NCBI GenBank assembly: GCA_023249675.1
Contig: JAHFCE010000010.1
Coordinates: 1-64,000 of the forward strand
DNA length: 64,000 nt
Direction of reading: 5' to 3'
DNA from: Elusimicrobiota bacterium
Lineage (GTDB): Bacteria; Elusimicrobiota; Elusimicrobia; UBA1565; UBA9628
The notes beneath the pieces were generated by a model that saw only the letters and a list, made by a program, of their open reading frames with translations, was not told the DNA's origin and made no database searches. Positions 1-64,000 of the stretch are shown one piece after another. The first letter of the stretch is position 1. Every line of letters starts with the position of its first letter. Both the position numbers and the translations under genes were made by a program.

Positions 1-2
1 TT

Positions 3-383
3 CTGCTCGCTTTCTCCATGTCTCTTAAGCGTGATGGCGGCTACTATTTTTATGTTTTTGCGACCAACAAGGTTGCCGAATTCGAAACATATTCCGTAGG
101 GAAGATACTTATTCGGGATCTCTTGGAGTCGGTCTTCGCAAGACGATTCACACGATTCGACTTTATGGCCGGCGAGGAGCCGTACAAATACGAGTGGACA
201 AAGTGCAGCCAGGGGCGGACATCTTATTACGCGGTTCGTGACACGTTCAAGGGCCGCGCCATCTTGTCTTCCTTCCTGGCCCTTTCCCGGTGCGTGGCGC
301 TACTCAAGCGGCAACGATGGTTGCGTCGCCTACTGTCGTGTTTGCCCGCGGTTAAAGTGGGCGGGATGGGGCGAAAGAGATGA
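3..383 (+). CDS. GNAT/FemAB-like acyltransferase, C-terminal part (truncated by window edge)
   Basis: The frame is open to the left edge with no stop before the first ATG at 18, so this is the 3' end of a longer gene. The visible part carries a block, FDFMAGEEPYKYEW, of the type found near the C-terminus of BioF2/CelD-like GNAT acetyltransferases and FemAB-like proteins, where it forms part of the acyl-CoA or aminoacyl site. A basic, Leu-rich tail follows. It overlaps the next gene by ATGA, which suggests translational coupling with the GT4. The likely role is N- or O-acylation of a surface sugar, but neither acyl donor nor acceptor can be read from this fragment. Confidence 0.6.
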   Translation: MLAFSMSLKRDGGYYFYVFATNKVAEFETYSVGKILIRDLLESVFARRFTRFDFMAGEEPYKYEWTKCSQGRTSYYAVRDTFKGRAILSSFLALSRCVALLKRQRWLRRLLSCLPAVKVGGMGRKR

Positions 384-1522
384 AGAAGGTGTGCTTTGTC
401 TCAACCATAGACATGCCGGTTAAAACATTCCTGCTGGAGCATCTCCGGGCCATGAGCCATCGTTATGAGGTTGCCGTGGCCGTGAATACCGCAGATGCGA
501 ACTTTTTGGCCGCGTCCGGGCTTAATATTGCCGTATATCCCATCGCGATCGAACGCAAGGTCTCACCTTTGCGCGACTTGAGGGCGCTGGCACAGCTTGT
601 TTCCCTATTCCGCAGGAATCGTTTCGATGTCGTACACTCCATCATGCCCAAGTCGGGGCTATTGTCGATGCTAGCTGCCCGGATTGCGCGCGTACCGCAT
701 CGGATTCATACTTTTACCGGCCAAGTCTGGGCCACGCATCGCGGGCTCGGCAGATGGTTCCTCAGGTGCATGGATTTGGTTCTGGTGGATTGCGCCACCC
801 ATATCCTCGTTGACAGTCGGTCCCAGCGGGAGTTTCTTGTCCGCGAGGGTGTGGTTTCAGCCGAGAAGGCTATTGTTCTGGCCAATGGTTCCGTATGCGG
901 AGTCAATCTCAAACGGTTTCATGCCGACTCTGCGTTAGGAGCCGAGGTGAGGCGCGACCTTGGGATTCCGGCGGGAGATATTGTCTTTATTTTTCTGGGC
1001 CGTCTGAAATTGGATAAAGGCGTACTGGACCTGGCGCGGGCGTTCGCCCGACTCTGCAATAACCGCGCTGACGTGAGTTTGCTCCTGGTCGGTCCTGATG
1101 AAGATTGTTTGCGTCTGAAGATACTCGAGGCATGCGATCTGCATAAAGATAAGGTCTATTTCCAAGGCTATACGGACGCGCCGGAGCGCTACATGACTGC
1201 TGCGGACGCGATTTGCCTTCCTAGCTATCGAGAGGGGTTTGGCATTGCGATCATCGAAGCTGCGGCTGTCGGACTTCCTGCTATTGGCACCAGGATTTAC
1301 GGACTCGCCGACGCCATTGTGGATGGCGTGACGGGCTTCCTGTGTCAACCCAGAGACGTTGACGCTTTGATGTATCTTATGGGTCGTTTCGCCGAAGATC
1401 CCGAACTGCGGAGGTCTCATGGGGAGCGGGCACGGGAGCGCGCGATGCGCGATTTCTCAAGCGAGACTGTGGTGGCGGCCCAGCTCAAATTCTACCGGTC
1501 CCTGCTTCAGGACGGGGATTGA
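380..1522 (+). CDS. Glycosyltransferase family 4
   Basis: This is a GT-B retaining glycosyltransferase of about the usual family length (380 aa). The N-terminal Rossmann half contains a VVHSIMPKSGLL block. The C-terminal half has GRLKLDKG near residue 207 and the EX7E motif EGFGIAIIE near residue 282, which binds the nucleotide-sugar donor. There is no membrane anchor, so it probably works on a lipid-linked intermediate at the inner face of the membrane. The start ATG overlaps the stop of the upstream acyltransferase (ATGA). Its 3' end overlaps the convergent SDR gene by 16 bases. Donor and linkage cannot be assigned. Confidence 0.9.
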   Translation: MKKVCFVSTIDMPVKTFLLEHLRAMSHRYEVAVAVNTADANFLAASGLNIAVYPIAIERKVSPLRDLRALAQLVSLFRRNRFDVVHSIMPKSGLLSMLAARIARVPHRIHTFTGQVWATHRGLGRWFLRCMDLVLVDCATHILVDSRSQREFLVREGVVSAEKAIVLANGSVCGVNLKRFHADSALGAEVRRDLGIPAGDIVFIFLGRLKLDKGVLDLARAFARLCNNRADVSLLLVGPDEDCLRLKILEACDLHKDKVYFQGYTDAPERYMTAADAICLPSYREGFGIAIIEAAAVGLPAIGTRIYGLADAIVDGVTGFLCQPRDVDALMYLMGRFAEDPELRRSHGERARERAMRDFSSETVVAAQLKFYRSLLQDGD

Positions 1523-2466
1523 AGGGGTGGCTTTCGCCAGGCATCTACTGTCCGGCGTAGGCCCTCACGCATGGAGACTTCGTGCGAATATCCCAACTCT
1601 CGTGCGATACGCGCTGTCGCGTAAACGGAGCGGTTTGTCAGGGCGTGCACCCTGGATTCAGTCAGGGGGAACCCGGACAGCCGGCCGACCGTCCGAGCGA
1701 CGCAAAGCGCCGGCGCCAGCGGGAGGCGCAGTTTTGGGTGGGGCCTGCCGAGGCTGTCGGAGATCATCGCGATGAAATCCTCCATCGAGGCATGGTCGGA
1801 GAGGTCGTATATCCGTCCCCGGGCGGCGGGATCATAGCCGCAGAGGAGAAGGGCATCCACGACATTGTCCACGTAAATGTAATTGGCGGCGGCGCCGGGA
1901 GCGCCGATGAAGAAGAAGAGTCCACGGTCGATCATCGCGATCAGTTGGTATAGCGATCGATTGGGCATTCCGGGACCAAAAACAATGGATGGTCTCAGGA
2001 TAGCGTATGAGAAGCCGTTCTCTTCGGCGGCCTCCGTCACCAAGCGGTCCGACTCCACCTTGGTCAGCTCGTATTCGCCTAACGGGTTCAGTGGGGTTTT
2101 TTCGGATACGATCCCTTCTCGGTGCGGGCCATAGGCGCCCACGCTGCTGAGTTGGACCCAACGGCCGATCCGGTGCGCTGCTGCGCCCAGCAGATTCCGT
2201 GTGCCGGTGACATGGACGGCGCGCATGAGTCCGGGGTCGCGGACCTCTCCAGCACAGTGATAGAGGATGTCCGAACCATCGATGAATTCCGTCAGCGAGT
2301 CTGTTCCCGCCGCCAGATCGCCTTGGAATATCCGTACGGATTTCGGGAGGGCGAGCTTTTGGGGCTCCTTCCGGGTCAACACGCGGACCTCATCGCCTTG
2401 GGCGATATGTCTGAGCGCGAGGACTCTCCCGATGAACCCGGAAGCGCCGGTGATGGAGATGATCAT
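1507..2466 (-). CDS. NAD(P)-dependent epimerase/reductase (extended SDR)
   Basis: An extended short-chain dehydrogenase acting on a nucleotide sugar. It begins with the Rossmann motif TGASGFIG (residues 6-13), has a SSVGAYG block for the catalytic Ser, and YELTK for the catalytic Tyr/Lys pair. Divergent placement next to a WbaP-like transferase, with a WbpM-like 4,6-dehydratase in the same island, recalls clusters where a WbpV/WreQ-type reductase turns UDP-4-keto-6-deoxy-GlcNAc into UDP-QuiNAc or UDP-FucNAc. That assignment is inference; a 4-epimerase is the main alternative. A promoter with a 17-base spacer lies immediately upstream, and the gene appears to be its own transcription unit. Confidence 0.8.
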   Translation of the reverse strand: MIISITGASGFIGRVLALRHIAQGDEVRVLTRKEPQKLALPKSVRIFQGDLAAGTDSLTEFIDGSDILYHCAGEVRDPGLMRAVHVTGTRNLLGAAAHRIGRWVQLSSVGAYGPHREGIVSEKTPLNPLGEYELTKVESDRLVTEAAEENGFSYAILRPSIVFGPGMPNRSLYQLIAMIDRGLFFFIGAPGAAANYIYVDNVVDALLLCGYDPAARGRIYDLSDHASMEDFIAMISDSLGRPHPKLRLPLAPALCVARTVGRLSGFPLTESRVHALTNRSVYATARIARELGYSHEVSMREGLRRTVDAWRKPPLQSPS

Positions 2467-2474
2467 GTGGAGTC

Positions 2475-2503
2475 AGCATAGCATGCCCAGAATCCGACGT
2501 AAA
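2475..2503 (-). promoter_or_regulatory. Candidate promoter of the divergent SDR gene
   Basis: On the minus strand, TTTACG (-35, at 2503-2498) and TATGCT (-10, at 2480-2475) are separated by exactly 17 bases. Only eight bases separate the -10 from the ATG at 2466, so the transcript would be leaderless or nearly so. Confidence 0.45.
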
Positions 2504-2507
2504 ATGA

Positions 2508-2513
2508 TAAAAT
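2508..2513 (+). promoter_or_regulatory. Candidate -10 box for the WbaP-like gene
   Basis: TAAAAT lies ten bases before the ATG at 2524 in an AT-rich divergent spacer. No good -35 is visible at 16-18 bases upstream and no Shine-Dalgarno precedes the ATG, so this is a weak call based on position. Confidence 0.25.
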
Positions 2514-2523
2514 CAACGTTTCT

Positions 2524-3921
2524 ATGTTACGGCCTCTTTCGCGTCTCTGGTTTGTCCGGACCTTAATCCCAGCCCTCGGTGATCTTGCAATCCTTTTCGC
2601 CGCGCTCCTAACATCCATAGTCTTGCGGCAGCCCGACCTGTTGCATGAAGGTTTTATACCGCCGTTTGTGCCGCTCTTCGCGATCTTTCTGGCGACCTTC
2701 CATGCGACCGGTCTCTATGAACTGCGCCGAGTGCGTGATTTCGTTTCATTGATCCGCGGTCTTATGGTTTCGGGCACGGCCTGCTGGGTGGTGGGGATGT
2801 GCTATTTCTATTTCCTCTTTCCGTATCTCGCGTTGACGCCGAAGACGCATCTTGTGCTGACTGTGGTCCTGGCGCATATTGCGATGCTGGCCTGGCGTCG
2901 GGCGATCCTAATTTTGACGGACTTTAGTCTGATGCGCCTGCGCCTGCTGGTCCTCGCCAGCGAGGAGCACTTGACGCACCTTCGCCTCAACCAGTCGCTG
3001 CGCTCGGGCGAGGGATTGGATATCGCCGCGTCGTTGGGACCGGATGTGGACCTGGTCGTGGCCGACAGCTCCTGGATTGAGACACACTGGGACGAGTCTC
3101 GGGGCGTTTTTGCGGCGGCGGTCGAGCAGGGGGTGCCGATTGTCAGCCTCGATCGATTCTATGAGTCCATGTTCGGCAAGGTTTCTCCCCTGTATGCGAG
3201 CGATCCCGCCTGGGCGCTGGAGCACATCTTGCCGCACGCCGATGGTCTCTACATTAAGGTTCGGCGTGTCTTCGATTTCGCGGTGGCCATCCTGGGATTG
3301 TTCGTCCTGTCTCCATTGTTTCTTCTGATGGCGGCCTTGATCCGTGTCGTCGATGGCATGCTGCCGATCTACCGTCAGGAGCGTGTCGGCTATTTGGGGA
3401 AGGTCTTCACTCTCTGGAAGTTTCGCACCATGCGCCCAGATGCCGATGCTGCCGGACCCTTTCTGCCATGCAAGGAAGGGTCCGATGAGCGCGTAACGCC
3501 GCTGGGCCGCGTGCTCAGGCGCTTCCGTCTCGATGAGTTTCCGCAGTTGTGGAACGTGGTGCGCGGGGAGATGTCCTTGGTTGGTCCGAGGCCCGAGTGG
3601 GTCAAGGAGGTCGAGATTAACGAGAAGATGGTGCCGAACTACCACCTGCGTCATCTGGTGCCTCCGGGAATCACCGGCTGGGCGCAGGTCTACTACCGCG
3701 CCACTAACGATCCCCAAGATTCTATCGAGAAGCACCACTACGACCTGTACTATCTGAAGAATTTCTCCCCAGCCCTTGACTTGTCCATCTTATTGAAGAC
3801 CATGAAGCGCATCTTCGTCAAGGACACCCGGGTCAAGTCGGTGCTCACGCCCTTCCCGCAGACCGAGGCCCGGGTGAGCCCCCGCCTGGTCGACATTGCG
3901 TCGATCATCAGCCGAAACTGA
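2524..3921 (+). CDS. WbaP/WcaJ-type polyprenyl-phosphate phosphoglycosyl transferase
   Basis: An initiating sugar-phosphate transferase that loads the first sugar onto undecaprenyl phosphate at the inner membrane. The N-terminal half (about residues 10-140) is hydrophobic with several membrane segments. A central soluble part follows, and the C-terminal catalytic domain (Bac_transf family) begins near residue 243 with its re-entrant helix. The family signatures YRQERVGYLGK, FTLWKFRTM, DEFPQLWNV, GEMSLVGPRPE and PGITGWAQV are all present. The length of 465 aa matches the long polyisoprenyl class. It is the only recognisable initiating transferase in the window. The stop overlaps the next start (TGATG). 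Confidence 0.93.
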   Translation: MLRPLSRLWFVRTLIPALGDLAILFAALLTSIVLRQPDLLHEGFIPPFVPLFAIFLATFHATGLYELRRVRDFVSLIRGLMVSGTACWVVGMCYFYFLFPYLALTPKTHLVLTVVLAHIAMLAWRRAILILTDFSLMRLRLLVLASEEHLTHLRLNQSLRSGEGLDIAASLGPDVDLVVADSSWIETHWDESRGVFAAAVEQGVPIVSLDRFYESMFGKVSPLYASDPAWALEHILPHADGLYIKVRRVFDFAVAILGLFVLSPLFLLMAALIRVVDGMLPIYRQERVGYLGKVFTLWKFRTMRPDADAAGPFLPCKEGSDERVTPLGRVLRRFRLDEFPQLWNVVRGEMSLVGPRPEWVKEVEINEKMVPNYHLRHLVPPGITGWAQVYYRATNDPQDSIEKHHYDLYYLKNFSPALDLSILLKTMKRIFVKDTRVKSVLTPFPQTEARVSPRLVDIASIISRN

Positions 3922-5924
3922 TGTCTCGGGGAATACAATCCGCAGCCGTATTGGGCTTTGAATTGGTCTATGTCGTTGTGCCCGGGATGGCGGCCTACAT
4001 CGCGACCTCGGGACAGTCGAGCCTCTTGTATTCGCTCGTTGTCGGAATACCCATAGGGCTTACTCTCTGCGTCACGATGTTTTTAATTTCAAAAGCTTGG
4101 GCGACCTTGTGGCTATTTAAGATTTATCCCTTTTGTGTGGTTCCCGTTCTGGCGGCCGGATTCCGGCATCGTTGGAAACAGACCCCTTTAATAGTAACGA
4201 CTATGCCCGCCATTCCCGTTCTTTTGGGAATTATTTTCTTCCCCATTTTGATCGCGGCTTGGACCTGCTGGAGCGCTTACACCGAGTTTCCCCTACCTAG
4301 TTTCCAGCCCCAGCAAATCGATTGCAGCCATGACCTCATCTACTTTTTAAGTTTGACCGCCGAGCTCAAGAATCGATGGCCTCCGGAGTTTCCCTATCTC
4401 GCGGGCGAGGCGCTGCATTACCACTTTTTTGCTTATGCTCACATGGCCGCGTTAGCGACCGTCACCAATATCTCGCTCGAGTCTGTCGTCTTGCAGCTAT
4501 CGAGTTTCCCTTTGATGGGTCTTCTGACCCTTCAAATGATCGGTTTGGGTCGGTGGATTGGAGGGACTTGGGCTGCGGGCTTCGCGTCAGCCGGTTGCCT
4601 ATTTTTACTGCAGAACGTTAACCCCGGCCCGCAGCCCGTATCCGCGAGCCAGGCGCTTTTTTCGAACCTCATGACTAGCCCGTCTTTACTACTTGGAACG
4701 ACGTTTTTTATGGCTTTACTGGCTGAGAGCGCAGCCATTTTTCGGGAATGGCTTCCCAAATCCACGAGGCCCCTCATCCCGGACAATAGACATTTGACGT
4801 GGCGCCACGCGCTGGTGTTCATCCTGCTCTTCGCAGGTGTAACGGCGAGCAAAAGCTCTGTGGCACCCGCCATCATAGCGGCCGCGGGGACAATGGGCCT
4901 GCTCCTATGCTTTAGAGGCCGTCGCAGCGAGGGAATCTCCTGCTTGATCTTCGCGGTGGTGGGCGCCGCGACTTTTTTTCTCGGAGTGCGAATCATATTC
5001 CAGGAAGCCGTGCACCGGCTCAAATTCCTGCCTTTTCATGTGATGCACTACTCTTTTCCCTACGAACGCGGCGCGGAATATCTGGCCTCCTTAGGATTGC
5101 ACACTTTTATCTGGCACCTCCTGTCGGGCATCAACTTGATTGTCGCGCTCGTCCTGTGGTTCCTCAAGGATATAGTCGCGATCTGGGCGGGATGGAGGCA
5201 TTTGTCCGGAATGAAACCCGTTTGCGCTTTTTTCATCACGGTAGCCGGGCTCAACACTTTGGCCGGACTACTTCTTATGGAGGGAGGATACGGCGAACTC
5301 TATTTCATACTGCAAGCGGTCATAGTTCTGACTCCCCTTTCAGGGGTAGGTCTGGCGATGCTGTTCCAGCCACCTTGGAAACGCCTGGATAAGATTCTTC
5401 TTGCGGCTGTTTGTCTCTTGTTCTTATTGAGCACGGGCGTACAAACGCATCATTGGGTTCAGAGAGTCCGTAATCTGCGGCAAACAGCTCATTATCAATT
5501 TCCTTCCAAGCATTACATGTTGGATGAACAGCTCTATGCGGCGTTGGCGTGGCTTCGTGAGAATACGCCCAAAGAGGCGGTTGTGCTTTCCAATGTTCCG
5601 ACCATCGCCGACGCTTGCTATTCAGCCGTCAGCGAAAGACGGCAGGTGCTGGAGATGCTCAAAATGAGCACTCGCTGGACGGCGGCTGGGGGACACTGGG
5701 ATTTTGACGGTCCTTACCAAGACCGCCACCGTTTGGTGACCGCCGTATTTGAAGGAGGGGATGCCGGCGCATTGAGAGAAATTGCTCGCCGATTCGGCGC
5801 CGCATACATTTTTGTGGACAAAAAGAACGGGATAAAAAATCACCGCCTTCCTTCGGGAATACAGTTGACGTACCAGAATTCGGCGGCAGCCGTTTACGCC
5901 ATTGAAAATCAAATTCATTTTTAA
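3921..5924 (+). CDS. Large polytopic membrane protein, possibly a GT-C-like transferase
   Basis: A 667-residue protein with many hydrophobic segments and a soluble C-terminal domain of about 150 residues that includes ALAWLRENTPKEAVVLSN. This architecture, with TM helices followed by a C-terminal domain opening on a WLRE-P-ALV-type block, is common in GT39/GT83-type and DUF2298-like membrane proteins. The block AGEALHYHFFAYAHMAAL recalls the conserved loop of the DUF2298/YYY group, but I cannot confirm the family. It starts one base before the upstream stop ends (TGATG), so it is coupled to the initiating transferase. Its lower GC and richer A/T codons differ from genes at 17-42 kb. Exact function unknown. 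Confidence 0.75.
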   Translation: MSRGIQSAAVLGFELVYVVVPGMAAYIATSGQSSLLYSLVVGIPIGLTLCVTMFLISKAWATLWLFKIYPFCVVPVLAAGFRHRWKQTPLIVTTMPAIPVLLGIIFFPILIAAWTCWSAYTEFPLPSFQPQQIDCSHDLIYFLSLTAELKNRWPPEFPYLAGEALHYHFFAYAHMAALATVTNISLESVVLQLSSFPLMGLLTLQMIGLGRWIGGTWAAGFASAGCLFLLQNVNPGPQPVSASQALFSNLMTSPSLLLGTTFFMALLAESAAIFREWLPKSTRPLIPDNRHLTWRHALVFILLFAGVTASKSSVAPAIIAAAGTMGLLLCFRGRRSEGISCLIFAVVGAATFFLGVRIIFQEAVHRLKFLPFHVMHYSFPYERGAEYLASLGLHTFIWHLLSGINLIVALVLWFLKDIVAIWAGWRHLSGMKPVCAFFITVAGLNTLAGLLLMEGGYGELYFILQAVIVLTPLSGVGLAMLFQPPWKRLDKILLAAVCLLFLLSTGVQTHHWVQRVRNLRQTAHYQFPSKHYMLDEQLYAALAWLRENTPKEAVVLSNVPTIADACYSAVSERRQVLEMLKMSTRWTAAGGHWDFDGPYQDRHRLVTAVFEGGDAGALREIARRFGAAYIFVDKKNGIKNHRLPSGIQLTYQNSAAAVYAIENQIHF

Positions 5925-5989
5925 AGGTACAATGTATTTGGTTGCGTAAACCATCCCGTAAGTTTTTTGGGAAAAATCGAAGGAGACTC

Positions 5990-5994
5990 GGAGG
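5990..5994 (+). promoter_or_regulatory. Ribosome binding site GGAGG of the methyltransferase gene
   Basis: GGAGG lies nine bases before the ATG at 6004 and supports that start. It is one of the few strong Shine-Dalgarno sites in the island. Confidence 0.7.
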
Positions 5995-6003
5995 AAAGCA
6001 GTC

Positions 6004-6987
6004 ATGTCCAGGCAGGGAGTTGCTCTCGAAAGGAACCTCGATAATATAAAGGGATTTTGGAAGCATGAGGCGCGGGAGTGGGGCGATGATCCGCGCGTCA
6101 CCATTCGTGACCATTATTTCCGTCTTTTGGAGACCCGCTCCATCACCGAGATCATTCGGGGACGACGAAAAGTTTTGGATATCGCTTGCGGATCGGGATT
6201 CTCAACCTTGTATTTTGGAGAAGTTGTCGATGAAATCACAGGGATGGATTATGTTGATGACATGGTGACATGCGCGCAAAGATTTTTAAGCGATACCGTC
6301 TATTTCAATAAGGTCATGGATCGGTTCGCCTGCAATGAACGCCCCAAATTGCGCGGGAATATTCGTTTCGAGACCGCCGATATCTTGGATATGCCGTATG
6401 CTCCGGGGTCCTTCGATGCCGTCACTACCTCGCGGGCCTTGATCAACCTTCCCAAGTGGGAGCTGCAGGTAAAGGCGATCGATCGGGTCGCCAAGATTCT
6501 CAAGCCCAAAGGAGTCTGGGCCTTGGCTGAAGTCACGCAGCAGGGTCATGAACAAATGGACCGGATTAGACAATCCTTCCAGCTCCCCATCCTGGAGAAG
6601 TACTGGCACAATCTGTACATTGATGAGCCCGGATTCCAATCCGCCGCCAAGAAAGCGGGTCTCGCGGTGCGGCAGATCCAGCGCTTCGAGACCTATCAGT
6701 TTCTGACGAAGGTCATCCACCCGCTCATCGTGGCTCCCCGGGAGCCGAAATTCCTGGATGGCTTCAATAAAGCCGCTCTCACCGTCAGCCGGCTGCACCC
6801 CACCTATCAAAGCGTAGTCAAAATGGGTGTGGATAAATTCTTCCTGGATATTTTTAAGTCTATACTCGCGATCGAGGATCCCGGGAAATTGGATGACTAT
6901 GCCCGCCTTGTTCCAAAAATATTGAAAAAGAATCTCGACTTCACCGGCTGCAGCCACCAGGTGCTTTTTGTATTGAGTCCTCTCTAG
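6004..6987 (+). CDS. Class I SAM-dependent methyltransferase
   Basis: A soluble methyltransferase of 327 aa. Motif I, VLDIACGSGFST, lies near residues 57-68 and binds S-adenosylmethionine. An acidic residue two strands on, ETADILDMPY, and the post-motif TTSRALINLPKWE complete the Rossmann-like fold. A C-terminal extension of about 120 residues beyond the core may determine the acceptor. A strong GGAGG site and an AT-rich leader of about 80 bases precede it. It sits before an aminotransferase, a GT2 and an oxidoreductase, so a sugar or glycan methyl transfer is likely. The acceptor is unknown. Confidence 0.85.
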   Translation: MSRQGVALERNLDNIKGFWKHEAREWGDDPRVTIRDHYFRLLETRSITEIIRGRRKVLDIACGSGFSTLYFGEVVDEITGMDYVDDMVTCAQRFLSDTVYFNKVMDRFACNERPKLRGNIRFETADILDMPYAPGSFDAVTTSRALINLPKWELQVKAIDRVAKILKPKGVWALAEVTQQGHEQMDRIRQSFQLPILEKYWHNLYIDEPGFQSAAKKAGLAVRQIQRFETYQFLTKVIHPLIVAPREPKFLDGFNKAALTVSRLHPTYQSVVKMGVDKFFLDIFKSILAIEDPGKLDDYARLVPKILKKNLDFTGCSHQVLFVLSPL

Positions 6988-6992
6988 CGCCC

Positions 6993-8153
6993 ATGCTCAG
7001 CGATTCTCTTCGAGCGCACAGAACTGAGTCTGGGCGAGTCCTCCATGTTCCGTTCGTTGATCTGGCGGCCCAGTACCGGTCCATCGAAGAGGAAATAGGG
7101 GAGGCCTTGCAGGCGGTCCTTGCCGATGGGGATTATATCCTCGGGCGCCAGGTGGACGTTTTTGAGACTGCTTTTGCCCAATTTGTCGGGGTCCGGTATG
7201 CGGTGGGTGCAAGCAGCGGCTTGGATGCCCTCAGGCTGGCCCTCATGGCCTTGGACATTTCCCCTGGGGATGAAGTTATCTTGCCCGCCAACACCTATAT
7301 CGCGACCGCCTTGGCGGTCAGCGCCGTGGGCGCCAAGCCGGTGTTGGTCGATTGCGATCCGCTCACTTACAACATCAAGGCAGAACTCGTGGCGCGGGCC
7401 ATTACCCCGCGCACAAAAGCGATCATTCCTGTCCACTTGACCGGGCAGCCGGCCGACATGGACCAACTTTTGGACTTGGCCGCACGTCGCGGCCTGCCTG
7501 TCATTGAGGATGCCGCCCAGGCTCATGGAGCGTTACACAGGGGACGTCCATGCGGTTCCCTGGGCGCAATGGGATGCTTTAGCTTTTACCCCGGGAAGAA
7601 TCTGGGAGCCTATGGGGACGGCGGAATGGTCACGACCAATGATGCGCGCCTCTGGGAAAGGCTCCGCAGCCTCCGCAACTATGGGCAGCGAGAAAAATAT
7701 GAGCACATCGAGAGGGGCATCAACGCACGCTTAGACACCCTTCAGGCCGCGGTCTTGAACGTTAAATTGCGACGTTTACCGGCGTGGAATCAAGCCCGTC
7801 GGAGCCATGCTGAAAAATACCGGCAACTTCTGGCAGGAGTGGGAGATATTGTTTTCCAAACGCTTCAACCGGATAGCGAGCACGTTTACCACCTTTTCGT
7901 TATAGAAACGGGGCAAAGAGATGCCTTGAGGGATTTTTTGGCTCAGGCGGGCGTTCAAACAGGCGTCCATTATCCAAAGCCGATTCACCTGCAAAAGGCC
8001 TACGTCGATTTGGGTCATAAACACGCGGATTTCCCTCACACGCTGAATTTATCCGGAAGGATGATTTCTCTTCCGATGTATGCAGAGCTTGGAATGGAAC
8101 AAATCCGGCATATTTGTTCCCGCATACGATCCTTTTTTAACACGCCCGCTTGA
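6993..8153 (+). CDS. DegT/DnrJ/EryC1/StrS sugar aminotransferase
   Basis: A PLP-dependent aminotransferase that aminates a keto-sugar nucleotide. The opening VPFVDLAAQYRSIEEEI is typical of the FdtB/DesV-like group. PLP phosphate and ring contacts lie in ASSGLDALRLAL and VIEDAAQAHG. The Schiff-base lysine is K202 in FYPGKNLGAYGDGG. C-terminal HYPKPIHLQ and FPHTLNLSGRMISLPMY match the family. FdtB-like enzymes make dTDP-3-amino sugars, but no RmlA/RmlB is present here, so the substrate is uncertain. The annotated ATG lies five bases after the upstream stop without a clear ribosome site; a GTG closer to VPFVDL is possible. Confidence 0.92.
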   Translation: MLSDSLRAHRTESGRVLHVPFVDLAAQYRSIEEEIGEALQAVLADGDYILGRQVDVFETAFAQFVGVRYAVGASSGLDALRLALMALDISPGDEVILPANTYIATALAVSAVGAKPVLVDCDPLTYNIKAELVARAITPRTKAIIPVHLTGQPADMDQLLDLAARRGLPVIEDAAQAHGALHRGRPCGSLGAMGCFSFYPGKNLGAYGDGGMVTTNDARLWERLRSLRNYGQREKYEHIERGINARLDTLQAAVLNVKLRRLPAWNQARRSHAEKYRQLLAGVGDIVFQTLQPDSEHVYHLFVIETGQRDALRDFLAQAGVQTGVHYPKPIHLQKAYVDLGHKHADFPHTLNLSGRMISLPMYAELGMEQIRHICSRIRSFFNTPA

Positions 8154-8178
8154 AAGATTCGTCCCGCATAACTGCAGC

Positions 8179-8877
8179 ATGAAACTCCGATCCCTCTGCA
8201 TCAGCATGCCCGTTTATAATGAAGCATTCTCTCTCCCGGACGTGCTCGAGCGCAGCGCGCGCGTTGCCCAAGACTTAGCCGAGTCTTGGGAGATCCTGGT
8301 TGTCGATGATGGGAGTACCGATGAGACCCCGCAGATATTGAAAGCATTTGCCGCTCGAGAGCCCCGTCTCCATGTCCTGACGCACGCCCGGAACCTGGGC
8401 ATAGCGGCAAGCCTGCGGAAGGTCTTCCTCTCGCCCCGCCAAGAGTGGATTTTCTTCATATCCGGAGATGGCCAAATCCCCCCTGAGGAATTATCCAGGC
8501 TGCTGCCGCATACGGAATACTGTGATCTGATCTACGGCTGGCGAAAAAATCGTGCTGATCCGCTACGGCGGCGATTGACCGCTTGGGTGTACAACGTTTT
8601 GATTAGTCTCTGCCTCGGTAGACGCGTTCATGATGTGGACAGCGCAATTCTTTTTCGCCGACCCCTTTTCGACGGCGTTCAACTTCAATCTAGCAGCATT
8701 TTCATCCACACGGAACTGCTGATTGCGGCAATCCGCCGCGGCCTGCGCTATGGCGAAGTTCCCATCAAACACCGGCCTCGCCTGGGAGGACGCGCGGCGG
8801 GAGGGCGCCCCGGCGCGATCATCCACACTATGATGGAACTCATGCTCTATGTATTGAAAAGGAAAAAAACTTTATGA
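8179..8877 (+). CDS. Glycosyltransferase family 2 (DPM1-like)
   Basis: A GT-A glycosyltransferase, shortened from the ORF track start at 8080 because the conserved N-terminus, SLCISMPVYNEAFSLPDVLE, begins at the ATG at 8179, 25 bases past the previous stop. The nucleotide-binding block VVDDGSTDETP and the catalytic region FFISGDGQ are visible. At 232 aa it has the size of dolichol-phosphate-mannose-synthase-like enzymes without the C-terminal membrane domain. It is coupled to the next gene by ATGA. It may make a polyprenyl-phosphate sugar donor for the GT39/GT-C-like proteins in the island, which is inference. Confidence 0.85.
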   Translation: MKLRSLCISMPVYNEAFSLPDVLERSARVAQDLAESWEILVVDDGSTDETPQILKAFAAREPRLHVLTHARNLGIAASLRKVFLSPRQEWIFFISGDGQIPPEELSRLLPHTEYCDLIYGWRKNRADPLRRRLTAWVYNVLISLCLGRRVHDVDSAILFRRPLFDGVQLQSSSIFIHTELLIAAIRRGLRYGEVPIKHRPRLGGRAAGGRPGAIIHTMMELMLYVLKRKKTL

Positions 8878-9890
8878 CCGAAATCCGTCTTGCCATTATT
8901 GGTTTGGGGCAGTGGGGCAAAAACTATGTCCGCCTTTTTTCTCATATCCCAGGCGCCAAGATCGTCCGATGCTGCGACGTTTCTCGGGACCGCTTCGATC
9001 AAATGAGGCCGATGCTTCCCGAACAAGTGGAGTTTGACGCCGATCCCCGATCCATCTTTCAAGATCGCACGATTGACGCGGTCATCCTGGCCAGCCCTTC
9101 CTCGACCCATTACACTTTGGGCTTGGCCGCCCTGAAGTCGGGGAAGGATCTTCTCGTTGAAAAACCTATGGCGTTGGAGCCCCGGCAAGCCGCAGCCATG
9201 GTCAAGGCGGCCCGTCGACTCAAGCGCGTTTTAATGGTTGGGCATACCTTCCTATTTCATCCAGTCATTCGCAAGATGAAGGAATATCTACGCAAGCGCT
9301 ATTTAGGGCGCCCCTATTATTTCCATTCTCAGCGGACCAATCTTGGCCCCATCCGTTCCGACGTCAATACTGTCTTGGATTTGGCTCCCCACGATATCTC
9401 CATTCTTCTCCATCTCTTGGAGTCGATGCCGGAAAAGATCCAAGCGGTCGGAGCCTCTTTTCTCAACAAGGGCATCGAGGATGCAGTCAGCCTAATCCTC
9501 CATTTTCCCAGGGGGATCAAAGCGTTCATTCATGTTTCCTGGCTGGAGCCCCTGAAAATGCGTCGATTGATCGCCGTCGGAGAAAAACGCATGATGCTTT
9601 TTAATGACATGAACGATCATGAGCCTTTGCGCATCTATAATAAATACGTCACGGGCAAGACGAATTACGATGATTTTGCCGAATATAAAACCATCGTTCG
9701 CGATGGAGATGTTCGTATCCCCTATATCCCTGCGGAGGAGCCTCTCCGCAACGAATGCCGCGCCTTTCTTGACGCAGTTCGCGCCAGAAAAGTTCGCTTG
9801 AGCGACGGAGCTTTTGGGCTCCAAGTGGTGCAGGTCCTGCACGCGTGCCAAAAATCGCTGTCTCAGAACGGTCGCCTCGTCTCGGTGTGA
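8874..9890 (+). CDS. Gfo/Idh/MocA-family NAD(P) oxidoreductase
   Basis: An N-terminal Rossmann domain begins with AIIGLGQWGKNYVR, followed by VEKPMAL, which carries the conserved EKP motif contacting nicotinamide, near residue 95. The C-terminal alpha/beta domain contains DLAPHDISILLHLL with the conserved catalytic-region His. Members of this family in O-antigen loci include WlbA-type enzymes that oxidise C3 of UDP-GlcNAcA to the keto form for a DegT aminotransferase. Placement two genes after a DegT aminotransferase fits a 3-amino-sugar route, but the substrate is not shown. It starts at ATGA and ends at GTGA, so it is coupled on both sides. Confidence 0.88.
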   Translation: MTEIRLAIIGLGQWGKNYVRLFSHIPGAKIVRCCDVSRDRFDQMRPMLPEQVEFDADPRSIFQDRTIDAVILASPSSTHYTLGLAALKSGKDLLVEKPMALEPRQAAAMVKAARRLKRVLMVGHTFLFHPVIRKMKEYLRKRYLGRPYYFHSQRTNLGPIRSDVNTVLDLAPHDISILLHLLESMPEKIQAVGASFLNKGIEDAVSLILHFPRGIKAFIHVSWLEPLKMRRLIAVGEKRMMLFNDMNDHEPLRIYNKYVTGKTNYDDFAEYKTIVRDGDVRIPYIPAEEPLRNECRAFLDAVRARKVRLSDGAFGLQVVQVLHACQKSLSQNGRLVSV

Positions 9891-10921
9891 GCGGCGATTT
9901 TTTTGCCTCCATTTATTCCCCGCCCGCCGCGCTGAAGCCTTGGCGGGTGGAGGACCTGGCTGAGGGCTTCGAATGGAGCTTTTTCAGTTATGCGCGCCGT
10001 GCCTTGGCTGAAGGGTTGAGAGCGGCGGGGGTCGGACTCGGGGCACGGGTCCTGCTTCCTGAATTCATTTGTAGGGAGTTGCTCTCCTCGATTGTTGCGG
10101 TCGGGGCCCACCCGGTGTTCTATCCGGTCGGGAAGGACCTTGTCCCGAGCAGTCATCCTTTCCGGTGGCCGGAGGCCTCCGCGGTCGTCGCGGTCGATTA
10201 CTTCGGTTTTCCTCAGGATCTGGAGGCGTTTCGAACCTACTGTGCCAGGACCGGCGCGCTACTAATCGAAGATAATGCGCACGGCTTGTTCAGCCGGGAC
10301 GATCGGGGGGCTCCTCTCGGGACGCGTGCCGACGTGGGTCTCTTCAGTTTGCGCAAGACGCTTCCTATTCCGGATGGAGCAGTTCTCGCTCTTAAGACGG
10401 ATGCAAGGAAATGGAGGCTTGCCCCTCAGTCCTCTTTCAATGAATATACGACCCGGGGTCAGCGCATCAAAAATACGCTCAGGCGACTTTCTGTGACCTT
10501 TGGCGCGCCCCCGGTCTTCCACGCTCTTCAAGTCTTTCGGACGGCACGTGCCTGCATTGATGAGGGCCGTCCTTCAGGCGGCGAGGAGACCGATCTGCCT
10601 GTCCCGGATCTGCCCTGCTCGGTACTGGCGTCGCCGATTACCGCGGCAGACCCTAACTTGGAGGTTCAGCGTCGCCGCGTACTCTACCATCGCATTGAGG
10701 CCCTACTCGCCCCCCATGTTTCCCCGGTGTTCCCGTCGTTGAGAGAGGGCGTCGTGCCTTATGGTTTCGCCTATCGTAGCACGCAGAGCAACGAGGTCGC
10801 GCGCATTCTGTCGCGGGTGTCGCTCGCTTCGCTGTCTTGGCCCAACCTTCCGGAAGCCGTGTCCAGCGCGGCGCCCCGGCATTACCGGGATGTGAGGTTC
10901 GTGCCGTTCCTGTTCATCTAA
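9887..10921 (+). CDS. Atypical DegT-fold PLP protein, paralogue 1
   Basis: The start is taken as GTG at 9887, which overlaps the upstream TGA (GTGA) and removes 14 residues from the track ORF. The protein has a PLP fold type I layout: VLLPEFICREL near the N-terminus, VAVDYFGF, VLIEDNAHGLFS-like ALLIEDNAHGLFS for the ring-stacking and Asp contacts, and a candidate Schiff-base lysine K157 in FSLRKTLPIPDG. This lysine block differs from the usual GKN-GxGDGG signature of sugar aminotransferases. A close paralogue lies at 27435-28460 and a distant one at 62840-63886. The reaction is unknown; transamination of an acyl or sugar intermediate is a guess. It overlaps the convergent gene by eight bases. 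Confidence 0.75.
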   Translation: MSGDFFASIYSPPAALKPWRVEDLAEGFEWSFFSYARRALAEGLRAAGVGLGARVLLPEFICRELLSSIVAVGAHPVFYPVGKDLVPSSHPFRWPEASAVVAVDYFGFPQDLEAFRTYCARTGALLIEDNAHGLFSRDDRGAPLGTRADVGLFSLRKTLPIPDGAVLALKTDARKWRLAPQSSFNEYTTRGQRIKNTLRRLSVTFGAPPVFHALQVFRTARACIDEGRPSGGEETDLPVPDLPCSVLASPITAADPNLEVQRRRVLYHRIEALLAPHVSPVFPSLREGVVPYGFAYRSTQSNEVARILSRVSLASLSWPNLPEAVSSAAPRHYRDVRFVPFLFI

Positions 10922-12224
10922 GGGCGGCAGGTCGAGGTTTCAAGCAAGTGGCCCATAATCCGAGAAAGGACCAAAAAGTCATATTGCACGCGCCCCAATA
11001 AAAGCCGTCGAAGAAGAGAAAGGAAGTGGCGAGCCCGGCCCAGCCGGCCAAGAGGGCATCGTATGTCCTCGACTTATCAGGGTCTTGCCGTTCTTTGAGG
11101 CGAGTTCTACCCGCGTGGATCAGCCAGGCAATGGATCCGGCAAGAGCAGCGAAGCCCCATGCTCCCGTCTCGATGAGCCAGCGTAAGTATTGGTTGTCCG
11201 GGGTGGGGAGGTGTTCTAAGGGGCCTTTGTAATAGGGCAGGTAGACATTGGGGTACTGGCCATATCCCACTCCGAACACCACGTGTTCCTTCAATGCGCC
11301 GACCGTTCGATAGCTGTCCAGGCGATGCCGGATGCTGGTTTGTTTGAGGAACACATTCTGCCAGCCTGGGGCGGAATGAACTGCGACGCACCAAAGACCT
11401 CCAACCGCAGCCAATGCAAAGATTCCAGCGATGATGATCTTCCTTCCGATCCCGATCGTGATTCCATAGACGCACAGAAGGGCCGCTAGGCCGATCAACA
11501 CGGAAAGACAGCCTGAAAGGAGAAGTAGGCTGAGCAGAACGAGAGCGGCTAGCCGATGGGGCCAGCGCCACGGCCCTCCCCGTGCGCAGAAGGCCAAGGC
11601 TAATGCAAAAAATGGAAGTATTGAAGCTGTGTAGGGGATGCGATTGCCTTGGGTCCCCATGGGACGCGGAGAGGTCATCGGCAGACGCGCTCCGGGCCGA
11701 TAGGGGCTGTAAAGAGGGTTGGTCTGCTCAGGGGTGGGCGCCACGCTTTGAACGGCGAGAGGATCGACCAGGGGGTTCCGGTCGAACCCCATTTCCATCA
11801 GACCGCCCAGCGCCGCCGCAACGGCGGCGACATACACCCACCGCAAGATGCGGAGGGGGGAGTCTGTGGTCCAGATCAGATACATCCCGCCGATCGCGAA
11901 TCCTCGGAGCATCCAACTCGCCGCCTCCCGCATTGACCATCCGGGAGACGGGCTGAGGACGATGCTGCCCAGCAGAACGAGAGGCCAAAGCCACCAGATG
12001 GCCTCGACTCGGCCCCATTCTTTTTTAGACAGAACGGCGTAAAGAGCAAGGCCTAAGACCGGCGGGACGGCGAAGAGATAGTAGATGGGGATCGTCCAGC
12101 CGCTGATCGTGACGCGGAACTGCTGGAGCAGGTGAAGAGGCAGCAGCAGATAGGCGACCCAGATTGCAGTCAGAAGTCCCAGAGGAGTCTGTGCGTCTGT
12201 CGCGTCAGAAGCTTCCCGGGTCAC
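10914..12224 (-). CDS. O-antigen ligase/polymerase-type membrane protein (Wzy/WaaL-like)
   Basis: A 436-residue polytopic protein with about ten or more hydrophobic segments. A long periplasmic-type loop contains the block GVGYGQYPNVYLPYYKG followed by PDNQYLRWLIETGAWG, the pattern of the Wzy_C/O-antigen ligase family (PF04932): G-hG-G-x-hxx, then H/D-N-x-hh-LxxxGxxG. Such proteins polymerise repeat units or ligate the polymer to lipid A-core or protein. The start is GTG at 12224, six bases past a TATACT -10 box. It is transcribed alone and its stop overlaps the convergent DegT-like gene. Ligase and polymerase cannot be told apart here. Confidence 0.82.
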   Translation of the reverse strand: MTREASDATDAQTPLGLLTAIWVAYLLLPLHLLQQFRVTISGWTIPIYYLFAVPPVLGLALYAVLSKKEWGRVEAIWWLWPLVLLGSIVLSPSPGWSMREAASWMLRGFAIGGMYLIWTTDSPLRILRWVYVAAVAAALGGLMEMGFDRNPLVDPLAVQSVAPTPEQTNPLYSPYRPGARLPMTSPRPMGTQGNRIPYTASILPFFALALAFCARGGPWRWPHRLAALVLLSLLLLSGCLSVLIGLAALLCVYGITIGIGRKIIIAGIFALAAVGGLWCVAVHSAPGWQNVFLKQTSIRHRLDSYRTVGALKEHVVFGVGYGQYPNVYLPYYKGPLEHLPTPDNQYLRWLIETGAWGFAALAGSIAWLIHAGRTRLKERQDPDKSRTYDALLAGWAGLATSFLFFDGFYWGACNMTFWSFLGLWATCLKPRPAALR

Positions 12225-12230
12225 GGAGCA

Positions 12231-12236
12231 AGTATA
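12231..12236 (-). promoter_or_regulatory. Candidate -10 box, leaderless promoter of the Wzy/WaaL-like gene
   Basis: TATACT on the minus strand lies six bases before the GTG at 12224, so transcription would start at or next to the start codon. No clear -35 is seen at 17 bases. Confidence 0.4.
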
Positions 12237-12279
12237 CGTGTTTGTCGTCGAAAGATCATCAAAACATCATCGTAAAATA

Positions 12280-12285
12280 TATAAT
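12280..12285 (+). promoter_or_regulatory. Candidate -10 box, leaderless promoter of the WbpM-like gene
   Basis: A perfect TATAAT lies seven bases before the ATG at 12293 in an AT-rich spacer, and no Shine-Dalgarno can fit between them. This predicts a leaderless transcript. The -35 region is not convincing. Confidence 0.5.
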
Positions 12286-12292
12286 ACCCTCA

Positions 12293-14161
12293 ATGCTGTT
12301 CCAATTCAGGCCAAGTCTAAGGCGTTTGAGCGTAGTCCTGATGGACATCGCCATCGTCTTGGGCGCCTACCTCTTCGCTTTCTTGCTTCGCTTTGATTTT
12401 AAGCTTGAGCCCGCCATTTTCAGCATCATACGGCAGACGCTCCCCTTTTTGCCGACTTATTTCGCGGCGTTTTTTATTTTCTCGCTTTATCGCGGAATCT
12501 ATTATTTTTCAAGTTTTGCCGACCTGCTGAACATCACCAAGGCCGTGGCTTTAGCCGGCGTTACCACTGCCTTGGGTATCTTGTTCGTTCGGCAGGGTCA
12601 ATTCCCGAGATCGGTTCTTCTCCTGCATCCGATCCTCACGTTTTTGGGGGTCGGCGGTGTCCGATTCGGCATACGTCTCGCTAAAAGCTATCTCAACATG
12701 CCGCGCAACTATTCCGGGGAATATCGGCATGTTCTCTTGATCGGGGCCGGCGACCTCGGCGAAAGCCTCATGCGCCAGATGCTCAAGACCAAGGGGCCTT
12801 ACTACAAGGTTGTCGGCTTCATCGATGACGATCGGGGGATGTGGGGCCGGCGCATCCATGGCCTACCGGTGTTCGGGGGAATCCAGGTTCTTAGCGGGGT
12901 GCTCGAGCGGCATCATGTCGACGAGATCGTCATCGCCATCGGCTCCCGGCGCGGGGAGATCGTCCGATTTGTGATCGACGCGCTTCGGGAGATGACGGAA
13001 AAGCCTGAACTCAAGATCGCCCCGAGTTTGGACGAGATGCTCACAACGCATCATGCGGGAGCCTCCCTGCGTAAAGTGCGGCCGGCCGACCTCCTGAACA
13101 GAGAAGTAGTCAAGCTGGATATGGTGCGCATCGCGCAGACCCTCAAGGGGAAGACGATCCTGGTCACGGGCGCTGGCGGCACCATCGGTTCGGAGTTGAG
13201 CCGCCGAGTCCTGCAATACCGTCCCCGGAAGCTGATCCTCATTGAAAGCCACGCGACATCGTTGTTTTATGCCGAGTCCGAGCTTCGAGAGATGGCGGGG
13301 GGGGCCGAGATTGTTCCGATCCTCGGCGATATCCGTGACCAAGCCTTGATCGATCGCGTCTTCCGGGAGCACAAGCCCGTGATCGTTCTGCATGCGGCGG
13401 CGCACAAGCACGTCCACCAGCTGGAGTCCAACGTCCAGGAAGGTGTGGGCAACAACATCCTGGGCACCTACTATGTCGCCCGCGCCGCCCACAAGCATGA
13501 AGCCGAGGTGTTCCTTCTCGTTTCGACCGACAAGGCCGTGCGGCCCTCGTGCGTCATGGGGGCCACCAAGCGCGTGGCTGAGTTCATCATCAAGAGTTTC
13601 GCCGGCCGCGGAGGCCGCACGCGTTTTGTTGCCGTGCGTTTTGGCAATGTACTGGGCAGCTCGGGCTCGGTGCTGGAGATATTCCGGGAGCAAATCGCCA
13701 AGGGCGGTCCTCTTACGGTGACCGATCCGACCGTCACACGTTACTTTATGACGGTCGAAGAGGCGGCGCAGTTGATCCTGCAGGCCGCCTCGATGGCGCT
13801 TGGCGGCGAGATCTTCATCCTGAAGATGGGCGCGCCGGTGAAGATCCTGGAGATGGCCAAGAACCTGATCCTGCTTTCGGGGCTCGAGCCGGATAAGGAC
13901 ATTAAAATCCGCTTCACCGGCTTGAAGCAGGGGGAGAAGATCGACGAAGAGTTGGTTGAGGATATCGGCTCTTGCGACGAATCTGAGCACCCTTTAATCC
14001 TAATCCTGCGTCCGGACGGAGCCGTCGTCGCGGACATCGAGAGCCGTATCGTCGACCTGGAAATCCTGAGCCGCGCGGCCGGCGCGAAGGCGCTGGTGGA
14101 AAAATTGCGGGAACTGACGCCGACCTTCGTTCCTGCTCCGGCGCACCGCAGCGCTCCCTGA
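12293..14161 (+). CDS. WbpM/CapD-type membrane nucleotide-sugar 4,6-dehydratase
   Basis: The start is moved to ATG 12293 because the first 43 codons of the track ORF lie in the promoter region and are not conserved-looking, while MLFQFRPSLRRLSVVLMD is a typical family N-terminus. Four membrane helices occupy about residues 12-120, a first Rossmann-like domain with GAGDLGESLMRQM follows, and the catalytic SDR domain starts at TGAGGTIGSELSRR near residue 290. The catalytic motif is VMGATK (M422, K426), where Met replaces the usual Tyr, as in WbpM and its relatives. These enzymes convert UDP-GlcNAc to UDP-4-keto-6-deoxy-GlcNAc, feeding QuiNAc/FucNAc or bacillosamine routes. Length (622 aa) fits the long subclass. 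Confidence 0.93.
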   Translation: MLFQFRPSLRRLSVVLMDIAIVLGAYLFAFLLRFDFKLEPAIFSIIRQTLPFLPTYFAAFFIFSLYRGIYYFSSFADLLNITKAVALAGVTTALGILFVRQGQFPRSVLLLHPILTFLGVGGVRFGIRLAKSYLNMPRNYSGEYRHVLLIGAGDLGESLMRQMLKTKGPYYKVVGFIDDDRGMWGRRIHGLPVFGGIQVLSGVLERHHVDEIVIAIGSRRGEIVRFVIDALREMTEKPELKIAPSLDEMLTTHHAGASLRKVRPADLLNREVVKLDMVRIAQTLKGKTILVTGAGGTIGSELSRRVLQYRPRKLILIESHATSLFYAESELREMAGGAEIVPILGDIRDQALIDRVFREHKPVIVLHAAAHKHVHQLESNVQEGVGNNILGTYYVARAAHKHEAEVFLLVSTDKAVRPSCVMGATKRVAEFIIKSFAGRGGRTRFVAVRFGNVLGSSGSVLEIFREQIAKGGPLTVTDPTVTRYFMTVEEAAQLILQAASMALGGEIFILKMGAPVKILEMAKNLILLSGLEPDKDIKIRFTGLKQGEKIDEELVEDIGSCDESEHPLILILRPDGAVVADIESRIVDLEILSRAAGAKALVEKLRELTPTFVPAPAHRSAP

Positions 14162-14264
14162 CGGGCCATTATACGGGCTGAATTTTCCCCGGGGGATGCA
14201 ACTTTTCGGGGGCCTCGATCGTATGATAGGTGTGGGTCCTTGGGCCCTTGAGTTCAGGTGTGCC

Positions 14265-14269
14265 GGAGG
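14265..14269 (+). promoter_or_regulatory. Ribosome binding site GGAGG of the heptad-repeat gene
   Basis: GGAGG is five bases before ATG 14275 and fixes that start over the longer track start at 14230. Confidence 0.75.
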
Positions 14270-14274
14270 TTACA

Positions 14275-14823
14275 ATGACGGAGATGCAACCGATTCCCGA
14301 GGGAAGCTCGATGATGAATGAATACCGCGAGTTGAAGCTGGAAGTTTCCGGTCTCGGTGAGAAGGTCATGCAGCTGGACGGGAAGGTCACGCAGCTGGAC
14401 GGGAAGGTCACGCAGCTGGACGGGAAGGTCACGCAGCTGGACGGGAAGGTCGCGCAGATGGACGAGAAGATTGTTCAGATGGACGGAAAAATCGTCCAGA
14501 TGGACGGGAAAATCGTCCAGATGGATGGGAAGATCGTCCAGATGGACGGGAAGATCGTCCAGATGGACGGGAAGATCGTCCAGATGGACGGAACGCTCAC
14601 GCGCGTCGCCATGTCCGTCGCCCGGCTTGAAGGGGATATGTTCGAGGTCCGCCGGGATATCTCCGAACTGAAAGTTCTTCGCGTTGATTTCGGCCGATTC
14701 CAGACGATTCTTGACGGAGTCGCCCGCAATATGGAGTCCTTCGACCGTTGGTGCCGCTCACAGGGCAGCATGCTGATGGAGCACGAACACCGGATTGAGA
14801 AGCTCGAAAGTCGGCCGCAGTAG
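14275..14823 (+). CDS. Small coiled-coil protein with ten 7-residue repeats
   Basis: A 182-residue protein of unknown function. After a 34-residue N-terminal segment come ten perfect-length heptads, DGKVTQL x3, DGKVAQM, DEKIVQM and DGKIVQM x5, then a less regular helical region (VARLEGDMFEVRRDISELK) and a C-terminal helix. Hydrophobic residues at positions 4 and 7 of each repeat give a strict a/d pattern, so a long parallel coiled coil is likely. There is no signal peptide or membrane segment. It lies between the WbpM-like gene and a glycosyltransferase, with its own good ribosome site. By analogy only, coiled-coil rulers such as WbdD regulate chain length in O-antigen systems, but no kinase or methyltransferase domain is present here. 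Confidence 0.75.
   Translation: MTEMQPIPEGSSMMNEYRELKLEVSGLGEKVMQLDGKVTQLDGKVTQLDGKVTQLDGKVAQMDEKIVQMDGKIVQMDGKIVQMDGKIVQMDGKIVQMDGKIVQMDGTLTRVAMSVARLEGDMFEVRRDISELKVLRVDFGRFQTILDGVARNMESFDRWCRSQGSMLMEHEHRIEKLESRPQ
14377..14586 (+). repeat. Tandem array of ten 21-bp repeats inside a coding sequence
   Basis: Ten contiguous 21-base units start at 14377, 14398, 14419 and so on. The first group matches GACGGGAAGGTCACGCAGCT and the later group GACGGGAAGATCGTCCAGAT, with few silent changes. The near identity at DNA level points to recent slippage or unequal recombination, and the 21-base period keeps the reading frame. There are no spacers, so it is not CRISPR. Confidence 0.95.
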
Positions 14824-14868
14824 GCTCATGTCGCAAAATATCCCCATTCTCGACTCAGAACTCTCGAG

Positions 14869-17106
14869 ATGAAGGCGAAAAGAGTCGCGCTGGTCCATGA
14901 CTGGCTGACCGGCATGCGCGGCGGCGAGAAAGTGTTGGAGGCTGCGCTCGAGCTGTTTCCGCAGGCCGAGATCTACACTCTCATCCATCGTGCGGATCGG
15001 GTTTCAGACCGGATCAATTCCCGGCGCATCCATGTCTCCTGGCTCAATTCCCTGCCGGGCGTGTCGCATTACTATCGCTATCTGCTGCCTTTGATGCCGT
15101 GGGCGATCGAGGGCTTCGACCTAGGCGACTACGATCTGGTCCTGTCCTTCAACCACTGCGTGGCCAAGGGCGTGAGCCTGACGCCGCGTCCCGGCCGCCG
15201 GCCGCCGCTGCACATCTGCTACTGCCACACCCCGATGCGGTATGTGTACGAGCAGTTCCATGATTATTTCGCCGACGGCTCCCGGGGCTGGCTTCGCTTC
15301 GCCGCCGGGCTCCTGCGGCCCGCTTTGATGCGCTGGGACAAGAAGACCAGCCGGGGCGTGGCCGCGTACGTCGCCAACAGCGAGAATGTCCGCCGCAGAA
15401 TCCAGAAAGCCTACGGTCGGGACGCGGCCGTCATCTATCCGGCCGTGGACACGGAGTTCTTCCGCCCCTCGCCGGTCGCGCGCAGTGGCGCGCCCTATTA
15501 TCTGATCGCCGGCGCCTTGGTTCCCTACAAGCGCGTGGACTTGGCCATCGCGGCTTGCCGTAAGTTGGGCGTGCCGCTCAAGATCGTCGGAGTGGGCACA
15601 GAGGGCGACCGGCTCAAAGAAAAGGCCGCGGGAGCAGCGGAGTTCTTGGGCTGGCAGAGTGATGGGGCGCTGCGCGAGCTCTATCAGAACTGCGCGGCAT
15701 TCCTATTTCCTGCGGACGAGGATTTCGGCATCGCCGCAGTTGAGGCGATGGCCTGCGGTCGGCCGGTGATCGCCTACAGGAAGGGCGGCGCGGTGGAGAC
15801 CGTGCGCGAGGACGTGACGGGAGTCTTCTTCGAAGCGCAGACGGCGACGGCTTTGGCCGATGCCATCCGGCGGTCGCAGGACATGAATTTTGATTTCGCG
15901 GCGATCCGTTCGCATGCTCTGCAGTTCGACGGCAAGCGGTTTCGGGACAGCTTTTCGAGTTTTGTGCAGGAAGCCTGGGATGATCACGCCGCGGCCGCCA
16001 AAGTACGCGTGATGCAGGTCATCGAGTGCGGCGGGCCGGGGGGCACGGGGTATCAGGTGGCGGCCATCTGCAACGGGCTCGAAGCGGCTCGCTTCGAGTC
16101 GAGCCTCGTCTATGCGGTTCGTCCGGGGAGCTCTCCCCGGGACTATGAGGCCATGGCCCATGGTGCTGCTCATTTCTTCCACGTGCCGGACATGGTGCGT
16201 CATATTTCGCCGCTCTCCGATCTCCGGGCTTTCCGGCGACTCTATCGTCTCTTTCGGGAATGGCGTCCGGACGTTGTGCACGCGCACTCCTCCAAGGCAG
16301 GTTTTTTGGCGAGGCTTGCGGCATGGGTCGCTGGGGTGCAGCGGATCTATTATTCCCCGCGGGGTTACTCCTTCCTGCAAACCGACAACCCGCCGCTCCT
16401 CCGGTGGGCCTATCGTCTCTTGGAGCGTTTCGCCGCTCTGTTTGGCGTGGTCGTGGCGGTTTCGGAGAGCGAAGCGGTTCTAGCGCGAGGATTGGGTGCG
16501 ACGAACGTGCGGGTCGTGCGGGATGCCTATTTGGGAGAGGCGTTGGGGAAGGGCGGCGAAGTCAAGAGAGCGCGCGCGACTGTGGTTTGCGCGTCTGGGC
16601 GCCTGACGTTCGCCCGTCATCCCGAGGCCTTCGTTCGGCTGGCCCAGCGCCTGACCGACGCGCGCAACGGGGTCAAGTGCGTGTGGATCGGCGACGGCGA
16701 GTTGAAGCCGCCGATGGAAGAGATGATCCGCGATCTGGGTCTGACGGGTAAGCTAGAAGTGACCGGCTGGCTGCCGCATCGGGAGGCTCTACGCCGCCTG
16801 GCGGACGCGGACATCCTCGTGCATTACTCGCGTTGGGACGCCATTCCCAACGCCGTGCTGGAGGCGATGGCCTGCGGCCTGCCGGTGGTCGCTTCCGACG
16901 TCCCTGGCAACCGCGGGCTGATCGCTCCGGGCGAGAACGGCCTGCTGGCCGCCACGGAGATCGAACTCTTGGAGAAGACTATTCAGCTCATCGACGATCG
17001 TTCACTTGCCGCGCGCCTCGGCGCCAAAGGCCGCGCGATCGTGAGCGCGGAGTACTCTCGCGAACGCCTTCTTCGCGAGCTTTCCGAGTTATACGCCCCG
17101 GCCTGA
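14869..17106 (+). CDS. Bifunctional glycosyltransferase, two fused GT4 domains
   Basis: At 745 residues this is about twice the length of a single GT4. The first unit (about residues 1-370) starts with VALVHDWLTGMRGGEKVLEA, typical of WbaZ/RfbZ-like mannosyltransferases, and contains ADEDFGIAAVEAMACGRPV (EX7E). The second unit (about 378-745) restarts with VRVMQVIECGGPGGTGYQV, contains HAHSSKAGFLARLAAWVAG and ends with AIPNAVLEAMACGLPVVASD. Both units keep a donor-binding acidic pair region, so two consecutive transfers by one protein are plausible. The 3' end overlaps the convergent GT39-like gene by 18 bases. No in-frame stop or frameshift separates the halves. Confidence 0.9.
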   Translation: MKAKRVALVHDWLTGMRGGEKVLEAALELFPQAEIYTLIHRADRVSDRINSRRIHVSWLNSLPGVSHYYRYLLPLMPWAIEGFDLGDYDLVLSFNHCVAKGVSLTPRPGRRPPLHICYCHTPMRYVYEQFHDYFADGSRGWLRFAAGLLRPALMRWDKKTSRGVAAYVANSENVRRRIQKAYGRDAAVIYPAVDTEFFRPSPVARSGAPYYLIAGALVPYKRVDLAIAACRKLGVPLKIVGVGTEGDRLKEKAAGAAEFLGWQSDGALRELYQNCAAFLFPADEDFGIAAVEAMACGRPVIAYRKGGAVETVREDVTGVFFEAQTATALADAIRRSQDMNFDFAAIRSHALQFDGKRFRDSFSSFVQEAWDDHAAAAKVRVMQVIECGGPGGTGYQVAAICNGLEAARFESSLVYAVRPGSSPRDYEAMAHGAAHFFHVPDMVRHISPLSDLRAFRRLYRLFREWRPDVVHAHSSKAGFLARLAAWVAGVQRIYYSPRGYSFLQTDNPPLLRWAYRLLERFAALFGVVVAVSESEAVLARGLGATNVRVVRDAYLGEALGKGGEVKRARATVVCASGRLTFARHPEAFVRLAQRLTDARNGVKCVWIGDGELKPPMEEMIRDLGLTGKLEVTGWLPHREALRRLADADILVHYSRWDAIPNAVLEAMACGLPVVASDVPGNRGLIAPGENGLLAATEIELLEKTIQLIDDRSLAARLGAKGRAIVSAEYSRERLLRELSELYAPA

Positions 17107-18396
17107 CTTCTTGCGTTGAAGACGCAGGATCTCCTCAGCGGCGAAAGGGAACAGCATGGGTAGATAAAGGAGTTTGTGGCGTGTGGCGCTGCCGAGGTCC
17201 GGCTCGAGCAGGCCCGAGCTCACGGCCATTCCGGCGAAAAACAGGAGAAGAAAGGCCCGGTCCGAGGTCTTGGGGCCGCGCAGGGCGTTGAGGAGGCCGA
17301 GGCCGGCCAATGTCAGAAGGACGAGGTTCTCGAGGCTTGCCAGCAGACGGCCGAGGCGGCCTTCCAGGGCATACAGGCCGGGCAAGGGCATGAAAAGGGA
17401 ATAGAAAATGCCCTTGGGCAGGAAGGCTGCGACGTCCCACCAGGACTCGAAGCGGGCCTCCGGGAAGAGCTGGGTCGCGATCTCGCGGTCGCGATTGGCG
17501 CGGGCCCAGTGTCTGTCGACCTCCAGTTGCGAGCGTCGAAATTCCGTCAAACCCCGGGGAGAGGTCGGACGGCTTCTCTCGTCCCAACTGACGGGGACGA
17601 TATGGGTTGCGAGCCCGCGGCTGCGCGTATCCTTCTCGCCCGTCCAGCGGCTCATCAGGAAGCGTGAGGTAGGCGCGTAGAGGGCCAGCGCGGCCAGGCA
17701 TACGGCGAAATAAAGGATCGCGAAGCGGACCTTCCGGCGGCGGACCATTTCCAGAGCGTAGGCTGCCGCCATTGCCGGTGTCAAGACAAGAAGAAGGTGG
17801 GCGCGGTAGAAAGCGCCCGCGGTCAGCGCCAGGATGACCCCGGCGGCGATGAGAACAGTGCTTGCGGTCCGGCGCGGCGAGCCTTTGAGCAGGATCAGGA
17901 AGCCCCAGAGCGCCAGATAGGAGAGGAGATTACTCGGAGACTCCTTGAAGTTTTGGGAGGTGAAGAAGACGTGAGAAGGCCAGGCTGCGCACAGGGCCGC
18001 GCTCGCCAGCGCCGGTCCCGGTCCGAAGGCCGGCAGAAGGGCGGCGGCCAGGACCATGCAGGCCAACGCTCCCAGCGAGGCGTTGAAGAGCTTCATGGCC
18101 AGGGGGTGCGGGCCAAAGAGGCGGTAAAGGGAGAGCTGGGTCTTGACCTGCACGAGCTGGCTTTGGGTGGCGTTGGAGATGAAGGGGCGGCCTGCCGCCC
18201 TGTCCGCCCGCGTCTGTGCGACCAGGAGTTCGATGCGTTGAGCGTCCGTGTAGTAGTAGGAAGGGAAAATCGGGTGCGTCTCGGTCAGGATGGCAGCGCC
18301 CGCGCGCAGGACCAGGGCGACGGCGCCGATCCAGACCAGACGCTGCTTAGTCTGAGACACGATAGCGCAGGAGGCACCAGAGGTAGGTGAAGCCAT
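17089..18396 (-). CDS. GT39/ArnT-like polytopic membrane glycosyltransferase
   Basis: Roughly ten hydrophobic segments across 435 residues, with the first periplasmic loop (THPIFPSYYYTDAQRIELL) following TM1, where GT39-type enzymes carry acidic catalytic residues. Such proteins transfer a sugar from a polyprenyl-phosphate donor at the periplasmic face. The neighbour directly upstream is a DPM1-like GT2, which commonly supplies that donor. The annotated start overlaps the GT2 by 50 bases; a GTG at 18360 would reduce the overlap to 14 bases and begin just before the first basic and hydrophobic segment, so it is a good alternative. Substrate unknown. Confidence 0.75.
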   Translation of the reverse strand: MASPTSGASCAIVSQTKQRLVWIGAVALVLRAGAAILTETHPIFPSYYYTDAQRIELLVAQTRADRAAGRPFISNATQSQLVQVKTQLSLYRLFGPHPLAMKLFNASLGALACMVLAAALLPAFGPGPALASAALCAAWPSHVFFTSQNFKESPSNLLSYLALWGFLILLKGSPRRTASTVLIAAGVILALTAGAFYRAHLLLVLTPAMAAAYALEMVRRRKVRFAILYFAVCLAALALYAPTSRFLMSRWTGEKDTRSRGLATHIVPVSWDERSRPTSPRGLTEFRRSQLEVDRHWARANRDREIATQLFPEARFESWWDVAAFLPKGIFYSLFMPLPGLYALEGRLGRLLASLENLVLLTLAGLGLLNALRGPKTSDRAFLLLFFAGMAVSSGLLEPDLGSATRHKLLYLPMLFPFAAEEILRLQRKKSGRGV

Positions 18397-19045
18397 CCCT
18401 CCAAGTGATTTTCTTGCCCTCGGCGTAGGTGCGGCCGGAGTAAGAGATTGGGACTTCGTAGAGGCGCAGGCGGCGCTTGCAGATCTTCGCCGTCAGTTCG
18501 GCCTCGATGCCGAAGCGCTCGCTGCGGAGCGGGATGGCTTTGAGCTTCTCAGTCAGGAAGGCCTTATAGCAGGTGCCCATGTCGGTCAAGTTGATGTCGT
18601 ACAGGACGTTGGTGAGCAAGGTGAAGATCATGTTTCCGAAGTAGTGCCAGAAGAAGAGGACGCGGTGCGGTCCGCCCAGGAAGCGCGAGCCGTACACCGC
18701 TTCCGCGCGCTGATCGAGCAGGGGTCCGAGCATCATCGGGTAATCGGCCGGGTCGTATTCGAGATCGGCGTCTTGGATGATCACGATGTCACCGGTCGCG
18801 TGCGAGAGCGCTGTTCGCAGGGACGCGCCTTTGCCGCGATTGCGCTCGTGCCGGATCACGGTCGCGCGGTTTCCAAGACCCGAGAGAAGATCGCGGGTGC
18901 CGTCGGAGGATCCGTCATCGACGATGACGATCTGCTTGGCGAGGGGGAGCGGCACCGCCTCGACGCGTCGTACGAGTTCGAGCACCGTGGCCCTCTCATT
19001 GTAGACGGGGATCAGGATCGAGAGGGTTTTTTGCATGGCGGGCAT
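18347..19045 (-). CDS. Glycosyltransferase family 2, DPM1/polyprenyl-phosphate sugar synthase-like
   Basis: A 232-residue GT-A enzyme with LSILIPVYNERATVLELVR at the N-terminus, VIVDDGSSDGTRDLL for UDP/GDP binding and VIIQDADLEYDP as the catalytic DXD-type block. SRFLGGPHRVLFFWHYFGNM and GTCYKAF are characteristic of dolichol-phosphate-mannose-synthase-like proteins. It probably makes a polyprenyl-phosphate-linked hexose for the GT39-like transferases on either side. The start ATG overlaps the upstream stop (TAATG); an internal ATG three codons on is also possible. Confidence 0.88.
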   Translation of the reverse strand: MPAMQKTLSILIPVYNERATVLELVRRVEAVPLPLAKQIVIVDDGSSDGTRDLLSGLGNRATVIRHERNRGKGASLRTALSHATGDIVIIQDADLEYDPADYPMMLGPLLDQRAEAVYGSRFLGGPHRVLFFWHYFGNMIFTLLTNVLYDINLTDMGTCYKAFLTEKLKAIPLRSERFGIEAELTAKICKRRLRLYEVPISYSGRTYAEGKKITWRDGFTYLWCLLRYRVSD

Positions 19046-20220
19046 TATAGGATTTCGCCGCGTGGTCTCAGGGATATCGTGCCCCAGGCCCAGATCAGCA
19101 GAATGAACGTGGAGAACTGTTCATTTTGGAATGACGTTTCGGTCAGAGACATAACAAGCAAGGCCGCGACCGATCCTGCCGCCCAGAGCGCGCGCGTATC
19201 GGCTTCGCCCCGGGCGGCGCGCACAGCGCGCGCCAGTAAAGTCGCGCATAGGGCGAGGAGTGCCGTCGCTCCGAGCAGGCCGCGCTCGGCCAGTTGGTGC
19301 AGATACAGATTGTGAGCGCTGCCCCATTGGCTTTCGCCCTCCAGCAGGCCGATATGGTAGGTTGAAAAAAGACGGTGATAACCGCCGGGACCAACGCCGA
19401 ATAGGGGATGATCGCGGAACATGTTCAACGCGGCGTCCCAGAGGATCCATCGCATCTGATGGGGATTGTGCGGGTCGTAGGGCGTCAGAAGGGCGCTGAT
19501 CGTACGGCCGCCGTTCGGAAGGAATTCCCATGCGGCGCCGACGGCCGCGACCAACAGCAGAGCCGGCAGGGCCCAGCGCCGCGCGCGCGGCTCGAGCAGG
19601 GCGACCACCGCGAAACCAGCGAGGGCGGCGAACAGGGCCATGCGTGTCTGGCTGAAGACCAGGGCCGCGAAGATGAGGGCGGTCAAGAGAGCGGCGGCTC
19701 TCCGCGATGCCTTGAGCGCCGGGCGCAGGAGCACGCACGCCCCGCCCAGGGTTGCGATCGCCATATGCTCGCCGAAGACCACTGGATGGACGAAGCCGTG
19801 CGCGCGGACCATCATCCCGTGGGGCCGGCCGCCAAAAACGGTCTGAGCGACGCCGTAGAGAGCGATGAACCCGAACGAAACTCCAAAAACAGGTCGTAGG
19901 GGCGCCTCGGGTTCGAGTGTGAGCGCCGCCACGAACAGACCGAGTGACCACAGACGATGCCAATCCTTGACCGCGTCGCGCAGCGAAGCCGCCGGCGCGG
20001 ATGAGGAGGAGGCCGCGACGAGGCCGGCCGCGGCGTACAGGATAAGGGCGGCCAGTGCTGGCTCCGCGAGCCAAGCGGCGGCGATACGCCGTCCATCGTG
20101 GCGCGCGCGCGCAAAGAGGGTGAGGGTGAGCAAAGTCAGAGCGACGTTGGTTCCGGCGATGGAAATAGGCAGGAGCAGGGCGCAGAGCGCGAGTGCTATG
20201 GAGAGGGGAGAAAGAGACAT
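19045..20220 (-). CDS. Second O-antigen ligase/polymerase-type membrane protein (Wzy/WaaL-like)
   Basis: A 391-residue protein with about ten hydrophobic helices. The periplasmic-loop motif HPLFGVGPGGYHRLF is followed by SAHNLYLHQLAERGLLG, which carries the H-N-x-hh-xxhAexGhxG pattern of the Wzy_C family, including the conserved His that in WaaL is needed for ligation. This match is better than that of the protein at 10914-12224. Two such proteins in one island could mean one polymerase and one ligase, or two different polymers. It starts 14 bases after the stop of the GT39-like gene and is coupled to the downstream GT2. Confidence 0.87.
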   Translation of the reverse strand: MSLSPLSIALALCALLLPISIAGTNVALTLLTLTLFARARHDGRRIAAAWLAEPALAALILYAAAGLVAASSSSAPAASLRDAVKDWHRLWSLGLFVAALTLEPEAPLRPVFGVSFGFIALYGVAQTVFGGRPHGMMVRAHGFVHPVVFGEHMAIATLGGACVLLRPALKASRRAAALLTALIFAALVFSQTRMALFAALAGFAVVALLEPRARRWALPALLLVAAVGAAWEFLPNGGRTISALLTPYDPHNPHQMRWILWDAALNMFRDHPLFGVGPGGYHRLFSTYHIGLLEGESQWGSAHNLYLHQLAERGLLGATALLALCATLLARAVRAARGEADTRALWAAGSVAALLVMSLTETSFQNEQFSTFILLIWAWGTISLRPRGEIL

Positions 20221-20234
20221 GCGCGGGGCTTAGT

Positions 20235-21776
20235 CTACCAGATTGCGTCCGGGCCCGTCCTCAGACGAAAGACGCGCGCGGACACGCTGGGGGAGAGCGT
20301 CACACAAGCGGCCTCACGCGCGGGCAGGCGTCCCGAGCGAATGGCCTGCGCCACCCCGGAATTGGCCCGATTTAAGAAGGCGGGGAGCGCGGTTTCGGAG
20401 AGGCCCTCGACCAGAATCACGGCCGAGGCGTTCTTGTCCTTCAAGCGGATCAGCGCGGCTTCCGTGGAGGTCTGCGCGTAGCCGAGGTTGACGAATGCCA
20501 GAGTTTGTCCGCGTGCGGCGGCGAGCGAGGATAGATTGTTGGCATTGAGCCACGGGTGCTCGAGTGCAACCGCGACGACGGAGCCGGGGCCTGCGGCGAG
20601 GCTGGCGGCGTTCACGAGGGCCGCTCGGTCCCAGCCCGGATCTGCGGAGGCAACGCCGTTGTAAGCGAGAGCGCGGTCCGGGCCGGCATGAAAGGTCTGG
20701 TCGGCGCAGACAAGCAGGCCTGTCGCAAGAAGAAGCGTCGTCGCCGCGGCGCGCGTCGCGGGGCGGTCGAATGCCATCGCCGCGCGTCCGGCGAGCAGGG
20801 CAAAAACCGGCAGGAGCGGAGCGGCGAGTCTCGTTTCGCGATTGACGCTCGCGGCGTAAACGAGAAGGGGTGCGAGTCCCCAGAGCCCGGCGCGCAGTCC
20901 CGCGCCGAACTTCTCACGCTCGAAAATGACGGCTGCCGCGGCGACGGCGATTGCCGCTACGGTGAGCGGCCAGGAAAAACCGTCGCGGGCGAGTGTCACG
21001 AGCCAAGTCAGACGCGCCGTCCAACCGCCCGCCCCGGCGTAGTTGCTCGCGATGCGGCCGAAGCTCGCGCTCCAGGCAAACCCCAAGACGTACGGAAGGT
21101 TCGCGGCGTACCAGGTCGCCGCCAATGGTGAGGCGAAGAGCAGCGCGGTTTTTATGTGAGGTTTTAGGCGCTTGCGCGCGGGCCAGGCGAAGCCGGCCGC
21201 GATCAGCGGGAAGGTGATCTTGGCGAGTAGGCCGAGTCCGAGCAGAGCGCCGAGCCTCCAGCCCTCGTTCCGATCGTCGCGCCGAGCGGCGGCGCAGCGC
21301 CAGGCCCAAAGTCCGAGGAGGGCGGACAGAAGAGTCTCAACGAGAAAAACGCGCGACAGCCCATAGGCGAGTGGAGTCAGCGCGCATAGGGCGCCGCCGA
21401 GCGCTGCCGCCTCGTGCGCGCGGGGGTGCCCGCGCCACCACTCGGCCGCGGCGCGCGACCAGGCCCACGCCGCGAGTACGGCGAGGGGAAGATTCGCCCA
21501 GACCGCCAAGCGCTCGCTGGTCCCGAAGACGGCGTACAATGGCAGCGGAATGAGTGCGATCAGCGGCGCTTTGATCCGAAAGGCATTTTCGTAGGCGTGA
21601 ATGAACGGCAGTGGTCCTGACTTTAATGCCGTCCAGAGTCGAAAGCTCGTTTCGAGGTACCAGGCGTCGTCCCAGGACGGAGGAGCTAAGTTGCGTCCCA
21701 CATGCCAGGCCGTCGCGGCGAAAGCCCCCGCGGCGGCGGCGCGCGATGCGAGAATCGTCGTTGGCGGGGGCCTCAC
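20235..21776 (-). CDS. GT39/PMT-type polytopic membrane glycosyltransferase
   Basis: The track ORF runs 216 codons too far upstream into the flippase gene. The supported start is GTG 21776, which forms GTGA with the stop of the upstream fusion gene. The resulting 513-residue protein has a first loop with PPSWDDAWYLETS carrying the paired acidic residues expected of GT39/ArnT enzymes, then about ten hydrophobic segments and a NRETRLAAPLLPVFALLAG block, which is common in the family. The C-terminal part is soluble. Codon use is extremely GC-rich. It is likely to transfer a lipid-linked sugar in the periplasm. Confidence 0.8.
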   Translation of the reverse strand: MRPPPTTILASRAAAAGAFAATAWHVGRNLAPPSWDDAWYLETSFRLWTALKSGPLPFIHAYENAFRIKAPLIALIPLPLYAVFGTSERLAVWANLPLAVLAAWAWSRAAAEWWRGHPRAHEAAALGGALCALTPLAYGLSRVFLVETLLSALLGLWAWRCAAARRDDRNEGWRLGALLGLGLLAKITFPLIAAGFAWPARKRLKPHIKTALLFASPLAATWYAANLPYVLGFAWSASFGRIASNYAGAGGWTARLTWLVTLARDGFSWPLTVAAIAVAAAAVIFEREKFGAGLRAGLWGLAPLLVYAASVNRETRLAAPLLPVFALLAGRAAMAFDRPATRAAATTLLLATGLLVCADQTFHAGPDRALAYNGVASADPGWDRAALVNAASLAAGPGSVVAVALEHPWLNANNLSSLAAARGQTLAFVNLGYAQTSTEAALIRLKDKNASAVILVEGLSETALPAFLNRANSGVAQAIRSGRLPAREAACVTLSPSVSARVFRLRTGPDAIW

Positions 21777-23965
21777 GCGAAGCGCTGCTCCCACAGCGCG
21801 AAGAGGCCGTAGAGCGCCAGTCCCCCGGCGAATGAGAGCATGAGTGCAAGCGCCGCGCCAAGCACGCCGAATGGAGGAACGAGCCAGGCGGTGAGCGTTA
21901 GGTTGCCGAGGCCAGAAGCAAGCGCTCCGGCCACCGACAGACGCAGACCGGGAAAGTCGCGCGCGGCGTACAAGGCAGAGACTGTCCCATGCAGAAGTAT
22001 GAGCGCTGCTGCGCCTGCGAACGCCGCCACCCAGAGGAGGTCGAAGTGGTAGCGGCGGCCGAAAAGCGCGATACCCGCGACCGCAGTCGCGCAGAAAAAA
22101 GCCCAGGCCGCGAGCAGTGCGGGCGTTCCCCATTTCCGGAACAATGACCAAATCTCGCGCTGGCCTTCGGTCCCGCTCGCCATCGGGACCAGCACGGCCT
22201 GCAACATATAGAGGAACGCAAGCGCGATTTGCACCGTCGCCGTGAAATAGGCGCTGAACAGGCCGACTTCTTGGGTGCTGGCGTGCCGGTTGAGAAGAAG
22301 CCGCGCGGGGGCCAGGATGCAGGCGGTGGAAAGGAGCGCGGGCGCGGCCGTCGCGGCATAGCGGCCGACGGCCTTGACGAAGTTGAATTCGAAAGCGCGG
22401 CGCAGGTAGCGCCGCAAAGTCCACAACGCGCAGGCGGAGCTGACAAGGAGACTGCCGACGAAGGCCAGGATCATCGCGTGGTGGTCGGCTCCAAAAAAGA
22501 CGACGAGCGCGGTGAGGAGGACGGGTGCTGAGAAGCCATAGACGGTCTCCACGAGTCCGCGGTGCGCGAAGCGCTTGAGGCCGAGCAAGGGGCTGGCCAC
22601 AACCTGGCTGAGTGCCGTCGCCGTCGCGAGAAGCGCTGATAGGGTGAACAGCTCGGCGGGCAGGCCCAGCGCGCGCTCAAGCCAGCCGTGCGCAAGGATT
22701 ATCAGGGGAAGGCTCAGCACGGCCCACACGGCGAACGACGCGAGCGCGGTGGTCACTAGCCGCGCTCGCCGTTCCTCCTCATGTTCGTCGGAGATTAACT
22801 TACTCGTGGCGAGAGGAAAGCCCAGCATGGGGATGATCTGCAGGTAGGCCGCGGCGGCGATGACGAGGTTGGCGCGGCCGTACTCAACGGGGCCAAGCCA
22901 GCGGCCCGCGATGACCTGGGTGGCGAGTGTTGAGATTTTGGCCAGGCCGTAGAGGGAGCCGATCCAGGCAAATCCCTTCAACAGACCTTTTGTGTGCGCG
23001 CCCGAATCCTTGCTGATGAGATTCGCGCCGGTCTGGAGGCACCCCTGCATGATCCCCAGGATGCGTCCCGCGTCGATGACCATTCCCACGAGAGGCAAGG
23101 TCAGAAGGGCCAACTTTCTTTCTTGGATGAGCGCGAAGTTGTTCGATTTTCTTGTCGGATAATAATAACCGCGGAAAAGGATGTAAGCGGCGAGAAAGAA
23201 CCATAGACTGGCCGGGCGCCAGACGGTTGAGCCCAGGAGGACGGCCAGAGCGGTTAGGTAATAGTACGGAGTGTAGTAGTAGGGGATGCCGACGGTCGGG
23301 GCGGTGTAGGCGATATTTTTCTTGAAGATATGCGCCAGGGAATCCCCATAATTGACGCCGATGTAACGGATCACCACATCCTCATTGATCCCGCGCTTAA
23401 TCCCCATTTTCCCGAGCAGAAGCGGCCAGGCGAAGTCGTAGCCCGCGCGACGATTGGCCAGAAAGAGGCCGGTCCTGTCGAAAACGGATTTCTTCACCAA
23501 TGTTGTGGGAATCGTCGGCAGGAAATTCTTGTAGCCGTAGGTCTGCGCGACCGCCGACATGTCGAGGAGGCCGACTCCCGTGAGGATGCAGCCGCCGGAG
23601 ACCAGATCGACCTCGGGATGGGCTGAGACATAATCCCATTGCTTGCGCAGCCAGTCTATTTCGAAATTCTGACCGCAATCCATGAAGGCGATCCAGGTCG
23701 AGATCGCGCGCACAATGGCGATGTTTTTGGAGGAAGACGGCGTGTCCGTGCCTGCAAAAACGTTGTGGAACCTGGTTTCGAACCGGGGCTGGTTCTCCTT
23801 GATCCAATCGTCAATGATTCGGGAAGAGTCGTCGGTCGAGCTCGAATTGACGAAGAACACTTCCCGCGGCATGAGCGTCTGCCGGCTGATGAGTCCGAGG
23901 GTCGTTTGGAGGGTCTTCGATTCGTTGTAGTACGGGAGAGCGACGCTGATGTCAGCGACTGGCAT
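21773..23965 (-). CDS. Fusion of GT2 glycosyltransferase and Wzx/MATE-like flippase
   Basis: Residues 1 to about 230 form a GT-A family 2 domain: VALPYYNESKTLQTTLGLI, FFVNSSSTDDSSRII and a central AFMDCGQNFEIDWL block in the acceptor region. A hydrophobic linker with two or three segments covers about 235-325. From about residue 330 the chain continues as a polysaccharide transporter: LAKISTLATQVIAGRWLGPVEYGRANL is a good match to Wzx/RfbX N-termini, followed by roughly twelve membrane helices to the end. The frame is continuous with no stop or shift. It overlaps the upstream epimerase by 14 bases and the downstream GT39 by GTGA. Coupling of last-sugar addition to export is the natural inference. 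Confidence 0.88.
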   Translation of the reverse strand: MPVADISVALPYYNESKTLQTTLGLISRQTLMPREVFFVNSSSTDDSSRIIDDWIKENQPRFETRFHNVFAGTDTPSSSKNIAIVRAISTWIAFMDCGQNFEIDWLRKQWDYVSAHPEVDLVSGGCILTGVGLLDMSAVAQTYGYKNFLPTIPTTLVKKSVFDRTGLFLANRRAGYDFAWPLLLGKMGIKRGINEDVVIRYIGVNYGDSLAHIFKKNIAYTAPTVGIPYYYTPYYYLTALAVLLGSTVWRPASLWFFLAAYILFRGYYYPTRKSNNFALIQERKLALLTLPLVGMVIDAGRILGIMQGCLQTGANLISKDSGAHTKGLLKGFAWIGSLYGLAKISTLATQVIAGRWLGPVEYGRANLVIAAAAYLQIIPMLGFPLATSKLISDEHEEERRARLVTTALASFAVWAVLSLPLIILAHGWLERALGLPAELFTLSALLATATALSQVVASPLLGLKRFAHRGLVETVYGFSAPVLLTALVVFFGADHHAMILAFVGSLLVSSACALWTLRRYLRRAFEFNFVKAVGRYAATAAPALLSTACILAPARLLLNRHASTQEVGLFSAYFTATVQIALAFLYMLQAVLVPMASGTEGQREIWSLFRKWGTPALLAAWAFFCATAVAGIALFGRRYHFDLLWVAAFAGAAALILLHGTVSALYAARDFPGLRLSVAGALASGLGNLTLTAWLVPPFGVLGAALALMLSFAGGLALYGLFALWEQRFA

Positions 23966-24986
23966 TCTTGAACCTGTGCTCGTTGTAGCGTCGGAACCAA
24001 GCGAGGGTCTTCTTGAGGCCGTCCTTGAAGCCGTGGCGGGGCTTCCAGCCGAAATACTTGTTCACCTTCTCAAAGTCCATATACTGGCAATCGATTTCAC
24101 CCGTCGTTCTCCTGCGCCTCATTGCGGCCGAGACTTGCGCGAAGTCCTTCTTGTTGCCCGCAACGGAATAGATGAGTTTCAAGACCTCGCGCACGGAGAT
24201 GGGGGAATTCGTCCCGGCGTTGAAGACCTGTCCGGAGATCTTTTGCGGATCTTGAGCCAGCGCCTCTCCAATCAACAGGTAGAGGCCCACGACGTCCTCG
24301 ATATAGATGAAGTCCCGGACCTGCGAGCCGTCGCCGCGCGGGACGAACTGTGTATAGCCGAGGGCCGAAGTGATGGCGTCGGGCATGATGGCGGAGAAAT
24401 TGAGCTGGCCGGGACCGTAGATGTTGCAGAAGCGGGTGACCACGATGGGAAGCTTGTAGATCTCGGAGGCATAGGCTTGAGCGATCATGTCGGCGCAGGC
24501 CTTGGACGTGTCGTAAGGATAGCGCGGTTTGAGCGGATAATTCTCCTTGTAGGGCATTTGATCCCGGCCATAAGAGCCGTATGCTTTATCGCTCGAAGCG
24601 ACGACGACGGCTTTGACTGTGAGCGGGAATCGGCGGACGGCCTCGAGCAACGTGTAGGTCCCGCGGACGTTGGTCTCGAAGGTCAGGCGTGGGTTGGCCG
24701 CCGCCACGCCGACTTCGACCTGTGCGGCGAGGTGAAAGACGCAATGGATCTGCTCTTCTGAGATGATTCGCGACAGGAGTTCCTGATCGCAAAGATCGCC
24801 TTCAATCAAGGTTATTTTTGAGGCGAGATCCTCGAAATAAAGAAAAGTGTCCTGCTTCCGGTTTCTGATCAGACCAAAGACGTTGGCGCCCTTACCCAGC
24901 AAGCCTTGAGCGAGATTGCCGCCGATGAAGCCGTTGATCCCGGTAATGAGGACGTTTGTTCCGCGCCAGAAACCGTTCTTTCCCAT
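23952..24986 (-). CDS. Nucleotide-sugar 4,6-dehydratase/epimerase (RfbG-like SDR)
   Basis: An extended SDR with VLITGINGFIGGNLAQ for NAD binding, VVVASSDKAYG holding the catalytic-region Asp/Lys, and YPYDTSKACADM with the catalytic Tyr/Lys. The SSDKAYG and YDTSK blocks are characteristic of CDP-glucose 4,6-dehydratase (RfbG) and close relatives. It directly follows a sugar-1-phosphate nucleotidyltransferase, as rfbG follows rfbF. I take ATG 24986, one base after the upstream stop, rather than the track start at 25010 inside the nucleotidyltransferase. A GDP- or UDP-sugar substrate remains possible. Confidence 0.85.
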   Translation of the reverse strand: MGKNGFWRGTNVLITGINGFIGGNLAQGLLGKGANVFGLIRNRKQDTFLYFEDLASKITLIEGDLCDQELLSRIISEEQIHCVFHLAAQVEVGVAAANPRLTFETNVRGTYTLLEAVRRFPLTVKAVVVASSDKAYGSYGRDQMPYKENYPLKPRYPYDTSKACADMIAQAYASEIYKLPIVVTRFCNIYGPGQLNFSAIMPDAITSALGYTQFVPRGDGSQVRDFIYIEDVVGLYLLIGEALAQDPQKISGQVFNAGTNSPISVREVLKLIYSVAGNKKDFAQVSAAMRRRRTTGEIDCQYMDFEKVNKYFGWKPRHGFKDGLKKTLAWFRRYNEHRFKNASR

Positions 24987-24987
24987 T

Positions 24988-25674
24988 TTAGTTTCCCTGG
25001 AAACGACCAATATTTTTTTCCGCTTCTTCGAGATCTTTGATCGTATTGACGGTGATGTGAACGCCTTTATGTCGATAGGCGTTGAGCTGTCCCTGGGCGA
25101 CGAGGTGGCTGAGGAAATCCTCGAAGTGTTTGAAGCCGCGCATCCAGGAGAGAGCTTCCTTCTCGAAATAAAAGTAGCCGATGTTGATCCACTTGTCGAG
25201 GGTCGGCTTTTCCATGAAGGAGACGACCTTCCCGTCTTCCGCGACTTCCAGAAGGCCGAACTGGCTTCGCATCGGCCAAACCGTGATCGTCACTTTTTCA
25301 GGGCGCGAATGATGGAACGCAGCGAGATCGTCCAGATTGACATCGGACAGCGTATCTCCATAGAGGACGAGGAAATCCCCCTTGATGAGGGGGCCGCAAT
25401 CGGCCAATCTCTTGATGATGTCGACATCGCCGGAATCGACGAGCTCCACTTTTAATCCGAGATCCTTCTCGAAATATTTTTTTATCTTATCCGCTTTATA
25501 TCCCACCGCCGCGATAAATTCTTTAATGGAGTATCGTTGAGAATGCTCAACGATATGTCCCAAGAGGGGTTTGCCGTGGATGGCAACGAGAGGCTTGGGC
25601 AGGTCCTCGGTCAGGGGGCGAAGACGCTCGCCTTTCCCGCCGCAAAGAAGAATGACCTGGAGGGCTGCGTCCAT
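24988..25674 (-). CDS. Sugar-1-phosphate nucleotidyltransferase (RfbF/RmlA-like)
   Basis: The N-terminal signature is LCGGKGERLRPLTEDLPKPL, with Cys in place of the usual Ala of L-A-G-G-x-G-T-R-L. The metal-binding Asp is in LVLYGDTLSDVNL, and a sugar-site block is FMEKPTLDKWINIGYFYFE. At 228 aa it is shorter than RfbF (about 257 aa) and RmlA (about 290 aa) and is nearer the catalytic-core-only class. With the adjacent RfbG-like dehydratase it could make CDP-4-keto-6-deoxyglucose, but the nucleotide cannot be told from sequence by eye. A promoter with an extended -10 sits just upstream. Confidence 0.82.
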   Translation of the reverse strand: MDAALQVILLCGGKGERLRPLTEDLPKPLVAIHGKPLLGHIVEHSQRYSIKEFIAAVGYKADKIKKYFEKDLGLKVELVDSGDVDIIKRLADCGPLIKGDFLVLYGDTLSDVNLDDLAAFHHSRPEKVTITVWPMRSQFGLLEVAEDGKVVSFMEKPTLDKWINIGYFYFEKEALSWMRGFKHFEDFLSHLVAQGQLNAYRHKGVHITVNTIKDLEEAEKNIGRFQGN

Positions 25675-25684
25675 CAGATATTAC

Positions 25685-25693
25685 AGTATACCA
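25685..25693 (-). promoter_or_regulatory. Candidate internal promoter with extended -10 (TGGTATACT)
   Basis: On the minus strand, TGGTATACT lies in the 22-base gap before the nucleotidyltransferase, ten bases from its ATG. The TG one base before the hexamer makes an extended -10, which can work without a -35. It could give a secondary transcript of the 25.7-17.1 kb genes. Confidence 0.4.
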
Positions 25694-25696
25694 CGG

Positions 25697-26455
25697 TCAT
25701 CGTCGCGCGGGGTCGCTCTGGCGCAAGGCGTACCAGTCCCAGGTCCCGGAGGCCTTGCCCGTGAAATCCCTCTCATGATCGAAGCCCGTGATCTCCACGC
25801 GCTTGAGCAGCAGAGGCTCCCGCCGCGCTTGATTGAGGCCGTAGAGAGAGCACGCCGCGCGCGTGAAGCCCGCGGCGCGCGCGGCCGCGGCGGCGCGGCG
25901 CGAGGCGGCTCCGTGCGGCCAGGTCATGGATGTCACGGGCCGTCCGAGGGCGTCTTCCAGTCTCCGGCGGGAGTCGGCGAGTTCGCGGGATAATTCCGCG
26001 TCGTCGAGAGCGTCGAGGCACGCGTGCGTGAGGCCGTGCGCTCCGATCTCGCAGCCCGGGATGAGCGCCAGCTCCTTCAATTCCGGCCAGGAGAGGTGCG
26101 GGCGTCCGGAGTCGAGAAGCCCCGGGGTGACGCAGACGGTGAATGGAAGGGACAGGCGCGTGAGAATCGGGGCCGCCGCGGTCAGTGTGTCGAGATACCC
26201 ATCGTCGAATGTCACCGATATTTCGGAGCTTCCATCGATTCGGGCGCCGCTCAGGCTGACGGGCCGTCCGAAGCGGCCTGAGCGGACCAGCTCCATCTGG
26301 CGCGCGAAGGCGTCAGGTGGGGTGCTGAGCCCGTACCGGTCGCCGAGGATGGCCGTGCCGACCGCGTGGTATCCCAGGACGCGCAGTCCCGAGTGCTGCG
26401 CGGTCCGCCCGGCGACGCGGGAGATCGTCCGCCAGAGCGAGTGCTTCCAGCTCAC
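25697..26455 (-). CDS. Polysaccharide deacetylase (NodB homology domain)
   Basis: A single NodB domain of about 250 residues. Motif 1 is TFDDGY near residue 81, with the catalytic base and metal Asp. Motif 2 is GAHGLTHA with both metal-binding His residues. Motif 3 is MTWPHG. There is no signal peptide, so it would act in the cytoplasm on a sugar intermediate, unlike exported IcaB/PgaB enzymes. The start is GTG at 26455, overlapping the upstream stop (GTGA). It lies after a FemAB-like transferase, so a de-N-acetylation that frees an amine for re-acylation is a possible pairing, by inference. Confidence 0.88.
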   Translation of the reverse strand: MSWKHSLWRTISRVAGRTAQHSGLRVLGYHAVGTAILGDRYGLSTPPDAFARQMELVRSGRFGRPVSLSGARIDGSSEISVTFDDGYLDTLTAAAPILTRLSLPFTVCVTPGLLDSGRPHLSWPELKELALIPGCEIGAHGLTHACLDALDDAELSRELADSRRRLEDALGRPVTSMTWPHGAASRRAAAAARAAGFTRAACSLYGLNQARREPLLLKRVEITGFDHERDFTGKASGTWDWYALRQSDPARR

Positions 26456-27441
26456 TCGCCCTTCCCCAGCTTCCAGGCGATCAAAGCTCCCGCGGGGCGG
26501 CGTAGGGCGGCCGGCGCCGCGAAGTCGCGTTCGCCCAGCGTTTCAATCAGACGCGCGCCCGTGCCTTTTTTGAAGTCAGCCACGCCCGCTGCCGCGTCAG
26601 GGTCGGCGCCACCGAGGTCGTAGGTCCGCGCGCCGAGACGGCGTGACTCCAGCACCAACGACCAGAGCAGGCTATAAGAGGCGTAAACTTTTCGCGCCTC
26701 CTCCGTGGCGGCGGCGAGAAGGTCCACGGCTGAGCCCGAGAAGACCGCGCACGCGCGCAATGCGACGGTGCGACCGTCGATGACGGCGCGCCTGAGGATC
26801 AAGGAGCCCCCGAGCGTTCTCACGAGCGAGCCCAATTCCTTCGCGCGATGCTGAGGAGGAAGCCCTTTCAGGGACTCGAGGGCGCGGTAGACGGTCTCCA
26901 TCTCGGCCGGATCGGGATCGGGCCAATGGACGGCCTCAGCGCGCGCCAGACCCCGTTTGAGGTTGTGGCGCCAGTTAGACGAGAGGCCCGCGCGGAGATC
27001 TTCGGGCTCGGGCGAGAGATCGAGCAGGTATGTCATGTTTCGATCGAGGGGTGTTTGGGGACGCTGCCAGCCCGAAGCGCTTAGGGCCGAGCTCGAAGCA
27101 GCATCGGATTCGTGATAGGAGCAGATCCGTCCGTAGACCGCGAGGCCGCCGGCGGATGACGCCAACGTCTTGCGCAGTTCCGAGTCCCAGAGCGCGGGTT
27201 CGCCGACTGGCCCGCCGCGTAACCAAAGAAGACGCAGGCCTCCGGGGAGATCTTTGACCAGAGCCTGCGCCGCCGCGCGCGCCGTGCCGTCGTCTCCGGC
27301 GAGCGCGCGCACCGCACGCCAGCCGGTATCGGCCTTGTGCCGCGCCCAGGCCGCGGATTGGAAGACGTTGGCGTTGTCTAGGCGCGACAGCGCCTTGTCC
27401 CAATCCGCGTCCGAGAGTTCCGCCGCGCGCCAGTTCACCAT
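26452..27441 (-). CDS. FemAB-like/GNAT peptidyl- or acyl-transferase
   Basis: The start is moved to ATG 27441, which overlaps the upstream stop as ATGGTGA. The 329-residue protein carries LSSNWRHNLKRGLARA in the middle, the basic helix of FemAB and BioF2-like proteins, and a C-terminal YDLGGADPD-GVADFKKGTGA block that in FemX/MprF-like GNAT domains closes the acyl site. Such enzymes move an amino acid from aminoacyl-tRNA, or an acyl group from acyl-CoA, to an amine. Its neighbours are a DegT-fold protein and a deacetylase. A glycan amine is a likely acceptor, but this is not shown. Confidence 0.78.
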   Translation of the reverse strand: MVNWRAAELSDADWDKALSRLDNANVFQSAAWARHKADTGWRAVRALAGDDGTARAAAQALVKDLPGGLRLLWLRGGPVGEPALWDSELRKTLASSAGGLAVYGRICSYHESDAASSSALSASGWQRPQTPLDRNMTYLLDLSPEPEDLRAGLSSNWRHNLKRGLARAEAVHWPDPDPAEMETVYRALESLKGLPPQHRAKELGSLVRTLGGSLILRRAVIDGRTVALRACAVFSGSAVDLLAAATEEARKVYASYSLLWSLVLESRRLGARTYDLGGADPDAAAGVADFKKGTGARLIETLGERDFAAPAALRRPAGALIAWKLGKGE

Positions 27442-28460
27442 AAGAAGTGGACCAGCGCGACGTTGCGATGATGTTCCGGCGCGGAGGAGGCGAGCGCGGC
27501 GGGAAGATCCGGCCAAGGAAGAACGGTCAGGCCCTCGGCGGCGAAGAGGGGGCGGGCGGAATCAAGGCTGCCGCGGAACGCGTAGGCATAGGGGACGGTC
27601 CCCTGGGGCAGTTCCGCAAAGACCGGAGCCAGACCCGCGCGGCGCGCGATCTTGTCGCAGAGCGCCCAGAGAGCACGGCGGCGCGAGGCCTCGATGGCGG
27701 GGTCGGCGCAGGCGAGGGGGCGCTTAAGTTGGACGCAGGGTTCGGCGGGCTCGGGCAGGACTCGTTCCGATGCAGGGTCGGGAGCGACGTACCCGCTCGA
27801 ATCGCCGCGCAGCGCGCGCAGCGCGCTCAGGCCCGCGTGCGCGCCAGCGGCGCCGGCGAGCGCCAGCAGCGGGCGCGCGGCTGCCTTCAGAACGAACCTG
27901 CGCCCTTTCGAGGGCGCGTAGGGTAGAGGCGGAGGCAGGCGTGCGGCCAGGGCCGGGTCATTGGCGAGGAGTGCTCCGCCGTTGGGCAAGGGGAGGCTCT
28001 TGCGCAGGCTCAGTATCCCGAGAGGGGCGCGGGTCCCCAGGAGGCGGCCCCCGGCGTCGCGTGAGAAGAGAGCGTGCGCCGCGTCCTCGATGACAACGGC
28101 GCCGCAGCGTCGCGCGTAGGCCTGGAACGGGGACAGGTTCGAGGCGAAGCCGAAGTAGTCGACGGCCAGGACCGCGCGAGCCTCAGGCCAGAGCGTTTGA
28201 TCCTCATCGGCGGAGAGGTCGGGGCGCACTTCGTAGAACGCGGGTTCGGCGCCGGCCGCGGCGACCGCGGCGAGGAGATCTCGGCAGATGAACGAGGGCA
28301 GGAGCACGCGTTGGCCCGCGGCTCCAGCCAGGCGCAGGGCGTCCGCGAGGGCGCGGCGCCCACACGCGTGGAAGCGGATCACGGAGGGAGAAAAAAGCTC
28401 TTCCAGGCGCCAGGGGGTTTTCGCGCGCGGCGGGCGATAGACCGTAGCGGCGAGGTCCAT
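27435..28460 (-). CDS. Atypical DegT-fold PLP protein, paralogue 2
   Basis: The chosen start is ATG 28460, overlapping the upstream stop (TGATG). The protein is clearly homologous along its length to that at 9887-10921: both share PWRLEEL/PWRVEDL, VLLPxFICRxLL, VDYFGF, VIEDxAHxLFSRD, LGTRA and a lysine block, here LSLRKSLPLPNGG (K154), and both end in a W-P-x-L-P-x-A-h-x-S-x-A-P-x-H-x-R/H-x-V pattern. The PLP lysine block is unlike canonical sugar aminotransferases. The position between a GT2 and a FemAB-like protein suggests work on a substrate that is then transferred. Reaction unknown. Confidence 0.75.
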   Translation of the reverse strand: MDLAATVYRPPRAKTPWRLEELFSPSVIRFHACGRRALADALRLAGAAGQRVLLPSFICRDLLAAVAAAGAEPAFYEVRPDLSADEDQTLWPEARAVLAVDYFGFASNLSPFQAYARRCGAVVIEDAAHALFSRDAGGRLLGTRAPLGILSLRKSLPLPNGGALLANDPALAARLPPPLPYAPSKGRRFVLKAAARPLLALAGAAGAHAGLSALRALRGDSSGYVAPDPASERVLPEPAEPCVQLKRPLACADPAIEASRRRALWALCDKIARRAGLAPVFAELPQGTVPYAYAFRGSLDSARPLFAAEGLTVLPWPDLPAALASSAPEHHRNVALVHFLW

Positions 28461-29365
28461 CAGGCCCCCAGGCGCTTGAGCGCCCATAAGCCGGCGGTTG
28501 CCGCGTTCTTCCAGTCCCAAGGGCATTCGGCGAGGGCGCGCCGAGCGTAGGCCCCGCTTGTCTCAAGGTCGCCCTGCGCGATCAGTAGGCGCGCGGCGGA
28601 GCGGCACATGACGCCGAGGCGGCGGCGCATGAGCCGCCGCAGGCGCGCGTCGGGGTTGGGGAATTTTTTGAAGTGGTCGCGCAGGAGGTGTTCGAGGTTC
28701 GTGTGGTGATAGACGATCTTATTGGACGCTCCGTGCTCGACGAGTTGGTACTCCCCCAATATTTCTGGCACAAAGCGCATCCGGCAGACCTGGGCAAGGC
28801 GCATCCAAAGATCGTAGTCCTCGACCGTGTTGAATCCCGGGTCCTCCCGGAAAAGTCCAGCTTCGAAAAGATTTTCTTTTTTGACCGTCGTTGCCGAAGG
28901 AGACAGCGCGTTGCCCTCGAACAGGAGGCGTTCGTACATGTTCTCGACCCAGGGCCCATTGCGGGACACGCGCATCAGTTCGCCATTCTTGACGATATTT
29001 TCGTCGTGGCAGATGAGGTCGGCTTCGGGATGCGCGTCGAACTCGGCGAGGATCCGTGCGAGCTTCTCCGGGAACCACAGATCATCGTGGTCGAGAAAGG
29101 CGATCAAGCCCGCCTCGGCCGCGCGGATGCCCGTATTGCGCGCGCCGGCGATCTTCTTGTTCTCCTGCTTGATGCAGCGACCGCGAAGATCGTTATCTTT
29201 TAAAAATCGCTCGACGATTTCCTTCGTCGCGTCGATCGATCCGTCATCCACGACGACAAGCTCGAAGTCGCGGAACGTCTGCGCGGCGACGGTCGCGAGC
29301 GTCTTCTCAATGAAGCCTGCGGCGTTCCACGCGGGCACGATGATCGAGACGCGCGGCGCGGACAC
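28460..29365 (-). CDS. Glycosyltransferase family 2
   Basis: The real start is GTG 29365, which overlaps the upstream TAG (TAGTG); the track ORF extends 158 codons too far into the SDR gene. The 301-residue protein begins VSIIVPAWNAAGFIEKTLA, has VVVDDGSIDATKEIV for nucleotide binding, and FLDHDDLWFPEKL with the DXD-like metal site. The acceptor-side block is VEDYDLWMRLA, containing the conserved ED base region. There is no membrane segment, so it acts at the cytoplasmic side. Confidence 0.9.
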   Translation of the reverse strand: MSAPRVSIIVPAWNAAGFIEKTLATVAAQTFRDFELVVVDDGSIDATKEIVERFLKDNDLRGRCIKQENKKIAGARNTGIRAAEAGLIAFLDHDDLWFPEKLARILAEFDAHPEADLICHDENIVKNGELMRVSRNGPWVENMYERLLFEGNALSPSATTVKKENLFEAGLFREDPGFNTVEDYDLWMRLAQVCRMRFVPEILGEYQLVEHGASNKIVYHHTNLEHLLRDHFKKFPNPDARLRRLMRRRLGVMCRSAARLLIAQGDLETSGAYARRALAECPWDWKNAATAGLWALKRLGA

Positions 29366-30288
29366 TAGGCCCTCGCTGTCCTTGCGGCCTTCATCGCCGC
29401 GAGGCCCTCGCGCAGACCGGTCGGGCGCACGCCGAGTTCCCGCTCCATGCGCGCGGTGACGAAAGTCGTGTTCTTCGGACGCGCGGCGAGGCCCGGGAAG
29501 GACTTGCTCGTGACCGGTCTGATCAGGGACTTGTCGAGTCCGAACACCTCGGCGACAGCGAGCGCGAACTCGAAGCGGTCGACCTCGTCGCGGCCCGCGA
29601 GATGAAAGATTCCCGAAGGACGCTTGGCGATCACGGCCCACAGGGCGCTGCCGCAGGAGATGTTGTAGAGGGGGTTTTCGCGCACGTCGGTCACCATCGA
29701 GACGGTTTCGCCCTGCATCAGCTTCTCGTAGATCCAGGTCGCGGGGTTGGGTCGGGTGACCGCGTGGTTCCAGCCGTACATCAGGATCGGTCGCACGATC
29801 GTCCAATGCTTGAGCGTCTCCTGGACGAGGCGCTCGCACTCGACCTTCAGGCGGCCGTACTTGTTGATCGGGTTGACCGTGTCCGTCTCGCGGTAGGGAG
29901 CCCGGGTTCCATCGAAGACAGCGTTTGTCGAAACGTAGATCAGGTGTGAATCGGTGCGGCGGCAGGCCGAGGTGACGTTCAGCGTGCCCACGATGTTCGA
30001 CTCGAGGCTCTCGGCGTAGTGGTTTTCGACATAGTCCACGCTGGCGATGCCGGCCGCGTGTACGACCGCGTCGAAGCGCCGTCGCGCGAACAAGCGGTCC
30101 ACCGCGCGCTTGTCGCGGATGTCGAGAACGAGGTGCCGCGCCTTTGAGTCCACGATCACGTAGTCGCGCTGGTGCAGACTGACGATGTCCCAGTCCGGGG
30201 GCAGCGTCTCCTCCATGCTTTTGCCGAGCAGGCCGGTGCCGCCGGTGACCAGGACGGTTTTCGAGTCGCGGCTTTTGCGGCGGGGCAT
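29365..30288 (-). CDS. RmlD-like sugar-nucleotide reductase (SDR)
   Basis: An extended SDR of 307 aa. TGGTGLLGKSMEE begins the Rossmann fold, VVHAAGIASVDYVE and YVSTNAVFDGTRAPY follow, and the catalytic Tyr/Lys are in YGRLKVE. The VFDG-x-x-x-P-Y-x-E pattern is typical of dTDP-4-dehydrorhamnose reductase (RmlD) and its relatives. No RmlA/B/C set is in the window, so the substrate may be the product of another 4,6-dehydratase such as the RfbG-like enzyme in this unit. It starts two bases after the regulator gene ends. Confidence 0.83.
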   Translation of the reverse strand: MPRRKSRDSKTVLVTGGTGLLGKSMEETLPPDWDIVSLHQRDYVIVDSKARHLVLDIRDKRAVDRLFARRRFDAVVHAAGIASVDYVENHYAESLESNIVGTLNVTSACRRTDSHLIYVSTNAVFDGTRAPYRETDTVNPINKYGRLKVECERLVQETLKHWTIVRPILMYGWNHAVTRPNPATWIYEKLMQGETVSMVTDVRENPLYNISCGSALWAVIAKRPSGIFHLAGRDEVDRFEFALAVAEVFGLDKSLIRPVTSKSFPGLAARPKNTTFVTARMERELGVRPTGLREGLAAMKAARTARA

Positions 30289-30289
30289 T

Positions 30290-30850
30290 TTAGGGTAGTC
30301 GGAAATGGACGTTGAGAAAATCGATGAGGCTGACCGCGCGCCGGTTCAGGCGCGCCGGTTGCACCTCCTGCGTGGCGGCGAGGACGAGGTCCGCCTGTTC
30401 AGGCACTTCAGAGAACCGTGTGGCAAACGAGATGCGAGCGCCCGTCAGATTCAGGCCCGCGAGAGTCTCACGGAGGACTCCTTCGAACTCGTCTTGCGCG
30501 ACGATCCAGAAGTCCTTGCGGCCGCTTGCGTGCTCCCGGCGCAGTGCCGTGGCCACATTCTCTTGGAGCTGGCGGAACAGGCGGACCGTGTAGCGCGCGT
30601 AGTGATAGGTCTTGTGCGTTTTCTCGAGCGCGCCCTTCGGCGTCAGCAGGTACTGCGTGCGCTTCCAGTCCAGCTGCCGGACCTTGATAAGCCCCTTGCG
30701 CGCCAGACGCTTGAGCAGAAGGTTTGTCATTCCAAGCGAGAGTCCGGCGCCCTGCGACAGGCCGCGCTGGGTCTGGATCGGTTCGCGGGTGATCTCGCGC
30801 ATCAGCGCGAGTTCGCTTTCGTCGATGCCGGAGATGGGAGTCGAGGGCAT
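30290..30850 (-). CDS. MarR-type EPS-associated transcriptional regulator
   Basis: I take ATG 30850 (MPSTPISG) as start; the track start at 30877 would place an operator palindrome inside the gene. Residues about 15-85 form a winged helix-turn-helix: TQRGLSQGAGLSLGMTNLLL as helices 2-3 and RTQYLLTPKGA as the wing end. A helical region follows, and the C-terminal half (FWIVAQDEFEGVLRETLAG) is beyond a normal MarR domain. This arrangement resembles the MarR-family regulators associated with EPS loci. A TGTTCA-N5-TGAACA site directly abuts the start codon, so autoregulation is likely. The ligand of the C-terminal half is unknown. Confidence 0.85.
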   Translation of the reverse strand: MPSTPISGIDESELALMREITREPIQTQRGLSQGAGLSLGMTNLLLKRLARKGLIKVRQLDWKRTQYLLTPKGALEKTHKTYHYARYTVRLFRQLQENVATALRREHASGRKDFWIVAQDEFEGVLRETLAGLNLTGARISFATRFSEVPEQADLVLAATQEVQPARLNRRAVSLIDFLNVHFRLP

Positions 30851-30851
30851 A

Positions 30852-30873
30852 TGTTCAGTGATTGAACATTCTA
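30852..30873 (-). promoter_or_regulatory. Operator palindrome and -10 box before the MarR-type regulator
   Basis: TGTTCA-GTGAT-TGAACA (30852-30868) is a perfect 6-bp inverted repeat with a five-base spacer. On the minus strand TAGAAT (30873-30868) is a plausible -10 that shares its last base with the palindrome. The operator would cover the transcription start and ends one base before the ATG at 30850. The same palindrome is found at 42110 and 60666. Confidence 0.75.
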
Positions 30874-30898
30874 CCATTTCCGTCCCCGCCGAGTCCGC

Positions 30899-31906
30899 CT
30901 AAAGGCCTCGGGCGTGAAGGTCGTGGACCTGGATCAGGCCGACCGCGCGGCCGCGGCGATCGACGACGGGCAGGACGTTGAACGGGTTCCTCCGGTTTTC
31001 CATGAGGGCGACGGCCTGAGCCGTGGAAGTGTCGGGGCGGACCGTGGTCGGGTGCGGGTTCATGACATCCTGGATCGAGAGTGTGAATGGATTTTTTCCG
31101 CCTTCGAGGGCGCGTCGGAGGTCGTAGTCGGTGACAAGACCCACGAAGCGTCCGCGGGCGTTCACGATCGACGCGGCTCCGGCCTGCTTGCGGGTGATCT
31201 CGATGAGCAGGCGCCGTACGCCTGCGTCCAGGCGGACCACCGGATTGTCCTTGCCGGCGCGCATGACGTCCGCGGCGGTCAGGCTCAAGCGGCGGCCCAG
31301 CCGCCCTCCGGGATGATTACGCGCGAAGTCGCCGGCGTCGAAGTTTCGGCGCTTCATCAGCGCGACGGCGAGCGCGTCACCGATGACGAGCGCGACGGTC
31401 GTGCTGCTGGTCGGCGCGAGATTGAGCGGACAGGCCTCCTCGACGATCGGGGTATGAAGGATCACGTCCGCTCGGCGAGCTAAAGTGGACTTCGGATTGG
31501 CGGTCAGCGCGATGAGCTTGGCTCCGCGCGCGCGCAGATGCGGGAGCAGTGCGTTCAACTCGTCCGACTCGCCGGACTTGCCGATCGCGAGCACGAGATC
31601 CTGGCGCTGGACCAGACCCATGCCGCCGTGCATCGCCTCGACGGGGTCTAAGTAGACGGCCGGCGTGCCCGTCGATGAGAGCGTGGCTGTGATCTTTTGC
31701 GCGATCGCGCCCGACTTTCCGACTCCGGTCAGAATCACCTTGCCGCGGCAGGAGGCCAGCATCTCGACGGCCCGTGCATAGGAGGAGTCCACCGCGCTGC
31801 GGACGCGGCGCAGGGCGGTTCTCTCGCAGTCGATCACGCGGCGGATCTCCGCGAGGATGTCGAGCCGGGAGGCCTTTTGTCGGGAGCGTTTCATTGCAGT
31901 CGCCAT
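30899..31906 (-). CDS. kdsD: KdsD/KpsF-type arabinose-5-phosphate isomerase
   Basis: KdsD interconverts ribulose 5-phosphate and arabinose 5-phosphate, the first step to Kdo. The track ORF runs upstream into the next gene; ATG 31906 (MATAMKRS) starts a protein of 335 aa, like E. coli KdsD (328 aa). An SIS domain occupies about residues 30-200 with VILTGVGKSGAIAQK, AMHGGMGLV, IGKSGES, and the LNLAPTSSTT block with NHPGGRLGRRL after it, all diagnostic. Two CBS domains follow (ADVMR and IQDVMNPHPTTV). The gene closes the operator-controlled 42-31 kb unit. Kdo synthase (KdsA) and phosphatase (KdsC) are not in the window, so it may serve a related ulosonic acid. Confidence 0.92.
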   Translation of the reverse strand: MATAMKRSRQKASRLDILAEIRRVIDCERTALRRVRSAVDSSYARAVEMLASCRGKVILTGVGKSGAIAQKITATLSSTGTPAVYLDPVEAMHGGMGLVQRQDLVLAIGKSGESDELNALLPHLRARGAKLIALTANPKSTLARRADVILHTPIVEEACPLNLAPTSSTTVALVIGDALAVALMKRRNFDAGDFARNHPGGRLGRRLSLTAADVMRAGKDNPVVRLDAGVRRLLIEITRKQAGAASIVNARGRFVGLVTDYDLRRALEGGKNPFTLSIQDVMNPHPTTVRPDTSTAQAVALMENRRNPFNVLPVVDRRGRAVGLIQVHDLHARGL

Positions 31907-31910
31907 TCTA

Positions 31911-33776
31911 TCATTCCGACCGCACGTTGAGCGCGGCGTCGAGGGCGGCGGCGGCGCGTTCCGCGCCGCCGCCGTCACCCGAGAAGAAGAGCTGCTCGAG
32001 CAGACGGTTTCGGGATGGTTCATCGGGCAGGCCGCGTCCGGCGTGGAAATGTTCGAGCGCCTCGCGCAGGCCGGAGACCGAGGTGAAGCGCGTAATGTCG
32101 GCTGCCTCGGAGAGGGCGGAAGCGTCGTAGGCGAGCGGGCGCCACTGCCATGCGGGGATTCCGCGGAGAACGGCCTCCTCGCCGATCGTCGAATAACTGA
32201 AGAGCACGGCGTCGGCCCAGGCGAAGTCCTCCTTGAGGGGGCTTGATGAGAGCTCAAGACCGGCGCGCGCGCGGGCGTAGGCCGCGTCGGTTCGAGGTTG
32301 GACGAATGGGTGCTCGCGCAGACGCAGGGACACGCCCGGCAGGCCTGCGGCCGCGGCGCGCGCGGCTTCGAGCATCTGCGCTTCCATCCCCAGATCGAGC
32401 GCCGGCGCGAGAAGGAGGCGCACGCCTTTTCCAGACCAGGATTTGACCGGGGCGGGGGGGCGGATATGGTCGAAGCGCGGGGAGCCGGTCGCCACGACGC
32501 GCTGCGGAGGATAGCCATAGGAGAGGAAGTGCTCTCGCGGCTTGAGCCCCATCGCGAGGACGAGGTCCGGAGTCGGGACCGGGAGGCCGTCCGGCTCTCC
32601 GCGGAATTCGCGTGCGGGCTCGAGGAAATAGAACGTCTTCTCAGCGCAGAAGGTCGCGTGCTGGAGGGTCGCGGTCAGGGCACTCGGCGCGCCCGCTCGC
32701 GTTCCGGCGTAGCACGCTCGCGCCTGGGGGTAATGCTCGAGGAAATGGACGACGGCGCGCGGACGTAGGCGCGCGGCCGCGCGCTGGGCTGCGCGCTCGA
32801 CCAGCGTCGCGCGAGGGATCGAGGCATCGGCGAAGCCGCGCAGGAGGCATTCTTCAAAAAGGGGAAAAAGATCGAGGTCTCCGCTCTGGAAGACGGCGCG
32901 AAAGTCGGGGCGGCCGCGGCGGCGCAGGTACGCGCCAAGAGGTCGGAAGTCGGCGGCCGCCCTCAGCGCGTCGAGCGGCTCGAGGAAAGCCTGCATCAGG
33001 ACGATCCCTCTTCGAGCGGCGTCGCGCGCGGATTCGAAGCGTCCGCGCCGCGGGCGGGCGGGGTCGCCCCCCGGGTCGAGCCAGCAGAGCCAGTTCACGC
33101 TGCGTCCCCTGGCGCTGAGCCGCTCGGGAAAGGCCTTGAAGTAGCGGTCGACGATCTTGCGGCCGTCAAACCAGCACGACCAGTCCCAATAGCCGAAGAG
33201 CAGCACATCGGCGCGCCCCGCGCCGACGTCGGCCGCGCGTGCGGCGAGGATATCGAGCAGCGCGTCGGCGGCGAAGGCGAGGCGCGAGCCGGCCGCGCGC
33301 AGGAGGAGGAGAACGCGCGGGTGGGATGCGGGCGCGCGGCGCTCCGCGACGGCGAAGCGCGCGCGCAGGACCGCGACGATTTCCCGCGGCGCGCCCCATG
33401 TCTCAAGCTCGGACGCGCCGAGACTTTCGGCGGCCTCCAGGACCGCGTGGACCGCGATCAGACGCGAGAACGCGGGGTCCATTTCGCAGGCCTTGAAGGA
33501 GCCGGGATGATACCACCAAGACGATGCGGCGCTGCCGCCGCATTCCGCGCGCAGCGTGGGGCCATTGGGCTCGGCCGAGGCGCCGATGGAGGCGCTGACG
33601 CGCAGGTAGGTCTCCAGGGCTGCGGCCCGGGCCGCAGCCGAGCAGGCGCGCGCGCGGAGGAAGGGGCCGCGCGCGGCGTGCGCGAGAGTCTCTTCCGCAA
33701 TCGGCGGCAGGAAGCTGAGGAGCGGCCCCTCGGGCGGCGCCGGGGGAGGGACCCAGCAGACGGTCAGACGCGTCAT
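31911..33776 (-). CDS. Surface carbohydrate biosynthesis protein, LIC13510-like (putative glycosyltransferase)
   Basis: A 621-residue protein without clear membrane segments. The middle contains LLFGYWDWSCWFDGRKIVDRYF and FRAVFQSGDLDLFPLFEECL, and the C-terminal half is GT-B-like: LLLAPALDLGMEAQML, LREHPFVQPR and a final FSYSTIGEEAVLRGIPAWQW, which resembles the nucleotide-binding end of Kdo or capsule transferases (KpsS/LpxK-like GT-B). From memory this layout matches the TIGRFAM named after Leptospira LIC13510, but I could not check it. Being next to KdsD- and KdsB-like genes, it is the best candidate transferase for the CMP-activated product of this unit. Confidence 0.65.
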   Translation of the reverse strand: MTRLTVCWVPPPAPPEGPLLSFLPPIAEETLAHAARGPFLRARACSAAARAAALETYLRVSASIGASAEPNGPTLRAECGGSAASSWWYHPGSFKACEMDPAFSRLIAVHAVLEAAESLGASELETWGAPREIVAVLRARFAVAERRAPASHPRVLLLLRAAGSRLAFAADALLDILAARAADVGAGRADVLLFGYWDWSCWFDGRKIVDRYFKAFPERLSARGRSVNWLCWLDPGGDPARPRRGRFESARDAARRGIVLMQAFLEPLDALRAAADFRPLGAYLRRRGRPDFRAVFQSGDLDLFPLFEECLLRGFADASIPRATLVERAAQRAAARLRPRAVVHFLEHYPQARACYAGTRAGAPSALTATLQHATFCAEKTFYFLEPAREFRGEPDGLPVPTPDLVLAMGLKPREHFLSYGYPPQRVVATGSPRFDHIRPPAPVKSWSGKGVRLLLAPALDLGMEAQMLEAARAAAAGLPGVSLRLREHPFVQPRTDAAYARARAGLELSSSPLKEDFAWADAVLFSYSTIGEEAVLRGIPAWQWRPLAYDASALSEAADITRFTSVSGLREALEHFHAGRGLPDEPSRNRLLEQLFFSGDGGGAERAAAALDAALNVRSE

Positions 33777-34714
33777 CGGCGCAGGAACTCGGAGGCGGCG
33801 CGAGCGCAGTCGAGCCCGGCGATCGCGGCGCGGCCCATCGCGAGGATGGCCTCCTCGGTCGAGCCGCCGATGTGCGGCGTCGCGAGAATCTTCGGGTGCT
33901 CGAGCAGGCGCCGGTCCTTCGGCGGCTCTTCGGCGAACCCGTCGAGGCCCGCGCCGGCCAGGCGCCCGGCGTCGAGTGCCGCCAGCAGGGCGGTCTCATC
34001 GATGAGGCCGCCGCGCGCGGTGTTGATCAGCACGGCTGACGGTTTCATCCGCGCGAGACGCGCGGCATTTATGAGGCCGCGGGTGTCCGAGACCAGCGGG
34101 GCGTGGAGGCTGACGACGTCGGACTGGGCCAGCACATCGTCCAGGTCGAGAAGCGCGATGCCTTTTTCGGCGGCGAAGGCGCGATCGGGCGCGGGGTCGC
34201 AGGCCAGCAGGCGGACGCCGAACGGCGCGAGCAGGGTGACGAGCTCCCTGGCGACGGCGCCGAGGCCGACGAGGCCGACGGTCTTGCCGGTCAGCGTCGA
34301 GCCCTTGTGCTGGCGCCACATCCCGGCGCGTAGGTCGGCCTGGTCCTCCGGCAGGCGCCGCAGCAGCGCCAGAGTCATCATCAGCGCGAGTTCGGCGACA
34401 GAGCGGCTGTTGGAGCCCGGCGTCCAAGCGAGCTTCACTCCGTGCTTGGCCATCGCGGCGAGGTCGAAGGAGTCGAGGCCGACGCCAAACTTGCTGATGA
34501 CCTTGAGTCCAGGCAGGCGTGCGAGCAGGGCGTCGTCGATGACCTCGAGCGCCAGCACGGCCTTGTCGCATCCATCGAGAAATTCGATGAGGGCGGTATC
34601 CCGCAGCGACGCGCCCGCGTCATTGAAGCGCGCGCCGGGATGGCGGGCCAGAAGTTCCGCGCGCAGAACCGCGTGCTGCGAGAACGAGCGCGATGCGACT
34701 GCGACGAGGCTCAC
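33773..34714 (-). CDS. D-isomer-specific 2-hydroxyacid dehydrogenase (SerA/PGDH-like)
   Basis: A 313-residue NAD-dependent dehydrogenase. The NAD-binding motif is VGLVGLGAVARELV near residue 145. The catalytic triad is visible as Arg in LINTARGG, Glu in GFAEEPP and His in ATPHIGG. There is no C-terminal ACT domain, unlike biosynthetic SerA, so it is probably not the housekeeping serine enzyme. In this operon it lies between a Kdo-type transferase candidate and a dehydroquinate-synthase-like gene and likely oxidises or reduces a 2-hydroxy/2-keto acid intermediate of the unusual sugar. It overlaps both neighbours by four bases. Confidence 0.88.
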   Translation of the reverse strand: MSLVAVASRSFSQHAVLRAELLARHPGARFNDAGASLRDTALIEFLDGCDKAVLALEVIDDALLARLPGLKVISKFGVGLDSFDLAAMAKHGVKLAWTPGSNSRSVAELALMMTLALLRRLPEDQADLRAGMWRQHKGSTLTGKTVGLVGLGAVARELVTLLAPFGVRLLACDPAPDRAFAAEKGIALLDLDDVLAQSDVVSLHAPLVSDTRGLINAARLARMKPSAVLINTARGGLIDETALLAALDAGRLAGAGLDGFAEEPPKDRRLLEHPKILATPHIGGSTEEAILAMGRAAIAGLDCARAASEFLRR

Positions 34715-35802
34715 GGAAGTTCCGCCGTGCGGCCTTTGGCGAGGTATTCAGCGCAGACGGCGCGGAACTTCTCATCGGCCGGCGCTGAAACCTTGCGGAT
34801 CGTCCCGGCGGCGTTGGGCATGATCAGTCCGAGACTCTGCGCGGAGTTTTTCTTGTCCTTTGCCAGCGCGCCAAGAAAGTCATCGAGCGGGACCGGCGTC
34901 GTCTCGAAGCCCCGCCAGTTGGCGGCGAGGGTCGGACGCATGCGGCGGTAGTGCTCCGCGGAGCCGAGGCCTAGCCGCGCGGCGGCGAGATTGGCGAAGT
35001 CCATGCCGATGGTGATCGCGATGCCGTGGGGGATCGCGTAATTCGTCGCCGCCTCGAGAGAGTGGCCAAACGAATGTCCATAGTTCATCACGAGGCGCGG
35101 CCCCGCGTCAAACTCGTCGGCCTCGACGATCGGCTTCTTGATCTCGAGGCAGCGGCGCAGGTAGCGCGACATGACGGCTCGGTCTGTGAACAGGCGCGGG
35201 TAGTCCGTGGCGATCGCATCGAAAGAGGCCGGGCTCTCGATTGCGTGGACCTTCAGCATCTCGCCGACCCCGGAGCGCACGTCGCGCTCGTTCAATGTGT
35301 CGAGGAAACACGTGCTCAAAACGATCCTCTTCGGCGGCGTGAAGGTGCCGAGCACGTTCTTGGCGCCGCCGCCGTTGATCGAACTTTTCGAGCCGACGCA
35401 GGAGTCGGCCATGGCGAGAAGCGTCGTTGGAACGAAGGACCAATCGACGCCGCGGAGCATCGTCGCGGCGAGGAAGCAGGCGATGTCCTGCGTGACGCCT
35501 CCGCCGATGGCGACGAGCGCCTGGCCGCGGCGCAGGCCCTTCGCGACGAGGTGGCGCACATAGGCCGGCATCGCCTCGATGGACTTGGCGTCCTCGGCCG
35601 CGTCGATCAGCAAGATGGAGCGCGACAGGAGCGCGGGTCTAAGCCCGCGCTCATAGAGGCCGGCGACGCGGCGGTCGATCAGGAAGTGCGCGCCGGCGGA
35701 GGCCGGCGCGACGAGCTCGGCGAAGGGATCGTCGCGGAACTCGACCGCGTACGGGCCCTTGTGCGAGGCGATGATCAGGTCAGACGCGAGTAAATCCGCC
35801 AT
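34711..35802 (-). CDS. 3-Dehydroquinate synthase-like sugar cyclase
   Basis: A 363-residue member of the AroB/sedoheptulose-7-phosphate cyclase superfamily. The NAD site is GGGVTQDIACFLAA near residue 98. VPTTLLAMADSCVGSKSSIN and KNVLGTFTPPK line the substrate site. Zinc ligands are Glu in RSGVGEMLKVHAI, His in MNYGHSFGHSLE and His in IPHGIAI. The Q in VTQD and the S-S-I-N block depart from the typical GD-L and KTGIN of true AroB, so an altered substrate is likely. Its place in a glycan operon argues against a shikimate role. It overlaps the SDR upstream by 23 bases. Confidence 0.85.
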   Translation of the reverse strand: MADLLASDLIIASHKGPYAVEFRDDPFAELVAPASAGAHFLIDRRVAGLYERGLRPALLSRSILLIDAAEDAKSIEAMPAYVRHLVAKGLRRGQALVAIGGGVTQDIACFLAATMLRGVDWSFVPTTLLAMADSCVGSKSSINGGGAKNVLGTFTPPKRIVLSTCFLDTLNERDVRSGVGEMLKVHAIESPASFDAIATDYPRLFTDRAVMSRYLRRCLEIKKPIVEADEFDAGPRLVMNYGHSFGHSLEAATNYAIPHGIAITIGMDFANLAAARLGLGSAEHYRRMRPTLAANWRGFETTPVPLDDFLGALAKDKKNSAQSLGLIMPNAAGTIRKVSAPADEKFRAVCAEYLAKGRTAELP

Positions 35803-36499
35803 CGATGAGGAAGGTCTGTCCGCTCGCGTAGGTGTTGTCGGGGCTGCAGAGCCAGTACGCCAGCGCGGCGATCTCGGCGGGCCGCGCCAAGCGCCCGATC
35901 GGGATGCGCGCGACGAGCTTCTGGACGCCTGCGGCGCCGAGGATTCTTCGCGTCATGTCGGTGTCGACGAAGCCGGGCGCCAGAGAATTGACGAGCACGC
36001 CGTCGCGCGCGGCCTCGGCGGCGAGCGACGCCGTCAGGCCGTCGAGGCCGAACTTGCTCGCCGAGTAGGCGCCGCGTCCTTCGCGCGACACGACGCCGAA
36101 GACCGAGGTCACGTTGACAACACGGCCCCAGCGCCGTTTTGCCATGCCGGGCAGGAGCGCTCGGCACAGCAGGAACGGGGCGCGCAGGTTGACGCGCTGG
36201 ATGCGGTCGTAGTCGCCGGCGTCGATGTCGGCGAACGGCGAGATCTTGTTGACTCCCGCGTTGTTGACGAGAATTCCGAAACCTTGGCGCCCGGCCCATG
36301 CGGCGAACGCCTCGGCCGCGGCGTCGTCGCCGAAGTCTGCCGCGGCGTACGCGCAGCCTATCGGGGCCTTGCTTCCTGGGCGCGTGCCGGTGACCGTGAC
36401 TTTCGCTCCGGCGTCGCGCAGGCGCTGTGCGATCGCTCGGCCGATGCCGCGCGTACCGCCCGTGACCAGGGCCTTGCGGCCGGAGAGGGGCCTCTTCAT
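35780..36499 (-). CDS. Short-chain dehydrogenase/reductase (classical, FabG-like)
   Basis: The start is ATG 36499, overlapping the upstream stop as ATGA and giving 239 aa, a classical SDR length. TGGTRGIGRAIA binds the cofactor, NNAGVNK follows, and Ser/Tyr/Lys of the active site are in VTSVFGV and YSASKFG. The C-terminal GQTFLIDGGF is standard. It lies between a Gfo/Idh/MocA enzyme and the cyclase-like gene and probably reduces a keto group on the same intermediate. A fatty-acid role is unlikely from context. Confidence 0.88.
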   Translation of the reverse strand: MKRPLSGRKALVTGGTRGIGRAIAQRLRDAGAKVTVTGTRPGSKAPIGCAYAAADFGDDAAAEAFAAWAGRQGFGILVNNAGVNKISPFADIDAGDYDRIQRVNLRAPFLLCRALLPGMAKRRWGRVVNVTSVFGVVSREGRGAYSASKFGLDGLTASLAAEAARDGVLVNSLAPGFVDTDMTRRILGAAGVQKLVARIPIGRLARPAEIAALAYWLCSPDNTYASGQTFLIDGGFTRV

Positions 36500-37545
36500 C
36501 GCGTCCTCTTCGGAATACGGTCGGACAGCCGGTAGCGGCGCTTCCACGCCGGGTCCGCGCAGTAGATGCGGTAGATCAGTTCCATCGTCTTCAGCGCCTC
36601 CAGCGACGAGCCGTGGACGACGGGGGTTCCTTTCAGCACGCAGTCGGCGAATTCAAAGATCTCGTCGCGCCACGAGTTGTCCTCATTGTAGCGCGTCGTG
36701 ACCTCGCTGGGATCGCCGGCGTCCCCGTGCGCGGCGCGGGCGACGGTCAGCGTTTCCGCGCCGTAGGATTTCGAACCGGAGAGGATGCCGGACAAAGTCA
36801 GCGAGCCTTTCTCGAGCGCGATGTCGAGGTTAAAGCGGTGCCGCCACTGCGTGGCCGACGAGTGCAGCAGCGCGACGACGCCGGAGCGCGTCTTCATCAG
36901 CGCATAGGCGTTGTCCTCGACATCGTGCCTCCAGAACTCGTTCGACACCACGCTGTGGACCTCGGCGAAGTCTCCGGCGAACAGGCGCATCAGGTCCACC
37001 ATGTGGATGCCCTGGTCGAGCAGAATGCCGCCGCCGGCGTGGCGGCGCTGGGCGCGCCAGCTGTTCTCGAAGGCCACGATGCGGCTCTTGCCGTAGACGC
37101 CGTTGAGATTCAGCAGGCGTCCGAGGCGTCCGGAGCGCACGATCTTGAGCGCGTCGCGCACCGAGTCGTGGTAGCGGTGGTTGAAGCCGTACTTGAGCTT
37201 GAGGCGAGGGTGCTTCCTCTCAACGGCGCGGACCCGCGCGACGTCGGCGATGTCGCGTCCCGGGGGCTTTTCGCAGAACGTATGAAGTCCCTTCTCGAGG
37301 CCGCGAATCGCGGCATCGGCGGCGAGGTCGTTGGGCAGGCTGACGAACAACAGGTCGAGCGCCTCCCGGGCGATCATCCGCCTGTAGTCCGCGTAGAACC
37401 GAACGCCATCGGGGAATGTCCCATCGCGGCCGAAGCGCGCGTCGCTGATGGCGGCGGTCGCCAGTTGCGGGTGCGCGTCGATGAACGGTCGGCGCCGCGG
37501 GCCGACCACGCCGTAGCCGGCGATTCCAACGCGCAAGCGCTTCAT
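36496..37545 (-). CDS. Gfo/Idh/MocA-family oxidoreductase
   Basis: The N-terminal Rossmann motif is VGIAGYGVVGPRRRPF, with an unusual run of three arginines after the glycines that could bind a phosphate or NADP. The EKP-equivalent is FCEKPPG near residue 92, and the substrate-domain motif is GGGILLDQGIHMVDL, with the conserved His. The 349 residues fit the family. Inositol and sugar dehydrogenases belong here, which makes pairing with a cyclase-like enzyme noteworthy. It overlaps both neighbours (ATGA). Confidence 0.87.
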   Translation of the reverse strand: MKRLRVGIAGYGVVGPRRRPFIDAHPQLATAAISDARFGRDGTFPDGVRFYADYRRMIAREALDLLFVSLPNDLAADAAIRGLEKGLHTFCEKPPGRDIADVARVRAVERKHPRLKLKYGFNHRYHDSVRDALKIVRSGRLGRLLNLNGVYGKSRIVAFENSWRAQRRHAGGGILLDQGIHMVDLMRLFAGDFAEVHSVVSNEFWRHDVEDNAYALMKTRSGVVALLHSSATQWRHRFNLDIALEKGSLTLSGILSGSKSYGAETLTVARAAHGDAGDPSEVTTRYNEDNSWRDEIFEFADCVLKGTPVVHGSSLEALKTMELIYRIYCADPAWKRRYRLSDRIPKRTR

Positions 37546-38378
37546 ATCGCCGCCGCCGCGGCGTAGAGCGGTACCAGGCGGTCCGCTGCCATCGCGGCTT
37601 GGACGCGGGCCAAGTCCTCGGGCGTGTCCACGGACAGGGTGCGCGTTTTGGTCAGGGCCATTTTGACGGCGTCTCCGTGCTCGAGGAGGCGCAGCATGTC
37701 GATCGCTTCGGCGGTCTCGAGCGGTCCCGGCGGCAGCGCGTTGAAGCGCAGCAGGGCCTCGCGGCGGAACGGCACGATCGCGACGTGGCGGCGGCGCGGC
37801 GCGGCGCAGGCGCCCTTTTGACGGGTCGGGATGGGCTCACGCGAGAAGAAGAGCGCGCGGTCGTTGAGGCCCGTTACGACCTTGACCGTGTTGGGGTCGT
37901 CAAACTCGGCATCGGTCGGAATATCGGCGATCACGCTGGCGACCGAAAGCGACGGATCCTCGAGCAGGAGCCGGACGGCGTCATCGATCATTTGGGGGAC
38001 GACCATCGGCTCGTCGCCCTGCATCAGCGTCACGATATCGATGCGGCGGCCGGTTTCGGCCTCGATCTTGAGCATGGCCTCGGCCACGCGGTCGGTGCAG
38101 CGGTCGTGCGCGGGCTTGGTCATGACGGCTTTGGCGCCGATCGAGTGGGCGTAGTCCATGATTTCGCGGTCGCAGGTGGCGATCCAGGTTTCCGCGACGG
38201 TCTTCGCCATGGCGGTCCGGAAATAACAATGGCCGATCATGGGGATGCCGCAGATGAGCGCCATCGGCTTGCCCGGAAAGCGCGAGGAGGCCATGCGCGC
38301 GGGCACCACGGCGACGACGCGGGGTGTCATGGGGTCGATAGTATCAATTCGCGCTCCGGCCGCGGGATGCGGGCTCAT
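37542..38378 (-). CDS. KdsB-like CMP-ulosonic acid cytidylyltransferase
   Basis: The N-terminal signature VVPARMASSRFPGKPM binds CTP. The motif LMQGDEPMVVPQMIDD is diagnostic of KdsB-type cytidylyltransferases, and SVDTPEDLARV closes the family pattern. Compared with E. coli KdsB (248 aa) it is somewhat longer and its substrate region (AHDRCTDRVAEAML) is divergent from the DHxSGTDR of true KdsB, so a Kdo-like rather than Kdo substrate is possible. I keep ATG 38378, coupled by ATGA; ATG 38330 (MTPRVVAV) is an alternative. With KdsD at the end of the unit it indicates a CMP-activated 2-keto acid. Confidence 0.83.
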   Translation of the reverse strand: MSPHPAAGARIDTIDPMTPRVVAVVPARMASSRFPGKPMALICGIPMIGHCYFRTAMAKTVAETWIATCDREIMDYAHSIGAKAVMTKPAHDRCTDRVAEAMLKIEAETGRRIDIVTLMQGDEPMVVPQMIDDAVRLLLEDPSLSVASVIADIPTDAEFDDPNTVKVVTGLNDRALFFSREPIPTRQKGACAAPRRRHVAIVPFRREALLRFNALPPGPLETAEAIDMLRLLEHGDAVKMALTKTRTLSVDTPEDLARVQAAMAADRLVPLYAAAAAI

Positions 38379-39538
38379 TGCGCCGAGCCTCCATCGACGG
38401 CGATGCTGGAGCCGTTGATCTGGGATGATCCTTCCGACAGCAGGAATTCAACGATGGGGAGGATGTCCGAGGTCTCGACCAGGCGTCCGGTCGGCATGCG
38501 TCCGGCGAGGGCTTTGCGCGTTTTCTCGGGCATGCCTTCGTTCATGCCGACGGCAACCGCAGTGGGAACGACGACGTTGATGGTCGCGCCCTGTCCGGCG
38601 AGGTCGGCGACGAGCAGGCGGGCCAGGTGTTCAAGGGCGGCTTTTCCCAAAGAGTAGGCTCCGGCGTGAGTCTGTGGGTTTTTGCTTCCGGCCATCGAGC
38701 CGAACATGAGAAGACGTTTGACCGATGAGCCGGGACGGCGGGCCCACTGCGCCAGTAGGAGCGGCAGCTCCATCGAATGCCGCAGATGACGGCGCACCAG
38801 GTCGAGGTCATCGCTGACGAAGCCGCGCGACATCGGCGGCGAGCTCATATGCAGGATGCCGTGGAAATCACCCGGCGAGAGCCGGTCGAGCAGGCGTTCG
38901 AAGGCGCCGCCTTCCTCGGCATCGGCCGAGAGGTATTCGAGCCCGGTGCGGGCGGGCTGAGCGGGCGGGCGGCGGGTGACGCAAGCGATGTCGTAGCGCG
39001 CCAATAGGGCGGAGATCAGCGCCGAGCCGATGCCACCCGTGCCGCCGGTGACGAGCAAGCGTGGACGGCGGTCGAGGGGCGAGGGGCATGCCGCGGCCCG
39101 AGCCGGGACGGCGGCGCCGGCCGGCGCGCGCGTTTCGCCGAGGATGGCGTGGAGCGCGAAGGATACCTCGGCCTCAAGGACGGTCGAAAGCTTTGCGGTG
39201 TCGGTGATGGAGATTCCAACCAAGCCCGTTTCGCGCGCCGGATCGAAGTTCTTCAGCCGGCCCTTGACCCGCACGTTTGCGGGAAAGAAAAGAGGATTGG
39301 GGAATTGGATCTTCATCGACAGAATGAGGCTGCGGCGGCCCGGGATATTCATGCCTAAGACCCGGGAGACCAGACCCACCAGAAGGGCGCCATGCGCGAT
39401 CGGCCGGCCAAACTCGGTTCCTTTGGCGTACGTGGGATCGTTGTGCAGGGGGTTGAAGTCGCCGCTCAAGCGTGAAAAATCGGAGACGTCCTGCGCGGTG
39501 ATCGCAGCCGAGAATTCGCAGTTCTGCTCCATGGTCAT
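38375..39538 (-). CDS. Fusion of MaoC-like hydratase and SDR ketoreductase
   Basis: The start is ATG 39538 (MTMEQNC), overlapping the ACP stop (ATGA). Residues 1 to about 135 form a MaoC/R-hydratase hotdog: FSRLSGDFNPLHNDPTYA carries the catalytic Asp/His pair, and RPIAHGALLVGLVSRVLG follows. A Pro/Ala-rich linker leads to an SDR from about residue 160: LLVTGGTGGIGSALI, a Ser in LMFGSMAG, and YSLGKAA with Tyr and Lys. Both active sites look intact. Next to an ACP gene, the enzyme probably reduces and dehydrates or hydrates a carrier-bound beta-keto/enoyl group. It is 387 aa long. Confidence 0.85.
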   Translation of the reverse strand: MTMEQNCEFSAAITAQDVSDFSRLSGDFNPLHNDPTYAKGTEFGRPIAHGALLVGLVSRVLGMNIPGRRSLILSMKIQFPNPLFFPANVRVKGRLKNFDPARETGLVGISITDTAKLSTVLEAEVSFALHAILGETRAPAGAAVPARAAACPSPLDRRPRLLVTGGTGGIGSALISALLARYDIACVTRRPPAQPARTGLEYLSADAEEGGAFERLLDRLSPGDFHGILHMSSPPMSRGFVSDDLDLVRRHLRHSMELPLLLAQWARRPGSSVKRLLMFGSMAGSKNPQTHAGAYSLGKAALEHLARLLVADLAGQGATINVVVPTAVAVGMNEGMPEKTRKALAGRMPTGRLVETSDILPIVEFLLSEGSSQINGSSIAVDGGSAQ

Positions 39539-39780
39539 CCGTTCCGTTTTGCGAGCTTTTCGATTACGATGGTTTCCGCGGCCTCGAACGAGCTCATGTC
39601 GACGGCGTCTTCGTCTGATATGGTCACGTCGAACTCCTGCTCGATGGCTGAGATGAGCCCGAGCTGAATCAGGCTGTCCCAATGGGCGCAATTCGCCCGG
39701 GTCCGCTTGCGGACCGGCCCCGTTTCTTCAATCATAAGGTCGAGAAAGATGGCTTCGATTTTTTCAGCGGGATTGGACAT
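39535..39780 (-). CDS. Acyl carrier protein
   Basis: An 81-residue acidic helical protein with the phosphopantetheine site WDSLIQLGLISAIE, Ser36 in the D-S-L signature at the start of helix 2. It is not in a fatty-acid operon: it sits between an FkbH-like enzyme (upstream, overlapping by 17 bases) and a MaoC-SDR fusion (downstream, ATGA). It is therefore probably a dedicated carrier for a small acyl unit attached to a sugar. Confidence 0.92.
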   Translation of the reverse strand: MSNPAEKIEAIFLDLMIEETGPVRKRTRANCAHWDSLIQLGLISAIEQEFDVTISDEDAVDMSSFEAAETIVIEKLAKRNG

Positions 39781-41494
39781 TGGGGGCTCGTCTGCCTTCT
39801 TTCGTCGCGACGACCGCGCCGGATTGTTCCGCGGCCAAACGGGCGGCGGCTGCGACGCGCGTGCGGTCGATGCGCCAGTCCTCGTTCTGGGTGAGGTTGC
39901 CGCCGAGCTCGGTCAGGAACCTGCGCGCGGGCTCGTTCTTCCCAGTGCTTTTAAACGGACCTTGAATCCAGCGCGCGGAGCTGCGGCGGAGCAGCTCTTC
40001 CAGCGCGAGTATTTCAATACAGCGTCCAAAGGCGCGGCAGCTGAGGACGAACTGGCGGATCCGGAGAACTTCGCCGTCGACCGTGCCGGCGACGACGCAG
40101 ACCGTGCCGAAATCGCCGAAACGGTCGGCGAGCCTGACGGCGGTGCAGAAAGCTCTCGGAGCCGACGCCCAGCCCAACCATTCATCTTGCGATAGGCGTT
40201 CGCCGGTCAGATTGAATTGGTTGGTCTTATTGACAAGCTCGAGGCAGCGCGGATCCAAGAAGGCGTTCGTGTCGATCAGAAGCTTGAGCTCGAGCCCGCG
40301 AAGATGGCCTGCTCCGTTAGCGCAGGCCTTGGAGGATTCGCGTCGCGCCGAAAGGGTATCCGAGCGGAGGCGGTCCTCATCGCCGATGCGCCATGCGCCG
40401 AAATGACCCTGCAGCGCGCCGAAGAATGCGGGCCAATCCCTGCCTTCGCGCGGAACGCCGAGGGCCGCCGCTTCGGGAAGATGAGTTCTGACTTCGGCCA
40501 GCTCCGCTTCGTTGTCGTCTACGAACACGAGGGCGTCGGTGCCGATGTTCAGCTCCCGGGCCAGCGCCCTGAGGTTGGCGGACTTGGGATCCCAATTGCA
40601 GCGATAAGCCGTGAAATCGGCCAGTTTCAGCGGCATGTCCAAGGAGTCGAAGACCGGGAGCACGTCCTCGGGATTGTTCTTGCTGCAGAAGGCCAGCAGG
40701 ACCCCCTCGCGCCGGAGCTTCGCAATAAATTTCTGGAAAACATGGAACGCGGAACCGGGGCCCTCGGAGCGGCAGAGAATCTTTTGCGGGCCGTCTTCTC
40801 CGATGACCCCGCTCCAAAGCGTCCCATCGAGATCGACAACGAGGGCTTTCTTTCGCTCGATGGATGGGTATGCCGTCGTCACGAGGCGCTCCGCGAGGAG
40901 CGCGCATTGTTCCAGGGGTAGGGGGTGTCCCGCCAACAGCAGGTCGCGATAATTGAGGCCGCAAGGAGCTTGTTCCAGGATGCGTCCTCCCGCTTGAGCG
41001 ACGGCATGCGCCGTGTCCCACAGCGCCGTGTTCGCGGCTGCGGTGGAGGCTCCCGCCGCTCCGGGCGGACACGGATCGATGATCGGCAGCCACTCGCGCG
41101 GCGGAAGGACGACGAGAGACAGTCCGGGGCGGGCTCGGACCCACGCCGCGAGCCGGGCTTTGAGCTCGCGGCCGTTTTCAATGATCTCGGCGTCGGGGAT
41201 CCCTCCAAGCGGGCCGCGGGAGCGCCACGTGAGCCCAGGATGGATGTCGTCCCAGGACAGGAGCAGCGCGGCCGGGGAGTTCTTCAGCTCGGAGGAGGTT
41301 CTCTCCAGGGCCGCGCGCAGCTGGTCGAAGCCGAAGGTTTCGACTTCTGGGGCGCCGCTGGGGAAGCGTCGGGCGCAGAAGGCCTGGAGATACGTCTTCA
41401 GATGGAGCGGCTCGAAGGAGCAGAGCAAGGCGAATGTCCGCGCGTTGTCGCGCGGCGCGGAGTGCGCAAGCTTGGCGGCTTCGCGAAGGAGCAT
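39764..41494 (-). CDS. FkbH-like HAD-family ACP-loading enzyme
   Basis: A 576-residue protein of the FkbH type. The N-terminal about 200 residues resemble the GDSL-like flank seen in longer members. The HAD core starts near residue 217 with VVDLDGTLWSGVIGEDG (motif I, D-x-D), then FCSKNN (motif II) and FVDDNEAE (motif IV). A C-terminal GNAT-like domain follows. FkbH in polyketide systems makes glyceryl-ACP from 1,3-bisphosphoglycerate, and homologues in glycan loci are thought to load a small acid on an adjacent ACP. The ACP overlaps its 3' end, fitting that role; the acid is not known. Confidence 0.88.
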   Translation of the reverse strand: MLLREAAKLAHSAPRDNARTFALLCSFEPLHLKTYLQAFCARRFPSGAPEVETFGFDQLRAALERTSSELKNSPAALLLSWDDIHPGLTWRSRGPLGGIPDAEIIENGRELKARLAAWVRARPGLSLVVLPPREWLPIIDPCPPGAAGASTAAANTALWDTAHAVAQAGGRILEQAPCGLNYRDLLLAGHPLPLEQCALLAERLVTTAYPSIERKKALVVDLDGTLWSGVIGEDGPQKILCRSEGPGSAFHVFQKFIAKLRREGVLLAFCSKNNPEDVLPVFDSLDMPLKLADFTAYRCNWDPKSANLRALARELNIGTDALVFVDDNEAELAEVRTHLPEAAALGVPREGRDWPAFFGALQGHFGAWRIGDEDRLRSDTLSARRESSKACANGAGHLRGLELKLLIDTNAFLDPRCLELVNKTNQFNLTGERLSQDEWLGWASAPRAFCTAVRLADRFGDFGTVCVVAGTVDGEVLRIRQFVLSCRAFGRCIEILALEELLRRSSARWIQGPFKSTGKNEPARRFLTELGGNLTQNEDWRIDRTRVAAAARLAAEQSGAVVATKEGRRAPNVQSR

Positions 41495-42108
41495 CAGCCG
41501 CGCTTCCCGATTACGCGCGCCGGATGCCCGGCGACGATCGAATAGGCTTTCACGCGTCCGCCGACGACCGAGCCCGAGGCGACGATCGCGCCGCGCTCAA
41601 TGTGCGTACCGGGAAGCAGGATGCAATTGGCCGCGATCCAGACGTCCTCCTCCACGATGATGGAGCCGGGCTTATGGCCCTGGGATTTCCAGGGGCGCGT
41701 CGGGTCATCGTAGTTGTGGCTGCTCGCGCGCAGCACGCAGTTGTGCGCAAGACCGGAGTCGTCGCCGATTCGGATCACGCCGCGCTCCCCGGCGTCGATG
41801 GAGACGTTCGAGTTCAGTGTGACGTTGCTTCCGATCTCAACGAGACCGCCGTCGCCGGCTCCGATGAAGCAGTGTCGGAGGGCCGCGAAGTCGTCGCCGA
41901 TGCTGATGTTTTCTGGAGAGTCGAATCTCATGCCCGAATCAATTGAGCCTGAGCCCATCCGGCCGAGGCGTTTGAGGCGCAATGTGTAATAGCGGTGGCG
42001 CAGAAGTTGTCCCGTCCGCCCGGGCATGCTGGAGACAATACCGTCGAGCAGCAGCAGTGCCTCGTGGATCAGCCGGTTCGTCAAAGACGTCGAGGGGGGG
42101 CGCTCCAT
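41494..42108 (-). CDS. Left-handed beta-helix O-acetyltransferase (WcaF/LacA-like)
   Basis: A hexapeptide-repeat acyltransferase of 204 aa. Repeats such as VEIGSNVTLNSNVSI and IIVEEDVWIAANCILLPG build the beta-helix, the catalytic His lies in RASSHNYDDP, and VVAGHPARVIGKRG-type IVAGHPARVIGKRG is the usual C-terminus. It uses acetyl-CoA, or possibly another acyl-CoA. It is the first gene of the 42-31 kb unit and has a near-consensus -10 and the shared operator just before its ATG. Confidence 0.9.
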   Translation of the reverse strand: MERPPSTSLTNRLIHEALLLLDGIVSSMPGRTGQLLRHRYYTLRLKRLGRMGSGSIDSGMRFDSPENISIGDDFAALRHCFIGAGDGGLVEIGSNVTLNSNVSIDAGERGVIRIGDDSGLAHNCVLRASSHNYDDPTRPWKSQGHKPGSIIVEEDVWIAANCILLPGTHIERGAIVASGSVVGGRVKAYSIVAGHPARVIGKRG

Positions 42109-42109
42109 G

Positions 42110-42140
42110 TGTTCAATCGGTGAACAACAAGGAGATTATA
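42110..42140 (-). promoter_or_regulatory. Promoter -10 TATAAT and operator palindrome of the 42-31 kb unit
   Basis: On the minus strand a perfect TATAAT (42140-42135) is followed eight bases later by the palindrome TGTTCA-N5-TGAACA (42126-42110), one base before the ATG at 42108. Binding here would block the region from about +2 to +18. No good -35 was found and there is no Shine-Dalgarno in the short leader. Confidence 0.75.
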
Positions 42141-42179
42141 GAAAAAATGGCGGATATTCGGCAGCCCAAACGCACGAGG

Positions 42180-43967
42180 TTATTGAGCCTGGAGCTGGTG
42201 GAAGCGGCGGTAGAGGCCGTCCTCGCGCGCGATGAGTTCGTCGTGCGTGCCGGACTCGACGATACGGCCGTGGTCGAGCACGATGATCCGGTCGGCGTTT
42301 CGGATCGTGCCGAGGCGATGGGCGATCACGAGCATCGCGCGATTGCGCGACAGTTCAGTCATCGCGTCCTGGATCAGCTTTTCCGTCACGGAGTCCATCG
42401 CGCTGGTGGCCTCGTCGAGGATCAGGATGGGGGAGTTCCTGAGGAACGCGCGCGCGATGGCCACGCGTTGGCGCTGGCCTCCGGACAGACGGACGCCGCG
42501 CTCGCCGAGCATCGTCTTCTCCCTGAGCGGCAGCCTGCCGACGAATTCATCGGCGCGCGCGCGTCGCAGGGCGTCGTGGAATTGCGAGTCGGCGCAGTCC
42601 GGCGCGCCGTAGCGGATGTTGTTCTCGAGCGTGTCGTCGAAGATGAAAGTATCCTGGCTGACGACGCTGACCAGGCGCGTCCAGTCCTCGCGGCGCAGTT
42701 CCGGGAGGGGAATGCCGTCGACCGTGACGCGTCCCTCCGTCGGGTCGAACAGGCGCAGGAGAAGGCGCGCGAGGGTCGTCTTGCCCGCGCCGGAGCCGCC
42801 GACGACGGCCAGCATCTCGAGGCGCCCGAGGACCAGAGAGATCCCCTGCAGGGAGTCTTCCTGGGCCTGAGGATAGCGGAAGCTCACGTCATGGAAGACG
42901 ATGCGTTCGTCAACGGAGTTTTTTCGCCGTGTTCCCCACCGCAGAGTCGTCAGCCCTTTCTCGGAGAGTATTCCGGGGAGCCTATTCATTCGCGATAAGA
43001 ACTCCGCCATATGGACGCGGCCGTCGTTGATCGCGGTGACTTTCGGAATGATGCGCGTGACAACGAACATGAACCCCAGCAGGTCTGCGCCCCGGATCGA
43101 GAGTCGGGAGACCGCCAGATAGACGATCACGCAGAGCAGTCCGTCGCCAAGCACGCCCTCGCAGAAGGCGTTGCGCGCCTTCGTGACGGCAATTGTCCTG
43201 GCGTTGCTCTCGATGGCTCGCGCCATCGCCGAGAAGCGGGCTTTCTCCTGTTCCTCGGTGCCGAAGGACTTGATGACATCGATGCCCTGGTGGACGGCGG
43301 TCAGCAGAGACTTCATCTCCGTGCGCAGCCGGCCATGCTCCAGGCCGTGGGCGTGCACTTGTTTGACGAACTGCCCGGAGACGGCGTAGCGAAGCGCGCC
43401 CAGAACGGCGACGGCCAACGTCAGACGCCACGACACATACAGCGCGACGGACGCGTAGACGAGGATGGAGAGCGAACTTGCCGCGATGATGATCGCAAAG
43501 GTGAAGGCGTTGCCGACGTAATCGACCTCACTCTCGACTACCTGAGCCAGCTCCGCGCTGGAGCCGGCCGTGAAATAGAAGAGATGAGATGAGATGATGC
43601 GCGAGAACGCCTCCTCGCGCAGGTCCGCCATCAGCGGATCGTAGATGCGTGCGGAGACCGTCGACACGCCGTGCTTCAGGATCAGCGCTCCCAGAATGAC
43701 GATAAAAATCAGCGTGATGAAGGCTCCGACCGACGGCTCCAGTCCGACAGCACCCAGCGCTGTAATTACCGGCCGGGCAGCCGGCCGTGATAAGAACGCC
43801 TCGCCGTGCTGCACGTACTCGATCAGGGGAAAGAACAGACCGATGCCCAGACCCTCGCTCAGAGATGCTCCCAGCATCAGCGCGCCCAAGCCCATGATGC
43901 GCGCGCGGTAGCGCTTCAGCGCACCGAGATACGGGGAAACGTGAGCGACGAACTGTCGCGGATTCAT
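42180..43967 (-). CDS. ABC exporter, fused membrane and ATPase domains (MsbA/PglK-like)
   Basis: A 595-residue half-transporter. The start is ATG 43967, coupled by ATGA to the upstream gene. Six membrane helices occupy about residues 20-310. The ATPase has Walker A VVGGSGAGKTTLA, Q-loop VVSQDTFIFDDT, signature RLSGGQRQRVAIARA, Walker B LILDEATSAMD and the H-loop IAHRLGT. This type flips lipid A (MsbA) or lipid-linked oligosaccharide (PglK). As the last gene of the pseudaminic-acid-type unit it may export a lipid-linked glycan in parallel to the Wzx fusion at 22 kb. Confidence 0.92.
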   Translation of the reverse strand: MNPRQFVAHVSPYLGALKRYRARIMGLGALMLGASLSEGLGIGLFFPLIEYVQHGEAFLSRPAARPVITALGAVGLEPSVGAFITLIFIVILGALILKHGVSTVSARIYDPLMADLREEAFSRIISSHLFYFTAGSSAELAQVVESEVDYVGNAFTFAIIIAASSLSILVYASVALYVSWRLTLAVAVLGALRYAVSGQFVKQVHAHGLEHGRLRTEMKSLLTAVHQGIDVIKSFGTEEQEKARFSAMARAIESNARTIAVTKARNAFCEGVLGDGLLCVIVYLAVSRLSIRGADLLGFMFVVTRIIPKVTAINDGRVHMAEFLSRMNRLPGILSEKGLTTLRWGTRRKNSVDERIVFHDVSFRYPQAQEDSLQGISLVLGRLEMLAVVGGSGAGKTTLARLLLRLFDPTEGRVTVDGIPLPELRREDWTRLVSVVSQDTFIFDDTLENNIRYGAPDCADSQFHDALRRARADEFVGRLPLREKTMLGERGVRLSGGQRQRVAIARAFLRNSPILILDEATSAMDSVTEKLIQDAMTELSRNRAMLVIAHRLGTIRNADRIIVLDHGRIVESGTHDELIAREDGLYRRFHQLQAQ

Positions 43968-45700
43968 CGGGTGGAGGGCTCCTCGCGGACTTCCTTCAGC
44001 CATGCGTCAAGCCAGTCGGGGCTGGACCGTGCGAAGTTCCTCGCGAACGTTCGGTGTGCGGCGCGTCGCTCGGGCTCGTCCCACCACGCGCGAGGATCGG
44101 CGTAGATGAGGCCAACCTGCGCGGCGGCTTCCTCCGGCGAGTCAAAGAGGATCCTGACTGTCTTGAGCGCCTCGACGAATGGGCGCGCCGCGTCGCGCAA
44201 CGGCCAGGCGTCTTCCCGCCAACTCAGGACCGAAGGGATGTCTGCGGCCATCGCCTCCAACAGAGGGGTCGACGGACAATCGAAGACCGCGAGCCGGACC
44301 TCCCGCAAACGGTGGGCGAAGGGGGATTCGGGATCGTCGAAGCGCGTGTCCGGGCAGAGTTCCTGGATGCGCTCGCGGTGCTTCCACCCCCAGTCGCGTC
44401 GGTAAAGACGCAAGCGCGTTCGGCTGCGCGCGGGTTCAGGGAGCGCGCGCAGGAGCCGGGATTGGCGGTTGAGATAATCGAAGGCCAGGGTGTTGTTGTT
44501 GGCGCGTATCAGCCGGACGTTATGAAGGTCGAGAGGGGTCGAGACGTAGAGGACCTCATCGCCGGAACGCGTCGCGCCGTTGCGCGACAGCATGGGCGGG
44601 GGCAGATCCCGGAGCTTTAAGTCGCGCTCCGTTTTTGACCAACCCCAACAGTAGTAGCGGTCGCTCACGGAGCGCTCGAAGTCTTCGGCCGGGCTGTAGT
44701 CCATCATCCCGTAGCTGCCCCCGTGTTGGCAGCCCCAGAGTTCGGCGCCCCGCTCGACGCACTCGGCCGCTGCGAATTTGAAGGAATCGGCGTAGTGGCA
44801 GTCGACGGTCGTGAAGGCGGCGCGCGGGGTCCGCCCGAGATGGGAACGCGTGAAGTTCACGGCGTCGGCGTATCCTTCAAGAAACAGGGTCGGCAGGTGG
44901 TGGGGCAGGGCGTTGATGAAGATCCGCTCGAACTCATCGCGCGCCTGGAGCCGGCGGAGGCCTTGGCGGCGTTCATCGGGGATGGGGGCGGGGGAGTCGG
45001 GCAATTCGGCCAGGTAAGGCAGGGTTTTGAAGCGGGATCCAAGGATCAGCCGCAGGCGCTCGCCGCGGCTTAAACCCAGTTCCGAGATAAGTATTTCTCC
45101 AGCACCCGCGCGCGCGCAGGCGGTCAAGGCCCAGGTCAACGCCCGTTTGGCCCGCCTTTTGAAGCCGGGGCGCGGCTGCGGCGCTGTCGGTTCGGACAGC
45201 GCGCGGACGGGCGAGTCGGGCATCTTCGCGGCGAGGATGTGAGAGAACATCTGCAGGTGGAAGAAATGTCCTGCTGTCAGCCGCATGAAATCGGCCGTGC
45301 TGCGGGGAGTTTGGTCACACGCCGGATCCAGCCGGAACGTACGCAGAGAGGGCTCCAGCTTGAGGGCGTCTTCGACATGGACGCAATGGTCGTACATCTG
45401 CTCGACATGGTAGGTCAGCCAGGGGTCGAGCAGGATCCGCCAAGCTCGGCGGCTGCGGATGATGCCGAGCGTCCCGTTCAGGTAGGGGACCAGTTGATCG
45501 AGAAGATGGCTTGAGACATCGCGGCAGTAACTGGCGGCGGCTTGGAATCGTGCGAGGTCGCTCCAGGGATCCGCCAAGAAACGGGGGCGCAGCCTCTCCC
45601 ACTCGGGACGGCGTTCGTGCAGGGCGCACCACGGGCCGATGAAAAGCAGCTCATCGTTCTTGTCCCAAAACTCCTCGAGCGGCGTGACGGCCAGAAACAT
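43964..45700 (-). CDS. LIC12162-like putative surface glycan transferase
   Basis: A 578-residue soluble-looking protein. MFLAVTPLEEFWDKNDELLF followed by GPWC is, as I remember it, the typical N-terminus of the family named after Leptospira LIC12162 (putative O-antigen transferase). C-terminal blocks AELWGCQHGGSYGMMDYS and VFDCPSTPLLEAMAADIPSVL have a GT-B look: a His-Gly-Gly donor-loop and an E-A-M-A helix. It lies after the transketolase pair and before the ABC exporter, so it could transfer the unusual sugar of this unit. The family has no firmly known reaction. Confidence 0.75.
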   Translation of the reverse strand: MFLAVTPLEEFWDKNDELLFIGPWCALHERRPEWERLRPRFLADPWSDLARFQAAASYCRDVSSHLLDQLVPYLNGTLGIIRSRRAWRILLDPWLTYHVEQMYDHCVHVEDALKLEPSLRTFRLDPACDQTPRSTADFMRLTAGHFFHLQMFSHILAAKMPDSPVRALSEPTAPQPRPGFKRRAKRALTWALTACARAGAGEILISELGLSRGERLRLILGSRFKTLPYLAELPDSPAPIPDERRQGLRRLQARDEFERIFINALPHHLPTLFLEGYADAVNFTRSHLGRTPRAAFTTVDCHYADSFKFAAAECVERGAELWGCQHGGSYGMMDYSPAEDFERSVSDRYYCWGWSKTERDLKLRDLPPPMLSRNGATRSGDEVLYVSTPLDLHNVRLIRANNNTLAFDYLNRQSRLLRALPEPARSRTRLRLYRRDWGWKHRERIQELCPDTRFDDPESPFAHRLREVRLAVFDCPSTPLLEAMAADIPSVLSWREDAWPLRDAARPFVEALKTVRILFDSPEEAAAQVGLIYADPRAWWDEPERRAAHRTFARNFARSSPDWLDAWLKEVREEPSTR

Positions 45701-45727
45701 CAGCGCTGCCTCACGCGAGTGACGAGG

Positions 45728-46696
45728 TCATGCCGCGAGGCTGTCTGCGATTCGGAGCACGATCTGCTGTGCCGTCAGCCCGTTTCTCTCGAGCAGGTCC
45801 TTATATTCGGCGGCCTTGCCGTGGTGATCCGGAAGACCGAGAATGAGCTGGGGAGGGGCGTTCTTCAGCGTGGATTTGAACTCGGCGACCGCGCCACCCA
45901 GGCCGCCGACAACACTGTGCTCCTCGATGGTGACGATCAGTTTCGATGAGCGGCAGGCCTTTTCGATCGCGGCGGTGTCGATGGGCTTGATGGTGTGCAT
46001 GTTGATAACGCCCGTGGACACGCCCCGCTGCGACAGGAATTCGGCGGCTTGAAGGGAAGGATGGACCATGGTCCCTGCCGCGATGATGGTCACATCGCTT
46101 CCTTCACGCAGGACGTTTGCCCGACCGATTTCGAAGACGTAGTCGTCTTCGTAGACCGGGGCGGCCCCGGGGCCGCCCGTCAGGCGGAGGTAGACCGACT
46201 GGTGATGTTGGACGGCCGCCAAGGCCGCTTTGAACGTCTCGGTGCAGTCCGCCGGAGAGATGACCGTGATGCCGGGGATCGCGCGCATCACGGCCACGTC
46301 TTCAATGCAGCAGTGGCTATAGCCGAGCGGCCCCAGGACGACTCCGCTGGCGAGTCCGACCATGCACACGTTGTGGCGCATGTAGCCGAGGTTCATCTTG
46401 ATCTGTTCGCAGCAGCGCATCGTCTGGAAAGGAGCGAATGTGGCTGTGAAGACCTTCGTCCCTTCGCTGGCGAGACCCGCCGCGATGCCCATCATGTTCT
46501 GCTCGGCGATGCCGACATCGAGGAATTTATCGGGGAAGGCCTTTTTGAACCGATCGAGCCCCGCGGAGGTCGAGGTATCGCCCGTCAGGATCATGAGGTC
46601 GCCCACTTCGTTGCCGAGTTCGAGGGCGGCCAGTCCGAATGTCGCGCGCGGACCAACGGCGGACCATAGTTTGATGTTCGCTTTGGTGATGATCAT
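45728..46696 (-). CDS. Transketolase C-terminal half (pyrimidine-binding and C-terminal domains)
   Basis: The track start is moved to ATG 46696 (MIITKANIKLW), seven bases after the stop of the N-terminal half. The pyrimidine domain has the catalytic-type Glu in FLDVGIAEQNMMGIAAGLA near residue 65 and later ISPADCTETFKAAL; the C-terminal domain begins near GTMVHPSLQAAEFL. With the upstream subunit it would form a heteromeric TPP-dependent transketolase, as for split transketolases in many bacteria. Its context beside LuxC/LuxE homologues rather than sugar-phosphate genes suggests an unusual aldehyde acceptor. Confidence 0.92.
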   Translation of the reverse strand: MIITKANIKLWSAVGPRATFGLAALELGNEVGDLMILTGDTSTSAGLDRFKKAFPDKFLDVGIAEQNMMGIAAGLASEGTKVFTATFAPFQTMRCCEQIKMNLGYMRHNVCMVGLASGVVLGPLGYSHCCIEDVAVMRAIPGITVISPADCTETFKAALAAVQHHQSVYLRLTGGPGAAPVYEDDYVFEIGRANVLREGSDVTIIAAGTMVHPSLQAAEFLSQRGVSTGVINMHTIKPIDTAAIEKACRSSKLIVTIEEHSVVGGLGGAVAEFKSTLKNAPPQLILGLPDHHGKAAEYKDLLERNGLTAQQIVLRIADSLAA

Positions 46697-46703
46697 TTGA
46701 GCG

Positions 46704-47537
46704 TCAATCGACTGCCCCGAGTTCCGCCACGGCAAGCTCATGCTGCGCCTGGGTCAGAATCTTATGATGCCAATCATTGTTGTTCTCGGAGAACGAGAAG
46801 CCTTTGCCCTTGATCGTGTGGGCGATGATGGCGAGCGGTTTCCCCAGGGTGTTTCTTCGAAGGGCATCGTATAATTGGCCGACATCGTGGCCGTCGACCT
46901 CGACCGTGTCCCAGCCGAAACCGGACCACTTCGAGGCGAGGTCCCCGACGCTCATGATCTGGGCGTTGGAGCCGGTCTGTTGGAAGTTGTTTCGGTCCAG
47001 GATCGCGACCACGTTGTCGAGTTTGAAATGGGCGGCGGACATTGCCGCTTCCCAGACGGAGCCCTCGTTGCACTCCCCATCGCCCATGACTACGAAGACC
47101 TTGAAGTTTTTGTTCCGGCGCTTTCCGGCGAGAGCAACGCCGATGCCGAGGGAAAGCCCCATGCCCAGGCTCCCGTTCGAGAATTCGATGCCTTTCTCGC
47201 GGTTGATGACCGGATGCCCGATGAGATAGCTGTCGCTCTTTTCGAAGGTGAGCAGATCCTCCGCCGGAATCAGTCCGGCTTCGACCAGCGCCGTATAATA
47301 GCCAAGGCAGCCGTGCCCTTTGCTCAGGATAAAGCGGTCGCGCTCGCTCCAGGTCGGGTTGTTCTTGTCATACTTCATGACGGCGCCGTAGAGCGTCGCC
47401 GTGATCTCGATGATGGAAAGACCGCCGCCGAAATGCGAGCTGCTGGCGCCGGCCGCTAGGGACGTGTTCAGCAGGTTGCGGCGCATGCGCTTGGCCATCT
47501 TCCGGACTGCGTCCAGCGTCTGTTCTCGGACGTCCAT
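46704..47537 (-). CDS. Transketolase N-terminal half (TPP pyrophosphate-binding domain)
   Basis: The start is ATG 47537, one base past the SDR stop. SKGHGCLGYYTALVEAG is the N-terminal transketolase signature. The TPP/Mg motif is GDGECNEGSVWEAAMSAAHF near residues 148-168, followed by LDRNNFQQTG. HTIKGKGFSFSEN closes the domain, including the conserved KG-G-S near the active-site His region. At 277 aa it is a typical N-terminal half subunit. It works with the adjacent C-terminal half to move a two-carbon ketol unit. Confidence 0.92.
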   Translation of the reverse strand: MDVREQTLDAVRKMAKRMRRNLLNTSLAAGASSSHFGGGLSIIEITATLYGAVMKYDKNNPTWSERDRFILSKGHGCLGYYTALVEAGLIPAEDLLTFEKSDSYLIGHPVINREKGIEFSNGSLGMGLSLGIGVALAGKRRNKNFKVFVVMGDGECNEGSVWEAAMSAAHFKLDNVVAILDRNNFQQTGSNAQIMSVGDLASKWSGFGWDTVEVDGHDVGQLYDALRRNTLGKPLAIIAHTIKGKGFSFSENNNDWHHKILTQAQHELAVAELGAVD

Positions 47538-47538
47538 G

Positions 47539-48282
47539 TCACATGCCCCCATCGACGCGCAGAACTTGCCCCGTCATGTAGGATGACAGGTCGCTGGCCA
47601 GGAACAGCGCCGCGTTGGCTATTTCCTCGGGGCGGCCAACGCGCTTCAGGCTGATCCTCTGCAGCGTGCGTGTCAAGGCGTCCGCGGGAGTGCTCCCGGT
47701 CATCATGTCCGTCTGAGTCAGTCCGGGCGCGATGGCGTTGACCCGGATGTTTTGCGCCGCCAGCTCCCTGGCCAGGACCTTCGTCGAGGAGATGAGGGCG
47801 GCCTTGCTCGCCGCGTAGGCCGTTCGCCCCTCGTTGCCCTCGATCGCGGCGCTGGAAGAGAGGTTAATGATACTGCCGCTTTTTTGACGCGTCATGATCT
47901 TTACGATGTACTGCGTGAACAGCATCTGGGAGAAAAAATTCGTCTCGAAGACCTCCTTCATCTTCTCGACCGAGGTCATCTGGAACAGGGAAGTGAAGAT
48001 GACGCCCGCATTGTTGACCAGAACGTCTACGGGTTGTTTTGACCCGGCGATCGTTTTGCCCGCCTCCTTGACCTGACCGAGGTCCGCGAGGTCGAAGTGG
48101 AGCGGCGTGATCGTTACGCCGTTCTCCTGGGCCAGGCGAGCGGCGTCGCTGGCGAAGCGCTCGTCAGGTTTGCGTATGCATGCCCAGACGTTCGCGCCGT
48201 TTCGGGCGAAGACCTCCATTGTGGCCCTGCCGATGCCGCGATTGCAGCCCGTGATGAGCGTTGTTTTTCCTTTGAGAAGCAT
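47539..48282 (-). CDS. Classical SDR oxidoreductase (FabG-like)
   Basis: A 247-residue SDR with TGCNRGIGRATME (Cys in place of the common Gly/Ala), NNAGVIF, and the active-site residues in NLSSSAAIEG and YAASKAAL. The C-terminus, GQVLRVDGGM, is standard. It is coupled to the split transketolase (one-base gap). In this module it could reduce a beta-ketoacyl-ACP, or the ketone formed by the transketolase. The choice cannot be made from sequence. Confidence 0.88.
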   Translation of the reverse strand: MLLKGKTTLITGCNRGIGRATMEVFARNGANVWACIRKPDERFASDAARLAQENGVTITPLHFDLADLGQVKEAGKTIAGSKQPVDVLVNNAGVIFTSLFQMTSVEKMKEVFETNFFSQMLFTQYIVKIMTRQKSGSIINLSSSAAIEGNEGRTAYAASKAALISSTKVLARELAAQNIRVNAIAPGLTQTDMMTGSTPADALTRTLQRISLKRVGRPEEIANAALFLASDLSSYMTGQVLRVDGGM

Positions 48283-48288
48283 CGCGGT

Positions 48289-49365
48289 TTAGCCGACAAA
48301 ATCTTCTTTCGGGAAGATTTTTTTGGCGTCGGCGGGGTTGAAGATGGACTGGCCTTCGAAGCTCATGAATTTCTTGATGAATTCCACGTTCTCTCCGGCC
48401 AGGCAGGTGTCGCTGTATTCCCGGAAGTGCTTGATCTTAAAGCCGAACTCCGAGATCTCCTTGAGCGACTGTTCGTAGACGTTGCCGATCTTGATGTGGA
48501 CATAGGGACAGACCAGGACGTCGCCAAGCGGCGTGATGTACAGACGGTTGACCGTGTTGCACCCCAGAACGCCTGCGAATTCCTTGTCGAACGGATTCCA
48601 GATATTGCGCAGGATGTTTTTGTGGCGTTTGCGCAGTTCGATCAGGCGGGCCTTGTCCTTCTCATCGACAATGACCTCCGTCATCTTATCCAACTTCAAC
48701 CACATGCCGGATGGGACGGCCACGTTCAGAAGAGTCGTGTATGCGTTGTCCTCGGAGTACTGGCAGAGCATTTCGATGTCTTCCGAGAACGCGTTGAAAT
48801 GCCCGACGGTGATGTTCAGGTACGGGTCCATGCCGGCGTTCTTGACGTGTTTGAGCGCTTCCATCGCGCGCCGCCAGGAATCCTTGCGGCCGCGGACCCT
48901 GTCGTGCGTCGCCTCGTCCATGCTGTCGACGCTGACGGAGACGCGGCTCACCTTTGCTTCCGCCAGGCGCTTTGCCATTGCTTCATCAAGGAAGAAGCCA
49001 TTGGTCGTCAGGTAGAGGTAGAAGCGCTCCGGCTTGATGGCCTTGAGCACTTCGAACAGCTTGTCCGGCCGTAGGAGGAGCTCCCCACCCTGTAGGTCGA
49101 ACTCGAACATTCCCAACGCATCGGCCTGGTCGGCGATGCTGGCGACAAGGTCGATGGGCAGCATATCTTTCGCGTGGTCGCCCGTCGGCGCGTTCGTGAA
49201 GCAGTAAGAGCATTTCAAATTGCAGGCATTGTTGAAGTTGAGGTCTATGCCCCGCTGCTTCGTGCCGATCTGTCCGTTGTTCTTTCGGACGTAGTTATGA
49301 AAGCTTCTTAGTTTTTCCAGAAGGCGCGGCTTACTCAGCAGGCCCTGGCTGATCTTTTGACTCAT
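48289..49365 (-). CDS. Radical SAM enzyme with SPASM-like C-terminus
   Basis: The start is ATG 49365, overlapping the stop of the hotdog gene (ATGA); the track ORF extends 112 codons too far. The [4Fe-4S]-SAM cluster motif is CNLKCSYC near residues 46-53, followed by the GGE motif in LQGGELLLRPDKLF and a TTNGFFLDE block, all typical. The C-terminal region has GCNTVNRLYITPLGDVLVCP, with cysteines placed as in SPASM or twitch auxiliary domains, but not a full seven-cysteine set. The protein has 358 residues. Radical chemistry on a carrier-bound acyl or a sugar (dehydration, epimerisation or C-C change) is possible; substrate unknown. Confidence 0.88.
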   Translation of the reverse strand: MSQKISQGLLSKPRLLEKLRSFHNYVRKNNGQIGTKQRGIDLNFNNACNLKCSYCFTNAPTGDHAKDMLPIDLVASIADQADALGMFEFDLQGGELLLRPDKLFEVLKAIKPERFYLYLTTNGFFLDEAMAKRLAEAKVSRVSVSVDSMDEATHDRVRGRKDSWRRAMEALKHVKNAGMDPYLNITVGHFNAFSEDIEMLCQYSEDNAYTTLLNVAVPSGMWLKLDKMTEVIVDEKDKARLIELRKRHKNILRNIWNPFDKEFAGVLGCNTVNRLYITPLGDVLVCPYVHIKIGNVYEQSLKEISEFGFKIKHFREYSDTCLAGENVEFIKKFMSFEGQSIFNPADAKKIFPKEDFVG

Positions 49366-49856
49366 TTGATTGCCTCGCTCAAAACTTTGAAATCGTTCAG
49401 GATGTCGGGCATGACGATGGTGAAATCGGCTCGACAGGCGACCTGGCTGTTGACGGAGCCGACGCCGGAACACTGGCCTACGCCGCGCTTCCAGGACAAA
49501 AGCTTCGTCTCGATATTGAGGCGATCCCCCGGCAGTATCTTCTTCGACAGCTTGATGTTGTTCGCGGAGGTCAGGTAGGCGACCTTGCCTTTGTTGCCGG
49601 GCAGGGTCAGAACGGTTAGGGCGCACATCTGAACCAACGCTTCGATTTGCAGCATCCCCGGCATGTTCGGGTCGCCCGGGAAGTGAACCTTGAAAAACCA
49701 CTCGTCGGGCAAGAGATCTTTATAGCCTTTGGCGCTCACGCCGGGGATGATCTCTTCGGCCATGTCCATCATGAGATAGGGGGCTCGATTGCGCTGGTAT
49801 TCGTGGAGGCCTTTGAGGTCGAGCTGAAGACTTTTCATAGGATTAGGTTTCTGCAC
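49362..49856 (-). CDS. FabZ/FabA-like hotdog dehydratase
   Basis: A single hotdog of 164 aa. The active-site block HFPGDPNMPGMLQIEALVQM matches the FabZ signature H-F-P-x-x-P-x-x-P-G-V-x-x-x-E-A-h-x-Q, with both the catalytic His and Glu. RAPYLMMDMAEEI corresponds to the FabZ R-x-P-F-L-x-h-D. It probably dehydrates a beta-hydroxyacyl group on the ACP of this unit. ATG 49838 (MKSLQ) is an alternative start. It lies two bases after the LuxC-like gene. Confidence 0.9.
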   Translation of the reverse strand: MQKPNPMKSLQLDLKGLHEYQRNRAPYLMMDMAEEIIPGVSAKGYKDLLPDEWFFKVHFPGDPNMPGMLQIEALVQMCALTVLTLPGNKGKVAYLTSANNIKLSKKILPGDRLNIETKLLSWKRGVGQCSGVGSVNSQVACRADFTIVMPDILNDFKVLSEAIK

Positions 49857-49858
49857 GG

Positions 49859-51049
49859 TCAGACGACGTCGATGATCCTCGACAGGGTCTTCACGACGTC
49901 GTAGCCGTCCCAGATGACCCCAATGTCCAGCGCCTTTCCCACCGGGACGATTCGGTCTATGCCCGATAGGCGCCGACGGATGACGAAGTCCCGCAGGGCG
50001 GTTTTGTCGATTCCGAAATAGGTCAGAGTCTGATATTTCCCGTTGACGATGGGAGCGAGGACGTTTTCATTGGCGACGTCGCACTCATAGAAGTACCCGC
50101 ATGTGCCGCGGAGTGCGTCCATATCCTTCGTCAGTTTGTTCAGGCCGACACGGTACACATAATTCCCGTGCCTTCGCGTATATTTTACGTTATTTCCCTT
50201 GATCGCATCGTGACAGAAAAGCGTGTATTTGTCGACGGCATGGACGGCTGAAAGGTCGTATTTCTGCGCCGCGACCTCGGCGACTGCGGTCCAGAATTTT
50301 TCCTGCGCCGCATCCGCGCTGCCGCCTTTCCAGATGATCAAGTGCGGCGAGGAGCAGGCGTTCTGATCCATCAGGTAGGCGTCGTTGTAGAATCCTTCCG
50401 CAAGCCGTTTAAGGCTGTCCGGGTCGAGGCTCAGTATCGCCCCGGCGTCCAGTAGGCAGAATGAGTAGCGGTCGGAAAACGCGATCTCGACGCACCGGAC
50501 TGGCGCGGGCGATTTCCGGATATCCTTGATAGAGGCGTCCCCTCCCCAAATGACGCGCGCGCCGCAGTTCTCGGAGAGCGCTGCGGTGATCCGTTCGCTC
50601 CGCTCATAGCGGACGAAGGCGGTCATGGCTTTGAGTTCGGCGTATTTCGGGCTCTCGAACAGGCGCCCCAGGGTGGTGCAGATGATATCGATCTGTCGAA
50701 ATGGTTTCGTCGGGACTCGGACGATGTTCGCGTTTCCGGCGAGGAGGCCGAAAGCGAACGAGAAGGCGAAATTGATCGGCACGTTCGACGGCGTGATATG
50801 CAAGGCCAGGCCCAGGCCCAGGCGGGTCCGGCCGTCTTCAAACTGCGATTGGAGTTGGGTGATATTCGCTTTCCGGCACCAGAAGGCGAATGCCATCACG
50901 TCAGGATAGGCCGTGGCCTCCTTGGAGGCGCGCAGTTCGGATGAGAGATCGTTCAGCAGATCGCAGGCGAGAGGATGATAGGGGGCGAGGGGGACAGCGG
51001 AGACCGCCTGGCTTCCGAGAAGGTAGACGACGGGATTAGGCGGGTTCAT
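49859..51049 (-). CDS. LuxC-like acyl-CoA/acyl-protein reductase
   Basis: The family (PF05893) reduces an activated acyl group to an aldehyde with NADPH. Aldehyde-dehydrogenase-like blocks include ITPSNVPINFAFSFAFGLLAGN for the cofactor and the active-site Cys in YLMDQNACSSPHLII. Length (396 aa) is slightly below that of luminous-bacteria LuxC (about 480 aa). In Lux systems LuxE passes an acyl group to LuxC; a LuxE-like gene overlaps upstream by 14 bases. No luxAB or luxD is present, so the aldehyde is not for light production. Confidence 0.9.
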   Translation of the reverse strand: MNPPNPVVYLLGSQAVSAVPLAPYHPLACDLLNDLSSELRASKEATAYPDVMAFAFWCRKANITQLQSQFEDGRTRLGLGLALHITPSNVPINFAFSFAFGLLAGNANIVRVPTKPFRQIDIICTTLGRLFESPKYAELKAMTAFVRYERSERITAALSENCGARVIWGGDASIKDIRKSPAPVRCVEIAFSDRYSFCLLDAGAILSLDPDSLKRLAEGFYNDAYLMDQNACSSPHLIIWKGGSADAAQEKFWTAVAEVAAQKYDLSAVHAVDKYTLFCHDAIKGNNVKYTRRHGNYVYRVGLNKLTKDMDALRGTCGYFYECDVANENVLAPIVNGKYQTLTYFGIDKTALRDFVIRRRLSGIDRIVPVGKALDIGVIWDGYDVVKTLSRIIDVV

Positions 51050-52112
51050 AGGCGTCGCTGCAACCTCTCGTTTCGGCGTTCTGCACTCGGCCGTTGATCT
51101 TGAAGTACTTTCCGAGCCTTCCGCAGGAGCAGTCGTCCTGGCCGAGCCATTCGCCGGCGTCTTCCGTCAAGAGGCTGTGGCCGGGGTAACTGAGCGGCAG
51201 CAGCGAAATGAGTTGGACCAATCCGGCTTCGCGTGCGCCGCACACCGAGAAATCAGGTCTCCGGATGATAACGTCCGAGAAGATGGAGGCGTGGAGGACG
51301 CCCGCCTTGCATTCCATGAAGATGGAGCCGGTCTGCTCGACCAGGCCGTAGTAGTTGTGGACCCGTTCGATCCCGCACGTATTTTGGAGGCCGTGTTTGA
51401 AGACGTTATTGTCCACCGCTTGGTCATTCAGCTTCTTCCAGCCGCCCCCATGGATGAGAATCCCTTTCCCGAGCCCCAGCCGTCGCTTCAAACGAGCCAG
51501 CTCTTTGTGGAAATATTCCCAGATCATGTAGGTGAAGCCAAACAGCAGGACGTCCTTGCCCGCGTGTTCGGCGGAGAACGCCTCGACCGTAGCGAGGTCC
51601 AGGCGCAGCGCGTCGTCAAGTGCGTAGGTGACGTTGCGGCCGAACATGGAAAAGCCGAGAATTCCTGCGCCCCGGGCGGAGAAAAGGCTGCGGTCTTTGA
51701 CCGCCGAGGGGGTGTCAATGATCAGGAGAGGCAGGCGTTTGGCGCCGATGAAATCCATCGTGATCTTGGCGAGGGCTTTCGTCTGGAGGGCGGCCGTTTC
51801 CCGATCGAGGAATATCCGGGAAACGGCTTGCCCGGAGGTTCCCGATGAGGTCATTGTTTTGAAGACTTGCGGCCTTGCGACGCTGGCGAGCTCGTATTCC
51901 TTGAACAGTCGGACCGGGATGAACGGTATGTTCTCCACGCGATGCGCGAGGTCCGGATCGAAATCCAAGGTGTCGAGTATTCGCCGGTAAGGGGGGCAGC
52001 GTTTGGAGTGATGTCTCGTGAGTTCGCGCAGAGCCGCAGCGTAGAGTTCCTCCTTCTCGCGCTGCGCGAGGGAGAAGGGGGGCCGGTCAATGATCCGGTC
52101 GATAGCGAACAC
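51036..52112 (-). CDS. LuxE-like acyl-protein synthetase
   Basis: A member of the LuxE family (PF04443), 358 aa. The nucleotide-binding block is TMTSSGTSGQAVSRIFLD near residue 92, followed by LLIIDTPSAVKDRS. C-terminal GDLISRCAAHA-equivalent in frame is FSDVIIRRPDFSVCGAREAG and EDAGEWLGQDDCSCGR, a cysteine-rich end. LuxE activates a carboxylate as acyl-AMP and transfers it to a Cys for reduction by LuxC. The partner LuxC gene follows directly. Confidence 0.88.
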   Translation of the reverse strand: MFAIDRIIDRPPFSLAQREKEELYAAALRELTRHHSKRCPPYRRILDTLDFDPDLAHRVENIPFIPVRLFKEYELASVARPQVFKTMTSSGTSGQAVSRIFLDRETAALQTKALAKITMDFIGAKRLPLLIIDTPSAVKDRSLFSARGAGILGFSMFGRNVTYALDDALRLDLATVEAFSAEHAGKDVLLFGFTYMIWEYFHKELARLKRRLGLGKGILIHGGGWKKLNDQAVDNNVFKHGLQNTCGIERVHNYYGLVEQTGSIFMECKAGVLHASIFSDVIIRRPDFSVCGAREAGLVQLISLLPLSYPGHSLLTEDAGEWLGQDDCSCGRLGKYFKINGRVQNAETRGCSDAYEPA

Positions 52113-52114
52113 AG

Positions 52115-53524
52115 CTAAGCCTTCCCCGCGTCGAGTTCCGCATAGAGAACCTTCCCCGATTCATTGCGGGGGATCGCGTCAACGCTCACGATGGCCAGAC
52201 CGGATGAACTGACGCCGGTGTGTTCGCAGACATAGGCCCGGATGCGGGCCGCGTCGGCCGTCCCCGCCGTGTAGATCTTCAGGTGATCATCGTCGCCGGC
52301 GCAGGCGCAGTCGAAACCGGCGCCGCGCAGCAGCTGCTCCATCTCATCAAGGCTGATGCGGTTGCCGTACACCTTCAGGAAACGTTTCTTGCGGCCGACG
52401 ATGTGGAAGAACCCCTCGGCGTCTCTCGTCGCCAGGTCGCCCGTGCGCAAGAGACCTTTGTTCTCATCGCCGGCGTTGAGATCCCGGCGGCTCTCGGCGT
52501 AGCCCAGGGACACGTTGCGCCCTTTGTAAATCAGTTCCCCGGAGGTTCCCGGGGCATCGATTCGGGAGCCGCTTTCGTCCTCGAGCCATAGCTCGCCGCC
52601 TGGGATGGCGACACCGATGCTTCCGGCCTTGGTCTGGACGTGTTCCCAAGGCAGACAGGAGATTCGAGCGGTCGCCTCGGTTTGTCCGTACATGACGTAG
52701 AACCGCAGGCCCTTGCGGGCGCAGATCGCGGCGAACTCGGCCGTCAGCACCGGATTCAGCTTCCCGCCCGCCTGGGTGATGTATTCCAGGTGGGGGAGTT
52801 CCATGCGTTCAAAGCGCAGCTTTTTGAGCATCTCGTAGATGAAGGGGACTCCCCCGAGCGTCGTGACGCCGTGCGTCCGCATGGTGTCCCAGAATCGTTT
52901 TTCCATCAGGGTCGCTTCGCTCAGGACGATGGCGGCTCCAACGGCCAGATGGCTGTTGATGATGGAGAGGCCGTAAGAATAGCTCATCGGCATCGTCGTC
53001 ATTGGACGGCTCGCGCCGGTGATTCCGAGGGACTGTCCAATGGCGACCGCGTTGCTCGCTATATTTTCGTGCGAGAGACGCACGAGTTTCGGGCTTCCGG
53101 TGCTGCCCGAGGTCGTCAGCAGGAGCGCGAGGCCCTTGGGCAGGGCGTCTTCCCGGTCGTGACGCGTCTTGAGCAGGACATAGTCGCCGAGGGCGCCGAT
53201 CTGGGCGCCTTTGACCGAAGCCGCCCTTGCCTTGGGCAGATAGATGAATTCGGGCCGATAGCGTTCGAGGAGCTTCGCGAGTAGGGCGTCGTGGATCGTG
53301 TAGTTGATTAGGGTCTGCGCCGCGTCGGCCCGCGCGAAGCCGAGGTAGCCTGCGATCGATTCGAAGTTGTTCCTGCCAAGCACGAAGACGAGGCGGCGGG
53401 GCGCGATCTTCCGACCGAGTTCGTCCGCTGCGCCCAAGAGGTCTCCGTAGCCGATCCGTTCGGAGCGTTCCGTGATGAGGGCCGTGTGGGAGGCGTGTGT
53501 CTCGAGTTCGTGGAAGAGATTCAT
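52115..53524 (-). CDS. AMP-forming acyl-CoA/acyl-ACP ligase
   Basis: The start is ATG 53524 (MNLFHELE); the track ORF runs 64 codons too far into the ACP gene. The 469-residue ANL enzyme has the P-loop-like TTSGSTGSPKLVRL near residue 160, the A5-type YGQTEATARI, the GDLATRD hinge and a final NESGKVLY with the catalytic Lys. Because an ACP gene lies 19 bases upstream, it may charge this ACP directly (acyl-ACP synthetase) rather than make CoA esters. The acid is unknown. Confidence 0.9.
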   Translation of the reverse strand: MNLFHELETHASHTALITERSERIGYGDLLGAADELGRKIAPRRLVFVLGRNNFESIAGYLGFARADAAQTLINYTIHDALLAKLLERYRPEFIYLPKARAASVKGAQIGALGDYVLLKTRHDREDALPKGLALLLTTSGSTGSPKLVRLSHENIASNAVAIGQSLGITGASRPMTTMPMSYSYGLSIINSHLAVGAAIVLSEATLMEKRFWDTMRTHGVTTLGGVPFIYEMLKKLRFERMELPHLEYITQAGGKLNPVLTAEFAAICARKGLRFYVMYGQTEATARISCLPWEHVQTKAGSIGVAIPGGELWLEDESGSRIDAPGTSGELIYKGRNVSLGYAESRRDLNAGDENKGLLRTGDLATRDAEGFFHIVGRKKRFLKVYGNRISLDEMEQLLRGAGFDCACAGDDDHLKIYTAGTADAARIRAYVCEHTGVSSSGLAIVSVDAIPRNESGKVLYAELDAGKA

Positions 53525-53543
53525 GCGGTGCTGGCGGTCCTGC

Positions 53544-53783
53544 TCAGAGGGCGACCCCGTATTTCGCGAGCAGTTCAAAACCTTTCTTGTAGGAGCTGAA
53601 GTTGATGATGTCGTCGGTTTCCAGTGCGATGCCGAACGCATCCTCCAGGGCCGCCACCATCGACATGTGTCCGATCGAGTCCCATGCCGGGTTCTCATTG
53701 TAGGCAAGAGTGTCATTGAGGTCGCTTGCTTTCAGCGAAAAGGTCTCGATGAAGGCTTTGTCGTATTTTTCTTTGTTGGTCAT
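53544..53783 (-). CDS. Acyl carrier protein
   Basis: A 79-residue acidic ACP with the phosphopantetheine Ser36 in AWDSIGHMSMVAALED. It has a strong ribosome site (AAGGAG) and is followed by the acyl ligase, LuxE- and LuxC-like genes. It differs in sequence from the ACP at 39535-39780, so each unit has its own carrier. The high translation signal fits a stoichiometric carrier. Confidence 0.92.
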   Translation of the reverse strand: MTNKEKYDKAFIETFSLKASDLNDTLAYNENPAWDSIGHMSMVAALEDAFGIALETDDIINFSSYKKGFELLAKYGVAL

Positions 53784-53792
53784 AGATGGGAT

Positions 53793-53798
53793 CTCCTT
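53793..53798 (-). promoter_or_regulatory. Strong ribosome binding site AAGGAG of the ACP gene
   Basis: AAGGAG on the minus strand, nine bases before the ACP ATG at 53783. Most other junctions in this unit rely on start/stop overlap instead, so the ACP appears to be set for higher translation. Confidence 0.75.
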
Positions 53799-53801
53799 AT
53801 C

Positions 53802-55133
53802 TTAGATTGTTAGGTAGTTGAGCGAGAAAGTTATTTCTGGTACGAAGATATTGGGCGTCCGTTCGAAGATGACGATGGAACCGGACAGCGTGATGTTCCA
53901 AATGCATTGTCTCTTGAGGAGCGCGAGGAAGAGGCGGTGGTCGAGGTGGCAGATCAGCTCGTAAGGAGAATGTTGCCTTCCGTTCTCCGATAAGGTCAGC
54001 GTACGGACCGGTGCGTCTTTCGGGAGGCGCCCGTCCCCATCGAGCCGGAGGTCGTCGTACAGATGGAACACGATCCGCCACTTGACCTCGACGGACGAAG
54101 CCGCCAGCCGAGCGAAGTAGTTCTCGCGGGCGACGGGAAACAGATCGTCGATGGCGCAGTCCGGGGCGGGCGGGAGTCTCGTGTATTCGTAGGCCAGATT
54201 GGCGTACGCCTGGATCGCCTCTTCCCGGGTCCGGAGACGGTCGAGCCCCCCGTCCGACCGGACCCACTGCGCGCCGTTCTTTTCGATCGAATCGCCGCCT
54301 TCGATTTCGTATAGGGACTTGCAGGTGCTGCTGGAGGCAACCACCGTTCGAAGCTGCTCGACGCCGGGCTGGGCGATGTAGCGGTTGAGCATCGAGAATT
54401 TCCCTGGGATGAGGTAAGTGCCTCCAGCCGGGAAATAGACTTCATTGCCGAGCGCGGCGAGCTGACTCTCGAACTTTTGGAGGGAAGCGGCGATGATCCG
54501 GTCCCTCTCGGATTGCCGGTCGATGCCGGGGAAGCATTGCGGATATTCGGAGGCTGCGCCGACGCCGATGCAGGCGACGTCGATCTTTCCGCGAGGACTC
54601 TGCCGGCGGACGAATTCCTTGACCTTCCCGTATTGTTCCAGGGTCATGGGGTTGTCCACGGTGTTGAAGAAGACCGTGCCATCGACCAGGGACCTGATGA
54701 GGATGGAGGTATCGAGGTCGTAGCTGATCTCGTCTGGTAATCCGGATGAATTCGAAGCGTCGGCCGGGATGATGGTGATCTCAAGCTCGTCTGAGATTTT
54801 CATCGGCTTCCAGGCGGCGAGCTGCGCCACATTGCCGAATCCGAGCGCCGTGAGGCGCCGATAGAGCGCCCCGTCCTTGAAGAGCTTGATATAGACGGGG
54901 ATATTCTTGTCCGGCAATCCGGCGAGGACCTTCGCGCAGAGATGATCGGAGTGCAGGTGGCTGATGTAGAGGCGCGTCGGCGGATGCCGCCGGAAGATTT
55001 CCTCTTCGCCGTCAGCGAGGGGGTAGGACAGCCAGCCCCCGTAGTTGGCCGTGCCGATCCAGGGGTCGCACATGAGAAGGGTCTTTGCCTCGCGGACGGC
55101 CAGGAACGAGTTGCAGAAATGAGTGATCTTCAT
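53802..55133 (-). CDS. MBL-fold metallo-hydrolase-like protein, CMAH-like without Rieske domain
   Basis: A 443-residue protein. The N-terminal metallo-beta-lactamase fold has the metal motif SHLHSDHLC near residues 57-65 and FFNTVDNPMT further on. The C-terminal about 130 residues (from VEVKWRIVFHLYDD through WNITLSGSIVIFERTPN) look like an SCP2-type or lipid-binding domain. This MBL plus C-terminal layout recalls CMP-N-acetylneuraminic acid hydroxylase (CMAH) minus its N-terminal Rieske [2Fe-2S] domain: no C-x-H...C-x-x-H motif is present. Lying between a PseH-like gene and an ACP, it may act on a CMP-nonulosonate or an acylated product. Function is inferred only. Confidence 0.65.
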   Translation of the reverse strand: MKITHFCNSFLAVREAKTLLMCDPWIGTANYGGWLSYPLADGEEEIFRRHPPTRLYISHLHSDHLCAKVLAGLPDKNIPVYIKLFKDGALYRRLTALGFGNVAQLAAWKPMKISDELEITIIPADASNSSGLPDEISYDLDTSILIRSLVDGTVFFNTVDNPMTLEQYGKVKEFVRRQSPRGKIDVACIGVGAASEYPQCFPGIDRQSERDRIIAASLQKFESQLAALGNEVYFPAGGTYLIPGKFSMLNRYIAQPGVEQLRTVVASSSTCKSLYEIEGGDSIEKNGAQWVRSDGGLDRLRTREEAIQAYANLAYEYTRLPPAPDCAIDDLFPVARENYFARLAASSVEVKWRIVFHLYDDLRLDGDGRLPKDAPVRTLTLSENGRQHSPYELICHLDHRLFLALLKRQCIWNITLSGSIVIFERTPNIFVPEITFSLNYLTI

Positions 55134-55690
55134 GCGCGGGGAAAGAAGCGGAGCAGCCGGGCTTTCGCCATCTTATACTCGGCAGGGGTCATGGCGAGGT
55201 GGACGAATCCATCCTTTCGGTCTGTTTCACGATAGCCCAATTCTCGGTTGAAACGGAGCACGTTCGCGTTGGTCTCCTTGACCGTCATCTCGATTCGAGG
55301 CGCGCTGAGGACTTCAAAAACGAGATCCAATTGCAGAAGCCCCATGGCGAAGCCGAGCAGGGCATGGCGGACCGGCGAATTTCCGGCATACATTCCGACA
55401 TCGAGCGTCGCTGCTTGTCCGGCCGGCGCGGTTTCCTTGATGTTGATGTAGCCGGTGCGCGTGCCTTTGCACCAGACTACCCAGTGCGCTTGGTCGGTCC
55501 GTTCCTTGAGTCTCTTGTACCAGCGGGTCTGCTTATCGGCCGAGATATAGGATTGATCGCACATCGTCGCGCTTATCTTGGGGTTGTTTCGCCACCGGCG
55601 CAGGCTGGGCAGGTCGCACGGAGTCACGGGCCGCAATTCGATGCCGTAACCTCGGTAGTCCTTTTCCCGGATCAGTTCGACTGTCTTCAC
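55130..55690 (-). CDS. pseH: PseH-like GNAT N-acetyltransferase
   Basis: A single GNAT domain of 186 aa: IELRPVTPCDLPSLRRWRNN at the N-terminus and ETNANVLRFNRELGYRETDR near the end, with the acyl-CoA-binding region before it (NSPVRHALLGFAMG). The R-x-W-R-N-N block and the N-x-x-V-x-R-F-x-x-x-x-G-Y end are typical of PseH, which acetylates UDP-4-amino-4,6-dideoxy-AltNAc at N4. Synteny with PseB, C, G, F and I supports this. An acyl group other than acetyl is possible given the acyl-ACP genes nearby. Confidence 0.85.
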   Translation of the reverse strand: MKTVELIREKDYRGYGIELRPVTPCDLPSLRRWRNNPKISATMCDQSYISADKQTRWYKRLKERTDQAHWVVWCKGTRTGYINIKETAPAGQAATLDVGMYAGNSPVRHALLGFAMGLLQLDLVFEVLSAPRIEMTVKETNANVLRFNRELGYRETDRKDGFVHLAMTPAEYKMAKARLLRFFPRA

Positions 55691-55696
55691 TATGGC

Positions 55697-56761
55697 TTAC
55701 TCGCGGGCAATGTCGTCCCAGGTGAGCGGCGTGTCCTGTTCAAAGGACCGGTTTGCCGTTGTACCGATGAGGAGATCGATCTGGTCGGCGGGAATTCCCC
55801 GCGCCGGCCGCCGCGCCTTGATCATCTTTTCTGTGATCTGGGCGCCCTTCACGATCGGCCGGGCGGCATAGAGGCCGCGGCGCGCGAGGATCCTCTCCGG
55901 CGTCTCGCGTTCGACCGCGTTCTTGACCCCGTCGCCGAGAGCCGATTCCATCGTGCGCACGGCCCTGACCAGCGCGGCGAACTCATCGACGAGCAGCGCG
56001 TACGGGTGGTCGGGGCCGGGGAGGGCGCGGTCAAGCGTCACGTGTTTCTCGACCAACGTCGCGCCCAGAGCGATCGCGCCCAGCACCATGTCGTGGCCCG
56101 GCGTGTGGTCGGACAATCCGACGGGGCAGCCGAACTCACGGGCGAGCGTGGCGATGGCGCGCAGATTCATCTCATCGTAGCGCGGCGGGTACAGAGACAC
56201 GCAGTGGAACAGGCCGACCTGACGGTTGCCTGCGGCCAGGACGGTTCGCACGGCCGTGCGTGTCTCAGCGAGTTCGCCGGTTCCGGTTGCGATCAGCACA
56301 GGTTTGCCCGTGCGGGCGGCTCGGCGGATCAAAGTGGTGTAGGTCATGTCTCCTGAGGCGATCTTATAGGCTGGGGAGGCGACCTTCTCCAAGGCTTCGA
56401 CGGCGCCGGGCTCAAAGGGCGTGGACATGAAGTCCACCTTGTTCGCGCGCGCGCATGCGGCCAGGGCGGGGAGCCATGCAGGAGGGAGTTCGAACTTCTT
56501 TAGGACCTTCCAGACGGGATGCTCTGTCCAGAGTCCGTTCTCGAGCGTTCTGGAGATGAATAGCCCATCGGCCGTGAAGGACTGGAATTTCACCGCATCG
56601 GCTCCTGCCCGCGCGCATTCCTCGATCATGAGCTGCGCGCGTTCCAGGCTGCCGTCATGGTTGGAACCGATCTCGGCGATGAGGTAGGCGGGCTTGCCCG
56701 GACCGATCTCGCGGGATCCGATTTTGAAAAGATGAGCGGGGGAGTCTTTGGTCTTCTTCAT
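55697..56761 (-). CDS. pseI: Pseudaminic acid synthase (PseI/NeuB family)
   Basis: A 354-residue NeuB-type TIM barrel: LIAEIGSNHDGSLERA near residue 27, DAVKFQSFTADGL, and the metal-site region GLSDHTPGHD. The C-terminal antifreeze-like SAF domain is present (SLYAARPIVKGAQITEKMI). It condenses a 2,4-diacetamido-hexose with phosphoenolpyruvate to a nonulosonic acid. Pse versus legionaminic acid synthase is decided mainly by the PseB/PseC/PseG company. Confidence 0.92.
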   Translation of the reverse strand: MKKTKDSPAHLFKIGSREIGPGKPAYLIAEIGSNHDGSLERAQLMIEECARAGADAVKFQSFTADGLFISRTLENGLWTEHPVWKVLKKFELPPAWLPALAACARANKVDFMSTPFEPGAVEALEKVASPAYKIASGDMTYTTLIRRAARTGKPVLIATGTGELAETRTAVRTVLAAGNRQVGLFHCVSLYPPRYDEMNLRAIATLAREFGCPVGLSDHTPGHDMVLGAIALGATLVEKHVTLDRALPGPDHPYALLVDEFAALVRAVRTMESALGDGVKNAVERETPERILARRGLYAARPIVKGAQITEKMIKARRPARGIPADQIDLLIGTTANRSFEQDTPLTWDDIARE

Positions 56762-57486
56762 CCGACCTCTTTTTGCGCGATCGCTCGGTTGATCTCGATC
56801 CAGTCCGGATGCTTCTCAAGAAGCGCGAGCGCTTCCGTCCATGTGAAGCGGTCGTGGCCGAACGCGGCGTAGACCCGGGTCACGAAGAGCATGTCCTCGG
56901 GCGTGTCCACTGTCCAGCGCATGGCCGAGGAGTCCTTGTCGTGGGCGAGCCCCGCGAGCTTGAACAATTCCGGGTGGCGGTAAAGATAGGGCGTTACGTG
57001 TTCGCGCCATGCCGGGTTCTTGTCTTCGCGCCAGGCGCGGTCGAGCGCGGCAAGGGAGAAGACCTCGGTGTCCAAGCCGCGAGGGAAAGTCCGGGGCGGC
57101 AAGCCGTTGCTGGCATAGTCCGCGCCGCGCTCCTTAAACAAGCGCACGGTCTGGTCGATCAGGTCCGGCTCGATCATCGGGCAGTCGCAGGTGACGCGTA
57201 CGACGATATCGGCGCGGTGGACGCGGGCGGCTTGGAGGTAGCGGTCGGTCAAGTCGTCGGGGCTCCCGCGGTAGACGCGCCAACCGCGCTCGCGGCAGAG
57301 AGCCTCCACCGGGTCGTCCTCGGGAAGCGTGGTTGTCGCGACGACGACTGCGTCGAGCGTGCTTGCGCGCAGGACGCGGGCCGCAACGCGCGCCAGCATG
57401 GGTTCGCCGCATAGGTCGCGGAGGACTTTCCCGGGGAGCCTCCGGCTGCCCATCCGCGCCTGGAGGATCGCGACGGTGCGGCTCAT
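56758..57486 (-). CDS. pseF: CMP-nonulosonate cytidylyltransferase, SpsF/PseF type
   Basis: A 242-residue nucleotidyltransferase. VAILQARMGSRRLPGKVL is the CTP-binding start of the SpsF family; RVTCDCPMIEPDLID carries the metal-binding Asp. The position between PseI and PseG identifies it as the activating enzyme for CMP-pseudaminate in this set, although SpsF-type proteins differ from the NeuA-like PseF of Campylobacter. Coupled to both neighbours by ATGA. Confidence 0.8.
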   Translation of the reverse strand: MSRTVAILQARMGSRRLPGKVLRDLCGEPMLARVAARVLRASTLDAVVVATTTLPEDDPVEALCRERGWRVYRGSPDDLTDRYLQAARVHRADIVVRVTCDCPMIEPDLIDQTVRLFKERGADYASNGLPPRTFPRGLDTEVFSLAALDRAWREDKNPAWREHVTPYLYRHPELFKLAGLAHDKDSSAMRWTVDTPEDMLFVTRVYAAFGHDRFTWTEALALLEKHPDWIEINRAIAQKEVG

Positions 57487-58481
57487 CGCGCGGCCCTCCG
57501 CTTCGCGAGCAAAGACGAGAGCGCGGCCTCAACTCGGGCGCCGCCGCGTCCATCGATCAGGGCGCGGCCCGCGTCGGAGAGGCCGCGGCGGACGTCCGGA
57601 TCCGCGGCTTGCGCGAGGCGCGCGGCCAACTCCCGCTCGAAGCCCGCGTCCGCGACAGCGCCGGCCGACAGCGCCGCGCCCTTGCGCGCCATTGCGCGCA
57701 GGTTCGGGTCTTGATTGTCGGCGAGGCAGGCGGCGACGGCGGGGGTGCCGGTCGCGGCCAGCTCGAACAGCGTCTGGCCGGAGGCGGCGACGGCGAGATC
57801 GCAGTCGAGCATCAGGGGCTTGAGCGAACGAGGGGAGTGGACGAGATTTACCCGGGCGTCACTCGCCAGGCCGAGCGGTTCCTCGGCGAAGGGTCCGACC
57901 ACGCAGTCGATCGCGGCGTCGGGCAGAGCGAGACGGACCGTGGAGACGACGCGCTTAAACAGCGCCGCCTTGCCGGATCCGCCCAACGTGACCAGCACGC
58001 GGGTGACGCGGGCGCGAATCTCGCGCGGCCCGGAAACCGGCAGATACTCCGCGCAGAGCGGATGGTACGCGGGGCCGAGCAGCCGCTCAATCCGGCCGGG
58101 CCAAGCCTGTTCCGGGGCGAGCGCCCCGGCGTTCAGCACGATATCGGCGACGGGATGCCTGTTCATGTGGTCGTCGAAAGCGAGGATGATCCCCGAGGAG
58201 CCTTTCGCCTTGGAGGCGATCTCTTCGTTCGTGGCCTCGTAGGAGTCGACGACGAATGCGTCGCAGGAATAGTCGGCGTCGGGAAGCCGGCCGGAGAGCG
58301 GAGGTTGAGACGGCGCGAGCGTCCGTCCGCGTTCGGCCAGCCACGCGCCCGCGGCGGCGTCGCGAGCGAGAAAGCGGCACTCCCAGCCGCGGGCCGTCAT
58401 TGCGTCGGCCAGCGCCGCGCAGCGGCGCAGGTGGCCGAGACCAAAGGCCGGGCCTCCTTCCGCGAAGAATAAGGCGTTCAT
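57483..58481 (-). CDS. pseG: PseG-like UDP-sugar hydrolase
   Basis: The start is ATG 58481, overlapping the aminotransferase stop (ATGA). The 332-residue GT-B-fold hydrolase begins FFAEGGPAFGLGHLRRCAAL, where G-x-G-H-x-x-R-C is the PseG signature with its catalytic His. VTLGGSGKAALFKRV and the C-terminal AVAASGQTLFELAATGTPAVA (UDP-binding) complete the pattern. PseG removes UDP from the 2,4-diacetamido-altrose intermediate. Gene order places it between PseC and PseF. Confidence 0.9.
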   Translation of the reverse strand: MNALFFAEGGPAFGLGHLRRCAALADAMTARGWECRFLARDAAAGAWLAERGRTLAPSQPPLSGRLPDADYSCDAFVVDSYEATNEEIASKAKGSSGIILAFDDHMNRHPVADIVLNAGALAPEQAWPGRIERLLGPAYHPLCAEYLPVSGPREIRARVTRVLVTLGGSGKAALFKRVVSTVRLALPDAAIDCVVGPFAEEPLGLASDARVNLVHSPRSLKPLMLDCDLAVAASGQTLFELAATGTPAVAACLADNQDPNLRAMARKGAALSAGAVADAGFERELAARLAQAADPDVRRGLSDAGRALIDGRGGARVEAALSSLLAKRRAAR

Positions 58482-59611
58482 CCTTCCGCGGGGATCGCGG
58501 CGCACGATTCGTCAAGAACGCGCCGGAGGGTTTGGATCACTTCGTCTTGCTGCGCGGGTGTCAGGTCCGGAAATATCGGCAGGGAGATTGCGCTCTCGTA
58601 GAAGGCCTCCGCCTTCGGGCACAACCCGTGGCGATAACCGAGCTTTTCGTACAGCGGGTGCCAGTAGACGGGAATGTAGTGCACCTGCACTCCGATGCCG
58701 TTCTTGCGCAAGGCCTGGAATACTTCTTGGCGTTTGGTCGCGAGCTTGCCGCGCAGGCGGATCACGTACAGGTGCCAGGCGGAGTCCTCGATACGGCCGG
58801 GTTGGGGCTCCAGTTCCCCCCACGTCTTAAAAGCGGCGTTGTAGCGCCGCGCGACGTCGCGGCGCTTGGCGATGAAGGCGTCCAAGCGTTTCAGTTGGCT
58901 CAGGCCCAAAGCGCACTGCAGATCCGTCAGGCGGTAGTTCTGGCCCTGCGACTCGACGGAGTACATCCAATCCTCCCCGCGTCGGATGCCATGCATGCGG
59001 AATTCGATCATCTTGTCCCGCAGGGCCGCATCGTTGGTCAGGACCGCGCCGCCCTCGCCGGTGGTGATCGGTTTGACTGGGTGGAAGCTGAAGGCCGTCA
59101 TGTCAGCGATCGAGCCGATGCGCCGGCCGTGGTCGTCGGCTCCCAGAGAGTGGCAGGCGTCCTCGATCAGGAGCAGGCCGTGGTCCTGGGCGGTCTTCCG
59201 GAAGGCGTCCAGGTCGGCGGGGCGGCCGGCGAAGTCCACGGGGACGAGCGCCCGAGTCTTCGAGGTGATCTTCGCTTCGGCGGCGCGGGGGTCCAGGTTG
59301 CCGGTGGCGGGGTCGATATCGGCGAACACGGGTGTCGCGCCCTGCCAGAGGCCGGCCGTGGCGGTGGCCGCGAAGGTCAGCGGCGTGGTGATGAATTCAT
59401 CTCCGGTTTTGAGGCCCGCCGCGAAGTAGGCGGCGTGGAGCGCGGCGGTGCCGTTGGAGAGCGCGACAGCGTACTTGACCCCGCAGTAGGCTGCCAGCGC
59501 TTCCTCGAACTGCTGAACCTTTGGGCCCTGTGTCAGCCAATCGGAGCGCAGGGTGTCGACGACGGCCTGGATGTCGGAATCGTCGATGGATTGGCGCCCG
59601 TAAGGGATCAT
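58478..59611 (-). CDS. pseC: PseC-like aminotransferase
   Basis: The start is ATG 59611 (MIPYGRQSIDDSD), overlapping the PseB stop; the track ORF is 183 codons too long. A 377-residue DegT-family aminotransferase with GTAALHAAYFAAGL, LIEDACHSLG and the PLP lysine K180 in FSFHPVKPITTGEGG, the typical PseC pattern. C-terminal VHYIPVYWHPLYEKLGY also matches PseC. It aminates C4 of the keto-sugar made by PseB, with glutamate as amino donor. Confidence 0.93.
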   Translation of the reverse strand: MIPYGRQSIDDSDIQAVVDTLRSDWLTQGPKVQQFEEALAAYCGVKYAVALSNGTAALHAAYFAAGLKTGDEFITTPLTFAATATAGLWQGATPVFADIDPATGNLDPRAAEAKITSKTRALVPVDFAGRPADLDAFRKTAQDHGLLLIEDACHSLGADDHGRRIGSIADMTAFSFHPVKPITTGEGGAVLTNDAALRDKMIEFRMHGIRRGEDWMYSVESQGQNYRLTDLQCALGLSQLKRLDAFIAKRRDVARRYNAAFKTWGELEPQPGRIEDSAWHLYVIRLRGKLATKRQEVFQALRKNGIGVQVHYIPVYWHPLYEKLGYRHGLCPKAEAFYESAISLPIFPDLTPAQQDEVIQTLRRVLDESCAAIPAEG

Positions 59612-60630
59612 GACAGGGTGGCGACCATCTCGCGCAGCTGCGCGGCCTTGAGCCACTGATCGTTGGAGTCGCTCGCGTAGCGGAAGCGGTCGGAGACGGG
59701 CTTGGCCCCGTTCCAATTGGCGCCTTTCCAGCCCTGGAACAAAGGCTTGATCACGTAATAGTCCTTCGTGTCGAGGGCGCGGTCGGCTTCGTCCTCCGTC
59801 ATCAGAACCTCGTGGAGCTTCTCGCCGGGGCGGATGCCGTTGATCTTCAGCTTGCAGTCCGGAGCGATGGCTTGGGCGAGATCGGTGATGCGCATGCTCG
59901 GAATTTTCGGCACGAAGACCTCGCCGCCGTGCATCGAGTGCAGCGCGAAAAGCACGGTGTCCACGCCCTGGTCGAGAGTGATCCAGAAGCGCGTCATGCG
60001 TTCGTCGGTGATCGGTAGGACCCCGGTGGCGCGCTTCTCCAGGAAGAGCGGTATCACGCTGCCGCGGCTGCCCATCACGTTGCCGTAGCGCACGACGCCG
60101 AAGCGCGTCTTCTTGCCGCCGGCGTAGTTGTTGCCGGCGACGAAGAGCTTCTCCAGGCACAGTTTCGTGGCGCCGTACAGGTTGACGGGGTTGACGGCTT
60201 TGTCCGTTGAGAGGGCCACGACGCGTTCGACGCCCTGGTCGATGGCCGCGTCGATGATGTTCTGTCCGCCGATGATATTGGTCAGGACGGCTTCGAATGG
60301 ATTGTACTCGAGCGTCGGCACCTGCTTGAGTGCTGCCGCGTGAATCACATAGTCCACGCCGTGGAACGCGCGCGAGACGCGGTGGCGGTCGCGGATGTCG
60401 CCGATGAAATAGCGCATGAGGCCCTTGGGGTCGGCGATCTGGGCCTGCATCTCGGACTGCTTCAGCTCGTCGCGGCTGAAGACGATGATCTTGGCGGTCT
60501 CGGTCCCGAGCAGGCGCCGGATGAAGTGCCGGCCGAAGGAGCCGGTGCCGCCCGTGATCAGGACGGACTTTCCTTTTAGGAAGCCCATGTTGGGGCGGCC
60601 GGCGTCGTCGTTCTTCCAGGATTTAGGCAT
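59608..60630 (-). CDS. pseB: UDP-GlcNAc 4,6-dehydratase (inverting), PseB-like
   Basis: VLITGGTGSFGRHFIRRLL binds NADP, VVALSTDKAVNPVNLYGATK holds the Asp/Lys and Tyr/Lys active site, and FVPKIPSMRITDLA and GIRPGEKLHEVLM are PseB/FlaA1 signatures. The start is given as ATG 60630, with a weak GAGAGA ribosome site; ATG 60588 (MGFLKGK) matches typical PseB N-termini and is an alternative. The track start at 60672 is a TTG inside the operator and is rejected. It heads the pseudaminic-acid-type unit and lies behind a well-formed promoter and operator. Confidence 0.93.
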   Translation of the reverse strand: MPKSWKNDDAGRPNMGFLKGKSVLITGGTGSFGRHFIRRLLGTETAKIIVFSRDELKQSEMQAQIADPKGLMRYFIGDIRDRHRVSRAFHGVDYVIHAAALKQVPTLEYNPFEAVLTNIIGGQNIIDAAIDQGVERVVALSTDKAVNPVNLYGATKLCLEKLFVAGNNYAGGKKTRFGVVRYGNVMGSRGSVIPLFLEKRATGVLPITDERMTRFWITLDQGVDTVLFALHSMHGGEVFVPKIPSMRITDLAQAIAPDCKLKINGIRPGEKLHEVLMTEDEADRALDTKDYYVIKPLFQGWKGANWNGAKPVSDRFRYASDSNDQWLKAAQLREMVATLS

Positions 60631-60665
60631 GGTCTCTCTCAGCGCGGCAGATATCCCTCGATCAC

Positions 60666-60710
60666 TGTTCAAGGATTGAACATTGTATCAAGTCTGGGGG
60701 TTCCCGGCAA
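60666..60710 (-). promoter_or_regulatory. Promoter with overlapping operator palindrome of the PseB unit
   Basis: On the minus strand TTGCCG (-35, at 60710-60705) and TACAAT (-10, at 60687-60682) have a 17-base spacer. The palindrome TGTTCA-N5-TGAACA (60682-60666) shares one base with the -10 and covers the predicted transcription start. The -35 and spacer lie within the 3' end of the upstream FemAB-like gene. This is the best-formed promoter in the window. Confidence 0.82.
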
Positions 60711-62088
60711 CGATTTGAGCCAGGCGCTGCTCGATGGCGCGGCGCACGAGGAGGGGGCTCTGTCCCGAGCCGGAGCCGCGAAGGGCCTGTCCGACAAGGA
60801 AGTGGAGCGTCCGGGCATTGCCCAAGGCGGATTGCCGCGCGGCCTCGGGATTGTCCCGCAGGATAGTCCCGGCCAGAGCGAGCAGCGCTTCCGGAACGGG
60901 AGTTGACTCCTCCGGGCGGTTCGCCGGTTTTGCGGGCGGCTCATCGTCGCGATCGAGGAGGGCGAGCAGCGCGCGCCCGTGGGCGCTCCGGGATTTCGGC
61001 TTCCAGGGATAGCGTTGGGCGAACAACTCATCGCGTAAGCGTCGCTCCATCTGCCAATGCTCAGAGGAGTGGAAGCGTTCCGCGTGAAAGAACGGGACCG
61101 TCGCGCCGCCGAATCCGTACTTGAAATGGCTGATATCCAGGTTCTTCCGTTCGGGGAAGGCGTAAGGCAGGATGCCGAAATGCTGCGCGCCGATATCGTA
61201 GAACTGGACGCCGTGATCGCGCATCCACATCATCGCCTCCCATTCGATCAGGTGCCGTATGGGCAGGTGTTTGTAATCGGGCTCGTTGCAGGCGGACAAT
61301 CCGTAGGAGGCGTCTTTGTAGACGATGTAGAGCTCGAAGCCGGCGGTCTTGCCATCGTTGGCGAGGGCCTCGACGAAGAATCCTCGGCCCGACTGAATCC
61401 ACGCGCGCATCATCTCGAAGGTGGCGCGGGGTCGCGTCCTCCGTTTTGCGGCGCGTGCGTGCATCTCGACGTACTGGTCGAATATGACGTTCGTGAGTTC
61501 AGGACCGGAGCGGATCTTGATCTTGAACAGTTTGCGCGCTTTTTCGATGCTGCGCTGGTGATTTCTCCGCAGTCCCGCCCTCAGGTCGTTGCGCGAGAGC
61601 CGCAGGTCGATCAACTGGGTGTTGATTGAGCAGTCGATGTAATCATGCCGGAGCAGGAAGTTGTAGGGGGCATGGCGCGGCTCGCGCACGGCGGGCCGCA
61701 GGACTTCGGTGCGGAAACGGGAGTGGGAGACGTCGAGTTCCTCGGCGAGGTCGTCGATCGCGCCGAAAATAAAATCCAGCGTGTCGTCCCGCTCCGTTGG
61801 GGAGAGGCCGCCGACCAGAGCGGGGCTCGGCAGAAACCCGCCGCCGAGCGAGAACGCTTTCCATTTCCGCGAGTTCTCCTCGTGGTGAGTCAGCTGCAGG
61901 GGGATCGCGGCCAGGATCCGCGGGCCTTCGACGCAGAGGAAGCTGAAGGAGCGGGGCTGAAGTTCGGGCCGGTAGGCGAGGCTGTAGTCGAGCCAGTCCG
62001 TCGTGTGCCAGAACCAAGCGTCGGGACTTTCTCGGCAGAACCGGTCCCAGGCATCGCGATTTTTTGCAGCGAGAGGAATGAGTTCCAT
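60688..62088 (-). CDS. FemAB-like transferase with GatB/YqeY-like C-terminal domain
   Basis: A 466-residue protein. Residues 1 to about 350 have the two-lobed GNAT/FemAB layout: a first lobe to LLRHDYIDCSINTQLIDLRL, then the basic helix LRRNHQRSIEKARKLF, then a second lobe with YGLSACNEPDYKHLPIRHLI and YDIGAQHFG. After a Pro-rich linker the last 75 residues (ILRDNPEAARQSALGNARTL, then HFLVGQALRG and an S-P-x-x-V-R-R end) resemble the tRNA-contacting GatB/YqeY tail, including N-P-x-A, G, L-x-F-L-V-G-Q and P-x-x-V. Donation of an aminoacyl group from tRNA to a sugar amine would fit. Alternatively the donor is acyl-CoA. Confidence 0.72.
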   Translation of the reverse strand: MELIPLAAKNRDAWDRFCRESPDAWFWHTTDWLDYSLAYRPELQPRSFSFLCVEGPRILAAIPLQLTHHEENSRKWKAFSLGGGFLPSPALVGGLSPTERDDTLDFIFGAIDDLAEELDVSHSRFRTEVLRPAVREPRHAPYNFLLRHDYIDCSINTQLIDLRLSRNDLRAGLRRNHQRSIEKARKLFKIKIRSGPELTNVIFDQYVEMHARAAKRRTRPRATFEMMRAWIQSGRGFFVEALANDGKTAGFELYIVYKDASYGLSACNEPDYKHLPIRHLIEWEAMMWMRDHGVQFYDIGAQHFGILPYAFPERKNLDISHFKYGFGGATVPFFHAERFHSSEHWQMERRLRDELFAQRYPWKPKSRSAHGRALLALLDRDDEPPAKPANRPEESTPVPEALLALAGTILRDNPEAARQSALGNARTLHFLVGQALRGSGSGQSPLLVRRAIEQRLAQIVAGNPQT

Positions 62089-62100
62089 GGGATATCGAGG

Positions 62101-62853
62101 TTAGAAGCGCAGACGGTAGTCCACGCAGGTATTGTAGAACGGATGCCAAGGGGCTTGCTCAAGGCGTTCGCATTTGGCGCCCAAACGGGCGGCGAGACTC
62201 TCGATGTCCGCGCGCCGGAACAGGGTTGGGGCGATCCCTTCGCGGAGCTTGCCTCGGCGCAGCAGCCACTTCTGTATTTTCTTCAGCAGCGAGAACTTAA
62301 GGTCGCGCAGGCGCGAGCCTTCGCTCTTTTTTAGATCGTCCTGGAAACGTTCGTACATTTCGGTCTCCCGGACTTCACCGAGAAAGATCATTCCGCGCCC
62401 TTCGCGGAGAAGCCCGACGAGGCTCCTGAGCAAAGATTCGAACTCATCGAGGCTGCCGAGGAAGTGGACGACGCTGTAGCATAGGATTTTGTCGAATCGC
62501 TGCGGGAAATCCTCGGGCTTCAGCGCGGTCAGGTCTGCGACGCGGTACTCGGCGTTGGCGAGGCGCCTGTGGCCGGTCCGTGCGCGTTCGATCGCGTGGG
62601 CCGATGCGTCCACTCCGACCATGCGGGCGACGCGCGGAGATAAATGGTCATGGTAGATCCCGACGTTGCAGCCAGCGTCCAGGAGGCGATCGGTCGGTTG
62701 GAGCTCCATCTCGCGGGCGAGGAATCGCCCGAGCTTCCCAGCATATCCGAAAGCGCTGGACGCGTATCGTCCCGACGAGAGGATGTCGAGAGGGCTGATA
62801 CGGGCGATTTCATCGTAGTTGGCGACGATGAGGCGGTTCTTATCGCTGCCCAT
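62101..62853 (-). CDS. Class I SAM-dependent methyltransferase
   Basis: A 250-residue methyltransferase. Motif I is RLLDAGCNVGIYHDHL near residue 57, with Cys-Asn in place of the commoner Gly-x-G core (D-A-G-C-N-V-G). Motif II-like MVGVDASAHAIERA and the VVHFLGSLDEFESLL region follow. The C-terminal part has a basic stretch, LKKIQKWLLRRGKLREG. It overlaps the upstream DegT-like gene by 14 bases and precedes the FemAB-like gene. Acceptor unknown. Confidence 0.83.
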   Translation of the reverse strand: MGSDKNRLIVANYDEIARISPLDILSSGRYASSAFGYAGKLGRFLAREMELQPTDRLLDAGCNVGIYHDHLSPRVARMVGVDASAHAIERARTGHRRLANAEYRVADLTALKPEDFPQRFDKILCYSVVHFLGSLDEFESLLRSLVGLLREGRGMIFLGEVRETEMYERFQDDLKKSEGSRLRDLKFSLLKKIQKWLLRRGKLREGIAPTLFRRADIESLAARLGAKCERLEQAPWHPFYNTCVDYRLRF

Positions 62854-63886
62854 TATGAGCCCTCCATTCCGAGCGGATGATTTCGATGAGAGCGTCGACG
62901 TTCGCGGGGCTCAGTCCTTGGTGGATCGGCAGAGGGACGCAGGGAACGAAGTTGGGCGCGAAGACGTCGCGCGCGGAGTCGAACCGATAGACCCCCGATT
63001 CCCAGCCCTCTCGAGCCAATGCCGCCGCGAGCCGGGCAAGGAAAGCGGGGGGGCCGAACAGCGGCGCGACATAAGGGACGACTTCGGGCTCCAAGCTGGC
63101 AAAGAACGGGGTGTCGGCGAACTCCCGACGCAAGCGCGCGTAATTTCCTTTGCGCCGCGCGATGGCGTCGGCGGCGAAGTCCGCGTGCAGGAGGGAGACG
63201 TCCGCGGTCGCGGCATTCCGGGCGTAATCGCTGATGCCATAAGCCATTTCCTGGAGGTGTTCCGAGGCGCGGCTCGGGGCGATCTCAGAGAGCCGTCGTG
63301 CGGCGCGGGACAGCCTCCCGATCCAGGGCTCGTCCGCGCGGAAATAGTTGGTGCAGAACGCTGCGAGATCGGGATCGCGGGCGACCAGCGCGCCACCGAG
63401 AACGGTGCGGAACATTTTTGGCAGGCTGAAGATACCGGCCAGCCCTTCCGTGCCCATGCCGCCGGACGACGCGCCGTCGAAAGCGCAGTTGACGCCGTTT
63501 TCGATCAGGAAAAGGCCGCGCTCGCGGCAGCGCTGGGCGATGAGGTCGAGCCGCTGGGGAAAGCCGTATTGATGGTAGACGAGGACTCCGCGCAGGGCCG
63601 GCGAATCCTGGATGGTCGGGAAGCAGGTCTTGTGGATCGTGTTGTACAGGCTCATGCAGGCCCAGCGCGGGACCAGAAGCTCGGCGTTCTTGTCCGGCAG
63701 GGCGCCGGTGCGGCGGAGATGAAGCAGGATGGGCCGCAGAGCGCTGCGCGCCGTCGAAGTCCAAAAGACGCTCCCGCGGCCGGACGGGTCGAAGATGCGT
63801 GCGATGTCGCCCGGGCGAGCCCGTGCAGAGCCGAGGGGTTTGATGACTGTGCGACGGGAAGGGGCGAAAGTCAGGGTTGCCGTCAT
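62840..63886 (-). CDS. Atypical DegT-fold PLP protein, distant third paralogue
   Basis: The start is ATG 63886, overlapping the stop of the upstream aminotransferase (ATGA), giving 348 aa. The fold type I pattern is seen in STARSALRPILLHL, LVPRWACMSLYNTI, LFLIENGVNCAFDG and a lysine block FSLPKMFRTVLGGAL (K157), placed like K157/K154 of the two proteins at 9.9 and 27.4 kb. The Asp of the usual IEDxAH is replaced by Asn (IENGVN), which would remove the normal PLP-N1 contact, so aminotransferase activity is in doubt. C-terminal VPLPIHQGLSPANVDALIEI is DegT-like. Function unknown. Confidence 0.7.
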   Translation of the reverse strand: MTATLTFAPSRRTVIKPLGSARARPGDIARIFDPSGRGSVFWTSTARSALRPILLHLRRTGALPDKNAELLVPRWACMSLYNTIHKTCFPTIQDSPALRGVLVYHQYGFPQRLDLIAQRCRERGLFLIENGVNCAFDGASSGGMGTEGLAGIFSLPKMFRTVLGGALVARDPDLAAFCTNYFRADEPWIGRLSRAARRLSEIAPSRASEHLQEMAYGISDYARNAATADVSLLHADFAADAIARRKGNYARLRREFADTPFFASLEPEVVPYVAPLFGPPAFLARLAAALAREGWESGVYRFDSARDVFAPNFVPCVPLPIHQGLSPANVDALIEIIRSEWRAHNGQR

Positions 63887-64000
63887 AGCTCCTTCTTGAC
63901 GACCGCGGCGATGCGTCCGATGGTCTCCTCGCTCAGGCCGCCGTGTACGGGCAGCCACAGGCAGGGGGCATACCGCGGGTTGAATAGGTTCCGGTTCGCG
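63883..64000 (-). CDS. DegT-type aminotransferase, C-terminal end (truncated by window edge)
   Basis: Not in the ORF track. The minus strand is open from the right edge to TGA 63885-63883 and encodes RNLFNPRYAPCLWLPVH and then GGLSEETIGRIAAVVKKEL. The L-P-V-H-x-G-L-S-E-E-x-h pattern is the usual C-terminus of DegT/DnrJ/EryC1 sugar aminotransferases. It is coupled to the next gene by ATGA. Only about 38 residues are visible, so substrate and class cannot be judged. Confidence 0.6.
   Translation of the reverse strand, partial: ANRNLFNPRYAPCLWLPVHGGLSEETIGRIAAVVKKEL

Follow-up and report, generated by a model that had tools for sequence, protein, structure and literature searches.

Seven genes form a single operon on the minus strand (38378 -> 30899) within the surface-polysaccharide genes of an uncultured Elusimicrobiota bacterium. 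They lie in the window, by which we mean the whole 64,000-nucleotide stretch of DNA that was analysed, and a first-pass annotation had already placed all seven correctly and assigned them to the right families. In operon order they are:

37542..38378, minus strand: KdsB-like cytidylyltransferase with an altered sugar pocket, the second KdsB-type copy of the genome (PF02348, 132.8 bits; NF009905, 285.6, cut-off 255)
36496..37545, minus strand: Gfo/Idh/MocA-family dehydrogenase of the inositol-dehydrogenase type (PF22725, PF02894 and PF01408 over cut-off)
35780..36499, minus strand: SDR-family reductase (PF13561/PF00106)
34711..35802, minus strand: AroB-like cyclase, TIGR04425, putative cyclising sugar phosphate phospholyase (439.7 bits, cut-off 400)
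33773..34714, minus strand: D-2-hydroxyacid dehydrogenase, PGDH-like, without ACT domain (PF02826, PF00389)
31911..33776, minus strand: transferase of 621 aa with a GT-B fold (structure model; no match in Pfam or NCBIfam)
30899..31906, minus strand: KdsD, arabinose 5-phosphate isomerase with SIS and CBS domains (TIGR00393, 288 bits, cut-off 203.7)

Adjacent genes overlap by 4 bp at the KdsB/Gfo, Gfo/SDR, AroB-like/PGDH and PGDH/GT junctions and by 23 bp at the SDR/AroB-like junction, and a 4-bp gap lies between GT and KdsD. The SDR starts at ATG 36499, the open reading frame as listed beginning at GTG 36547; for the KdsB-like gene, a later ATG start at 38330 is possible. Close orthologues of the operon are found in the same order in three further genomes (loci L002, L055/L090 and L110), with dS well above dN, and its conservation is therefore not due to chance. 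Statements about the source genome, which is 98.6% complete, are based on family searches.

The first-pass annotation had taken both KdsD and KdsB as pointers to a CMP-activated acid, and only the latter kept this role. KdsD is the only gene of the genome above the KpsF/GutQ/KdsD family cut-off (TIGR00393) and is therefore a housekeeping enzyme, giving no sign of an unusual acid. Since it was also not detected in the sequence retrieved around the related loci L110, L089 and L113, KdsD was rejected as a marker of a second ulosonic acid. Likewise, KdsA and KdsC, reported as missing, are indeed absent from the window but present in the genome, on contig 2 and contig 15, respectively, and a canonical KdsB, separate from the operon copy, is also located on contig 2. 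The operon KdsB scores 143.4 against the kdsB equivalog TIGR00466, below the cut-off of 155.2, as does the canonical-looking one (145.7). Residues R10, K19, Q98, D100 and D235, which we take to be the CTP and metal side, are kept in the window protein, and R10, K19, Q98, D100 and R157 are unchanged in the KdsB proteins of the pathway members. At the presumed Kdo-side positions 185, 210 and 211, the window protein has V, D and M, where both E. coli KdsB and the other KdsB of the genome have Y, E and Q. The same substitutions recur among the pathway members: E210 is replaced by D in 8/8, Y185 by V, I, F or L, and Q211 by M, L or S in 7/8, confirming the earlier remark that the substrate block was altered. 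Judged by these residues, this second KdsB, whose sugar pocket is altered, does signal something unusual, unlike KdsD.

The nearest named model of the Gfo/Idh protein is TIGR04380, the score being far below its cut-off; its orthologues in L002, L055, L088 and L110 are found at 70-82%. The PGDH-like protein reaches 232.6 against the PGDH equivalog TIGR01327 (cut-off 454), and the absence of an ACT domain, noted earlier, was upheld. The SDR gene adjoins the cyclase gene in every locus examined. The structure model of the transferase (pLDDT 83) matches many GT-B chains, the best with Z 17.5 and an rmsd of 3.9 over 308 residues; the fold search singled out no CMP-dependent transferase, and the fold is silent on the donor. 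TarL and TagF appear further down the list of fold matches, which proves nothing. In the loci compared, the homologues of the transferase always adjoin KdsB-like genes, and this co-occurrence suggests that a CMP-activated donor is used.

Comparison of related loci revealed an alternation between cyclase and phosphatase, observed in four loci versus three. In the four operons of the window, L002, L055 and L110, the SDR and cyclase genes lie between those of Gfo/Idh and the 2-hydroxyacid dehydrogenase, and no HAD or inositol-monophosphatase homologues were found in these cyclase-bearing loci. Three relatives lack the cyclase: in L088, the position held elsewhere by SDR and cyclase is occupied by a HAD phosphatase gene, a HAD phosphatase gene is found nearby in L113, and L089 has an inositol-monophosphatase-family gene. 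HpcH/HpaI pyruvate aldolases make 2-keto-3-deoxy acids, and such an aldolase is encoded in L002, L110, L088, L089 and L113. It is absent from the window operon and from the fetched contigs of G213, and a search across the source genome returned only weak family matches, without homology to the HpcH of the relatives' operons. The KdsB, Gfo/Idh and PGDH proteins of L088 are as close to those of the window as the proteins of cyclase-type operons are. The tree places L088 among the cyclase operons (support 84/83) and thereby suggests a secondary loss of the cyclase in L088, although the alternative was not rejected by an AU test (p 0.18). The series KdsD-HpcH-HAD-KdsB of this locus may be read as a version of KdsD-KdsA-KdsC-KdsB in which HpcH and HAD substitute for KdsA and KdsC. 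In our literature search, neither the pairing of TIGR04425 with a KdsB-type enzyme nor the alternation was found.

Such an arrangement may be explained by a single pathway or by two modules sharing one operon, where KdsB, Gfo, PGDH and GT would make and attach a conventional, non-carbocyclic CMP-ulosonic acid, and the SDR with the cyclase would yield a cyclitol or cyclohexane acid of its own, joined to the glycan by another route. The latter explanation agrees with the KdsB/Gfo/PGDH/GT set being complete without SDR and cyclase in L088 and L089, its enzymes being closely similar in L088, and with the presence of SDR and cyclase without KdsB/Gfo/PGDH neighbours in most of the CDP-sugar clusters L056-L065. 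Nevertheless, we consider it rather unlikely: in the window, L002, L055 and L110 the pair sits within the set, in the window with overlapping genes, a phosphatase gene is present where the pair is missing, and the type A cyclases, which are tied to Gfo/Idh, form one clade (92/85). The single pathway was kept as the preferred reading.

The first-pass annotation had described the active-site residues of the cyclase as non-AroB; this was incorrect, as the classical DHQS active-site residues checked (12/12) are identical to those of E. coli AroB. At adjoining positions, the TIGR04425 family departs from AroB, with Q105, S/A/G138 and I/Q/L261, and the window cyclase carries the family fingerprint Q105, C135, L219 and non-E261. 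With EEVS, DOIS and DDGS it shares membership of the sugar phosphate cyclase superfamily and the conserved NAD and metal ligands, whereas the substrate-side residues differ: AroB-type K250, R264, N268, H275 and K356 are all kept, and none of the residues that set EEVS, DOIS and DDGS apart occurs at these five positions (DOIS has 264 G, 268 E and 356 N; EEVS has 250 M, 268 D, 275 P and 356 T). Such an active site favours a DAHP-like substrate with a carboxylate over one of the sedoheptulose- or glucose-phosphate type and speaks against an EEVS/DOIS-type specificity. An alternative in which a sugar phosphate lacking a carboxylate (sedoheptulose 7-phosphate or hexose 6-phosphate) is converted to a cyclitol of the glycan, Gfo/Idh acting as inositol dehydrogenases do, is thus improbable. 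It would suit the nearness of Gfo/Idh to inositol dehydrogenases, the GmhA-like sedoheptulose phosphate isomerases of L002-L005, L054 and L113, the transaldolase-family gene of L113 and the split transketolase of the window, but in the tree EEVS and DDGS are also distant from the window cyclase, and DOIS forms a long unplaced branch.

From the family assignment and phylogeny, the cyclase is a putative cyclising phospholyase and, in agreement with the first reading, not the AroB of the shikimate pathway. It passes the cut-off of TIGR04425, an NCBIfam hypothetical equivalog comprising AroB-related putative cyclising phospholyases without an assigned reaction, and fails that of the aroB model TIGR01357 (245.9, cut-off 305). 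The fold is that of DHQS (Z 39.9); however, in a phylogeny with DHQS, EEVS and DOI synthases, the check suggested with the first-pass annotation, the protein fell into a TIGR04425 clade of its own (99/95), and its grouping with AroB proteins was rejected (p-AU 7e-69). The genomes of L002, L003, L004 and L006 encode a second DHQS, an ordinary AroB, besides the TIGR04425 protein. In the source genome the cyclase is the only DHQS-domain protein, but the lack of another aroB does not make it AroB, because family searches found neither chorismate synthase nor any DAHP synthase (the DAHP/KdsA family is represented by KdsA only, and type II DAHPS is absent). A diverged true AroB making 3-dehydroquinate for aromatic compounds, to which the AroB-like active site and fold and the sole-copy status might point, was consequently rejected as extremely improbable on the absent shikimate pathway, the family score and the tree, the gene also being part of a glycan operon. 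Glycan loci with TIGR04425 cyclases, each of those examined also having an SDR gene, are known from Elusimicrobiota, Acidobacteriota, Gemmatimonadota and Alphaproteobacteria; no relatives were found in the viral contigs searched, and the plasmids searched gave only AroB-level matches of about 34%. We found no paper naming TIGR04425, and nothing relevant on O-antigen sugar phosphate cyclases, carbocyclic ulosonic acids or the combination of CDP-sugar, ThDP, NeuB and AroB.

Given a cyclase that is not AroB, a diverged KdsB pocket and a gene set conserved together with the transferase, the operon is most naturally read as making a CMP-activated acid of an unusual kind. This much of the earlier proposal, in which such an acid is added by the transferase, fits the conserved set, the carbocyclic product in the glycan being conjectural. 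We propose, with a probability of roughly 40%, that the operon produces a CMP-activated sugar acid and adds it to the O-antigen, ring closure by the cyclase replacing phosphate hydrolysis. In the order of steps envisaged here, a phosphorylated intermediate, probably a 2-keto acid (ulosonate), would be oxidised by the cyclase, its phosphate eliminated and a carbon ring closed by 3-dehydroquinate-synthase chemistry; the SDR would reduce the ketone left by the cyclase, so that the two enzymes would hold the place of the phosphatase of the sister operons. The Gfo/Idh and 2-hydroxyacid dehydrogenases may adjust the oxidation state or stereochemistry of the acid, the KdsB paralogue would activate it with CTP, and the GT-B enzyme would transfer it. 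The predicted product is a carbocyclic acid similar to quinate, and its C(OH)(COOH) carbon would be comparable to the anomeric centre of Kdo.

Several points speak against this pathway. The window operon encodes no HpcH aldolase to supply the 2-keto-acid phosphate, and Kdo-8-phosphate, the one such compound that the genome surely makes, is unfit for the six-ring chemistry of DHQS. The equal closeness of the L088 enzymes would be odd if the acids differed by a whole ring, and a carbocyclic CMP ester cannot react via an oxocarbenium ion like normal glycosyl donors. Moreover, the alternation comprises only four loci versus three, and the placement of L088 is not firm. A wider proposal, that some bacterial glycans contain a carba-ulosonic acid of the quinate type, for which a cyclase replaced the phosphatase, with KdsB-type activation at C(OH)(COOH) and transfer by an unusual mechanism or as a phosphodiester, we regard as doubtful.

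The proposed pathway resembles that of CMP-Kdo (KdsD-KdsA-KdsC-KdsB) in its KdsB-type activation, sugar phosphate intermediate and glycosyltransferase. It differs in the altered KdsB pocket, the added Gfo/Idh and 2-hydroxyacid dehydrogenase, the cyclase and SDR in place of the phosphatase and, compared with a classical Kdo operon, in KdsA and KdsC lying outside the unit. A carbocyclic O-antigen sugar is represented by bradyrhizose, the bicyclic sugar of photosynthetic Bradyrhizobium (PMC4743980), whose genes were reported to be unknown or to have been assumed solely on the basis of a mutant. An 11-gene cluster is ascribed to it, and the likeness is a lead only.

Carbon-ring sugars are rare in polysaccharides. 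The operon seems to be a variant of a CMP-sugar-acid pathway in which the usual removal of phosphate is replaced by a ring-closing enzyme of the shikimate type and a reductase. The alternation with phosphatases leads to a specific, testable idea of which step the cyclase performs and which class of substrate it uses, and a genome without the shikimate pathway provides a clean background in which the cyclase cannot be AroB. If the proposal is true, the coat of this cell would carry an unusual carbon-ring sugar acid.

The source genome of the window is 2.6 Mb long and 98.6% complete, and its surface-polysaccharide region contains the following uninterrupted operon:

38378 to 30899, minus strand: KdsB-like, Gfo/Idh, SDR, AroB-like, PGDH-like, 621-aa transferase and KdsD genes

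Four junctions are 4-bp overlaps, the SDR and AroB-like genes overlap by 23 bp, and a 4-bp gap separates the transferase, a GT-B enzyme by fold assignment, from KdsD. The seven-gene set delineated in the first-pass annotation is real and conserved: close orthologues in identical order were found in three loci of other genomes (L002, L055/L090 and L110), with synonymous divergence well above the non-synonymous one (dS 0.50–0.92, dN 0.13–0.29). L002 is the closest relative as judged by the cyclase, i.e. the AroB-like protein (77%), and assigns the source genome to Elusimicrobiota. In L110 the transferase gene is broken into two frames (4559-6401) by mutation or assembly error. Upstream of the window operon (38375-41494) lie an FkbH protein and a MaoC-dehydratase/SDR fusion that shares 4 bp with the start of kdsB; among the related operons, the fusion has no close counterpart and FkbH has one in L088 only. 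Elsewhere in the window, we observed a LIC12162 family transferase (43964-45700; 392 bits, cut-off 225), LuxC-, LuxE- and AMP-binding-type genes in the glycan locus (49859-53716), and pseudaminic-acid-type genes (55697-60672), where PseB and PseC exceed their cut-offs and are joined by PseG-like, CTP transferase and NeuB genes. A transketolase split into two half-genes within the glycan locus (45728-47552) could be a source of C4 or C7 sugar phosphates.

The cyclase passed the cut-off of the NCBIfam model TIGR04425 (439.7, cut-off 400), named 'AroB-related putative sugar phosphate phospholyase (cyclizing)', and failed that of the aroB model (245.9, cut-off 305). It is the only protein with a 3-dehydroquinate synthase (DHQS) domain in its genome. 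There, chorismate synthase gave no matches in a search that was positive in 14 of 14 control genomes, type II DAHP synthase was not found, and the single gene of the type I DAHP synthase family is KdsA. The genomes of L002 and of three other loci (L003, L004, L006) contain a second DHQS. In the tree, TIGR04425 proteins form a single clade (support 99/95) separate from AroBs, and forcing the window protein among the latter was rejected (p-AU 7e-69). The aroB score, the missing chorismate and DAHP synthases, the second DHQS of the relatives and the tree all speak against AroB identity, and on sequence grounds the cyclase is judged not to be AroB. The genome, which also lacks an ordinary AroB, appears to have lost the shikimate pathway; AroB-level matches occur in several genomes of the same genus. 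In L007-L018 (mostly gut Bacillota), the residue that follows the HG motif varies among the AroB-like proteins, ten of which form their own clade (99/97) outside both AroB and TIGR04425.

The predicted structure of the cyclase is a plain DHQS fold (pLDDT 92), matching DHQS with Z 39.9, the sugar phosphate cyclases DOIS and EEVS with 37.2 and 36.5, and glycerol dehydrogenases with about 22. The first-pass annotation had ascribed to it non-AroB active-site residues, which the alignment contradicts: in each TIGR04425 member checked, all twelve classical positions are identical to E. coli AroB (A. nidulans D146, K152, N162, E194, K197, K250, R264, N268, H271, H275, H287 and K356, the positions usually assigned to zinc, phosphate, carboxylate and base). 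Among comparison sequences from the PDB collection, DOIS deviates at 264, 268 and 356, and EEVS at 250, 268, 275 and 356. The hallmark of TIGR04425 lies in positions adjoining the active site, namely Q105 (25 of 26 members; G in 12 of 12 AroBs), L219, C135 and P258, and the residue after the HG motif is I, Q or L, as against E in AroB. The AroB-like catalytic residues therefore argue for a DAHP-like substrate, with a carboxylate beside a hemiketal.

The altered substrate block reported earlier for the KdsB-like protein was borne out: R10, K19, Q98, D100, R157 and D235 are retained, and Y185, E210 and Q211 are absent, likewise in nearly all pathway relatives, D replacing E210 in all eight pathway KdsB proteins. 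A canonical-looking KdsB with standard residues at these three positions is encoded on contig 2 near KdsA, and KdsC on contig 15. In the KdsB reaction, the C2 hydroxyl of Kdo attacks CTP (PMC3149649). Since the window operon holds the only KdsD of the genome, this enzyme is probably shared with ordinary Kdo synthesis.

Related operons lacking the cyclase were found through transferase and Gfo/Idh homologues. The order in L088 is KdsD, HpcH aldolase, KdsB, Gfo/Idh, HAD-family gene, PGDH and transferase, with

11549-12193 (L088): HAD-family gene, in the exact slot of SDR and cyclase in the window, L002, L055 and L110

In L089 an inositol-monophosphatase-family gene is located between PGDH and transferase, and in L113 a HAD gene homologous to that of L088 (33%) neighbours HpcH, a transaldolase-family protein, a GmhA-like isomerase, KdsB and Gfo/Idh. 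The cyclase loci scanned contained no homologues of these phosphatases. Such alternation of phosphatase genes with SDR and cyclase, in a small sample of four loci versus three, suggests that hydrolysis and ring-forming elimination may both remove phosphate from the same kind of intermediate. The concatenated tree places L088 among the cyclase operons, but not firmly (support 84/83; the alternative is not rejected, p-AU 0.18), and the swap may have gone in either direction.

Sequence comparison establishes the enzyme set and its linkage, the AroB-like active site of the cyclase, the missing shikimate pathway, the diverged KdsB and the alternation. A carbocyclic-acid pathway may be proposed: the cyclase would oxidise a phosphorylated 2-keto acid, eliminate phosphate and, by analogy with 3-dehydroquinate synthesis, close a cyclohexane ring, whose ketone the SDR would reduce. 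Further redox steps would fall to Gfo/Idh and the 2-hydroxyacid dehydrogenase, after which CMP would be attached by the KdsB-like enzyme and the residue transferred by the GT-B enzyme. We put the probability of this pathway as a whole below one half, for three reasons. The HpcH aldolase of other operons was found neither in the window operon nor in the contigs of another genome, G213, and the genome of the window yielded no good candidate for a replacement. As a glycosyl donor, a CMP ester of a carbocycle is atypical. Finally, in KdsB, Gfo/Idh and PGDH, L088 is as close to the window as the other cyclase operons are, which favours the carbocycle being a separate product.

No paper naming TIGR04425 was found in the collection searched, and literature searches for such a pathway returned nothing relevant; the family is already on record as hypothetical, and CMP-sugar-acid pathways and sugar phosphate cyclases are each of known kinds. 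In every locus examined, an SDR adjoins the cyclase. The pair is accompanied in L003-L005 (Acidobacteriota, Gemmatimonadota) and L054 by a GmhA-like isomerase, Gfo/Idh and a cytidylyltransferase of PseF/KdsB-like type that carries a fused cupin. In a second cluster type, L056-L065 of other Elusimicrobiota, it occurs with a thiamine-diphosphate enzyme and an HpcH-like or NeuB-family protein, often with CDP-sugar genes; L064 and L065 add an FGGY-type kinase. NeuB-family and HpcH-type enzymes yield 2-keto-3-deoxy acids, and the kinase would supply the phosphate for elimination, which fits the same logic. The likely product of these clusters is a sugar with a branched or bicyclic skeleton, for which bradyrhizose or caryose may be a parallel.
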